Shown here piece after piece: positions 1-41,001 of a stretch of 41,001 nt of DNA (its first letter is position 1; each line of letters starts with the position of its first letter). The stretch lies in NCBI GenBank assembly GCA_015485495.1, contig WFTL01000037.1, positions 1 to 41,001 of the forward strand, in the 5' to 3' direction. The notes under the pieces were generated by a model. The model was not told the origin of the DNA. It did no database searches and saw only the letters and a program-made list of their open reading frames with translations. The position numbers and the translations under genes were made by a program. This DNA comes from Planctomycetaceae bacterium. GTDB taxonomy: Bacteria > Planctomycetota > Planctomycetia > Planctomycetales > Planctomycetaceae.

Positions 1-3000
1 CAACAGGTCGGACGGCATGAGGGAGGTCGGCTGGCGAATGCGGTCTTCGATTTCCGATGCTTCAATCCGCCAGGTCCTGAGATTCGCATCCCGCAGCAGC
101 AGGCCGTCGACCGATTCATAAACAATCAGACCGGTCCACACGTTCCCGTCGCGCGTAACAATCGACGTCGTCTGATATCTGGGCGATACATCGCGATCGG
201 GGTCGACAATGGCGGCGAACAGATCGGAACGCGAAAAACGGCGGGCCACGCCCTGAAGATCGGGGCCCAGAGCGCGGCGGCCGCCGTGACAGCGGGCACA
301 GCCGAGACGGCCAGACAGGCGTTCCCCCCGCTGCGCGTCACCTCGGTCCCAGGGAATGTCGTCCAGCCGGTTCAGAAAGTCCGCCACAGCGGTTGCGCGG
401 CTTCCTGGAGGAGCAAGATCGGGGTACTGCGCCCGCAGCCAGTCGCCCCACTGCTGCAGGACCTGCGGCTGCGGCCGGTGGCCCGGTTCGCCGAACACGA
501 AACCGAACGTGCGTCCGGTGCGCTGCTGCAGCAGGCGGACGGCCGTTTCGCGCAGACGGTATTCTTCGGGGGAATGCATGAGCCGGCGGGCGGCGGACAG
601 CAGAGCAAACAGTTCTTCAGGCGTGGCGGTTCCGGAAAGCCGTGTCAGAGCATTCAGGCAGGATTCCACGACGTCGGGCTGCACGGCCGCCAGCCCCGAC
701 ACGAACAGGGACCGATCGTCCGGCTGCGGGTTTTCAGCCAGCACCATGAGCACGGCGCCCTGGACACTGCGGTTGTCGAGCTGACCGCGCAGGAGCATTC
801 GGTGCTGCGGGTTCCGGGATTCGGCCAGAGCGAACACGATGTCGTTCGACCATTCGAAATCCGTCTCCCGCTGCATCGCTTCCACAAACCGATCGAGGGC
901 CTGCTGCAGGCGATCCGGACTGATTTCGCTCAACAGCAGCACATGGCCGGGACGGCCGAAACCCGGCTGATCGACGATCACTGTCCGCAGGGCCGGATCC
1001 ACCTGACACAGCCGCGTGTACAGTTCGCCGATGCGGTCGTCCCAGTTGGCGTCCTGCTTCATGCGGCGCTGCTGAAGTTTGTCTTCCAGTCCGACCAGGG
1101 CCGCGGCCGTGGCCGTCGATTCATCGAACGTGCGTTCCACTTCGATCCGGGCCAGAACCATCAGCCGGTGGATATCGTCCGTGGGATGGGAGTCGGCCGT
1201 GATGCCATCCAGAATGGCGGGCAGCAGATCCCGGTTGACGGGGCTGAGCATTCCCAGCAGGCGGAGCAGTTCCCGGTCGAGGTCTGCATGGCCGGACGGA
1301 AACATGTCCGACAGCAGGGTGACCAGCGGGCTGAGAGCCACGTCGTGGGGAGCCAGGTCGATTCGCGGAGCGACGCTGTCGAACACGGCCGCCCGCCCGC
1401 GGGACGGACCGGCATCTCCGAGAGCCATCTGCACGAGTCGGACGGCGTCGAGTTTCTGCCGCACGGACCATTCGGATCCTTTCAGAACGGGCAGGGCCGC
1501 CTGAATCGCATCCAGATCGAGGTCCTGTTTTCGGGCCCGTCGTCCGATTTCGGCCGTCACCCGGGCGGCGGGCCGGTCGTCCAGCATTTCCCGAAGCGTC
1601 TTCCAGGCGGTGTCATCCAGTCGGCTGCAGACGGTGGCCGCGGCCGCTCGCACTCCCGCATCGTCGGATGCCAGCACCGGCAGCAGCGACGGCAGCATGC
1701 GGGACAGGGTTCGGCCGTCCGTCGCGGTCGACAGGGCTTCCAGAGCGGACCGCAGCACACGCGGGTCCGGATCCTGCAGATACCGCTGCACGGCCTGCCC
1801 GTCCGGAGAAGCCGGACGGACCCGGCCGAGCGACCAGACGGCGCGTGCCCGCACGGGGGCCGAGGGCGCTTCGGCAAGCTGCATCACGGTTTCCCGGCTG
1901 AGACCGCCGTGCAGTTCGGTCAGCACTTCGATCGCTCGAATGCGTTCATTGTCCGGGCGGGATGCGTCGAGTGCGGCCTGTTCGAGGACGTCTTTGGGCA
2001 GCCGCCGGGCCAGCGGCAGCCAGCGGGTCCGGGACCAGCTCGCCCCCGGCTGGGGCGCCTGCAGAACAGCAGTCAGCATCTCCGTTTCGTTCTCCGCAAC
2101 GGGCGGCAGCGCGGGGGGATCGGATTCTTCCTGGTCCGTTCCGGTCGGGAAAATTCGAAACACGCTGCCCTGTGTGCCCCGCCCGCCGACAGTCACATAC
2201 AGGTGGCCGTCCGGTCCGACGGCGATGTCGGTCGGCGCGAACCCGAAGTGTTCGGCGCCGGAGGCGAACAGTTCCGGCTGCGCCCGGACGACGGATCCAT
2301 CCTGCTGCAGCCGCAGGGCGAGGATGCGTCCGAAGGTCCAGTCGAGAACAAACAGGGCGCCCTGGTATTTTTTCGGGAAGACCGTGTGCCGGTAGCAGAC
2401 AACGCCTGTTGGCGATCCGCGTCCGGCTTCCGCGACCAGAGGCGGCATATCGGGAAACGTGTCCGGATGTTTCCAGCTTCGGGAGATCCAGCCGGCGTGG
2501 GACCGCGGTGTGACCAGAAACACGCGGGTCGGTTCGTACCAGGGCAGAGACACATCGCGTTCTCCGTCGCTGTCGAATGTCAGGATATCGCCCTGGGGCG
2601 AAAAGTCGAAGTCGTACGCATTGCGGAACCCATCCGCGAAAATTTCGCCTCCCGACAGATCCGGCTTCAGCCTCAGCAGCGTCCCGGATTCCGGATTCCG
2701 GACAGGCGATGTGGTCAGTGTGGCGTAGCCGGCATGCACGCCGGCCATGTTGCCGGCGATGACGTACCACCAGCCGTCGGGCCCGCGGCGAACCGCGTGG
2801 ACATCGTGTTCACCGCCGGCCTGAATCCGCAGGAACACTTCCGGGTCTCCATCGGCCCGCCCGTCGCGGTCGTCATCGCGATAAAGCTGCAGTCCCGCGT
2901 CAGCGGAACAGATCAGGTGAGGGCCCAGAAAGCACATCCCCTGGGCGCCCGTGCGCAGGGACTCGACGAAGGGCCGGGCCGTATCGGCCCGGCCGTCTCC

Positions 3001-3249
3001 GTCGGAATCGATCAGGGTGCGGATGTAGCCTGGTCCGGAAACGACGACCTGTCCGACGGCATTGAACGTCAGGCAGAAGATGTCATGGGCCAGACGGTCA
3101 TCCGCATACCGGACGACCTGAAAGCCGTCCGGGACGGACAGCATCGGTTCGTCGACTCCGGACGGGTCGGACTCATCGGCTGCTGCCCAGGGCAGCCGGA
3201 GCAGAAGCAGCGGCAGAGCACACGAAAAGAACAGGACCGGCCGGTTCAT
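1..3249 (-). CDS. PVC-type membrane-bound dehydrogenase / CxxCH cytochrome c protein (3' end cut by window)
   Basis: Reading leftward from the ATG at 3249 gives 1083 open codons with no stop before the window edge. A signal peptide covers about residues 1-23 (MNRPVLFF, then a Leu-rich core). Residues ~35-380 form a beta-propeller of the Piru_Ver_Nterm type (TIGR02604), with sugar-dehydrogenase-like turns such as DSDGDGRAD and RDDDRDGRADGD. Residues ~390-900 are Ala/Leu/Arg-rich HEAT-like repeats. A c-type heme site, CARCH, lies at residues 984-988 (plus-strand 286-300), followed by the family's C-terminal module, which reaches the conserved LMPSDLL at the edge. Probably only 15-30 residues are missing. 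Members are predicted periplasmic redox enzymes on sugars or alcohols; the substrate here is unknown. It follows a Tat protein (153-bp gap) and an RraA gene on the same strand, so it may end that operon. The opposite strand has a long stop-free frame, which is a codon-bias shadow. Confidence 0.93.
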   Translation of the reverse strand, partial: MNRPVLFFSCALPLLLLRLPWAAADESDPSGVDEPMLSVPDGFQVVRYADDRLAHDIFCLTFNAVGQVVVSGPGYIRTLIDSDGDGRADTARPFVESLRTGAQGMCFLGPHLICSADAGLQLYRDDDRDGRADGDPEVFLRIQAGGEHDVHAVRRGPDGWWYVIAGNMAGVHAGYATLTTSPVRNPESGTLLRLKPDLSGGEIFADGFRNAYDFDFSPQGDILTFDSDGERDVSLPWYEPTRVFLVTPRSHAGWISRSWKHPDTFPDMPPLVAEAGRGSPTGVVCYRHTVFPKKYQGALFVLDWTFGRILALRLQQDGSVVRAQPELFASGAEHFGFAPTDIAVGPDGHLYVTVGGRGTQGSVFRIFPTGTDQEESDPPALPPVAENETEMLTAVLQAPQPGASWSRTRWLPLARRLPKDVLEQAALDASRPDNERIRAIEVLTELHGGLSRETVMQLAEAPSAPVRARAVWSLGRVRPASPDGQAVQRYLQDPDPRVLRSALEALSTATDGRTLSRMLPSLLPVLASDDAGVRAAAATVCSRLDDTAWKTLREMLDDRPAARVTAEIGRRARKQDLDLDAIQAALPVLKGSEWSVRQKLDAVRLVQMALGDAGPSRGRAAVFDSVAPRIDLAPHDVALSPLVTLLSDMFPSGHADLDRELLRLLGMLSPVNRDLLPAILDGITADSHPTDDIHRLMVLARIEVERTFDESTATAAALVGLEDKLQQRRMKQDANWDDRIGELYTRLCQVDPALRTVIVDQPGFGRPGHVLLLSEISPDRLQQALDRFVEAMQRETDFEWSNDIVFALAESRNPQHRMLLRGQLDNRSVQGAVLMVLAENPQPDDRSLFVSGLAAVQPDVVESCLNALTRLSGTATPEELFALLSAARRLMHSPEEYRLRETAVRLLQQRTGRTFGFVFGEPGHRPQPQVLQQWGDWLRAQYPDLAPPGSRATAVADFLNRLDDIPWDRGDAQRGERLSGRLGCARCHGGRRALGPDLQGVARRFSRSDLFAAIVDPDRDVSPRYQTTSIVTRDGNVWTGLIVYESVDGLLLRDANLRTWRIEASEIEDRIRQPTSLMPSDLL

Positions 3250-3402
3250 GGGAAAAACCAGAGAGGAGATTTCGGAGGCAGGATGCCGGCAGCAGAGGCC
3301 GGGCATCGGAAGACGGAACACCGCAGGCGGCAGGATAGGAAGTCCGCCTTCCGGACGCAGTCCCGATCTTCGAAAAGCGGACGGACCGCCGGGCGCTGCC
3401 TG

Positions 3403-4695
3403 TTATTGTACGAAGGGGCCTGTCAGGGACAGGTGGGGCGCATGGGGATAGTCGACGGGGCGGTAGTCGATGGCCAGTTCCGGCGTCTGCCGCTGTTTCC
3501 CGCCGGATGCCTTCGACCGCAGCAGGCGGTCCAGGATGCCGGCGGTCAGCACGGTGCGTTCCACCGGCCAGGACGGCTGTCCCGTGTGAATCATCTGTTC
3601 AATTCCGCGCAGCAGAAATGAAAAGTGCGGGAAACGAGGTTCCGTGCGTTCTTCCGCGATGCCTCCGACAGGCGTCTGTCCCCGCACTTTCACCATGACA
3701 GAAATGGCTCGGGCGTATCCGGTCAGCATGAGGACCGGAACGAGAAGTCCGCTGCGGTAGCGAATCAGAAAAATGTGAAAGTCCTTCGGGTCGGCGTCCC
3801 ACAGGCTGCCGTCCTGTGAAGGCGTGCGGTCCAGCAGAGCGTCCAGCAGATCCTTTCTCACGATGCCTTCATCCGTGAGCTGTTTCAGGCGGGATCCCGG
3901 CTGCCACTGCACCCAGTCGACTCCCTGGTGCGCACAGCGCCGGCGTTCGATGATGGACTGCAGAAAATCCAGAGTATGAAATCCGTACACGTCCAGTCCT
4001 GCATAGCCGATGGCCAGCGCGGCTTCCAGGTCGGATTCCATGGGCAGGGTGAAGTCGGGAGAGCGGTAGGACACCGGCAGAGACGATCCGGCCATGAACG
4101 GAATGCGGAGCTGTCGGGACCGTTCATACATCCACCAGGCGTCGTCCCACACCGGACCGGGATGCTTGTCACTGAACACCGGAACGACGGTCCCGTGTTT
4201 TTCGAACGCCGCAGTGATCTGTTCGAAAAACCGGCGCCGCGGATACAGATGCTGGCCCAGAGAATTCCACGGGTAGTCTCCGTGTTCTCCGATGCTGATG
4301 ACCCCGTCCACGGCGATCCGGTCCTGTCCGGCCGTGAGGGCTTCTTCGATGGATTCGCAGATGGGAAATCCGAACTGCTGTGCCTTTTTCACGGCCAGAT
4401 CGCTGTCCGGAAACTGATCGACGTACAGTGATGTGAGTGTCAGGTTCGGTCCGGGACCTCCATCGCAGTTCCAGCCTTCCAGGATGCGGCTGAGCAGCAC
4501 ATCGGCGTGGGAATTGCGGTACCAGACCGTGATCACTCCGGCCACGCGCCGGGGCCTGGAGGAAATGCCTCCGGCCGCGGCCGGAACAGACGCGGAAACG
4601 GTCCGGCCGGTCAGCAGGCCGCCGGTCAGAAGAGCCGCACTGTTTTTCAGGAACTGTCGGCGACCTGAACACTCCGACCGGCATCGTTTCATCAT
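3403..4695 (-). CDS. Tat-exported conserved protein of unknown function
   Basis: The protein has 430 residues. The N-terminus has a twin-arginine motif (RRQFLKN at residues 12-18) before a hydrophobic Ala/Leu/Gly stretch, so export of a folded protein by the Tat system is likely. The body contains blocks I recall from an unnamed family common in Planctomycetota and Verrucomicrobiota: VITVWYRNSHADV, SLYVDQFPDSDL, AVDGVISIGEHGDYP, GQHLYPRR, PVFSDKHPGPVWDDAWWMY and FMAGSSLPVSYR. The first part recalls a Gfo/Idh-like Rossmann fold, but I cannot demonstrate cofactor binding. There are two adjacent ATG codons (4695 and 4692) and AAGG upstream. It lies between RraA (116-bp gap) and the CxxCH protein, all leftward. 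Function unknown. Confidence 0.9.
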   Translation of the reverse strand: MMKRCRSECSGRRQFLKNSAALLTGGLLTGRTVSASVPAAAGGISSRPRRVAGVITVWYRNSHADVLLSRILEGWNCDGGPGPNLTLTSLYVDQFPDSDLAVKKAQQFGFPICESIEEALTAGQDRIAVDGVISIGEHGDYPWNSLGQHLYPRRRFFEQITAAFEKHGTVVPVFSDKHPGPVWDDAWWMYERSRQLRIPFMAGSSLPVSYRSPDFTLPMESDLEAALAIGYAGLDVYGFHTLDFLQSIIERRRCAHQGVDWVQWQPGSRLKQLTDEGIVRKDLLDALLDRTPSQDGSLWDADPKDFHIFLIRYRSGLLVPVLMLTGYARAISVMVKVRGQTPVGGIAEERTEPRFPHFSFLLRGIEQMIHTGQPSWPVERTVLTAGILDRLLRSKASGGKQRQTPELAIDYRPVDYPHAPHLSLTGPFVQ

Positions 4696-4811
4696 TCCGG
4701 ACCTTTCAGGCTGAGCATTCGATCAGGCGAGCATTCCGTCTGGCGGCGGCCGGGGGCGACAACAGAACGGTTCCCGGTGTCGGATCGATCCGCAAAAGGC
4801 CGGCCGTTGTC

Positions 4812-5474
4812 TCACAACACGCCGAATTTTTCATAGGCTTCCGCTGCCTTCATGCCGCCGCGGATATGTTCCCGGATGGCGTTTTCCGTATGAACCTTGT
4901 CCCAGGCTCTTTGAATGGCTTCCTGTTCGATTTCCTGGGGCACCACGACGATTCCGTCGACATCGGCCAGCACCAGATCGTTCGGATGAAAGGTGACACC
5001 CGCAATTTCCACATCGACATCGATTTCGATCACCCGCTGCCGGTTGAGGCTGTCGTAGACGCTGGTTCCCCGGGCGAACACGGGAAACCCCATTTCACGA
5101 ATCCGCACGATGTCGCGGGTGGCTCCGTCCACGATGGCTCCCACGCAGCCCGCGTTGCGCGATGCGGTGGACAGCAGCTCCCCCCACAGTGCCGCATGCA
5201 CCGATCCCCCGGCCGCACAGATCATCACGCTGTCCGGCTGACAGCCGTCCACGGCCTTCAGTTCCAGTTCGTAGGTGTTCGGATCGTCGTGGTAGATGTC
5301 GGCCCACAAAGTCGTTTTGCAGCGACCCACCAGAACGCTGTCCGTCGAGTACGGTGTGAACTGGACGCGGGGAGACTGGTTGGGGTATCCCAGGCCATCC
5401 AGCGCATCGGCGACCACGGCTGCATACAGCGATTCCCGCATCTGCGGGAGCGTGATGGTGGTTGAACGGCTCAT
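4812..5474 (-). CDS. RraA-family protein (HMG/CHA aldolase-like)
   Basis: The 220 residues are full length for the RraA-like superfamily (PF03737), which includes 4-hydroxy-4-methyl-2-oxoglutarate aldolase, oxaloacetate decarboxylases and the RNase E regulator RraA. The diagnostic segment is present: VSDALDG-like AVVADALDGLG near the start, then AALWGELLSTASRNAGC and GAIVDGATRD, which match the metal- and substrate-binding GELL...DGxxRD signature. DVDGIVVVP follows near the C-terminus. A Mg-dependent aldolase or decarboxylase role in the cytoplasm is more likely than RNase E regulation, because the neighbours look catabolic. The start at 5474 has AGGAAA 7 nt upstream. It is transcribed divergently from the M81 gene, with 66 bp between the starts. 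The actual substrate is not deducible. Confidence 0.92.
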   Translation of the reverse strand: MSRSTTITLPQMRESLYAAVVADALDGLGYPNQSPRVQFTPYSTDSVLVGRCKTTLWADIYHDDPNTYELELKAVDGCQPDSVMICAAGGSVHAALWGELLSTASRNAGCVGAIVDGATRDIVRIREMGFPVFARGTSVYDSLNRQRVIEIDVDVEIAGVTFHPNDLVLADVDGIVVVPQEIEQEAIQRAWDKVHTENAIREHIRGGMKAAEAYEKFGVL

Positions 5475-5540
5475 ATCAATTTCCTGTGCGGCAGCCTACG
5501 ATGCGTGTCGGATGGTTTTGTTCTTTCCGGGACATCATCG

Positions 5541-7025
5541 ATGCGTGTGGGAATCATCGGTCTGCTGCACGAATCCAATACGTTCGTGCCGGAACAGACG
5601 ACTCTGGAACATTTCGAACAGGACGTCCTGCTGTCCGGAGAGGCCGTTCGAAATCGATTCGATTCGACCGCTCACGAACTGGGAGGATTCTTCGAGGGAC
5701 TGGAAAGGGAATCTCTGGAAGCGGTTCCCCTGTTCGCGGCCCGGGCCATTCCCTGGGGACCGATCGAATCAGACACATTTCAGCAGCTCCTGAACAGGAT
5801 GCAAACCCAGGTGGCGGCGGCCTCGCCGCTGGACGGCATTCTGGTGGCGCCGCACGGGGCCACCGTGTGCGAATCCGAGCCCGATGCCGACGGACACTGG
5901 CTGCAGCAGCTTCGGCAGCAGATCGGTCCGGAAACACCCATCATCGGCACGCTCGATCCTCACGCCAACCTGTCACCGGCCATGGTGGCGGCCACGGATG
6001 CTCTGGTGGCCTACCGCACCAATCCGCATCTGGATCAGCGGGAACGCGGTGTCGAAGCCGCTTCGCTGATGGCTCGCACTCTGCGCGACGGCATCCGTCC
6101 CGTGCAGCGCGCCGCCTTTCCGCCTCTGGCGATCAACATCGAACGGCAACTGACCCGCGATCCACATCTGCAGCCTCTGTATGCGTCTGCCGAAACGGTG
6201 CGCCGGCTGCCTGAAGTGCTGTCTGCCAGCATTCTGCTGGGATTTCCGTGGGCCGACGTGCCGGAAATGGGATCGGCCGTTCTGGTCGTGACTTCCGGAA
6301 ACGACCGCCTGGCCGCTCAGGAAGCCGCCCGTCTGGCCCGGCAGATGTGGAACAGCCGCCAGGATTTCGTCGGACAGTTCATCAGTCCTGAGCAGGCTGT
6401 GGCCCAGGCGGCCTGTCTGGATGGTCCGGTGTGTCTGCTGGACATGGGAGACAACGTGGGCGGCGGGGCCCCGGGAGACAGCACGCATCTGCTGCACGTG
6501 CTGCGCCGATCGGCCGTGCCGTCCGTGCTGGCCTGTGTGGCGGACGCCCGCGCGGCTGCTCAGGCGGCCGCGGCCGGAATCGGTCAGACGGCCGAACTGG
6601 AAATCGGGGGCTGCCGGGGGCCCGTTTCGGGACCGCCTCTGATCGACCGATTTCAGGTAATGAGCCTGTCGGACGGGCGCTTTTCCGACCAGGATACGCG
6701 TCATGGCGGATTCACGATGTTCGATCAGGGACCGTCTGCCGCGGTGCGTACCGGCGACGGACGGATGACGATTCTGCTGACCACCCGCCGTGTTCCGCCG
6801 TTCAGTCTGAAACAACTGACCAGTTGCGGCCTGGATCCGTCTGCTTACCACGTTGTCGTGGCCAAAGGCGTCAACGCACCGGTGGCCGCCTACGAACCGG
6901 TGTGCCGACATTTCATTCGGGTCGACACGCCCGGCTGCACGGCAGCCCGAATGACACGGCTGAATTATCAGCAGCGCCGTCGCCCTTTGTTTCCGTTCGA
7001 AGACTGTTCCTGGAAGGCCGCATGA
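5541..7025 (+). CDS. M81 family (MlrC-like) metallopeptidase
   Basis: The protein has 494 residues and resembles MlrC, the zinc enzyme that degrades linearised microcystin peptides (PF07364 N-terminal plus PF07171 C-terminal). The family start MRVGIIGLLHESNTF decides the ATG at 5541; an in-frame ATG at 5505 would add 12 atypical residues. Visible motifs are APHGA (103-107), LDPHANLSPAM with D139 and H141 as likely metal ligands, NPHLD with H163 and D165, and the C-terminal-domain signature DMGDNVGGGAPGD (301-313). No signal peptide is seen, so it is probably cytoplasmic. Its TGA stop overlaps the ATG of the next gene, which implies translational coupling. Many family members act on substrates other than microcystin, so a general peptide or amidohydrolase role is the safe reading. 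Confidence 0.93.
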   Translation: MRVGIIGLLHESNTFVPEQTTLEHFEQDVLLSGEAVRNRFDSTAHELGGFFEGLERESLEAVPLFAARAIPWGPIESDTFQQLLNRMQTQVAAASPLDGILVAPHGATVCESEPDADGHWLQQLRQQIGPETPIIGTLDPHANLSPAMVAATDALVAYRTNPHLDQRERGVEAASLMARTLRDGIRPVQRAAFPPLAINIERQLTRDPHLQPLYASAETVRRLPEVLSASILLGFPWADVPEMGSAVLVVTSGNDRLAAQEAARLARQMWNSRQDFVGQFISPEQAVAQAACLDGPVCLLDMGDNVGGGAPGDSTHLLHVLRRSAVPSVLACVADARAAAQAAAAGIGQTAELEIGGCRGPVSGPPLIDRFQVMSLSDGRFSDQDTRHGGFTMFDQGPSAAVRTGDGRMTILLTTRRVPPFSLKQLTSCGLDPSAYHVVVAKGVNAPVAAYEPVCRHFIRVDTPGCTAARMTRLNYQQRRRPLFPFEDCSWKAA

Positions 7026-9592
7026 CAGAAACACCCGAAGATTTTCGTTCTTCCAAAAAACATCAGGACGACCCGTCTGCTGAGGCTCATTCGCCGAGGC
7101 GAAAACGTTTCCGGAAACGCGTTCTGCTGTTCCTGGTGCTGTTGCCGGTGCTTCTGGCGATCGGCGTGGCTGTGATGGTGCCGCGTCTGAACCGGTATCA
7201 GACCGACGGAGTGATTCGCCTGGCCGGGCCGCAGGCGGAAATCACCATCGTCCGGGACGAAAAGGGAATGCCCTTCATCCAGGCAGGCAGTCTGAGGGAC
7301 GTGATTTTCGGACAGGGGTTCGTCACGGCTCAGGACCGGCTGTTTCAGATTCATCTGCTGAAACTGCGGGCCGCCGGCCGGCTGACGGAACTGGCCGGCG
7401 ACGCAGCGAGGGATCTGGATGTTCAGGCCCGTACGATCGGGTTTCGGCGCGTGGCCGAACAGCATGAAGGGATTCTGGATGAACACAACCGGCAGATGTT
7501 TCAGACCTTCGCGGACGGGATCAACGCGTTCGTGGAATCGTGTCCTGGAGATGTGCCGCTGGAATTTCGCCTGGCCGGCCTGACACCGGAACAATGGACG
7601 CCCGTCGATTCGCTCAGCCTGCTGTACCTGATGTCCTGGGACACCAGCGCCAATGTGCGCAGCGAAATCATTTCCCAGGCACTGATCGATGCGGTGGGCC
7701 CGGACCGCGCTGCGCAGATCTTCCCGATCAACGTCAATCCGGATGTCGCTGCCGAAGGCGGGCAGGAATCGGTTTCCGTCCGATCGTTTTTCGACAGCGC
7801 GGCAGCGGCGGTTCCGTCACGGGCTTCCGGGCAGGACCGGCTGAACGTTCTGCAGGACCGGCGTCTGACGAGTCTGCTGGCCGGCGGATCGCTGCATGTG
7901 GGCAGCAACAACTGGGTGACCGGTCCGTCCCGATCGGTCGGAGAACACGCGATTCTCAGCGGAGACCCGCATCTGGATCCCCGCATGCTGCCGGGAATCA
8001 TGTACGCGGTGGGATTTTTCACGCCGGAGATTCGGGCGGTTGGAGCCGGCATTCCGGGGATTCCCGGATTCATCATCGGGCGCAACGAATTCGTGGCGAC
8101 GGCCGTGACCAACAATTACGGAGATGTTCAGGATCTGTATGTGGAAACGGTCGATCCGAACCAGGCCGACCATTACCTGGAAGGCGGACAGTCCGTTCCC
8201 TTCCGAACGGAAACCGAAACCCTGCAGATCAAAGATGCATCGGCGGCCGGCGGCCGGCGCACAGAGACCCTGACGATCCGTTTCACCCGGCGCGGTCCGG
8301 TGGTTTCGGGCATTCTGCCGGGACTGGATTCCGATCGGCTCATCACACTGCGGTGGGCCGCTGCGGAATCGATGCAGCCGGACACCGGTCTGACAGCGCT
8401 GCTCACCGCGAAGTCCGTCGATGATGTCGAAGCGGCCATCGCGTCGGTGACCTCCATTGTGCTCAACTTCGTTTTCGCCGATGCGTCGGGAAACATCGCC
8501 CGGCGGGCCAGCGGAAAACTGCCTCAGCGAACGGCGGGAACCGGCACGCTGCCGACCGTTGTGGATGCCCGGAATCCCTGGACGGACAACTGGCAGGGCT
8601 GGATCCCGTTCGCCGAAATGCCCCATGCCCGGAATCCGGATCGCGGCTGGCTGGGAACCGCCAACCATTATGTGGTTGCGCCGGATTATCCGTACTACTA
8701 CAGCAACTACGCCGCGGCGTCCTTCCGCTACCGTCGGCTGAAGCAGTGCATGGCGGAACATCCGGCCGGCCTGTCGGTCGATGACCACTGGGCCATTCAA
8801 AGAGACACGAAGAATCTGATGGCCGAAGCCGCTGCGGACGTCCTGGCTGACGCTCTCGATGCAGACGAAACGACGCGACCGCTGGCCGATGTGCTGCGCA
8901 CCTGGAATCGGCACGATACGGTCGATCAGGCCGGACCGACCGTGTTCCAGACAGTGTACTGCGAAACGGCGCGAGCCACGTTTCGGGATGATCTGGGTGA
9001 TGACCTGACGGACATGATGCTGGGGACGTGGTACTACTGGCAGGAACGGTTTCTGAAGATGGTTCTGGACGGTCGGTCGCCGTGGTTCGATGATCAGACG
9101 ACAGCCGATCGCACGGAAACACGCGATGACATCATTCGGCAGGCCGGTCGGGCCGTTTTGAACATGCTGGCGCCCCGTCTGGGGCCGGATCCGTCCGAGT
9201 GGCACTGGGGACGGGTGCATACGATCCGTTTCGACAATCCGATTCGTCGGTCCGGAGTCGGCCGGGACTGGCTGGGCACAGCGGATCTGCCGATGGATGG
9301 ATCGGGAGAAACCCTGTACCGCGGCTGGTACGATTTCGATGACCCCCATCGGGTGACGTTTGCGGCGGCTTTGAGAATGGTGGTGGACTTCGGAGATTCA
9401 GACAAGGTGCGGGCTGTGCTGGCCGGCGGTTCCACGGGCCGGACCTTTCATCCGCATCAGAAAGATCAGATCGATGCCTGGCTGACCGGAACGCCGCAGC
9501 ACTGGTGGTTCAGCGATCGGGCCGTTCAGCAGCATGCGCAAAGCCGTCTGAAGCTGGTTCCGGCCGGCGGTCCGGCGGAACCGGCGGACTGA
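7022..9592 (+). CDS. Penicillin acylase family protein (N-terminal nucleophile hydrolase)
   Basis: The protein has 856 residues. It is a membrane-anchored or exported member of the penicillin amidase family (PF01804), whose members cleave amide bonds of penicillins, N-acyl homoserine lactones or other N-acyl compounds. A basic N-terminus (RRKRFRKR) precedes one membrane segment at about 33-53. The alpha-subunit region includes GFVTAQDRLFQIHLLKLRAAGRL. The autocatalytic site is seen at G294-S295: in HVGSNNWV, Ser295 would become the N-terminal nucleophile of the beta chain. GDPHLD follows about 20 residues later, as in the family. The beta chain has the family's TNNYGDVQDLY and TRRGPV. The ATG at 7022 overlaps the stop of the M81 gene (ATGA). 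The substrate is unknown. Confidence 0.94.
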   Translation: MTETPEDFRSSKKHQDDPSAEAHSPRRKRFRKRVLLFLVLLPVLLAIGVAVMVPRLNRYQTDGVIRLAGPQAEITIVRDEKGMPFIQAGSLRDVIFGQGFVTAQDRLFQIHLLKLRAAGRLTELAGDAARDLDVQARTIGFRRVAEQHEGILDEHNRQMFQTFADGINAFVESCPGDVPLEFRLAGLTPEQWTPVDSLSLLYLMSWDTSANVRSEIISQALIDAVGPDRAAQIFPINVNPDVAAEGGQESVSVRSFFDSAAAAVPSRASGQDRLNVLQDRRLTSLLAGGSLHVGSNNWVTGPSRSVGEHAILSGDPHLDPRMLPGIMYAVGFFTPEIRAVGAGIPGIPGFIIGRNEFVATAVTNNYGDVQDLYVETVDPNQADHYLEGGQSVPFRTETETLQIKDASAAGGRRTETLTIRFTRRGPVVSGILPGLDSDRLITLRWAAAESMQPDTGLTALLTAKSVDDVEAAIASVTSIVLNFVFADASGNIARRASGKLPQRTAGTGTLPTVVDARNPWTDNWQGWIPFAEMPHARNPDRGWLGTANHYVVAPDYPYYYSNYAAASFRYRRLKQCMAEHPAGLSVDDHWAIQRDTKNLMAEAAADVLADALDADETTRPLADVLRTWNRHDTVDQAGPTVFQTVYCETARATFRDDLGDDLTDMMLGTWYYWQERFLKMVLDGRSPWFDDQTTADRTETRDDIIRQAGRAVLNMLAPRLGPDPSEWHWGRVHTIRFDNPIRRSGVGRDWLGTADLPMDGSGETLYRGWYDFDDPHRVTFAAALRMVVDFGDSDKVRAVLAGGSTGRTFHPHQKDQIDAWLTGTPQHWWFSDRAVQQHAQSRLKLVPAGGPAEPAD

Positions 9593-9650
9593 CGATGCGG
9601 TGTGTTCAGAATGTTTCCATCGGGATCGACATGACGACCTGGCGTGCGCA

Positions 9651-9656
9651 GAGGAG
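9651..9656 (+). promoter_or_regulatory. Shine-Dalgarno site of the neutral ceramidase gene
   Basis: GAGGAG lies 6 nt before the ATG at 9663. It fixes that start in preference to the in-frame upstream codon at 9600, which would place a Cys-rich leader in front of the signal peptide. Confidence 0.8.
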
Positions 9657-9662
9657 CGGAAC

Positions 9663-11699
9663 ATGACGCGTTCATCAAAGGGCCTGGCGGCGGTGCTGCT
9701 GCTGGTGTTGCCGGCAATTCCTGAGGGAACGGCGGCGGGCAATGACCGGAGCCGCGGGTATCGCATCGGCTGCGGCAGTGCTGACATCACCGGTCCGGTG
9801 ACAGGGGTTCCGTTCTGGGGGTTCGTGCGGGCGGATCAGATCGGGCGCGGGCTGCATCTGCGTCAGCGGGCCCGGGCGTTTCTTGTTATCGATGAACACG
9901 ACAGCCGCCTGGTACTGATTGTCTGCGATCTGGGATCGATCACTCAGGAACTCACGCTGGAAGTTCTGGACCGGCTGCAGCAGGAATTCGGCGATCTGTA
10001 CACGCAGCGCAACGTCATTCTGTCGGCCACGCACACGCATGCGGCTCCGGCGGGTTTCTGGCACGCGGGGGTGGGAACGCCGTTCGGAACGCCGTTTTAT
10101 CGGGAGTACTTCCGGAACATTGTCGACGGTGTCGTGTCGGCCGTGCGGCACGCTCACCGGACGGCCCGTCCCGGCCGCATTCTGCTGGCCCGGGGCGACG
10201 TGCCCGACGCCGGAGTCAATCGGTCTCTGGTGGCGTATATGAACAATCCGGCAGAAGAACGGGCCCGCTATTCCGGCAGCACGGATACGACGATGACCCT
10301 GCTGCGATTCGAAACGGCCGACGGACCGATCGGCTGTCTGAACTGGTTCGCCGTGCATCCGACGACCATGACGTATCACAACCGTCTGGTGTCCGGCGAC
10401 AACAAAGGGTATGCGGAACGGGCCTTTGAAAAAGCAGAAGGCGTGCTGTATCGGCGGCCCGATGATTTCGTGGCAGCGTTCGCGCAGTCGAACTGCGGGG
10501 ACGTCACCGGAAATCTCAACCTGGACAACACCGGACCGGGGGAAACCGAATTCGAAACCACGCGGATCATCGGTCACCGGCAGTATGCGGTGGCCCGGGA
10601 ACTGTTCGAACAGGCGGAAGACGAACTGCACGGGCCGGTGGTTTCGCGTCAGGCGTGGGTGGATCTGTCCTGCGTCCGCGTGCGTCCGGAATTCACCGGC
10701 GGAAGTGAACAAAGGACCGCTCCGGCCGCCTGGGGGTATGCCTTCGCGGCCGGATCGACGGAAGACGGAGGCGGTCATCCGCTGTTCCGGGAAGGCATGA
10801 CCGAACCGGTTCCGCTGCTGGAATTCACTCTGGATCAGCAGTTTCCGGATGCCCGTCCCGACGAACAGCTTCGGAAACTCCACGCCCCGAAGGCCATTTT
10901 GCTGGCGCCGGGAAACAACATGCCGCAGGCGGGGGTGGGCCGTCCCGTGTCGCTGACGGTTGCCCGTCTGGGGCCGCTGGTTCTGGCGGCCGGGCCGGCC
11001 GAATTCACCACGATGGCCGGGCGGCGGATTCGTGACACGCTGCGCCGAGTGTGCGGTCCCGAATCGGTCCGTGATGTCGTGATCGCCGGTTACAGCAACG
11101 GGTACGCCGGATATGTGACGACCCGTGAAGAATACGAAACGCAGCAGTACGAAGGCGGACACACTCTGTTCGGTCCGTGGACTCTGGCCGCTTATCGCCA
11201 GGAATTCGCCGCTCTGGCCGCATCACTCAATGAAGACCCTGTGGAAACGCCGGTTCCCGACCGATTCACGGACCTGCGCGGGCAGGTCACTTCCGCCCCG
11301 CTGGCCGTCGGCCCCGACACCCCGCCGGCGGCCGGACAGTTCGGGGATGTTCTGCTGCCGCCTCAGTCGGCATACCGCCGGGGACAGACCGTCACCGTGT
11401 CCTTCCGGACCGTGAATCCGCGCAACCATTATCCGCATCCGGAATTCGTGCGGGTGGAACGGCAGGAAGCGGCCGGCTGGACGACGGCAGCCATCGATGC
11501 GGACTGGTCCGTGCGCGTGGAATTCGACTGCGACGACGCTTCGCCGGGGGCCTGCCGGATGACCGTGCACTGGACTCCGGAAAACGATTCGCCCGTCGGC
11601 ACCTGTCGCATCGTTCACACCGGTTCCTGGCGTTCGGAAGCCGACGGGCCGGAACAGTCCTTTTCCGGACAGACCGAACCGTTCCGGCTGGACGACTGA
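9663..11699 (+). CDS. Neutral (alkaline, non-lysosomal) ceramidase, complete
   Basis: The protein has 678 residues, close to the ~670 of the Pseudomonas aeruginosa enzyme, which hydrolyses the N-acyl bond of ceramide to sphingosine and fatty acid. A signal peptide covers about residues 1-25. Catalytic-domain motifs (PF04734) are all visible: SATHTH with H124 and H126, VHPTTM with H232, VSGDNKGYA with candidate nucleophile S244, SNCGDVTGN around 276-283, GPAEFTTMAGRR with a candidate zinc-ligand Glu, and GYAGYVTTREEYETQQYEGG with the matching Tyr. The C-terminal Ig-like domain (PF17048) is present from FGDVLLPP through VNPRNHYPHPEF. With all key residues present, an active secreted enzyme is likely. 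It is the third gene of the rightward run, 70 bp after the acylase. N-acyl lipids other than ceramide could be substrates. Confidence 0.96.
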   Translation: MTRSSKGLAAVLLLVLPAIPEGTAAGNDRSRGYRIGCGSADITGPVTGVPFWGFVRADQIGRGLHLRQRARAFLVIDEHDSRLVLIVCDLGSITQELTLEVLDRLQQEFGDLYTQRNVILSATHTHAAPAGFWHAGVGTPFGTPFYREYFRNIVDGVVSAVRHAHRTARPGRILLARGDVPDAGVNRSLVAYMNNPAEERARYSGSTDTTMTLLRFETADGPIGCLNWFAVHPTTMTYHNRLVSGDNKGYAERAFEKAEGVLYRRPDDFVAAFAQSNCGDVTGNLNLDNTGPGETEFETTRIIGHRQYAVARELFEQAEDELHGPVVSRQAWVDLSCVRVRPEFTGGSEQRTAPAAWGYAFAAGSTEDGGGHPLFREGMTEPVPLLEFTLDQQFPDARPDEQLRKLHAPKAILLAPGNNMPQAGVGRPVSLTVARLGPLVLAAGPAEFTTMAGRRIRDTLRRVCGPESVRDVVIAGYSNGYAGYVTTREEYETQQYEGGHTLFGPWTLAAYRQEFAALAASLNEDPVETPVPDRFTDLRGQVTSAPLAVGPDTPPAAGQFGDVLLPPQSAYRRGQTVTVSFRTVNPRNHYPHPEFVRVERQEAAGWTTAAIDADWSVRVEFDCDDASPGACRMTVHWTPENDSPVGTCRIVHTGSWRSEADGPEQSFSGQTEPFRLDD

Positions 11700-11717
11700 T
11701 CCGCAGGCCCGTTTCGG

Positions 11718-12536
11718 TCACGGTGCGGGAGCAGCCGGCGGCGGTGGCGGCGGAGCAGCAGGAGCGGGTGCCGGAGCGCTGCTTCCTGCCGGCGACGGTG
11801 GCGCGGAAGACGAATGGCTGGGGGTGACTCCGGCGTCGTACATGAGGTGATGCAGGGTGGCTGCAGACAGTTCCAGTTTGTTCAGAATGCCGAGCTGGCC
11901 AACCTGCCGATGATGGATCCGCGACCAGCCCCGGATCTCCTGGTCGATGTGATGCAGCACGGCATCGGCACCGTCCAGCCGGGCAGCGATGTTCGTGCGG
12001 TCGGCCGCGTGGTCAGCCGCATGGATCTGGCGGACTGTCTGCAGCAGGTTCCACGCCTCAGCGTACGTCTGTCGAAATCCGCGGTTGTGAGAGTAGTTGT
12101 AGTGCATGTCCAGGCACAGATCGTTGAGCAGGACTTCCAGACGCCCCGACAGGTCGTCGACATGAGCAAACGCCCCGAATTCCAGACGTGTCGGTACGAC
12201 CGGCTGTGCCGTGTGGTGACCTCGGGGAACGGACACCGTCCGAGGCCAGTAGTAATGGACGCCGGACACCACCGCGTACGTTCCGTGATAACGGCCGAAT
12301 CCATGTGCAACGAACGAATGCCCGTGACGGCTGCCGGAGTGACCGCCGTGTCCGATGGTATGCCCGCCGCTGCGATGCCCTCCACTGCCGTGATGTCCTC
12401 CACTGCCGTGGCTTCCTCTGCCGTGATGCCCGCCGCTGCGATGCTGTGCCTGGGCTGCTGATGAAAGGATCAGACTGCAGACGGCCAGCAGGACCGCTGT
12501 GCCCCGGATCCATCGAAAAGTCAGTTCGCCAGCCAT
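11718..12536 (-). CDS. Secreted His/Gly-rich protein
   Basis: The protein has 272 residues. I choose the ATG at 12536 because it places a clear signal peptide (MAGELTFRW, a hydrophobic core, then SSAAQA) at the N-terminus. The open frame continues upstream to 12827 but that extension looks non-coding. AAAGGGA precedes the start. Residues ~32-75 are repeated Gly-Ser-Gly-Gly-His units, likely metal binding. The central part (~110-215) is helical with many His (LEVLLNDLCLDMHYNY, AEAWNLLQTVRQIHAADHAADR). The tail is Ala/Pro-rich. I do not recognise a named family, although His-rich secreted proteins of this type occur in planctomycetes. Its end lies 18 bp from the end of the convergent ceramidase gene. 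Confidence 0.8.
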   Translation of the reverse strand: MAGELTFRWIRGTAVLLAVCSLILSSAAQAQHRSGGHHGRGSHGSGGHHGSGGHRSGGHTIGHGGHSGSRHGHSFVAHGFGRYHGTYAVVSGVHYYWPRTVSVPRGHHTAQPVVPTRLEFGAFAHVDDLSGRLEVLLNDLCLDMHYNYSHNRGFRQTYAEAWNLLQTVRQIHAADHAADRTNIAARLDGADAVLHHIDQEIRGWSRIHHRQVGQLGILNKLELSAATLHHLMYDAGVTPSHSSSAPPSPAGSSAPAPAPAAPPPPPPAAPAP

Positions 12537-12986
12537 TTCGTTCCCTTTCGTCGAAAAGTGTGCCGAGCATCCGTGTGTGCTGCCGAACGGCTTCTGCTCA
12601 ACACGGAATCTCGAAAGGCGGCCCGGGGACTTTGCCACAATCGTGCAGCCGCAGGAACATCGTTGAGCCGGAAGAAACCACTGGCGATTTTCTGAACAGC
12701 AGTCTGTCACGTGCAGCCAGTTCATTCTGCCTGTTGAAGTCGCGGATTGCGAGCACCAAAGCTGCCAAATGCCGGCAACCCTGATGGACAGCCCAAACCG
12801 TTGATGCCCGACGGCCTTTCGCAACATGGCTGAGGCACCCGTGTTACGGGACCTGACGGTTCTGGTGTCTGACAGGGCTGCAGGTGTCCGACGCCCGGAA
12901 TGAAAACCGTCTGCATGCCCGCCGGGCGTCCCCCTGATTTCGACCTGCAGAAAGAATGCGGCAGATCAGAGCGCCGCGGACACCGT
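12537..12986. other. Intergenic stretch, no gene seen
   Basis: These 450 bases lie upstream of the His-rich gene and downstream of the epimerase gene, both leftward. Short frames exist on both strands but lack convincing composition, a start signal or a family match. Only minor inverted repeats are visible, for example GCCC-GGC-GGGC near 12918-12928. The promoter of the His-rich gene presumably lies at the left end. Confidence 0.5.
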
Positions 12987-13973
12987 TCACGTGCGGTGAC
13001 GGCACGATTCGGCGACATCACGGATGATCGTGTCCAGACTGCGGGTCATACGATGTCCGGTCAGTTCCTGGAGCCGTTCGATGCACGGCACGCGCCGCTG
13101 CATGTCTTCGAAGCCGTCTCCATACACGTCACTGTACGGGACGAACCGCAGTTCGCTGCGGCTGCCCGTGATTTCCACGACTCGTTCAGCCAGGTCCCGG
13201 ATTGTGACTTCTTCGTCGCTGCCCACATTGATGACTTTCCCGAAGCAGGCAGGGGTGTCCAGAATCGTGACCAGAGCGGCCGTGACGTCGGACACATGAG
13301 CGAAACAGCGGGACTGCCGACCGTCTCCGTGAATTTCGATGGGCTCATTGCGCAGCGCCGCCTGGACGAACCGCGGCACCACCATTCCGTATTTTCCCGT
13401 CTGACGGGGACCAACCGTATTGAACATCCGCACGATGGCGACCGGCAGGCGGGTTTCGCGCCAGTGGGCCAGTGCGAGAAACTCATCGAGGGCCTTCGAA
13501 CAGGCATAGGCCCAGCGATGCCTGCTGGTCGGGCCGGTGACAACATCGTCGTCTTCACGAAACGGAATGTGAGTTCCTTTTCCGTAAACTTCGCTTGTGC
13601 TGGTGATCAGGACCGGTTTCCGGTAGCGCGAACAGTACCGCAGGACGATTTCCGTTCCGCCGACAATCGTCTGAATCGTTTTCACCGGCTGTTCGATGAT
13701 GAGTTTGACGCCGACGGCCGATGCCAGGTGGAACACCCGGTCGTGCGATCGAATGAGGTCTTCCATGAGGTGTTCATTGAACACCGTGTCGATCAGCAGC
13801 CGAACGTTCTCGTGCCCTTCCAGATGGGCGATGTTTGCATAGTTGCCAGTCGAGAGATCATCGAGAATCGTGACGGCGCTGCCGCGGTCGAGCAGCCGTT
13901 CGGCCAGGTGGCTTCCCACGAATCCGGCGCCGCCGGTGATCAGAACGTGCTGCTGTGCCATGGAGGCGTCCAT
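12987..13973 (-). CDS. NAD-dependent sugar-nucleotide epimerase/dehydratase (extended SDR)
   Basis: The protein has 328 residues and is a typical extended short-chain dehydrogenase. The Rossmann motif GGAGFVGSH is at residues 14-22 and the catalytic YACSK (Y156, K160) follows ITSTSEVYG (123-131). FNTVGPRQTGKYGMVVPRFV and the GDGRQSRCFAHVSD block match the UDP-glucose 4-epimerase / UDP-glucuronate decarboxylase group. It probably acts on a nucleotide sugar for surface polysaccharide or glycoprotein. The exact reaction cannot be read from the sequence. Two starts are possible: ATG 13973, and ATG 13961 (MAQQHVLITGG), which has a better-spaced AGG upstream. No glycosyltransferases are adjacent. 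Confidence 0.92.
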   Translation of the reverse strand: MDASMAQQHVLITGGAGFVGSHLAERLLDRGSAVTILDDLSTGNYANIAHLEGHENVRLLIDTVFNEHLMEDLIRSHDRVFHLASAVGVKLIIEQPVKTIQTIVGGTEIVLRYCSRYRKPVLITSTSEVYGKGTHIPFREDDDVVTGPTSRHRWAYACSKALDEFLALAHWRETRLPVAIVRMFNTVGPRQTGKYGMVVPRFVQAALRNEPIEIHGDGRQSRCFAHVSDVTAALVTILDTPACFGKVINVGSDEEVTIRDLAERVVEITGSRSELRFVPYSDVYGDGFEDMQRRVPCIERLQELTGHRMTRSLDTIIRDVAESCRHRT

Positions 13974-14361
13974 CCTGCTGAAACGGTTCCACGTTCGAAA
14001 AAACGGCTGCCGCGTCCGACTGCCGGTGGCGGATCCGGACCCCTGCCGCTGGTTGACTGTGCAGGATCAGATTCGACGATCCGAAACCAATCGGAATCCG
14101 ACAGACAGCCTGTCGTATTCGATGCGTACGCGAAAAACAGCCAAAGTGGCGGCAAAAATCGGCCTGCGCACTGTTTTTCCGAACAGCCGGGAATCCGTCT
14201 GCACTGCTGGCGCCGCTGTGTTGCCACACCGGGCTGTCCCGCCGTCGGCGCGGTTTTCCGCAGATGCCTTCCTCAGATGCCGTCAGGCCGCTTCCAGGCG
14301 CAGCCTGTCAACGGGTCTGGCCCGGTTCCGGGTGGCCGAATCGTTTCCGCCGGGGATGCGA

Positions 14362-14673
14362 TCAGTATCCGCTGACTTCCTGCCGCCCGGGAGAATTGCA
14401 GGTGATGTTGCAGGCGTTGTCGCATTCGTCTTCGAAATCGAGGAACGTGCTGCCCACGGATTCGCCTTTGGGTCCGGCGGCCAGCGTGTAGTAATACGTC
14501 TGGTTGATGCCGCCGATGGCCGATCCGACATCCTCCAGTTCCTGGTTCACATTGAAGCTCATTTCCGTCAGACCGACGATCATGCCGATGACCACAATCG
14601 TGCCAACAAGAACCAGTTCCGCGGAAACCACGAAACCGCATTCGTCGTTTTTGAGTGCGCTGAAAATGTGCAT
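14362..14673 (-). CDS. Small type IVb (Flp)-pilin-like protein
   Basis: The protein has 103 residues. A short polar leader (MHIFSALKNDECG) is followed by a single hydrophobic helix at about 14-36 (FVVSAELVLVGTIVVIGMIVGL). The Glu in the SAE context near the start of the helix recalls Flp/TadF-like pilins. The C-terminal part is Cys-containing (ECDNACNITC), perhaps disulfide bonded outside the membrane. The start at 14673 is chosen because AGGGGAG lies 9 nt upstream; ATGs at 14703 and 14706 lie before that site. Similar mini-pilins are frequent in planctomycetes, but no pilus assembly genes are nearby. The role is inferred only from architecture. Confidence 0.78.
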   Translation of the reverse strand: MHIFSALKNDECGFVVSAELVLVGTIVVIGMIVGLTEMSFNVNQELEDVGSAIGGINQTYYYTLAAGPKGESVGSTFLDFEDECDNACNITCNSPGRQEVSGY

Positions 14674-14682
14674 CTGAATGGT

Positions 14683-14689
14683 CTCCCCT
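14683..14689 (-). promoter_or_regulatory. Shine-Dalgarno site deciding the pilin-like start
   Basis: AGGGGAG on the minus strand lies 9 nt before the ATG at 14673, arguing against the ATG codons at 14703 and 14706. Confidence 0.7.
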
Positions 14690-14852
14690 GTTTTCGTTTT
14701 CATCATCTTGTTCGTCAGACGGCAGCTCGGTCCCGTGTCCGGGAAGGTCTGGTCGGTCTGTGGTACCGCCGTGTCGTGTTCACTGACTGGTCTGTTTGAC
14801 GGGACAGCCTGCGGAAGGCGCCGTGTTGACGGGCCGGCACGAGCTGCACGTC

Positions 14853-14873
14853 GGCAGACTGATCCTGTCTGCC
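14853..14873. repeat. Inverted repeat, 7-bp arms
   Basis: GGCAGAC and GTCTGCC are separated by 7 nt. The repeat is about 180 nt upstream of the pilin-like start and could be an operator or a leader hairpin. Confidence 0.4.
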
Positions 14874-14922
14874 TAATATGGGTTGCCAATGGGCGTCACG
14901 TCGAAAAAAAACAAACGGCTGA

Positions 14923-14944
14923 ACACCGGCGGTACGGCCGGTGT
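14923..14944. repeat. Perfect 8-bp hairpin
   Basis: ACACCGGC pairs with GCCGGTGT around a 6-nt loop. The flanks GGGCGT (14891-14896) and ACGCCC (14954-14959) could form an outer stem, giving a two-tier structure of about 70 nt. It matches no known riboswitch class that I recognise. Confidence 0.4.
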
Positions 14945-15328
14945 GTTGCCAAAACGCCCCATGAAACGATGCCGGATTCCGGAATGAACCGCACGGCCCT
15001 GTGAAAACCCGGGCGGTTCGGGTGCCGCGGCATGGAACAGTCTGCTGCATTCCGGCCACATCCGGCGTCGGTGATTTTCGAAAAACGTCTCCTGCAGAGG
15101 ACAGAACAAACCGGACGGACGCCGTCCTGGCCGGTTCCGGCGCCCGCGTGACACACAATTTCTGCAGAATCGTTCCAGACGAAATCGGTACAACGTGGGG
15201 GCAGATGCGTATGATGCACCGGAATCGGCCGTCCTTGCTGTCGTTTCTGCCCGCTGTCCGTTCCCCGTGGCGGGCCGGCGGTCGATGGCAGGGCACTGAG
15301 ACGGATCACGGGTTGCTGTGAGGATTGT

Positions 15329-18097
15329 GTGAAATCATTCGGCCGGCATGTGCTGTCACGATTCCGGTGCCCGGCGGCTGTTCGGGTGCTGCTGACCGGA
15401 ATGCTGCTGACCGGGTTTGGTGTGGGCCGTGCGTCATCGGCCTTTTCTGACACCGGTCCGGATCGCCTGCAGATCGACGTTCTGGAGTTCCGGTTTCAGT
15501 CGCCGACCAGCAACGCACTGGGCCGGCTGACCGGCCGGCTGGAATTGTTTCTGGAGATCACGAATGTGTCGTCGCAGGCACTGGCGGTGTCCGAATCGCA
15601 GTGGCAGCTTCACTATGCCGAACGGTCCGCGTCTCCGCGTCCTCGCCGGACCGATCGTCTGTTTCGGACTGCGAAGGTTCTGCCGCCCGGCGAATCGGTG
15701 GCCGGATGGATCAGCTTTCAGGTGGCGTCGGGATCCCCCAGAGAAGTGCCGCTGCGGCTGGAATGGAATCCCGGAGCCAGACCGGTGTCCGTCGATCTCA
15801 ACGCGGCCCTGCGTCGCCTGATGAATGTCCGCACAGAGCGCATCGGACATCAGGGCTGTCTGGCTCGGATTCGCATCAGTCGGACGATCGACCTGCCGGC
15901 GCTGTGGGTGATCGACCGGGAACTGCGAAACGTCAGTCAGGCGGGAGTCAGCCGGGTGGTGCTGTCGGCCGACCGCATCGATCAGAAACGTCTGCCGACG
16001 GCCGTGTTCCAGTGGCTGAAGCAGGCGGGCCGCCGCGGGGCCATGCTGAGACAGCGGGTCCCCCGCGGGTTTCCTCCACCCGTTCAGTTCACGGAGTTCC
16101 ATGTGAGCGGATTTCAGTACAGCGGTCATCATCCCGGTCCGCTGCTGCATGCATCCGAAACGGAAGCCATTGCGGCCGCCGTTCGGTCGCTTTATGAAGG
16201 GCTTCCGGTGGCGGAAGCCCTGCGGGAACTGTCTTCCGATATTCCCGGCATTCGACGGGCGGCTCTGGAATCGTGCATCGATCGGCTGAGCGATGCGGAA
16301 CTGCAGGACGTGCTGTCCCGGGCCCGCCAGGGAACACCGGCTGACCTGAAACTCACTCTGGACCTGCTGGATCGGGTGAGCAGTCCGCTGGGCGTATCGA
16401 CACTGCAGGAAACCCTGCTGTCCTGGATGCACGGAACGGCCGGTCCGCGCGTGCTGCCCGATACGGTCCGCACGGCTGCACGCACTCTGGTTCGGTGTAT
16501 CGGTCCTGACACGGACGCTGCCCTGCGGTCGGTGTGGGCCGAAGCGGTCCGGTTTCCGGATCTCCGGGAAGCGATTGTTCAGGAGATCATGGAGACGCAG
16601 GATCTGCGCTGGCTGGCTTTCGTGTCGGAACATGCCACCGTTCAGCTCGAACGAGCCTCGGCCAGTCCCCGGTCTTCGGATGCGGCCGCCCCGGCTGATG
16701 CGGGCACCGGCGACAACAGCACGGCCGGCCGCACGCCGGCGCAACCGGTGCCGCCCGATCCGGTTCTCGTCAGTCCGCATCTGCCGCGGATGCTGGCGTT
16801 TCTGCATCGGCACGACGGCACGTTTCTGGAATCTGCGAGGAAATATCTGCTGCGGGTGACAGATCCGAAAGCACAGGACGTGCTGCTGGGCATGGTGGCT
16901 TCGTCGCCCGAACTGTCGGATGCGCACCTGGCTGCTGCATGCATCACCCGACGGCTGGAATCCGGTCTGCTCACTTCCGAACTGATCCGTACCATTCAGC
17001 AGTCGCCCGATTCCCGCTGGACCGAACGGCTGTATGACCTGCAGCAGTCGGGGCAGCCGCAGTATCGAAAAATGCCCGTGTTCGCCGCCGTGCTGCGCTG
17101 TGCCACCGATGAACAGCTCAGCGTCATCATCGACAGCCGGTCATTGCCCCGTCGGCTGCGCCCGCAGCTTCTCAGACGACTCATCGAATGGCGGCACCCG
17201 CGGGCCGTGGACGTTCTTGCGGAATCTCTGGACGGATCTCCGGCCGACGTGGCCGCGGCTTTGAGGGCGGTGGCCGGGCACCTGACGCCTGAGATTCTGC
17301 AGTTGCTTCTGGATCGTTATCACGCCGCCTGTCAGGCGATCGCGGCCGCGGATGAACCAGATGTCGAACTCGTGCAGCGGGCCCGACAGCTTCTCGGGCA
17401 GATCGGACAGGTGGATCACCCGGAAGCGCGGCGCGCCATCAACCGCAGTCTGATATCCCCGGTGGAAGATCTGCGGCGGGAAGCCCGTCTGCGGCTGCAG
17501 CGCGATCAGCGGTTTTCCAGTGTGAGGCGGCGGCGAGACGAGGTGTGGGAAAAGAAACGCCAGGGGCAGTATCGGGAAGCTCTGGAACTGGCGAACGAAC
17601 TGGTGGAACTGGATCCGCTGTCGGCCGACCTGCGGCTGGTCCGTGCTTCCCTGCTGCTGAGGGCCGATGATGTGGCGTCCGCTCTGGAGGACATCGAACA
17701 GGCGAACCGCTTCAGTCCTGGAGACGTGTTTACCGAAAGCACGCTCGCTCTGGCCCGCGTTCGTTCCGGAAACATTCATGATGGCCTGGAACTGGCCGAA
17801 CAGACCCTCCGACGCGTGCCGCCGCAGGTGGAATCGTATTACCGCTGGACCCTGTACAACACGGCCTGCGTTTACGGACGAGCGGCAGAACAGAAGAGCA
17901 TGCCGGATTCCGATCGTGCGGCTTTTCGGCAGCGCGGACTGGAACTGCTGACGCAGTCTGTCGACGCCGGAATCGACGATTTCGATCACGTCACGAACGA
18001 TCCGGACCTGATCGTGTTCCACGACGACCCGGCCTGGCCGGATCTGCTGAAACGCATCGAACGCAATGCGGCCGGAAAAGCGGCCGCTGATCGCTGA
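15329..18097 (+). CDS. Secreted 922-residue helical-repeat protein with C-terminal TPRs
   Basis: Translation starts at GTG 15329, with an AGGA-containing leader. A signal peptide covers about residues 1-38. Residues ~45-170 are a beta-rich module (LQIDVLEFRFQSPTSN, LELFLEITNVSSQ) resembling an Ig/DUF-type domain. Residues ~290-740 are HEAT-like helices (AVRSLYEGLPVAEALRELSSDIPGIRRAALES). There is an Ala/Pro/Thr linker near 445-475. Residues ~735-850 look like tetratricopeptide repeats (YREALELANELVELDPLSAD). The C-terminus (GIDDFDHVTNDPDLIVFHDD) matches the ending often seen in planctomycete TPR proteins. A periplasmic scaffold role is possible. No catalytic motif is visible. It converges on the aldo/keto reductase gene with a 24-bp gap. 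Confidence 0.87.
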   Translation: MKSFGRHVLSRFRCPAAVRVLLTGMLLTGFGVGRASSAFSDTGPDRLQIDVLEFRFQSPTSNALGRLTGRLELFLEITNVSSQALAVSESQWQLHYAERSASPRPRRTDRLFRTAKVLPPGESVAGWISFQVASGSPREVPLRLEWNPGARPVSVDLNAALRRLMNVRTERIGHQGCLARIRISRTIDLPALWVIDRELRNVSQAGVSRVVLSADRIDQKRLPTAVFQWLKQAGRRGAMLRQRVPRGFPPPVQFTEFHVSGFQYSGHHPGPLLHASETEAIAAAVRSLYEGLPVAEALRELSSDIPGIRRAALESCIDRLSDAELQDVLSRARQGTPADLKLTLDLLDRVSSPLGVSTLQETLLSWMHGTAGPRVLPDTVRTAARTLVRCIGPDTDAALRSVWAEAVRFPDLREAIVQEIMETQDLRWLAFVSEHATVQLERASASPRSSDAAAPADAGTGDNSTAGRTPAQPVPPDPVLVSPHLPRMLAFLHRHDGTFLESARKYLLRVTDPKAQDVLLGMVASSPELSDAHLAAACITRRLESGLLTSELIRTIQQSPDSRWTERLYDLQQSGQPQYRKMPVFAAVLRCATDEQLSVIIDSRSLPRRLRPQLLRRLIEWRHPRAVDVLAESLDGSPADVAAALRAVAGHLTPEILQLLLDRYHAACQAIAAADEPDVELVQRARQLLGQIGQVDHPEARRAINRSLISPVEDLRREARLRLQRDQRFSSVRRRRDEVWEKKRQGQYREALELANELVELDPLSADLRLVRASLLLRADDVASALEDIEQANRFSPGDVFTESTLALARVRSGNIHDGLELAEQTLRRVPPQVESYYRWTLYNTACVYGRAAEQKSMPDSDRAAFRQRGLELLTQSVDAGIDDFDHVTNDPDLIVFHDDPAWPDLLKRIERNAAGKAAADR

Positions 18098-18121
18098 TGT
18101 TCCGCAAAGGCCGCAGATCGG

Positions 18122-19069
18122 TCATTTGTCGTCGATCGGATCGTTGTTCTCCGGGCGCCCCTCCAGATAGACCCGGTTGTGCACCGGACGCAGAATGTCC
18201 TGAACATCCGCCAGAAGCTGCTGGTCGATCGGTTCTTCGATCCACCGGGCCCACTGGCGAACCCGTTCGGGACTGGCCGAACCGGCGATGCAGGTGGCAA
18301 ATCCCGGGTGGGCCGCGGAAAACTGCAGAGCCAGCTTCGCCAGATCGCTGCCGGCCGCCCGGCAGTGTTCCGCCGCACGCCGTGCGGCCGCCCGCACGTC
18401 CGGCGCCGCCCGGTGCCACGCCGGCAGCTCCGCATCGGTCAGCAGACGAGCGGAAAAGGGAGCCGCATTCATCACGCCCACGTGGCGGTCCTGGCACAGA
18501 GGAATCAGTTCCAGGGCCCGGTCGTTCTGCAGGGTGTAATGGTTGTACGTCAGGATCACATCGATCTCAGCCCGTTCCAGAACCCAGCGGAACATCTTCA
18601 TGGGATATCCGCTGACCCCCACGAACCGCACCTTGCCCTTCTGCACTTCGCGCTTCAAAGCCGGCAGCGTTTCCTCCACGATCTGCGACATGTCCACGAA
18701 TTCCAGGTCGTGGCACAGAACGATATCCAGATGATCCACCCGCATCCGGTGCAGCGACACGTCCACGCTTTCCGCCACCCGTCGGGCGCTGAAATCGAAA
18801 TGGTTCGGCGCATAGCGGCCCAGTTTGGTTCCCAGAAAATACGCATCCCGCGGGATGTCGGGAAGCACCTGGCCCAGCAGCACCTCGCTCATGCCGCGCC
18901 CGTAGTACGGCGAGGTGTCGATGAAATTCATGCCGCAGTCGATCGCAACGCGCACGCTGTGCAGAGCTTCCTGCAGGTCGATCTGCCGAAATTCGGCTCC
19001 TAAAGACGAGGCGCCGAACGACAACTGCGACAGCGACAGGCCTGTGTCGCCAAGTAGACGGTATTCCAT
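18122..19069 (-). CDS. Aldo/keto reductase, L-galactose dehydrogenase-like
   Basis: The protein has 315 residues from the ATG at 19069 (MEYRLLGDTGLSLSQLSFGAS). A GTG at 19078 is an alternative. The aldo/keto reductase tetrad is visible: D51 and Y56 in FIDTSPYYG, K82 in LGTKLGRY, and H120 in LCHDLEF. The CHDxEF context, DFSARRV, and the C-terminal LALQFSAAHPGFATCIAGSAS closely resemble plant L-galactose 1-dehydrogenase, which oxidises L-galactose to the lactone with NAD. A bacterial role in L-galactose, L-fucose or related aldose oxidation is therefore likely, but the substrate is inferred. It appears monocistronic, between a convergent gene and a HicB-like gene. Confidence 0.93.
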   Translation of the reverse strand: MEYRLLGDTGLSLSQLSFGASSLGAEFRQIDLQEALHSVRVAIDCGMNFIDTSPYYGRGMSEVLLGQVLPDIPRDAYFLGTKLGRYAPNHFDFSARRVAESVDVSLHRMRVDHLDIVLCHDLEFVDMSQIVEETLPALKREVQKGKVRFVGVSGYPMKMFRWVLERAEIDVILTYNHYTLQNDRALELIPLCQDRHVGVMNAAPFSARLLTDAELPAWHRAAPDVRAAARRAAEHCRAAGSDLAKLALQFSAAHPGFATCIAGSASPERVRQWARWIEEPIDQQLLADVQDILRPVHNRVYLEGRPENNDPIDDK

Positions 19070-19185
19070 GATGCACACAAACTTTCACTGCAGGGCCGCA
19101 CCGTCTGCGGTGGCGGCACTGGGACAGGTGCCCACCCCGGCTGGCCTTTTCCTGCCGGCTTTCGTCCGCTGTCCGGAGCGGCCCG

Positions 19186-19584
19186 TTATGGGGGTGGAGA
19201 CTCCCGGCGGTCCAGGTGGACGGGAACGAATCGCTGCTGCTCTCCGGGCTGAGGTTCCTGGGGCGGGTCGATCCAGGGAATCGAAATGCTGCGGTCCAGA
19301 CAGTCCTGAATCCGGCATCGGAACCGGCGGGTGATTCGGATGAGCACATCGCGTTCGGTCGTACCGTCCACTTCGATGTCCGGCAGGCTGGCCACTCGGC
19401 CGATCAGACGTCCATCCGGACTGCGCCGCAGCAGAACGGGACAGTTGAACACGGGAACCGGAGTGCAGTCGCCGGCCGACAGCAGCGGCAGAGAATCGGA
19501 ATCGGTCACGATGGTCAGACGAAAACAGAGGCCAGGAAGCCGGTCATCCGGCCGCCCCGCGGCTGACTCCGCAGAACGGGGCAA
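19186..19584 (-). CDS. Small HicB-like protein
   Basis: This is 132 codons from a TTG at 19584 that has AGGA just upstream. A GTG at 19509 would give 107 residues without the Arg/Ala-rich leader. The core (FNCPVLLRRSPDGRLIGRVASLPDIEVDG, then TTERDVLIRITRRFRCRI and ISIPW) has the beta-beta-beta-alpha pattern of HicB-type proteins, with a strand pair before SLPDIEV and a following helix. No HicA toxin partner is adjacent. It therefore resembles the orphan HicB-fold proteins of planctomycetes rather than a working toxin-antitoxin pair. The tail is Pro/Arg-rich. The start codon is uncertain. Confidence 0.6.
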   Translation of the reverse strand: MPRSAESAAGRPDDRLPGLCFRLTIVTDSDSLPLLSAGDCTPVPVFNCPVLLRRSPDGRLIGRVASLPDIEVDGTTERDVLIRITRRFRCRIQDCLDRSISIPWIDPPQEPQPGEQQRFVPVHLDRRESPPP

Positions 19585-19681
19585 CTTCCTGAGGAACAGA
19601 AAAAAAGAGCAGCGGATTCAGGTTGCGTGCGGACTTCGGGCCGCCCGCGGCGTACGATGGTATCCGGACTGTTCAGCCGTT

Positions 19682-19720
19682 CAATGCCGGGCAGACGGGC
19701 ACGCCGTCTGCCCGGCATTG
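19682..19720. repeat. Perfect 17-bp inverted repeat with 5-nt loop
   Basis: CAATGCCGGGCAGACGG (19682-19698) is the exact reverse complement of 19704-19720, separated by GCACG. It lies between two divergent gene starts (HicB-like at 19584 and toroid protein at 19773), so an end-of-gene terminator is unlikely. It may be a leader hairpin or a dyad operator. No T-run follows on either strand. Confidence 0.85.
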
Positions 19721-19772
19721 GGATTCTTGAAGTTCCAGGTATCGGGCCGGGTGTCGGGGGAGTACCAGACGA

Positions 19773-20897
19773 ATGAAGCAGCAGACAGCAGTGGGTGTTA
19801 TTCTGTTTTCGGTCGTGTGTGGGGCGCTGCGGGCCGGTGATCCGGTGATTGCCGATATGCGGCAGCGGGCGGTTGCCTTTCTGGAAGGCCGCCAGAATGC
19901 CGACGGTTCGTGGACGCATTCCGAAGCGGTGGGAATCACGGGACTGGTGACCGCAGCCCTGCTGGCATCGGGCCGGGATGCGGATGATGCGTCGGTGGCC
20001 GCGGCTCTGGCGCATCTGGAATCCCACATTCGTCCGGATGGCGGCATCTACGGTCCGGACAGTCTGCACCGCAATTACGAAACGTGCATTGCCGTGATGG
20101 TGTTTTCAGCAGCGGACGGCGACGGCCGATATCGCGACACGATCGCCCGGGCCCGTGATTTTCTGTCCGGCCTGCAGTGGGACGAAGGCGAAGGCATCGA
20201 ATCGTCCGATCCGGCGTGGGGCGGAGCCGGTTACGGGCGGCACCAGCGGCCCGACCTGTGCAATTCCGAATTCTACATCGAAGCGCTGCGGGCGGCCGGC
20301 ATGTCGGAAGATTCCCGGGAAATGCGGATGGTGCTGCAGTTCGTTTCCCGGACGCAGAATCTCGAATCGGAATACAACACGACGGAATTCGCCGGACGGA
20401 TCAACGACGGCGGGTTCTATTACACGCCGGCGGCCGGAGGCGATTCGAAGGCCGGTACGACGGAGAACGGCGGCCTGCGTTCCTACGGCAGCATGACCTA
20501 CGCCGGACTGAAAAGCCTCATCTACGCCGGGCTGGACGCAGACGATCCCCGGGTGACGGCTGCCACGGAATGGATCCGCCGTCATTACACGCTCGACGAA
20601 AACCCCGGCATGGGGGATCAGGGACTTTTCTACTACCTGCATACGTTTGCAAAGACCATGAGGGCTCTGGGTGAAGACCGCTTCATCGACGCTCAGGGGC
20701 GGGAACACGACTGGCGCCGGGAACTGGTCGACCGGCTGCGGAAGCTGCAGAACCGCAACGGAAGCTGGGTCAATCCCACCGCCCCGCGATGGGAAGAAGG
20801 AGATCCGCATCTGGTGACGGCCTACTGTCTGCTGGCGCTGAGCCACTGCGATTCTTCATCGAAGGAATCTTCAGAAACCTCCGATTCTGTCCGCTGA
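19773..20897 (+). CDS. Secreted prenyltransferase/squalene-cyclase-like toroid protein
   Basis: The protein has 374 residues. The N-terminal signal peptide (MKQQTAVGVILFSVVCGALRA) is followed by repeats of the (alpha/alpha)6 toroid type, seen as AVAFLEGRQNADGSW (~33-47), AHLESHIRPDGGIYG, FLSGLQWDEG, GLRSYGSMTYAGLKSLIYAGLD, and RKLQNRNGSWVNP near the end. The QNxxGSW-type repeats are those of squalene-hopene cyclases and prenyltransferases. The canonical DXDD acid motif of a cyclase is not evident, so it is probably not a terpene cyclase. Such secreted toroid proteins are numerous in planctomycetes, with unknown role. GGGGGAG precedes the ATG by about 10 nt. Confidence 0.9.
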   Translation: MKQQTAVGVILFSVVCGALRAGDPVIADMRQRAVAFLEGRQNADGSWTHSEAVGITGLVTAALLASGRDADDASVAAALAHLESHIRPDGGIYGPDSLHRNYETCIAVMVFSAADGDGRYRDTIARARDFLSGLQWDEGEGIESSDPAWGGAGYGRHQRPDLCNSEFYIEALRAAGMSEDSREMRMVLQFVSRTQNLESEYNTTEFAGRINDGGFYYTPAAGGDSKAGTTENGGLRSYGSMTYAGLKSLIYAGLDADDPRVTAATEWIRRHYTLDENPGMGDQGLFYYLHTFAKTMRALGEDRFIDAQGREHDWRRELVDRLRKLQNRNGSWVNPTAPRWEEGDPHLVTAYCLLALSHCDSSSKESSETSDSVR

Positions 20898-21010
20898 TCG
20901 TTCCGTCCGGCTGCCATGATGCAGCGATGTTCGCCGCCGGGAAGGATGTGTTTCTGCGGGGGAGACACCGCAGTCCCTGGCCGGTTCCGGATCGAAGAAA
21001 GACTGCAGCG

Positions 21011-21715
21011 ATGCCCGTGGACAAATCCGGAGCCCGCATTCGCCGGATGTTCGGCGAAATCGCCGGTCGCTACGATTTCATGAATCACTTTCTGTCGGCC
21101 GGAACCGACATCTACTGGCGGGCCCGCGCGGTGCGCCTGGCGGCCCCGGCCGGTTCGGCTCCCATTCTGGACGTGTGCACCGGTACGGGCGATCTGGCAT
21201 TCGCCTGGCGAAAAGCGGCCGATGACCGCACGGCCGTGATCGGCACCGACTTCACTCACCCGATGCTCCGCCTGGCCGATCGGAAACGGCAGGATCGCCG
21301 CGTCACATTTCTGGAAGCCGACACACTGGCTCTGCCGTTCCGAGACAATCTGTTTCAGATCGTTTCGGTGGCTTTCGGGCTGAGGAACATTGCCAGCACC
21401 ATCGGCGGACTGGAAGAAATGACCCGCGTGTGTCTGCCTGGAGGCCGCGTGGTGGTGCTGGAATTTTCCGTGCCGGACGGCCGTCTGCTCAGCCGGGCCT
21501 ACCTGTGGTATTTCCGCCATGTGCTGCCCGTGCTGGGGCAGATGCTCGTGCGCAACCGCCAGGCCGCCTACGAATACCTGCCGCAGTCGGTGTCGGAATT
21601 CCCTTCGGGCGATGCTCTGACGGCCATCATGGAAGAAGCCGGTCTGGAACGCACGTCCTGGACGCCGCTGACCGGCGGAGTGGCCATGCTGTACATCGGC
21701 CACAAACCCGCATAA
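21011..21715 (+). CDS. ubiE: Demethylmenaquinone/ubiquinone methyltransferase
   Basis: The 234 residues match the UbiE/MenG family (PF01209), which adds the C-methyl group in the last step of menaquinone synthesis using S-adenosylmethionine. The family start MPVDKSGARIRRMFGEIAGRYDFMNHFLSAG decides the ATG at 21011; an in-frame ATG at 20927 would add 28 atypical residues. The SAM site DVCTGTGDLAF is at residues 54-64, and AFGLRNI, EMTRVCLPGG and PLTGGVAMLYIGHKP are all present. No other men genes are adjacent. In a planctomycete the quinone is expected to be menaquinone, so menG is the equivalent name. Confidence 0.95.
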   Translation: MPVDKSGARIRRMFGEIAGRYDFMNHFLSAGTDIYWRARAVRLAAPAGSAPILDVCTGTGDLAFAWRKAADDRTAVIGTDFTHPMLRLADRKRQDRRVTFLEADTLALPFRDNLFQIVSVAFGLRNIASTIGGLEEMTRVCLPGGRVVVLEFSVPDGRLLSRAYLWYFRHVLPVLGQMLVRNRQAAYEYLPQSVSEFPSGDALTAIMEEAGLERTSWTPLTGGVAMLYIGHKPA

Positions 21716-21882
21716 CCCGAATCACGTCTGTTTCCTGTCGTTTCGCTGCGGATCGACGCGGCGCTGCAGTTCGGCCGTTGACACAGGGTCGACCCCGTTC
21801 GCATGCTCAGGACAGCATCGACCGGCGGCCGCTGTTTCGAACAGCGGGACGTCGTGCTGATCCGAATCGACAGCGAATCTGT

Positions 21883-21890
21883 GAGGGGGA
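21883..21890 (+). promoter_or_regulatory. Shine-Dalgarno site deciding the ATG at 21897
   Basis: GAGGGGGA lies 6 nt before the ATG at 21897; the adjacent in-frame GTG at 21894 is too close to it. Confidence 0.7.
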
Positions 21891-21896
21891 AATGTG

Positions 21897-22448
21897 ATGT
21901 CCGTTCGATTTCGAATCTGTCTGGCGGCGTGGATGGCAACGGTCGTCTGCGCGGCGCTGTCCGAAGCATCGCGTGGAGAAGACCATCAGGTGACCGATGA
22001 CTGGTCCATCACGATCAACCCGGCTCGCGGCCTGCCGCCCGCTGCACCCGCTGCCGGCCCGGCGGATGCACCGGCGCCGAATGGAACAGCCGCGGACCAG
22101 GAATCGGCCGTTCCTGGCGGCGCACCGGGCGATCAGGCGGCAGCGGCCGGCCGTCATCCGGTCGTGTCGTCCGACGACCTGGGAGAAACGTATCGCCGGA
22201 TCTACGAAGCGATTCCCTTCAACCGGGCGGAATACAATGTGAACCCGTCGTACCGGCACGATGCGACAATGGAAATTCTGACGGGGCATCCGAGGCACCG
22301 GACGATCGTGACGCATTCGACGCGCACCGGACCGGCCGTGCGACCGCGGCCGTCTGTGCCGGTGCTGCCGTACCGGTACAACAACCCGTCGCGCGGTCTG
22401 AACTACTACTTCTACTTTCCCTACTGGAACTACCGCGGCATCTACTGA
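21897..22448 (+). CDS. Secreted Ala/Pro-rich protein of unknown function
   Basis: The protein has 183 residues. A signal peptide covers about residues 1-27, ending at SEASRGE. Residues ~45-90 are low-complexity Ala/Pro/Gly. The C-terminal third contains DLGETYRRIYEAIPFNRAEYNVNPSYRHDATMEI and ends in an aromatic stretch (LNYYFYFPYWNYRGIY). No family is recognised. The aromatic C-terminus could be an outer-surface or matrix-association element, but this is speculation. A hairpin at 22528-22564 follows about 80 nt after the stop. Confidence 0.8.
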   Translation: MSVRFRICLAAWMATVVCAALSEASRGEDHQVTDDWSITINPARGLPPAAPAAGPADAPAPNGTAADQESAVPGGAPGDQAAAAGRHPVVSSDDLGETYRRIYEAIPFNRAEYNVNPSYRHDATMEILTGHPRHRTIVTHSTRTGPAVRPRPSVPVLPYRYNNPSRGLNYYFYFPYWNYRGIY

Positions 22449-23251
22449 GATCTGCTGTCACGGAAATCCGCTGAAAACGGTACCGGCATCCGCACGGTGA
22501 ATCCGCTGTTGTTCCGGAAAAACATCCACAGCCCCGCCGCCTGGCCCCTCGGCAGCGGGGCTGTTCGGTCATCTGCTCACTCCGACAATCGGTCCCCACA
22601 CATCCGCACCGGCCGAATCGCGCCAGACACACTCCCGCGCTGAGCCTCTTTTTTCAGCCATGTTGCTGTCGCAGAACGCACTACACGAATGGTCCGATCA
22701 TTGATCACCGATGAGAAGAACAACACAGGAAAGTACTGTCTTTCGAGGTGCGCATCCGAATCGCACAGGCAGGGTATTTCGAGTTCTCTGTCCCGGAATC
22801 CCGACGCACTGCCAGAACGCTGAATCGTTACCGATACAGATCGGTCGGAGATTTCCACAGACATGTGAACAACCTGTTGCCACAGCCAGGCGCCGAATGA
22901 CGGTGTTTCCCCCCCCTTCAACGCGCCATGTGCGGCAGCCCGTCTCTGGGGAAGATCGGCCGAAACAGCCACCCGTTTTCCATCGGTCGTTTCGGGATTA
23001 TCAATAGGTTATCAACACCCTCCATCTGGTTCGTTTCGCGGATTTTTGCGTTCAGAACATGAGTTGGCGCACCATCTGTCAACAGTCGTACAGTCCCCTG
23101 ATAGTGCTGTTACTGAACATTTTTCTGGTTTTCCGTTCTGCATCATCGGACTGTCAGCAATCGAAAAACGGAGACCATTTGTTTCACGTCCATCGACACC
23201 GGGAAGAACCACACGGTCACACGATCCGGCCGACTGGATGCAGAAAATGTG
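22449..23251. other. Gene-poor stretch with lower GC
   Basis: These 803 bases lie between a rightward gene end and a leftward gene end (convergent). Apart from the hairpin at 22528-22564 I see no supported gene. Short frames on both strands (for example minus 22577-22972) show no family, signal peptide or good start. From about 22680 the sequence is visibly less GC-rich than the genes. Two DnaA-box-like 9-mers lie close together at 22998-23006 and 23009-23017. Confidence 0.5.
22528..22564 (+). terminator. Possible terminator hairpin
   Basis: ACAGCCCCGC pairs with GCGGGGCTGT (10 bp) around a 17-nt loop, about 80 nt after the secreted-protein stop. No long T-run follows, so intrinsic termination is uncertain. 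Confidence 0.45.
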
Positions 23252-24805
23252 TCATTCGAAACAGGGCAGATGCATGGGCTGGACATTCCGAATCGTCGGT
23301 GAGAACTGCATGACGGACAGGACGTCGCGTTCGATGTCGATTCCGGGAGCCGTTTCCATCAGTTCCAGTCCCGAAGGAACCAGACGAAAAACAGCACGTT
23401 CCGTGATGAACAGGACATCCCGCTGTTCTTTTCGGGCAAGGACACCGCTGAAGGAAATCTGCTGCACCTGACGGACGTACCGGCGAATGGTTCCTTCACG
23501 CACAATTTTCAGCTCACCGTTTCTCACATCGATTTCCAGGCCGCCGGATGTCATTGTTCCGCAAAATACCAGCCGCCTGGCGTTGCGGGAAATGTTGACG
23601 AAGCCTCCGACTCCCGCAAGAACCGATCCGAACCGTGAGACGTTCACATTGCCGCAGCCGTCGACTTCCGCAGCTCCCAGAGCGGCGAAATCGAGTCCGC
23701 CGCCGTCGTAGAAGTCGAACTGAGCGGGCTGGTCGACGACTGCATCCGGATATGCGGACGCGCCGAAACTGAGTCCTCCGGCCGGAATTCCTCCAATCGG
23801 TCCGCTCTCGACAGTCAGAGTCACACGGTCCAGAAGACCGCGTTCAGCAGCCGCCTGAGCGATCTGTTCGGGAACGCCGATCCCCAGATTGACGATGTCA
23901 CCGGGACGCAGTTCGCAGCAGGCCCGTTCGGCGATGATCTGCCGAGCGGTCACGGGGGCGGCAGACGGGGCCGGGGGCTGCGGATCCGGCTGCATCGCCC
24001 CGGCGGCGGTAAAATAGGCCGGGTTCAGAGATTCCGCGAACGTCTGATCGTGCTGCGAAGCATCGGCCGTGACGATTCGATCGACAAGAATCCCGGGCAC
24101 GTCGACCTGTTGCGGAGGCAGACACGTATCGATGGTTTCGCGTACCTGAGCGATCAGCAGACCGCCACTGTTGTGGACGGCCTGAGCGATTGGCAGGACT
24201 TCTCCGATAACGGCTTCTTCGGCCATCGACAGATTTCCTTTTCGATCGGCCCGCGTGGCGCGAATCAGTCCGACATGAATCGGAAAGGCGTGATACAGCA
24301 GCCAGGTGTCTCCCCGCAGGCGGACGCGTTCCACCAGGACATCGGTTGATATGTCGTTCATGCGGCCGCCGCCGTGTTCCGGGTCGATGAATGTCCCCAG
24401 ACCGACTTTGGTGAGGCACCCGGGGCGTCCGGCGGCGATATCGCGCAGAAGGTGGCAGATGACCCCCTGAGGAAAATTCCAGGCTTCGATCTGATTTTCG
24501 ATGGCCAGTCGGCCGAGCTTCGGAACAAGTTTCCAGTGGCCGCCGATCACACGGCGGATCAGTCCGGCATGGCCCAGGTGGTTCAGGCCGCGGTCTTTTC
24601 CATCGCCCTGTCCTGCGGCGTAGATCAGTGTGAGGCCGCGGGGTTCACCGTCTGAAAGAAAACGGCGTTCCAGAGCGGCCGTCAGGGCTTCCGGATGAGC
24701 GGCTCCCACGAAACCGCCGGAGACGACCGTGCTGTCTGAAGGAATATCCTGAACCGCTTCGTCCGGTGAACAGAACAGCGGATGCGACCGGGAAGCAGAA
24801 CACAT
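23252..24805 (-). CDS. Acyl-CoA:carboxylate CoA-transferase (family I, YdiF/Pct-like)
   Basis: The protein has 517 residues, single-chain with fused alpha and beta halves (PF01144), like propionate CoA-transferase and Escherichia coli YdiF. These enzymes move CoA between acyl-CoA and carboxylates through a glutamyl-CoA intermediate. The alpha half has SGGFVGAAHPE and KVGLGTFIDPEHGGGRMN. The beta half has VNLGIGVPEQIA and the catalytic loop VESGPIGGIPAGGLSFGA, with E333 as the candidate nucleophile. The start at 24805 is chosen because GAGGAA lies 7 nt upstream; an ATG at 24835 would place that site inside the gene. It follows the CPBP protease gene by 54 bp on the same strand. Short-chain fatty-acid or ketone-body metabolism is likely. 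Confidence 0.94.
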   Translation of the reverse strand: MCSASRSHPLFCSPDEAVQDIPSDSTVVSGGFVGAAHPEALTAALERRFLSDGEPRGLTLIYAAGQGDGKDRGLNHLGHAGLIRRVIGGHWKLVPKLGRLAIENQIEAWNFPQGVICHLLRDIAAGRPGCLTKVGLGTFIDPEHGGGRMNDISTDVLVERVRLRGDTWLLYHAFPIHVGLIRATRADRKGNLSMAEEAVIGEVLPIAQAVHNSGGLLIAQVRETIDTCLPPQQVDVPGILVDRIVTADASQHDQTFAESLNPAYFTAAGAMQPDPQPPAPSAAPVTARQIIAERACCELRPGDIVNLGIGVPEQIAQAAAERGLLDRVTLTVESGPIGGIPAGGLSFGASAYPDAVVDQPAQFDFYDGGGLDFAALGAAEVDGCGNVNVSRFGSVLAGVGGFVNISRNARRLVFCGTMTSGGLEIDVRNGELKIVREGTIRRYVRQVQQISFSGVLARKEQRDVLFITERAVFRLVPSGLELMETAPGIDIERDVLSVMQFSPTIRNVQPMHLPCFE

Positions 24806-24812
24806 GAGCTGT

Positions 24813-24818
24813 TTCCTC
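24813..24818 (-). promoter_or_regulatory. Shine-Dalgarno site of the CoA-transferase gene
   Basis: GAGGAA on the minus strand, 7 nt from the ATG at 24805, selects that start over the in-frame ATG at 24835. Confidence 0.75.
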
Positions 24819-24859
24819 ACTGACGAAACAGACATCCGTCTGACACCGACAGCAGCGCA

Positions 24860-25795
24860 TCACAGCATGCCCAGTCCTGCCAGAAGGATATTGAATGCGT
24901 TGAACAGAAGATGGATGAGCACCACAGTTCGGTAGCTGCGCCGCCGGAAGTAGATCCAGCCGATGAGGACTGCCAGAGGAAGCAGAGCGATGCTGTCCGG
25001 AAAGCCGTGAGCGAACGCGAACAGAAGAGACGACACAGCAATGGCCGCCGCCGGCGAAGTCGGATTCTGCCCTCCGAAATCGTTCAGCAGCCCACCCAGA
25101 ATGATAACGCGGTAAAGAAGCTCCTCTGTCACCGGAGCCGCCAGGACGGCGGCGGCCGCCACAGTCAGCAGAAGGACGCCGTCGGACGGCTGCGTGGCGA
25201 CCAGTTCCAGAAGAGGATGATGGTTGTCTGATTCGGACGCACCGGCCACCAGCAGACGCAGAGCCACAACGGGCAGCCAGGCCACCGCGCACGTTTCAGC
25301 GGCGTATTTCAGTTCGGTGGGAAAGTTCCACGCTCGAACAGTGCGGCCGACCGTTCCGATGGGCGGTCTGTCCGCAGAGACAGAATCCGCAGGGAAGTCG
25401 GCCGACGGAAACGTCACTTCCGCCTGCCGGCGGCTGCTGTTCAGCAGGATGAGGGGAATTCCCAGAACGGCCGTGAGGAAGATGTCCAGGACGATGGTCT
25501 GTCGGAGGATGCTTCTCAGAGTTTTTTCTGTAAGTTCGGATGTCGGCGGAGCCGACTGCGAAACAGAGACCGAAAGAGCATTTGCCGATATGAACAGAGC
25601 TGTCAGCAGGCCGAAGACCAGCAGCGGCAGCGGCACGAAATGGAAGGACCGTTCGGCAGCAGGAACAGGAGACCGACCGCGGCGCAGACACTGCCACCAC
25701 CGGTGACCGATGCGCAGGCTGACCGCCAGCATGAGCAGGAAACAGGTTCCTGACAGGATGGTTCCGATCGTCAGTTCGTCCTGCGCCGCTGTCAT
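24860..25795 (-). CDS. CPBP-family intramembrane metalloprotease
   Basis: The protein has 311 residues with about seven hydrophobic segments. It belongs to the CPBP/CAAX-protease-like family (PF02517). The family's motifs are present in order: EELLYR (E224, E225, R229), FAFAHG (H263) and HLLFNAFN (H295, N299), which form the predicted metal and catalytic site inside the membrane. The N-terminal 160 residues add two or three further membrane segments and a polar loop. The substrate is unknown; bacterial members include immunity proteins and regulators. It lies upstream of the CoA-transferase on the same strand and is divergent from trpC. No obvious Shine-Dalgarno site precedes the ATG. Confidence 0.9.
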   Translation of the reverse strand: MTAAQDELTIGTILSGTCFLLMLAVSLRIGHRWWQCLRRGRSPVPAAERSFHFVPLPLLVFGLLTALFISANALSVSVSQSAPPTSELTEKTLRSILRQTIVLDIFLTAVLGIPLILLNSSRRQAEVTFPSADFPADSVSADRPPIGTVGRTVRAWNFPTELKYAAETCAVAWLPVVALRLLVAGASESDNHHPLLELVATQPSDGVLLLTVAAAAVLAAPVTEELLYRVIILGGLLNDFGGQNPTSPAAAIAVSSLLFAFAHGFPDSIALLPLAVLIGWIYFRRRSYRTVVLIHLLFNAFNILLAGLGML

Positions 25796-25926
25796 GGCGA
25801 GAAGATGAAATGGGATTCAGAAAATGCCGGCACCGAACGGCTGTTGCGAATGTTCCGGAATGCGATCATCGATATCATCCGGACCCTGGAACGGCCTGAG
25901 AAAGGCTGCGTGTGTGTTCCACCGGC

Positions 25927-25931
25927 GGGAG
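25927..25931 (+). promoter_or_regulatory. Shine-Dalgarno site for a TTG start (trpC)
   Basis: GGGAG lies 9 nt before the TTG at 25941. No ATG lies at the expected N-terminus, so this site supports a non-ATG start. Confidence 0.65.
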
Positions 25932-25940
25932 TCGTGTTTC

Positions 25941-26771
25941 TTGTCCAGCGTGCTGTCCGACATCGTACGCCACAAGCGTGAGGAAATCGCTGCCGCACGC
26001 AGCCGGATCTCCGAAAAGCAGCTCACCACGCAGATCCGGGACGCTCCGCCGGTCCGGGATTTTCGTGCGGCTCTGGAACAGGGCCGGCCGGGACTCATCG
26101 CGGAAGTCAAAAAGGCTTCGCCGTCGGCCGGAATCATTCGGTCCGATTTCGATCCGGTCCGGATCGCTCAGGCGTACGAAGCCGGTGGAGCGCACTGTCT
26201 GAGTGTGCTCACGGATGAAAAGTTTTTTCAGGGACACCTGGATTACCTGCGCCGCATTCGCGCCCAGGTTCGTCTGCCCGTCATGCGCAAGGAATTCATT
26301 CTGGATCGTTATCAGATTCTGGAAGCCCGCGCGGCCGGAGCCGACTGCATTCTGCTGATCGCCGAATGTCTGGAACCGGACGAACTGCAGATGCTGCACG
26401 ATGAAGCGTCCGAACTGGGCATGCAGACGCTCATCGAACTGTACGACGAACGGAATCTGGATGCCGTACTGAACACCGGAACGCGAATGACTGGCGTGAA
26501 CAATCGGGATCTGAGAACCTTCACGACGTCGCTGGAGCACACGTTTTCTCTGCTGCCCCGCATTCCCGAAGATGTCCTGCTGGTCAGCGAAAGCGGAATT
26601 CGTTCTCACAGTGACATCAGACGGCTGGCCGCGGCCGGCGTGGGAGGTGTGCTGGTGGGCGAGTCGCTGATGCGGCAGAACGATGTTTCGGCCGCCGTGC
26701 GGAATCTGATGCACGGAGGAACCGATCTGTTATCCGAAAACCAAGGCGCAGAAGACAGGGAGACGCACTGA
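25941..26771 (+). CDS. trpC: Indole-3-glycerol-phosphate synthase
   Basis: The protein has 276 residues from a TTG at 25941; a GTG at 25950 is an alternative. It is a TIM barrel catalysing ring closure of CdRP to indole-3-glycerol phosphate in tryptophan synthesis. Conserved residues are seen: [12 protein letters not shown] (E55, K57, S60), PVMRKEFI (K117), [15 protein letters not shown] (N187), VSESGI (E217, S219) and GVLVGESLM. The C-terminal 20 residues after the barrel are extra. Its stop overlaps the next gene's ATG as TGATG. Other trp genes are absent here, so the pathway is dispersed in this genome. Confidence 0.96.
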
Positions 26772-27379
26772 TGTCCGGTACGGAAACAGCCGTGGAACAT
26801 GTTCTGGTGATTCCCACAGACGTGTTTCACGAAGTCGGTCATTTTCAGGGGTTCTGCAGCGACACGGAACGCTATCTGAACGTCATTCTGGATCCGGTGT
26901 ATGCCAGTTATCGTCCGCGGCCGGAAATGGAAAAAGATCCTTCGTTCAAACAGCTCATCCCGTACTGCATCTTCGAATGCGACGGGCAGGTGTTTCATTA
27001 CCGCCGGGGCAGCGGACAGGGCGAATCGCGGCTGCATTCGCTGCGGTCCGTGGGCGTCGGCGGACATGTGTCCACGCTGGACCGGGATGGCTGCCAGACG
27101 CCCTACCTGGAAGGAATGAAACGCGAAATTGCCGAAGAAATCGATCTGCAGTCCGACTGGACGGAAACCTGTGCCGGACTGATCAACGACGACGAAACCG
27201 ATGTGGGACGCGTTCATCTGGGAATTGTTCACATTTTCCGGCTGGACAGTCCCAAAGTTTTGCCACGCGAAAAGTCGATGATAGACGCAGGATTCGCGCC
27301 ACCGGAACAACTGGTACGCGAACGGGACGAATTCGAAACCTGGTCACAAATCTGTCTGAGTCACCTGTACGGAGCCTGA
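26771..27379 (+). CDS. Nudix-like protein with incomplete Nudix box
   Basis: The protein has 202 residues, starting at the ATG that overlaps the trpC stop (TGATG). The segment [12 protein letters not shown] (~93-104) followed by [13 protein letters not shown] (R118, E119, E122, E123) resembles a Nudix box, which binds metal and a nucleoside diphosphate linked to another group. The Glu expected eight residues before the RE pair is a Thr here, so the box is divergent. Similar proteins are annotated in databases as Nudix or phosphoesterase-like. The coupling with trpC suggests co-translation, but no link with tryptophan synthesis is evident. It is probably cytoplasmic, without a signal peptide. 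Confidence 0.78.
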
Positions 27380-27496
27380 CGGAAGATACAGCAGCAGAAT
27401 CGGCCGATGCCCGCTTCCTGGCGGCCATTGCAGCCGATTTCGGAATCGGCGGTCCGATGATGGCCGTCGATCTGCAGGGACGGGCCAGGAACAGCC

Positions 27497-27503
27497 AGGA
27501 GGG
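27497..27503 (+). promoter_or_regulatory. Shine-Dalgarno site deciding the ATG at 27512
   Basis: AGGAGGG lies 8 nt before the ATG at 27512 but only 2 nt before the in-frame ATG at 27506. Confidence 0.75.
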
Positions 27504-27511
27504 CGATGGTG

Positions 27512-28153
27512 ATGACGCGTGTGAGCATTTTTCTGCTGCCGATGCTGCTGGCAGCCGCGGCGGTACGGGCCGACGACCCCGATGACCGACCCCGCGCCCA
27601 GGGACAGCTTTCCGAAGACGAACTGGGACAGGCTCTGCAGGCCATCCATCTGAAGCCGACGAAAACCGACAAACGGTACGATTTCGCGTTCAAGACCAGC
27701 ATCAACGGCGAAGAATGGAAATTCAGCATGTCGGCTGTGCTGAGCCGCAATGAAGAATCCATCTGGATCATGGCCTGGCTGGATCAGATTCCCCGCACCG
27801 CCGCCGAGGTCCCGCGAACGGCCCTGCTGCGGCTGCTGGCCGCCAATGACCGCCTGGGAAACGGGAAGTTCTTCGCCTACATCCCGACGAATAAACGATT
27901 CGTTCTGCAACGGGTCGTTCCCAACAAAAACATGACTGTCCGCCGACTGCGGAACGTTCTGCAGGATCTGGCCATCAGCGTCGCCGACGAATATCCAATC
28001 TGGTCGACGGCCGGCTGGAATCCGAAGAAAAACCGTATCGCTGATCAGTCCAGCGGTCGTCCGGTTCCCCGCAATCCGTCGGATCCGACACGGTCCAATC
28101 GTATCCGGGCTTCGGAATCTGCATCGAAATTCAGCAACCGCAGTGTGAACTGA
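27512..28153 (+). CDS. Secreted YbjN-like protein
   Basis: The protein has 213 residues. A signal peptide (MTRVSIFLLPMLLAAAAVRA) begins at the ATG 27512, which the ribosome site favours. The mature part (~55-160) has KRYDFAFKTSINGEEWKFSMSAVLS, IWIMAWLD, LLRLLAANDRLGNGKFFAYIP and LRNVLQDLAISV. This order of strands and helices resembles the YbjN / type III secretion chaperone-like fold, known in planctomycetes as secreted versions. The C-terminal 45 residues are polar and probably disordered. Function unknown. Confidence 0.8.
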   Translation: MTRVSIFLLPMLLAAAAVRADDPDDRPRAQGQLSEDELGQALQAIHLKPTKTDKRYDFAFKTSINGEEWKFSMSAVLSRNEESIWIMAWLDQIPRTAAEVPRTALLRLLAANDRLGNGKFFAYIPTNKRFVLQRVVPNKNMTVRRLRNVLQDLAISVADEYPIWSTAGWNPKKNRIADQSSGRPVPRNPSDPTRSNRIRASESASKFSNRSVN

Positions 28154-28215
28154 AACCGCCGTATCGTCGGAACGGCTGCCTCATTCCACGAGGACATCCG
28201 GAACCAGGGGGGTGA

Positions 28216-28248
28216 GCAGGCCGATTCGTCTTCGACGGATCGGCCTGC
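28216..28248. terminator. Bidirectional terminator-like hairpin between convergent genes
   Basis: A 15-bp stem (28216-28230 with 28234-28248, one G-T pair) around a TTC loop lies between the ends of two convergent genes. A second hairpin (GGCCGC-CTG-GCGGCC, 28258-28272) follows. T-runs are weak, but position and stability favour termination in both directions. Confidence 0.65.
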
Positions 28249-28278
28249 CTGTTGCGCGGCCGCCTGGCGGCCAGGGCA

Positions 28279-31200
28279 TCATCGTTTCTGTCGCGTCAGC
28301 CGCACCGAATGCAGTTCGAACAGAGGAAATTCCGGATCCCCGTCCGGTGACAGAGTCAGAGTCAGCAGACCGGGCGACAGTTCCAGAGAACCGGCTTTCC
28401 AGCGGCGCCGTACTCCCGGAGTTCCGGTTCCCGGCACACTGGCGCTCATCTGGCGGGCCTGCGTGGCCAGTTTCAGACGCCCGCCGGCATGCGCATCGGG
28501 GCAGACGTAGTCGAACTCCACGTCCCAGTGCCCCCAGCCGTCTGGACGAATCTGCCAGACAAGCCGGTCTTCCGAAGATGTCCAGCGGACCGCCGAGTCG
28601 GTATCAGCCCGGTAAACGATATTCGGGCCGTAGAATTCGGCCGCCGCAACCGGCAGGATCAGAACGTTGTCTTCAGCAGAGATGCGGCGAGGCAGATTGC
28701 CGGCAAAGCGTTTCCACGGAGTATCGGCCGCCTGCACAAAGGCAATGACATCCGCCAGGTCCTGTTCTGTCAGATCCCGTTCGAATCCTTCCGGCATGAA
28801 GGAACGGCCGGATGCCAGAAGCTGTTCAAGATCCGCACGCAGCAGTTCCCGCGTTTTTCCGTCGCTGCCGACGATGGTCAGAGACGTTTCCGTTTCGTTC
28901 TGTACCAGGCCGGACACGGTCCGCCCGTCGGCCAGCACCGCCGTGTAGCTCAAAAAACGACTTTCCACAGCCCGATTGGGGTCCAGAATGGCCGTCACAA
29001 GAGTCGACACACTGCGGTCGCGCAGGTTCGACAGATCCGCACCGATCTGCTGGCCCGTGTTTTCGAGACGATGACAGACTGCGCATCGACGACGGAACAC
29101 TGCAGCGCCGTCTGAAGGGTCTCCGGACAGCCGTTGCACCCGTGCCGTCCATTCCCGCACAAGCTGCTGCCGCTGCGTCTGCGATGAAAACTTCAGCACC
29201 TGCTGAGCCCGCTGCTGAACAGCGGCGTTCGGATGAGTGAACAGCCGCTCGCGACAGACTGCATCGAGATCGGACCCGGACAGCAGACCGCTTTCAATGC
29301 CATCCAGCAGATCCGCCGCAGATGATTCGCGTTCCACGGCCAGTTCCTGGATCTGACGGCGGCGCTCCGGCGACAGTTCCGACCAGCGGTTCAGAACCGT
29401 TCGAACGGCGCCGACCGATACAAGAGCCTTCAAAGCGGCTTCCTGCAGAAGCGGTGGATGGACGGATCCGGTCAGATCGAGCACGCGATTCCGGAGGCTG
29501 TCCGGCAGATTCTCCAGAGCAGCAAACACTTCCAGAGCGGCTGCCGTGCGGTTCGGGTCCGCATCGTCCAGCAGCATTTCGGCCTGTCTGCCGGTCGCCG
29601 AAACGACCTCTGCTGTGGCGGAATCCGACTGCAGAATCTTTGTGCGGCGTACCATACGAATCATGTCGGCCGCCAGCCGCATTTCAGCGGCCGATGGCCG
29701 CTTTTCGTGTGCCACACGATGCAGAATCTGCTGAATCGAATCGCGGATATCAGCCGTCCTTTCAAACCGGCGTGCCTGATCCATCAGCAGTGCGGTCAGT
29801 TCACGATCGGGATCGGGCCGGCGTCCGACACTTTGCAGCACGTCGATCACTGTATCGGCTGTGAGCGAGGACAGGACGGCCCGACGGATCCATTCGTTTT
29901 TCGGATCCTGAAGCAGAATCCTTCCCAGAAGTTCTCCGGCCTGTTCCGTCGAAACACGGCCCAGTGTGCAGGCGAGCTGCAGACGGACTCCGACATCCGG
30001 ATCGGCGGCCCGTTCTTCCAGAACGGCCGCAAGCTGTTCTTCCGGAATGGGAATGTCTTCCAGCAGGGGAATGGCCCGGCGACGCACGCGGGCATCCGGG
30101 TCGCGCAAAGCAGTCAGCAGACGGGAAACTGAAAGATGACCGGTCATGGCAGCCGTGCACACGGCCTGAAGGCGAACGGCCGGAAGATCGGACGTCCATG
30201 GCAGAGCATTCGTCACAGCATCGGTCCATTCATCCTGGCGATGCTGCAGCAGCCGCTGAGCCGTATCCCGCTGCCACCCGTTCGGACTGCCGATGCGGGC
30301 CGCCAGTTCGGTCAATGGAACAGAACGGCCGTCTGCCACGGACCAGCCGGCACGGGATTTCCACGTGGATGAATCTGCCGGCCGGATGCGATAAATCCGA
30401 CCCATGGAACAGCCGGCTCTCAGGTCCAGACGCATCTGCGCAGACGCGGGAATCCACTGCGGATGTTCAATGACCTGGCGGTACATGTCGCACAGATAGA
30501 TGGCTCCATCCGGTCCCGTGCGCACCATCGTCGGACGAAACCAGTTGTCGGAACTGGCGAGAAATTCGGAGGCTGCTTCTTCAGGAGCCCGCTTTCCACA
30601 GAAGGTGACGCCACAGCGTGTGAGCACCAGACGCGATACCAGATTATGAACCGGCTCGCATGTCAGCGCATTTCCGTACCAGCCGCTTCCCGGCAGCGTG
30701 TCGCGGTAGATGGCTGTGCCGCAGGCAGAAGTGAACCGGTTGACGCTGAAGAAATCGTTGAAGCGCGCCACCGTGCGGCTCACCGGGTACACTCTGGCAG
30801 CTCCCGGTTCAGACGAGACCTGGGCGCGCAGGGATCCGATTCGGGCAAACGGATTCCGCTCGGCATACCGGCTTTCCATCACGTAGTGCCAGATCGGATT
30901 CGAATTGTTGTTTCCGAACCACTGGCCGAAATCGTCCCGTTCGCGGCAGAACTGAGTCTGACCGGCAACTGTTTCCAGGCGTCCGCTGTCCGGATGGAAT
31001 CTCAGATCGCGAAAACGGATGCCGATGCCGTCCGGGTTTTCGGTGTGGTCCATCGGTTCCGGACCCTGCGGACCGGTTCGACTGACAACGCGGACCTTCC
31101 CGCCGCTGTCTCCGTTGGCCAGGTACAGCCAGCCGTCCAGTCCCCACCGCAGTCCGTTGATCCGATGCTGCTGATTGCCTTCTGAAAACCCGGTCAGCAG

Positions 31201-33030
31201 GACGGTCTGTCGATCGCAGATTCCGTCGTCATCGGTGTCTTCGGCGTAGATCACATCGGGAGCGGCCGTGATGATGACACCATCGCGCCACACGCACAGA
31301 CCGGTCGGCCAGGCCGGTCCCTGGAGAAACGTGACGGCCGAATCGTACCGTCCGTCGCCGTCGTCATCGGTCAGAACCCGAACTCTTCCCCCGGTATCGG
31401 CGTTCGGATAATCGCCCATTTCCACAACCCACAGCCGTCCGCGGATATCCCAGTCGAAGGCCACCGGATCCTGAATGAGCGGTTCGGACGCGACCAGCTC
31501 CACCTGGAACCGAGGATGTGTGACAAAGGATGCCAGAGCGTCCTCAGGAGGTTTTGGTCCGGGGTAATCCTGCAGCAGCTTTTCCGAATAGAACCGGTGC
31601 GGCAGAAGCTTCTGAACGGTCCAGCAGATGCGGTCTTCGGTTTCGGGAGACAGACGGCCGGGCAGTCCGAAGTATTTCATGGACGATTCGGCTTCATAGC
31701 CGCCTTCCCGCAGGACGCGCTTCGAAGGAATGTAACACGGCAGGTCGTTGCTGCAGCCGCAGACCCAGAGACGGTCCGCATCGAACATGCTGTTCAGCCT
31801 CAGCGTGTAGTCGATGACCACTTCACCCCCCAGAAACACGACCGCCAGATCATCTCCGAAGACCCATGTCTGCACCGGATAGTTTTCCACGGCTGTCGGC
31901 AGATGCCCGTCACGTTCTGCTTTGGCCACCATTCGGCGGGCCAGGGCGCCGTCGATTCCCGGGAGCCGTGTTCGGGCCTGCCAGTGTTCCAGAGAAGGCA
32001 AAGGTCCGAAAGGAAGGTCGATGTGTTCCAGACGGCACTGCAGCCGCGGATTCACCGGCTGCAGTCCGGATTCTCCGTCCTGTGGCTTCCCTGCCAGAAC
32101 CCGCCGCACCGACTGCGCACAGGTCCGGCCATGTTCGGCCGACAGATCGGCATCTGCGGAGCGCCGAGGATTGATATCGCCTCCGCAGCCGACCGCCACC
32201 AGTGCCACACAGCCGGGATGGTCGGCTTCAATGAAGTCGGCCGCGTATCCCGGCCAGTCTCCGCTGATACGGTTGTGAGCACCCGCGCTGGTGGTGGCAT
32301 GACAGGCGTAGTTCATCACGACTGCCAGAAGCTGTCCGGTGGGTGTGTGAGCGGCCAGAATCGGCAGCCGCCGGTCAACCGGACCATCTGCCGATTCGCC
32401 GCTGACGATCTGTCCGTCTTTCCACACGCGCCGGTTGCGGGCGAAATCGGCCTGTCCGAATCCTGCCGACAGTGTTGCCGGTTTCCGTGCTGCAACGGCC
32501 GCCCGCACCACGTTCACCAGTCTGTCTCGGAGGTTCCGTTCGTACTGAATCAGACGCTGCCTTTCCGCGTCCGTCACATTCACCAGACTCAGCGGCGCGC
32601 AGCTCATGATCCAGGGGGCCGAATGCGTGTGCGTGAACGACACCACGAACCGCTGACGTTCCAGCGGCAGAAAACGTGAGATGTCTTCATAGACGGCATC
32701 GACGAATTCGGATGTCAGTCCGCAGGTGTCCACGGTCAGCAGAACGGCCAGCGGCTGTCGAATCGTCCCGGCCGAGTCGGTGGTCCCGCCAGAGGTGGTT
32801 CCGCCGATGGCCAGGGCGCGGGCATGCAGACGCGACAGGATGCCGTCGGATTCTGTCCGGCGATGGGCATATCCGGCCAGCCGCAGCGGTCGATCCGGCG
32901 TGATGTCCGTGACAGCAGCCCCGACAGGCACCAGCGGCAGTTGATCGTCGGTTGGCCCGGCGGACAATACGGATCCGACGTCGGCGGCGGAAAACAGAAG
33001 AGCACAACAGCAAAGGAGGACAGGACGCAT
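28279..33030 (-). CDS. Ceramidase-like / PVC-type dehydrogenase / cytochrome c fusion protein
   Basis: The protein has 1583 residues from the ATG at 33030, which opens a signal peptide (MRPVLLCCCALLFSAADVGS); the frame extends upstream to 33147 without one. Residues ~30-485 are a neutral-ceramidase-like domain: FTHTHSAPW (H134, H136), NYACHATT (H244), ISGDWPGYA (S256), GCGGDINPR and GGEVVIDY (E403). Residues ~490-880 are a PVC-type dehydrogenase propeller (VASEPLIQDPVAFDWDIRG, DDDGDGRYD). Residues ~900-1300 are HEAT-like repeats. CAVCH, a c-type heme site, is at residues 1316-1320 (plus-strand 29071-29085), followed by the IGADLSNLR and SFMPEGFE tail of the cytochrome module. A beta-rich domain closes the protein (~1410-1583). 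The parts share one frame with no sign of frameshift. It converges on the YbjN-like gene. Confidence 0.93.
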   Translation of the reverse strand: MRPVLLCCCALLFSAADVGSVLSAGPTDDQLPLVPVGAAVTDITPDRPLRLAGYAHRRTESDGILSRLHARALAIGGTTSGGTTDSAGTIRQPLAVLLTVDTCGLTSEFVDAVYEDISRFLPLERQRFVVSFTHTHSAPWIMSCAPLSLVNVTDAERQRLIQYERNLRDRLVNVVRAAVAARKPATLSAGFGQADFARNRRVWKDGQIVSGESADGPVDRRLPILAAHTPTGQLLAVVMNYACHATTSAGAHNRISGDWPGYAADFIEADHPGCVALVAVGCGGDINPRRSADADLSAEHGRTCAQSVRRVLAGKPQDGESGLQPVNPRLQCRLEHIDLPFGPLPSLEHWQARTRLPGIDGALARRMVAKAERDGHLPTAVENYPVQTWVFGDDLAVVFLGGEVVIDYTLRLNSMFDADRLWVCGCSNDLPCYIPSKRVLREGGYEAESSMKYFGLPGRLSPETEDRICWTVQKLLPHRFYSEKLLQDYPGPKPPEDALASFVTHPRFQVELVASEPLIQDPVAFDWDIRGRLWVVEMGDYPNADTGGRVRVLTDDDGDGRYDSAVTFLQGPAWPTGLCVWRDGVIITAAPDVIYAEDTDDDGICDRQTVLLTGFSEGNQQHRINGLRWGLDGWLYLANGDSGGKVRVVSRTGPQGPEPMDHTENPDGIGIRFRDLRFHPDSGRLETVAGQTQFCRERDDFGQWFGNNNSNPIWHYVMESRYAERNPFARIGSLRAQVSSEPGAARVYPVSRTVARFNDFFSVNRFTSACGTAIYRDTLPGSGWYGNALTCEPVHNLVSRLVLTRCGVTFCGKRAPEEAASEFLASSDNWFRPTMVRTGPDGAIYLCDMYRQVIEHPQWIPASAQMRLDLRAGCSMGRIYRIRPADSSTWKSRAGWSVADGRSVPLTELAARIGSPNGWQRDTAQRLLQHRQDEWTDAVTNALPWTSDLPAVRLQAVCTAAMTGHLSVSRLLTALRDPDARVRRRAIPLLEDIPIPEEQLAAVLEERAADPDVGVRLQLACTLGRVSTEQAGELLGRILLQDPKNEWIRRAVLSSLTADTVIDVLQSVGRRPDPDRELTALLMDQARRFERTADIRDSIQQILHRVAHEKRPSAAEMRLAADMIRMVRRTKILQSDSATAEVVSATGRQAEMLLDDADPNRTAAALEVFAALENLPDSLRNRVLDLTGSVHPPLLQEAALKALVSVGAVRTVLNRWSELSPERRRQIQELAVERESSAADLLDGIESGLLSGSDLDAVCRERLFTHPNAAVQQRAQQVLKFSSQTQRQQLVREWTARVQRLSGDPSDGAAVFRRRCAVCHRLENTGQQIGADLSNLRDRSVSTLVTAILDPNRAVESRFLSYTAVLADGRTVSGLVQNETETSLTIVGSDGKTRELLRADLEQLLASGRSFMPEGFERDLTEQDLADVIAFVQAADTPWKRFAGNLPRRISAEDNVLILPVAAAEFYGPNIVYRADTDSAVRWTSSEDRLVWQIRPDGWGHWDVEFDYVCPDAHAGGRLKLATQARQMSASVPGTGTPGVRRRWKAGSLELSPGLLTLTLSPDGDPEFPLFELHSVRLTRQKR

Positions 33031-33295
33031 CGGCAGAAAACCTGGACGCTGAACAGGGGCCGTGTCAACAGCAGGCCCGGTCGGAACGGGATCCGGGAAG
33101 GCGGAAGGAATTGTCACATTACCGCTGCGACACGGCCAGGTCCACAACGGTGTGATCCTTCGAGTGCCGTGGTGCAGACAGCCATTCGGAATCGACGAAC
33201 GGTAGCGACGGTCCCCGGGACGACGGTATGATGCGGGGACAGCGGTGCAGACGATTCGTACACGTCATCGCATGGTCCGTAGAAGGCTGCTTCAC

Positions 33296-34132
33296 ATGCC
33301 CAGAAAGCGGGCGGAAAAGAAGTCGATTCGACAGGCACGGCCTGAAAACAGGTCGGCGGCAGCGGATCAGGACCACCGTACCGACAGTTTTGCATCCGAA
33401 GTGGACCGGTTCATTTCGTCCTACGGAACGTTGGACACAGACGACACATTGCCCGAACGTCCGACACAGGCCGACGAAAAACAGGCGCCCCGGATTCCGG
33501 ATGGACTTCAGATCGTCGGAACGGGACTACTGGTCCAGGCCGGAGCACTGGCCGGTGCTCTGCTGCTGGCGACAGGTCTGCTTCTGGCATGGACTCAGGG
33601 ACGCATTACAGACGAGACACTGTTTCGTTCGTGGCCCCTGCTGGTGATCTGCGCTGTGGTGTTCACAGGTGGTGAAGCGGCAGGGATGACGGCGCCGAAA
33701 TCATCGCATGCGGTGTCTCTGAGTGCAGGGACTCTGGTGTGTACGGTTCTGTATGCAGCCGTTCTGATCGCTCAGCGGCTGGCCGGTTCGGCAACCTGGA
33801 TGATGGTGGTGCTGACAGACCTGACGGAGCTGGTCCTGCTGAGTGCGCGTTTCGTGTTTTCCGGCCTGTTCCTGATGCAGATCGCCCGTTATGCGCAACA
33901 AAAGGCGAATGAAACGCGTGCGGCTTTCGTCATTCCCGGTATTCCGCTCGTCCTGATCATCATGACGGCCTGGTCCTGGTGGGGGCCGACCGTGACGGAA
34001 CAGACCGGCCGGACGTCGCGGCTGCTGATTCGCAGCATTCAGGGCGGCATCGTCCTGACAGGTGCTGCAGCGGCCGTGCTGTACCTGACAATTCTGATCA
34101 CTCTGGGCCGAAATCTCCGGCGCAGACCATAA
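33296..34132 (+). CDS. Integral membrane protein of unknown function
   Basis: The protein has 278 residues from the ATG at 33296, with GAAGG 10 nt upstream; in-frame starts at 33245 and 33272 are possible. A charged N-terminal region of about 70 residues (KRAEKKSIRQ, then DRTDSF and DTDDTLPER) is followed by six hydrophobic segments (roughly 77-100, 112-130, 140-160, 172-197, 213-231 and 248-270). No known family is recognised. The arrangement of a long disordered cytoplasmic head and a membrane bundle is seen in several planctomycete proteins. It is followed by the NHL gene 63 bp downstream on the same strand. Confidence 0.75.
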   Translation: MPRKRAEKKSIRQARPENRSAAADQDHRTDSFASEVDRFISSYGTLDTDDTLPERPTQADEKQAPRIPDGLQIVGTGLLVQAGALAGALLLATGLLLAWTQGRITDETLFRSWPLLVICAVVFTGGEAAGMTAPKSSHAVSLSAGTLVCTVLYAAVLIAQRLAGSATWMMVVLTDLTELVLLSARFVFSGLFLMQIARYAQQKANETRAAFVIPGIPLVLIIMTAWSWWGPTVTEQTGRTSRLLIRSIQGGIVLTGAAAAVLYLTILITLGRNLRRRP

Positions 34133-34194
34133 CAGCCGACAGCCGTCAGGCCTGCTGCCGAAGAATCCGATTTCCTGTGTGGAGTTTCTGAACC

Positions 34195-35274
34195 ATGGAC
34201 ATCTTTGGGCGGAACAGCGTCTGTATGCGATGGTGCCTGCTGCTGGTCGGGGGATTTCTGCTGCTGCGACCGGCAGTGGCTGCAGCGGCCGGGGCACCCG
34301 GATACGCGGAAGAACCGGTTGTGACGGAATACGACCCGGATCCGGACTGGCCGAAATACCCGGATCACATCAGTTCCCGCGGCTGGACATCCGGCATGGC
34401 CATCGACAGCCATGAGCACATCTGGTTCTTCAAGAAGGGTCCCGATCCGGTTCAGGTGTACACGGTGGACGGCGATTTCGTTCGTTCCTGGGGACGGGGG
34501 CAGTTCGACAACCCGCACCACCTGCGAATCGATCATGAAGACAATGTGTGGATTGCCGATTTCGGTCTGCATGTGATCCAGAAATTCACTCCGGAAGGAA
34601 AACTGCTGATGACGCTGGGAACGCGCGGTGTTCCCGGTGAAGACGAAACTCACTTTTTTCGGCCGACCGATATGGCCATCACTCCGGAAGGAGACATCTT
34701 CGTCACGGACGGTTACGGCAATCGGCGGGTTGTTCACTTCGACCGCAACGGAAAATTCGTTCGCGCCTGGGGTCACTACGGCTCGGCTCCGGGAACTTTC
34801 GTCCTGCCGCATGCCATCGCTCTGGACTCACAAGGCCGCCTGTATGTGGCCGATCGCAACAGTGGACGGATCCAGATTTTCAGCCAGAAAGGAGAGTTCC
34901 TCGAACAGTGGTCCGGCCTGATCATGCCGTGGGGCCTGTTCATTTCCCACGATGACCGGATCTGGGTCTGCGGTTCGTCGCCTCACTGGTGGCTGCGGGA
35001 CGGACAGTACCCGGAATACAAGGATCAGATATTCATGCGATTCGATCCGCAGGGGTATGTGCGTCAGGTCTGGACGATCCCGCTGGGAGACATCGGGGAC
35101 GATAAGAACAATCCGGTCACCGACCGCCTGCGTCCGGGTGAAGCCGTCGGTGTCCACTGCATTGTGGAAGATTCGCAGGGAAATCTCTACGTGGGCGATA
35201 TTTACGGTGAGCGGGCTCAGAAATTCGTGCCGATTCGCCGGCGTCGGAAAACGGACCGCACAGACGGATCCTGA
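34195..35274 (+). CDS. Secreted NHL-repeat beta-propeller protein
   Basis: The protein has 359 residues. A signal peptide covers about residues 1-32 (hydrophobic LLLVGGFLLL, then AVAAAAG). The mature part is a six-bladed propeller of NHL type: GMAIDSHEHIWFF, HHLRIDHEDNVWIADFGLHVIQKF, DMAITPEGDIFVTDGYGNRRVVHFD, HAIALDSQGRLYVADRNSGRIQIF and IVEDSQGNLYVGD. This form resembles the lyase domain of peptidylglycine alpha-amidating enzymes, but the lyase metal site cannot be confirmed. GGAG lies 11 nt before the ATG. It converges on the zinc-ribbon gene with a 39-bp gap. Confidence 0.92.
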   Translation: MDIFGRNSVCMRWCLLLVGGFLLLRPAVAAAAGAPGYAEEPVVTEYDPDPDWPKYPDHISSRGWTSGMAIDSHEHIWFFKKGPDPVQVYTVDGDFVRSWGRGQFDNPHHLRIDHEDNVWIADFGLHVIQKFTPEGKLLMTLGTRGVPGEDETHFFRPTDMAITPEGDIFVTDGYGNRRVVHFDRNGKFVRAWGHYGSAPGTFVLPHAIALDSQGRLYVADRNSGRIQIFSQKGEFLEQWSGLIMPWGLFISHDDRIWVCGSSPHWWLRDGQYPEYKDQIFMRFDPQGYVRQVWTIPLGDIGDDKNNPVTDRLRPGEAVGVHCIVEDSQGNLYVGDIYGERAQKFVPIRRRRKTDRTDGS

Positions 35275-35313
35275 ACGATCTGGCTGCCGCCATGAGGGTG
35301 CGGGCGGCCGCTT

Positions 35314-37839
35314 TCAGTTCCGAACGGTGCCGGACGCATCGTCGCGGAACGCCTGGGTATCGGACTCAGCCGGGCTGTCGACGTCTTCCGCCGGATCGGG
35401 CGGCAGGCCCAGAGCGATGCCGATCAGAAGCTGAGCGGTCGCCGTGGCAGACAGTCGTGCAGTACGAATCCACTGTTCAACGGCGTCCCGCTGTCCGCTG
35501 CGGGTGAGCCAGAGACCGGCGGCGAACAGAGCGTTTTCACGGTTCACATCATCGTCCATCCGATTGACTGCGTACAGAACGTCCGTTTTTCCCTGAACAG
35601 CCAGGAACTCGACGATTCGGTGAGTCAGACACACGCGCAGCCCGGGCAGCACGGTGTGCTGACAGAATTCTTCGAACAGCGTGCGGTCCCAGGATCCTGC
35701 TGCTCGTTCGGCCAGATCGAGCCACGCTCCGGCCAGGTCCATCTCCTTCTGGTTTCGGATGCGTGAACCGCGCGGTACACGCACTTCTGTCACGTCTGCC
35801 AGAACAGACAGCCCGCCGCCCGCCAGAACGGCTTCCGCCGCCGTCACCTGGCAAAGAGGATCCAGTGTCAGTTCATCCTGCAGCGATTCGTCCTGAGACA
35901 GGGCAAGCTGCAGCCCCGCTGTTCCGCCGGAAGCAGCAATACGGGACAGCAGGCAGATCAGCAGCAGCCTGCGCTGTTCCACGGTTTCGGCGAGCCGGTC
36001 CAGACCGCGCCGGTACCTGCGAAATTCCCGGTCGACACTGTCGGATGGAGACCGCCCCAGCCAGGAACGGATGTCTTCTTCGATCGCCGGGCGCGAATCA
36101 TCCAGCCGCCGGGATGCATCCCGGACAGGCCGGGTCGCCGGAAGCTGCTGCTGCAAAGCACGCCACATGGCCAGAATTGCATCGGCCACGGATTCCGAAT
36201 GGCCACGGGACGCTGCACTGACCGCCAGCTCTGCAGCAATCAGCGCCTGCCGACGAGCCGTTTTCCGGTCGGGAACTGTGTAGTCGAGAAGTTCTGAAAT
36301 GTCCGGGACCGGAACGGCACGCTGTTCGGACAGTTCGGAAGACAGCCATGCGGCGGTGCGCGTCGACAGACCGTCGTCTGTCTGCGACGCGACCGCATCC
36401 AGAAGTCGGCTGCCGTGCGGGCCGGCATCGTCCGCAAAAGATCGCAGCGGTGCCGGGACCGGAGCAGCCGGAGATGCCGACAGGGCCCGGCGAACGGCTC
36501 GTCCCAGAATTTCCAGTCGCGTTGGTTCATCCGGGCAGGCGGCCATCCATTCTGCCAGAGCCGACCACTGGCTTTCCAGAGCCAGTTGTTCTCCGACGGC
36601 CACCATGACCGGCCGCTCCAGGGGAATGAGTGCGAAAGGCGTTTCGGAACGATGTCCGTGTTCGGCGGCAGAACGAGCCAGCGTCAGCCAGACAGCTTCC
36701 ACGCGGAAGTCGTGCTGCTGCGGTTCCGACAGATCCACCTGCACGCGCTCCATCACAGCAAGAGCGTCCTGGGAACGATGGCGGTGAACCAGAACGGCTG
36801 CCCAGTGGATGGCGGCTTCCACAGACAGCAGACCGGTCCTGCGGATCGTGTCCGCATCCTGCTGCATCGATTCGATCAGGCTGTCTGCCAGTGCGTCATC
36901 GTGTTCCCGGACAGCCCGCCAGTACAGACGAGCCCGCGGCACAATGCGGTAGTAATCGTTCGTTTCCTGCCGCTGACGGGAAACCACCAGCAACTGCCGC
37001 AGTTCTTTTTCAGCCCGCTCGATATCACCAGCCAGCAGAAAGGCTTCCGCCGAGTTTCGACGGCACAGAGCCTTGCTGCGGTTGGCGCTCATCCGGGCCG
37101 CCTGCACGATCTGACCGGCCAGCCGGCGGATGATGTCGGTCGATTTTTCGGGCGCGTTTTGCGAATCGTCCGTCGAGGCCGTATCTGCTGACTCGGTCGG
37201 GTCGTCGTCCGGAGCATCGACCGGAACAATCTCAATGGGGGTCTGCAGATGACGCAGGTCCGGTTCCCGGTCCAGCCACAGTTTGAGGCCGAAAGCGGAT
37301 GCCAGAAGGACGGCGGCAGCAATCCCGTACAGAACCAGAGATCCGCGCGATGAACCCGATGGTTTCTGTGATTCGTCCGGTTCCGAAACGGATGCCCCGG
37401 ACCGGCCGCGCGGACCGGAATCTGCAGGCTTCGGAGCGGTGAACACGGGCACCATGCAGTCCCGATTGACACACCGGACCGGCCGCCCCAAAGCAGACGC
37501 CGGGACGTATCCGGCCGTGTCGCACATCGGACAGCGGACCCGATGCGGCCGCGATGCGGTGCGTCGAGGAGAACAGGGGATGGCCCGGCGAGGAGGAGGA
37601 GCCGCTGCGATGTCGAACGGATCGTCGGTCGCGGAAGAACCTTCGGCACGGGATTTTTTCGAAGCCGACGACTTCGACGGCGCCCGTTTTTCCGAAGCCG
37701 GCTTTTTCGGTGCGGCGGGGCGCTGAGGCTCTTTGGTGGGGCCCGAAGAACCATCCATCGCCGCGCCGCAGAACGGACAAAGAACCGGCTCATCATCGAG
37801 GACCGACTGACCGCACGAAGGACATGTGGGCAGATCCAT
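35314..37839 (-). CDS. Zinc-ribbon / single-TM / helical-repeat protein
   Basis: The protein has 841 residues. It opens with a double-CxxC zinc ribbon (C6, C9, C21, C24) and a Lys/Ala/Ser linker. A second Cys cluster follows (C103, C106, C123, C128; RCPMCDTAGYV ... RCVNRDC). One membrane segment lies at about 168-187. The remaining ~600 residues are Ala/Leu/Arg-rich helices resembling TPR or HEAT repeats (SAEAFLLAGDIERAEKELRQLL). This layout of cytoplasmic ribbons and an exported helical domain is typical of planctomycetes and of unknown function. The start has GAGG 8 nt upstream. It lies downstream of a terminator that separates it from the Cys-rich protein. Confidence 0.88.
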   Translation of the reverse strand: MDLPTCPSCGQSVLDDEPVLCPFCGAAMDGSSGPTKEPQRPAAPKKPASEKRAPSKSSASKKSRAEGSSATDDPFDIAAAPPPRRAIPCSPRRTASRPHRVRCPMCDTAGYVPASALGRPVRCVNRDCMVPVFTAPKPADSGPRGRSGASVSEPDESQKPSGSSRGSLVLYGIAAAVLLASAFGLKLWLDREPDLRHLQTPIEIVPVDAPDDDPTESADTASTDDSQNAPEKSTDIIRRLAGQIVQAARMSANRSKALCRRNSAEAFLLAGDIERAEKELRQLLVVSRQRQETNDYYRIVPRARLYWRAVREHDDALADSLIESMQQDADTIRRTGLLSVEAAIHWAAVLVHRHRSQDALAVMERVQVDLSEPQQHDFRVEAVWLTLARSAAEHGHRSETPFALIPLERPVMVAVGEQLALESQWSALAEWMAACPDEPTRLEILGRAVRRALSASPAAPVPAPLRSFADDAGPHGSRLLDAVASQTDDGLSTRTAAWLSSELSEQRAVPVPDISELLDYTVPDRKTARRQALIAAELAVSAASRGHSESVADAILAMWRALQQQLPATRPVRDASRRLDDSRPAIEEDIRSWLGRSPSDSVDREFRRYRRGLDRLAETVEQRRLLLICLLSRIAASGGTAGLQLALSQDESLQDELTLDPLCQVTAAEAVLAGGGLSVLADVTEVRVPRGSRIRNQKEMDLAGAWLDLAERAAGSWDRTLFEEFCQHTVLPGLRVCLTHRIVEFLAVQGKTDVLYAVNRMDDDVNRENALFAAGLWLTRSGQRDAVEQWIRTARLSATATAQLLIGIALGLPPDPAEDVDSPAESDTQAFRDDASGTVRN

Positions 37840-38016
37840 AAACAGACCTCACGAACACAACGGAACAGCAGAACGGGCTTTCAGAATCCTGGTGCCCGTG
37901 GAATTCTGCTGCAACCCGGTCGAAACGGGATTTGGTCATCTCATTCCGGTCAGGTGATCCGGATCCGTTCGACCGGCCGGAAACCCGGCCGGTGCGGAAT
38001 CCCGAACGACAAAGAA

Positions 38017-38045
38017 AAGGGAGAACGCCGACAGCGTTCTCCCTT
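38017..38045 (-). terminator. Rho-independent terminator of the Cys-rich gene
   Basis: A 12-bp perfect stem (AAGGGAGAACGC with GCGTTCTCCCTT) around a 5-nt loop lies 104 nt after the stop of the leftward gene. On the minus strand it is followed by TTTTCTTTG, so it reads as an intrinsic terminator. Confidence 0.85.
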
Positions 38046-38148
38046 CGTCAGAATTCTGGATCGTTCGGTGTCCGGTCAGAAAACGCCCGTGACGGCGTTG
38101 CCTGCCCATCCGGGCAGAGCCTCCTCGTCCGGACCGGCCAGATGCGGT

Positions 38149-38529
38149 TCAGTCCTGGTAATCGACTTCGATATACCCTTTCTTGACCCGCACATCCACA
38201 GCGTACTCGCCGTAGTCGTACCGAACCCGATCGCCGCCGTGACGCACGCGAACTCTTTCACAGCCACACGGGGGCACGCAGATTTTGATGTACACGCACT
38301 TCGGACCGCAGCAGTTGCACGGGTCGTCGCACGCACAGGGATCCTTGACCTGAATGATCTTCGGCACCGCACAGGGGGCCATTTCATCCAGATCCTTGTA
38401 CTTCACGCAGTGAAACAGCTCGATGGCTTCGCCAGCTCCTGCGTCCGGTACCGGCTGAGCGTCGTGGTCGAGGCCGAAAGCCGTTCCTCCGATGACCAGT
38501 GTCGCCACCAGGGCCAATACATTCTTCAT
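38149..38529 (-). CDS. Secreted Cys-rich small protein
   Basis: The protein has 126 residues. The ATG at 38529 has AGGA 8 nt upstream and opens a signal peptide (MKNVLALVATLVIGGTAFG). The upstream in-frame extension to 38679 looks non-coding. The mature part contains a Cys cluster (DPCACDDPCNCCGPKCVYIKIC, then PPCGC) followed by basic and Tyr-rich strands (RVRHGGDRVRYDYGEYAVDVRVKKGYIEVDY). It could be disulfide-stabilised or metal-binding in the periplasm. No named family is recognised. A strong intrinsic terminator follows. Confidence 0.85.
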   Translation of the reverse strand: MKNVLALVATLVIGGTAFGLDHDAQPVPDAGAGEAIELFHCVKYKDLDEMAPCAVPKIIQVKDPCACDDPCNCCGPKCVYIKICVPPCGCERVRVRHGGDRVRYDYGEYAVDVRVKKGYIEVDYQD

Positions 38530-39415
38530 GATGCGTTCCTTTCCCTGCTTGAGTTGTGATGGGAAGCGGCTCCGCGAGGGTAACAGAGTCGCTTTTTGCT
38601 GTAGGATCAGGGGAAAATCTGTTCGCTGAAACAGCGGGAACAGGCCATTTACTCTTTCCCGGAGACCTCCGGTCGTCAAGAACGGAATCTCCGAACACTC
38701 CGGTTCCTGTCAAACAGAGCACTTTTGGGATGATCTGGCAAGGCATGCTGCCAGAGACTTTCAGGACAACGGAGAGATCTGGGCAATTCTTGCAGCAATG
38801 GCTGCTCGGTCAAGATCAGGCAATGAGGCAAACAGACAGTTCTCTCAGAATGGATCACCCCAACACCAGACTGGCGAACCAGGCCCAAAAAACGGCCGGA
38901 TGATTCCTGATAGGTGTGGGACACGGTTTGTCCCACGTGTCGGTGTCCCGCCGGGTGTCTCCGGAAAGGGCTGCAATGCTCACTGCGAGCAGAGTGCATC
39001 TGCCCCATCGGGTGTGTTCCAAAAACGTCCTGCCCGGGCCCGCCACCGGCGTGATCGCTGTCAACGGAGGCGTGGTGCCCTTTCACCTCGATTGGCACGG
39101 ACGCCCTTCATGCGCACAGACCCGATCCAGGAGCGGACCAACACCGATCCGGCAACACCGACGTTCCCGCGACCCCTTCCCCGTGTTCCCCGTGGGGCGA
39201 GACAGGTTGATCTTGGTCCGAATCCGGCAATCTCGTAGGATCCCGCCAATCGAAACACTGCCCGATTTTTCTCAGCGGAACGTCCTGCGGCCTGTTCGGG
39301 GAAACCTGGGGAGGATTGTCTGTCCCGCATCAGGATGGCGGCTTCAGATGGCCTCCCGACGAAAACCTTCGCGGACGGATCGCCAGGCCAGCGACACGAC
39401 GGGAACCCGGTTGAA
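38530..39415. other. Long intergenic stretch, no convincing gene
   Basis: These 886 bases separate the leftward Cys-rich gene from the rightward CxxxG gene. Frames on both strands (plus 38916-39473, minus 38676-39098) lack a family match or ribosome site and read like non-coding sequence. A perfect 8-bp hairpin lies at 38916-38936. Promoters for both flanking genes should be here. Confidence 0.5.
38916..38936. repeat. Perfect 8-bp hairpin
   Basis: GTGGGACA and TGTCCCAC flank a 5-nt loop (CGGTT). It is about 390 nt upstream of the Cys-rich gene and 480 nt upstream of the CxxxG gene. Role unknown. Confidence 0.4.
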
Positions 39416-39895
39416 ATGGAATTCAACGTGCGTCCGGTGGCCAGAACCTGTGCCGCTACGGGAGTCGAACTGACACCTGGCCGACCCTGCTGGTCCGTTC
39501 TCGTGGAACAGGACGGACAGATCGTCCGCCTGGATTACAGCCCGGATGCCTGGAAGGGGCCCCCGGCCGATGCCATTGGGTACTGGGAATGCCTGGTTCC
39601 CGAACGACGGTCGGGTTCCGGGCAGGAAATCGACGCGGACTCGCTTTTTGACTATTTTGTCCAGCTTTGCGAGTCCCCCAATCAGGTGGAACTCGATTAT
39701 CTGTACGTGCTGGCGCTCCTTCTTCTGCGAAAGCGGCGTCTGGTTCTGGAGGAGACGCTGAGCGTCGACGACCAGAATATCATGCGGCTTGTGGGTCGCG
39801 GAGGAGAAGGTCCGTTCGATGTGGTCGAGCGTGACCTTCCGGAAGAACGCATCGGACAGCTTCAGGACCAGTTGTTTCAGGGGACGGCTGCCTGA
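39416..39895 (+). CDS. Conserved planctomycete protein with CxxxG motif
   Basis: The protein has 159 residues from the ATG at 39416 (MEFNVRPVARTCAATGVELTPGRPCWSVLVEQ). An in-frame start at 39335 adds 27 residues of doubtful coding quality. The CAATGxELxPG segment followed by a short beta-rich region (IVRLDYSPDAW) is one I recall as widespread in planctomycetes, where the Cys may belong to a small metal-binding fold. The second half is helical (DYFVQLCESPNQVELDYLYVLALLLLRKRRLVLE). It is cytoplasmic. It precedes a lipoprotein gene on the same strand by 43 bp, suggesting an operon. Function unknown. Confidence 0.8.
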   Translation: MEFNVRPVARTCAATGVELTPGRPCWSVLVEQDGQIVRLDYSPDAWKGPPADAIGYWECLVPERRSGSGQEIDADSLFDYFVQLCESPNQVELDYLYVLALLLLRKRRLVLEETLSVDDQNIMRLVGRGGEGPFDVVERDLPEERIGQLQDQLFQGTAA

Positions 39896-39938
39896 CCGGT
39901 CCGCAGATCGGTGGTTGCGGCGGAATGGAATCCTGCCA

Positions 39939-41001
39939 GTGAGAACACGTTTGTTCAGGACGATGGCCATCGTGGTCGGCTGCCTGCTGTCTGCAGGCTG
40001 TCAGGTCCTGCATCGAAGTTCTGTCCACGTTCCTCCGTCGGAACCTCCGCTGCCGCAGACGATGTCGTGTGCGGAACTGGTCGACTACCTGAACCGGCAG
40101 TCGGGCGGTCTTCAGGCCTGGCAGTCGACGAAGGTCCGCATGACGGTTCGCATGCCGCGCCAGCTTCCGCTGAGGTTCGACGGACACATTGCCTGTCAGT
40201 CACCCAATCGGTTTCACCTGACCGCATCCAATCTGGTGGCGTCTGCCGATCTGGGTTCGAACGACGAACGCTGCTGGGTGCTGATGAAACCATTCGAAGG
40301 CGGCACCGTTTCCTGGCGGCACGAAGACGCTCATCTGGTTCAGCAGATGCCGTCCGGCATTCCCTGGATCGACCCGGACTGGCTCATGCTGGTTCTGGGT
40401 GTCCGGCGGCTGGATGCCGATGATTATGAACTGAGCCGTCACGGGGAGCGGGAACTCTGGCTGACGGCCACCGGAAGCAGGGCGGGATCCGGGCTGAGCC
40501 GTTACGTGATCAAAGTCGACCGTTCCCGAAGGATCGTCCGGGAACATGCTGCCTACGACCGTCAGGGGCGGCTGGTTGTCCGCGCGATTCTGGATCGTCA
40601 TCGGAAGTTCGACGATCACCTGCTTCCCACATCGGTCCGGCTGGAATTTCCCGTCAGCAAAACAGAGATGCACCTGTCGTTTCGGGACATCGAAACCAAC
40701 CCGGAGATCCCTTCGGCTCACTGGGAAGTTCCCAGCGATCCCTATGCTCAGAACATCGATCTGGGAGAACTGCTGGCATCTCGCGGCAACGCCCCTCAGT
40801 ACGCGCTGCTCTCCGATTCACAGCGGCATGGTTCCGATTCCGCCCTGCCGGAACCGGAATGGAGTCCATCCCCTGCTCCTGCGGAAGACTGGCCCGGCCG
40901 CCGCCTTTCTGAAACGCGTGCCGTCGGCATGGGGGCAGAGCGTTCCTTTCCCCGGAACCGTCGTCCGTCTCTGTGGCGCCGTGTGCTCGACCCGTTCAAT
41001 C
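39939..41001 (+). CDS. Lipoprotein of unknown function (3' end cut by window)
   Basis: The frame is open for 354 codons from a GTG at 39939 to the window edge. The N-terminus MRTRLFRTMAIVVGCLLSAGC has a basic head, a hydrophobic core and a lipobox ending in Cys21, so a lipid-anchored outer- or inner-membrane protein is expected. The body alternates strands (KVRMTVRMPRQLPLRFDGHIACQ, RFHLTASNLVASADLGSN, RYVIKVDRSRRIVREHAAYD), resembling the LolA/LolB or outer-membrane-lipoprotein-sorting fold. The region near the edge is Pro/Ser/Arg-rich and probably disordered. A later ATG at 39963 would lose the basic head, so GTG is preferred. It may share an operon with the preceding CxxxG gene. Confidence 0.85.
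   Translation, partial: MRTRLFRTMAIVVGCLLSAGCQVLHRSSVHVPPSEPPLPQTMSCAELVDYLNRQSGGLQAWQSTKVRMTVRMPRQLPLRFDGHIACQSPNRFHLTASNLVASADLGSNDERCWVLMKPFEGGTVSWRHEDAHLVQQMPSGIPWIDPDWLMLVLGVRRLDADDYELSRHGERELWLTATGSRAGSGLSRYVIKVDRSRRIVREHAAYDRQGRLVVRAILDRHRKFDDHLLPTSVRLEFPVSKTEMHLSFRDIETNPEIPSAHWEVPSDPYAQNIDLGELLASRGNAPQYALLSDSQRHGSDSALPEPEWSPSPAPAEDWPGRRLSETRAVGMGAERSFPRNRRPSLWRRVLDPFN

Follow-up and report, generated by a model that had tools for sequence, protein, structure and literature searches.

A ceramidase-like zinc hydrolase, a beta-propeller and a c-type cytochrome are joined in one protein encoded by Planctomycetaceae bacterium (GCA_015485495.1, contig WFTL01000037.1, positions 1-41,001; this whole stretch of 41,001 nucleotides is referred to here as the window). 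The fusion protein is a member of a large family rather than a single case, and comparison of related sequences indicates at least two independent fusions of the hydrolase with the propeller. Since these fusions are accompanied by one pair in which the same two parts are adjacent genes, functional coupling of the hydrolase with the propeller-cytochrome is supported on grounds of sequence. The protein is tentatively regarded, with somewhat less than an even chance of being right, as a fusion of an acyl-sugar deacylase and a sugar oxidoreductase whose acceptor is a heme.

The gene lies on the minus strand at positions 28279..33030, begins with an ATG at 33030 and encodes 1583 residues and a stop, inside a stop-free open frame of 1661 codons in the assembly. 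All of the following features are on the same strand. At the N-terminus, a signal-peptide-like stretch is recognizable by eye in the translation (residues 1-24; 32959..33030), and the protein is probably secreted or periplasmic. The ceramidase-like zinc hydrolase domain (residues 36-460; 31651..32925), placed by Pfam, alignments and fold comparison, is followed by a DUF7133/TIGR02604 PVC-type beta-propeller (residues 495-885; 30376..31548), placed by Pfam, NCBIfam and fold comparison, and by a helical region of HEAT-like repeats (residues 886-1296; 29143..30375). Next comes a TIGR02603 c-type cytochrome domain (residues 1303-1433; 28732..29124), identified by NCBIfam, profile match and fold, which contains the CAVCH heme motif (29071-29085) and the predicted distal heme ligand M1412 (28795-28797). 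The last 143 residues (1441-1583; 28282..28710) are predicted with high confidence to form a CBM6/35-type jelly roll. In Pfam, the protein matches Ceramidase_alk at 36-271 (E 6e-11), DUF7133 at 495-885 (9e-149), HEAT_2 at 970-1056 (3e-9) and Cytochrom_C at 1307-1434 (7e-6), while the NCBIfam matches are TIGR02604 at 508-885 (5e-85; 286.1 bits, cut-off 122.2) and TIGR02603 at 1303-1433 (6e-32; 110.5 bits, cut-off 68.15), which is the order of PVC-type CxxCH proteins. With the heme-binding CxxCH proteins of this type (TIGR02604 plus TIGR02603, DUF7133), the fusion protein shares the propeller, the helical repeats and the cytochrome. The initial annotation, made from the letters alone, is borne out in these respects: the single uninterrupted frame that it described is open over 1583 codons, its motifs THTH, NYACH, SGD, GGE and CAVCH are all in the translation, the ceramidase-like, propeller, HEAT and heme parts are recovered by Pfam and NCBIfam profiles with the three that it named (PF04734, TIGR02604 and TIGR02603) above cut-off, and its C-terminal beta-rich domain is present, with the predicted fold given above.

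The family to which this protein belongs is widespread. Among the matches listed, a relative of the ceramidase-like domain occurs at E 0.001 in 54 of 59 genomes, the window's own included. When the 40 best and longest-framed loci among these matches were chosen, a selection and not a random draw, the ceramidase-like domain and the propeller were found in one frame in 26 of them, from 25 genomes besides the window's own. Of 572 loci confirmed in named genomes, the best 80 were taken, and 79 of these have the join; the query used for them spans both domains and hence favours joined copies. By record titles, the 80 comprise 52 Planctomycetota, 27 Verrucomicrobiota (three labelled Akkermansia) and one named only 'bacterium'. 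The sole exception, L115, carries a joined gene broken by a frame change and two different in-frame stops. At a strict limit (E 1e-60), 13 of 149 genomes sampled from across the phylum have a close relative, so that the distribution of the family there is patchy. The census of the architecture proposed in the initial annotation thus finds the join again and again, in single-contig genomes too (among them G003, G006, G020 and G047). Its own main worry, a frameshift or assembly error joining two genes, is practically out of the question, because the same join recurs in both sets of loci, single-contig genomes included, and the frame in the assembly is open throughout; an artefact was ruled out on these grounds. 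In L090, which like L115 bears a Verrucomicrobiota name, a single in-frame stop within the propeller part breaks the joined gene.

The history of the join was traced in trees of both domains. The tree of the ceramidase-like domain contained 153 domains and an outgroup, with at least 380 residues of the domain required; four loci cut at contig ends (L086, L094, L095 and L117) stand outside it and are called close by identity (58%), L054 and L078 are absent from alignments A1 and A2, and 37 of 40 further stand-alone loci yielded a usable frame. In this tree, 92 of the 100 fused rows form one group (support 99) together with 7 stand-alone rows, and the other 8 fused rows lie deep within a group of 45 stand-alone rows. 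A single clade of all fused rows was rejected (p-AU 1e-53) in a test that also moves the 7 stand-alone rows. The branch to the outgroup is very long (7.2), so that the root of the tree is unsure. In the propeller tree, which held 47 of the 104 fused and 42 other propellers after 17 locus ids had been dropped as duplicates, these 8 rows cluster with propellers that are not fused (99), apart from 38 of the 39 main-type rows (100). One locus, L156, runs against a simple story of two fusions, as its ceramidase-like domain falls in the main fused group (99) and its propeller beside the smaller group (87). In L064, the sister of the 8, both parts are adjacent separate frames on the same strand; the frames overlap by 49 bases, which leaves a small chance that the split is a frame error, though the genome is a single contig. 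Together, the trees of both domains and L064 indicate that the two parts were paired on at least two occasions, with different paralogues of the hydrolase and of the propeller involved.

A third type of fusion, in which a far more distant ceramidase-like domain precedes a main-group propeller, is found in L269, L271 and the second gene of L122, and Pfam places a LamG lectin domain with it in L269 and L271. Because long branches meet in the tree of the wider family, which holds 64 chosen rows, this type is not counted as independent. The contig of L122 carries two ceramidase-propeller fusions head to tail (3-8442): a main-type gene at 3-3494, truncated by the start of the contig, and a third-type gene at 3448-8442. 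Four loci form a group with a similar same-strand propeller gene directly downstream. In addition, a second, very divergent ceramidase-like gene (~440 aa) adjoins all eight loci of the second type and also L064 (L060, L064, L069, L073, L074, L154, L155, L157 and L158).

The hydrolase domain matches the PF04734 profile at 42.1 bits (cut-off 32.1) over positions 3-230 of 509, its first half only. By alignment with the full ceramidase of the window (9600-11699), 2zws and 4wgk, residues H134, H136, R200, H244, E403, Y433 and Y445 correspond to H97, H99, R160, H204, E411, Y448 and Y460 of the Pseudomonas aeruginosa enzyme (PaCD), whose numbers were counted from the alignment, and they presumably take the ligand roles that these seven residues have in PaCD. 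All seven are invariant in 116 of 116 rows, the window included, and in 64 of 64 chosen rows of the wider family. The loss of zinc-binding residues, which the initial annotation had named as a possible objection, is contradicted by this constancy and by the alignment with 2zws and 4wgk. A predicted model of residues 30-885 (mean pLDDT 90.4, pTM 0.83) superimposes on 2zws with Z 36.0 (394 residues aligned, 3.5 A, 20% identity). For human neutral ceramidase, counterparts of four of the seven zinc/catalytic residues are given in the covered part of PMC6952831; the human residues matched to PaCD H99, R160, Y448, Y460 and S274 represent our reading of the alignments. Hydrolysis of an acyl substrate finds support in the zinc amidase site, which is intact.

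The domain shares its fold and the seven residues with neutral ceramidase (2zws from P. aeruginosa, 4wgk from human; PF04734), which differs in having Ser at position 274/354, in possessing PF17048 and in not being joined to a propeller and a cytochrome. At the position of the amidase-motif serine (PaCD Ser274, human Ser354), the window protein has N287; the 100 fused rows have Asn in 97, Asp in two and Arg in one, and the 16 stand-alone rows Asn in 13 and Gly in three. The profile match to 2zws stops short of the position, and the residues were therefore paired by the motif G-[DN]-x-[SN]-P and by MAFFT. For the window's own full ceramidase, HMMER places Thr there and MAFFT puts Asn in that column, so the position is no clean marker. 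The C-terminal ceramidase domain (Ceramidse_alk_C, PF17048) was not found in the fusion protein by Pfam at E up to 0.1, and it is present in the window's other, canonical ceramidase. That the fusion protein is a true ceramidase is made less likely by the Asn and the absent C-terminal domain.

Evidence about the substrate comes from an exchange of hydrolases. In the domain tree, the smallest group with good support that contains the window protein comprises 10 rows (98), and in eight of the other nine a NodB-like domain precedes the ceramidase-like domain in the same frame; when five of these eight were scanned with Pfam, NodB was above cut-off in all five. L081 retains a NodB remnant, the window protein has none, and no match to the NodB domain of L079 was found in the window's genome. 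The alignment of the NodB-like domains displays an Asp-Asp (IDDMRD), H-x3-HP, RxPC and HPHGW, which we take to be a pattern like that of NodB enzymes. Moreover, L267 and L268, from the window's genus, and L270, from another family, consist of NodB, propeller, HEAT repeats and cytochrome without the ceramidase-like domain. Pfam scores for NodB are below the cut-off of 23.1 bits in L267 (21.0) and L270 (18.3), and the kinship rests on identity to the NodB domains of the fused relatives, 54-64% for L267 and 50-55% for L270. Sister proteins thus have a NodB/CE4 polysaccharide deacetylase domain (PF01522) at the N-terminus that either accompanies the ceramidase-like domain or replaces it. Two hydrolases therefore alternate at one place, which makes an acylated sugar likelier than ceramide as the substrate. 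At the same place in different related propeller proteins, a ThuA domain occurs in 4 of 10 N-terminal regions scanned (L272, L276, L278 and L282), a separate fusion theme of the PVC-type family.

The window gene stands alone, as its neighbours at 27506-28153 and 33245-34132 are encoded on the opposite strand and match nothing in Pfam, and no glycan-degradation genes adjoin it. There are 11 close relatives, 10 of which have downstream sequence (L080 does not); the neighbours of L081 and L082 were left out of the scan. Amide-hydrolase genes are directly downstream in six of these 10. A member of the DMFA2_C family, N,N-dimethylformamidase-like, is next on the same strand in L083, L084, L094 and L112 (by Pfam in L083 and L084), and a sulfatase and then a penicillin amidase follow in L086 and L117, which are probably close kin of each other. 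The next gene encodes a PSD/PSCyt protein in L129 and, 258 bases on, a trypsin-like protease in L079. Since the 11 genomes near the window have 14 DMFA2_C and 10 penicillin-amidase matches in all, the proximity is unlikely to be due to chance, though few independent lineages are involved. Among 105 fused loci, with one representative per cluster, DUF1501 (14 loci), PSCyt/PSD (13), protein kinase (11) and sulfatase (10) genes are found nearby; as such genes are common in Planctomycetes, these family-wide neighbours were given no weight. Elsewhere in the window, a row of amide-hydrolase genes occupies 5505-11699 of the plus strand, with an M81/MlrC peptidase at 5505-7025, a penicillin amidase (PF01804) within frame 6431-9592 and, at 9600-11699, a neutral ceramidase of canonical, full-length form that includes the C-terminal domain (E 1e-154). 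The last two lie ~17-22 kb from the fusion gene, so that amide-lipid turnover may yet play a part.

The propeller is less easily assigned. Its sequence profile matches no solved structure up to E 10, and PF07995 is not among the Pfam matches of the fusion protein up to E 0.1. By fold, the best matches are PQQ sugar dehydrogenases, namely 3a9g (Z 26.4), the AA12 enzyme 6i1t (25.8), 2ism and 6jt5 (both 25.5) and sGDH entries down to 22.7, followed by other propellers at 22.3 and below. Profile comparisons with GSDH align one blade only (probability 9% and 36%), and hence PQQ ligands other than the His cannot be assigned. From a weak profile match, H622 is the likely counterpart of the catalytic His144 of sGDH; on the same weak pairing, the position is A in 51, H in 41, Q in 8, G in 3 and W in 1 of the 104 family propellers. 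By contrast with this variable position, 34 positions, many of them polar, are conserved in at least 97% of the 104. In a distant paralogue (contig C60 of G000), PF07995 and DUF7133 match one and the same stretch, a hint of common descent that does not map the site.

The pqqC gene was found in one of the 59 genomes searched, G010, and not in the window's own; 14 control genomes gave no match. PF07995 matches are present in 30 of 30 genomes searched, with a best E below 1e-37 in 29, so the use of scavenged PQQ is possible. E. coli takes PQQ from outside. These bacteria rely either on scavenged PQQ or on something in its place. The PVC-type family itself is large, with 11 to 32 heme-propeller protein matches in each of 15 related genomes and 16 DUF7133 matches in 14 frames in the window's genome, among which only the fusion gene has a PF04734 match at E 0.001. 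Near the contig start, at 2194-3141 on the minus strand and opposite a long plus-strand frame (286-3621), lies another propeller protein of the DUF7133 kind, a divergent one (E 3e-22, open frame 1134).

The heme site, CxxCH plus the distal Met, is kept in 94 of 94 rows. By fold and sequence, the counterpart of this domain is the C-terminal heme domain of the anammox diheme cytochrome c Kustd1711 (7zs0; Z 18.3, 140 residues, 22% identity), whose distal ligand M292 aligns with M1412 in a sequence profile match. The model of the fusion protein's domain has five strands between CxxCH and Met. In the available account of Kustd1711, a five-strand 'nose' is inserted in the C-terminal heme domain and the heme potentials are about +350 mV (PMC11791136). 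The two thus have in common a cytochrome fold with a five-strand insert before the distal Met, and Kustd1711 differs, as far as that account goes, in having two hemes and no enzyme domain (PMC11791136). The C-terminal jelly roll has no Pfam match, hence no CBM family profile, and is recognized by fold: CBM6/CBM35 chains give Z 13.6-15.6, a FucWf4 domain 17.7 and Cry toxin rows 13.6-13.8. This fold is also common to non-CBM proteins such as Cry toxins.

On the preferred reading, the C-terminal CBM6/35-like domain would hold a carbohydrate-containing substrate, and an acyl bond in it, most likely the N-acyl amide of an amino sugar or a comparable compound, would be hydrolysed by the N-terminal zinc domain. 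The propeller would oxidize the same molecule or the product and hand the electrons to the TIGR02603 domain, whose His/Met heme c would pass them to an outside acceptor. Amide cleavage by the zinc site is the best founded of these steps and the redox activity of the propeller the weakest. That redox activity, the sugar substrate, an N-acyl rather than an O-acyl bond, the order of the steps and the path of the electrons are what we infer, the sugar, likelier than ceramide, from the NodB exchange, the CBM-like domain and the propeller fold. Counted against this reading are the variable His144 position, the presence of pqqC in one of 59 genomes, not the window's, the failure of the propeller profile to match solved structures and its one-blade alignment with GSDH, the missing CBM match in Pfam for a jelly roll common to Cry toxins, and a window gene with neither glycan-degradation neighbours nor NodB. 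The initial annotation had proposed that hydrolysis of an N-acyl or similar substrate is directly followed by oxidation of the product; the functional link gains support from the independent fusions and the adjacent pair, acyl hydrolysis from the intact zinc site, and a ceramide-like substrate loses ground to the NodB exchange and the CBM6/35-like fold.

Three other explanations were weighed. It has to be considered, though it is rather unlikely, that the propeller is a glycan-binding or scaffold module, not an oxidoreductase, and the heme an electron shuttle or sensor. The variable His144 position, the rarity of pqqC, the want of sequence kinship to solved propellers and the fact that many unrelated propellers reach Z about 21-22 would all fit such a role, which is harder to reconcile with an invariant heme site and with the many conserved polar positions of the propeller, and PQQ could be taken up from outside, as it is in E. 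coli. It is unlikely that the protein acts on lipids, as a working ceramidase or N-acyl-lipid amidase (for a sphingolipid, sulfonolipid or similar) whose propeller oxidizes the freed head group or long-chain base. The ceramidase fold at Z 36 with all seven catalytic residues, the sulfatase and penicillin amidase after the gene in L086 and L117, and the full ceramidase in the same window are as this explanation would have them; the Asn in 97 of 100 fused rows, the absence of Ceramidse_alk_C, the canonical ceramidase that the genome already has, and the NodB exchange and CBM6/35 fold, which point to sugars, are not.

Quite unlikely is a reverse order of events, in which oxidation of a sugar by the propeller would come first and its product, a lactone or keto-sugar for instance, would then be opened or cleaved by the zinc domain acting as a lactonase or esterase. 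The sugar dehydrogenase fold of the propeller and the ThuA domains joined to related propeller proteins can be cited in its favour, whereas the NodB and ceramidase folds are those of deacylases, with no sign of lactonase activity for either.

The closest analogue in manner of working is the pyranose dehydrogenase of Coprinopsis cinerea (CcPDH, AA12), which according to the covered portions of PMC4332668 and PMC6881789 combines a PQQ propeller, a cytochrome and a carbohydrate-binding module in one chain. The CcPDH propeller is the 6jt5 structure listed above. On the same partial accounts, CcPDH differs in its heme b cytochrome, its CBM1 and its lack of a hydrolase domain (PMC4332668, PMC6881789), and its catalytic His363, equivalent to sGDH His144, has a likely counterpart in the fusion protein that is variable in the family. 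Each domain is known singly, and the joined protein is a variant of the PVC-type heme-propeller proteins, not of ceramidases. Its domain arrangement is probably listed in public domain databases; no paper on the joined architecture, and no characterized member of the PVC-type heme-propeller family, was found in the part of the literature covered.

Independent joins to a hydrolase with known catalytic residues offer a handle on heme-propeller function: the hydrolase predicts the bond, the heme offers a colour read-out of oxidation, and the role of an enlarged family would become testable. It could also emerge that polysaccharide breakdown is coupled directly to electron transport. Further still, and doubtful as it is, these proteins may constitute an undescribed class of secreted 'deacylase-oxidases' of the PVC group, in which an exchangeable zinc deacylase, of ceramidase fold or NodB, strips an amino-sugar polymer of its acyl groups, and the propeller, with a cofactor other than self-made PQQ, oxidizes the freed sugar onto a built-in high-potential heme. 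If this were true, the trimming of polysaccharides would be wired directly into respiration.
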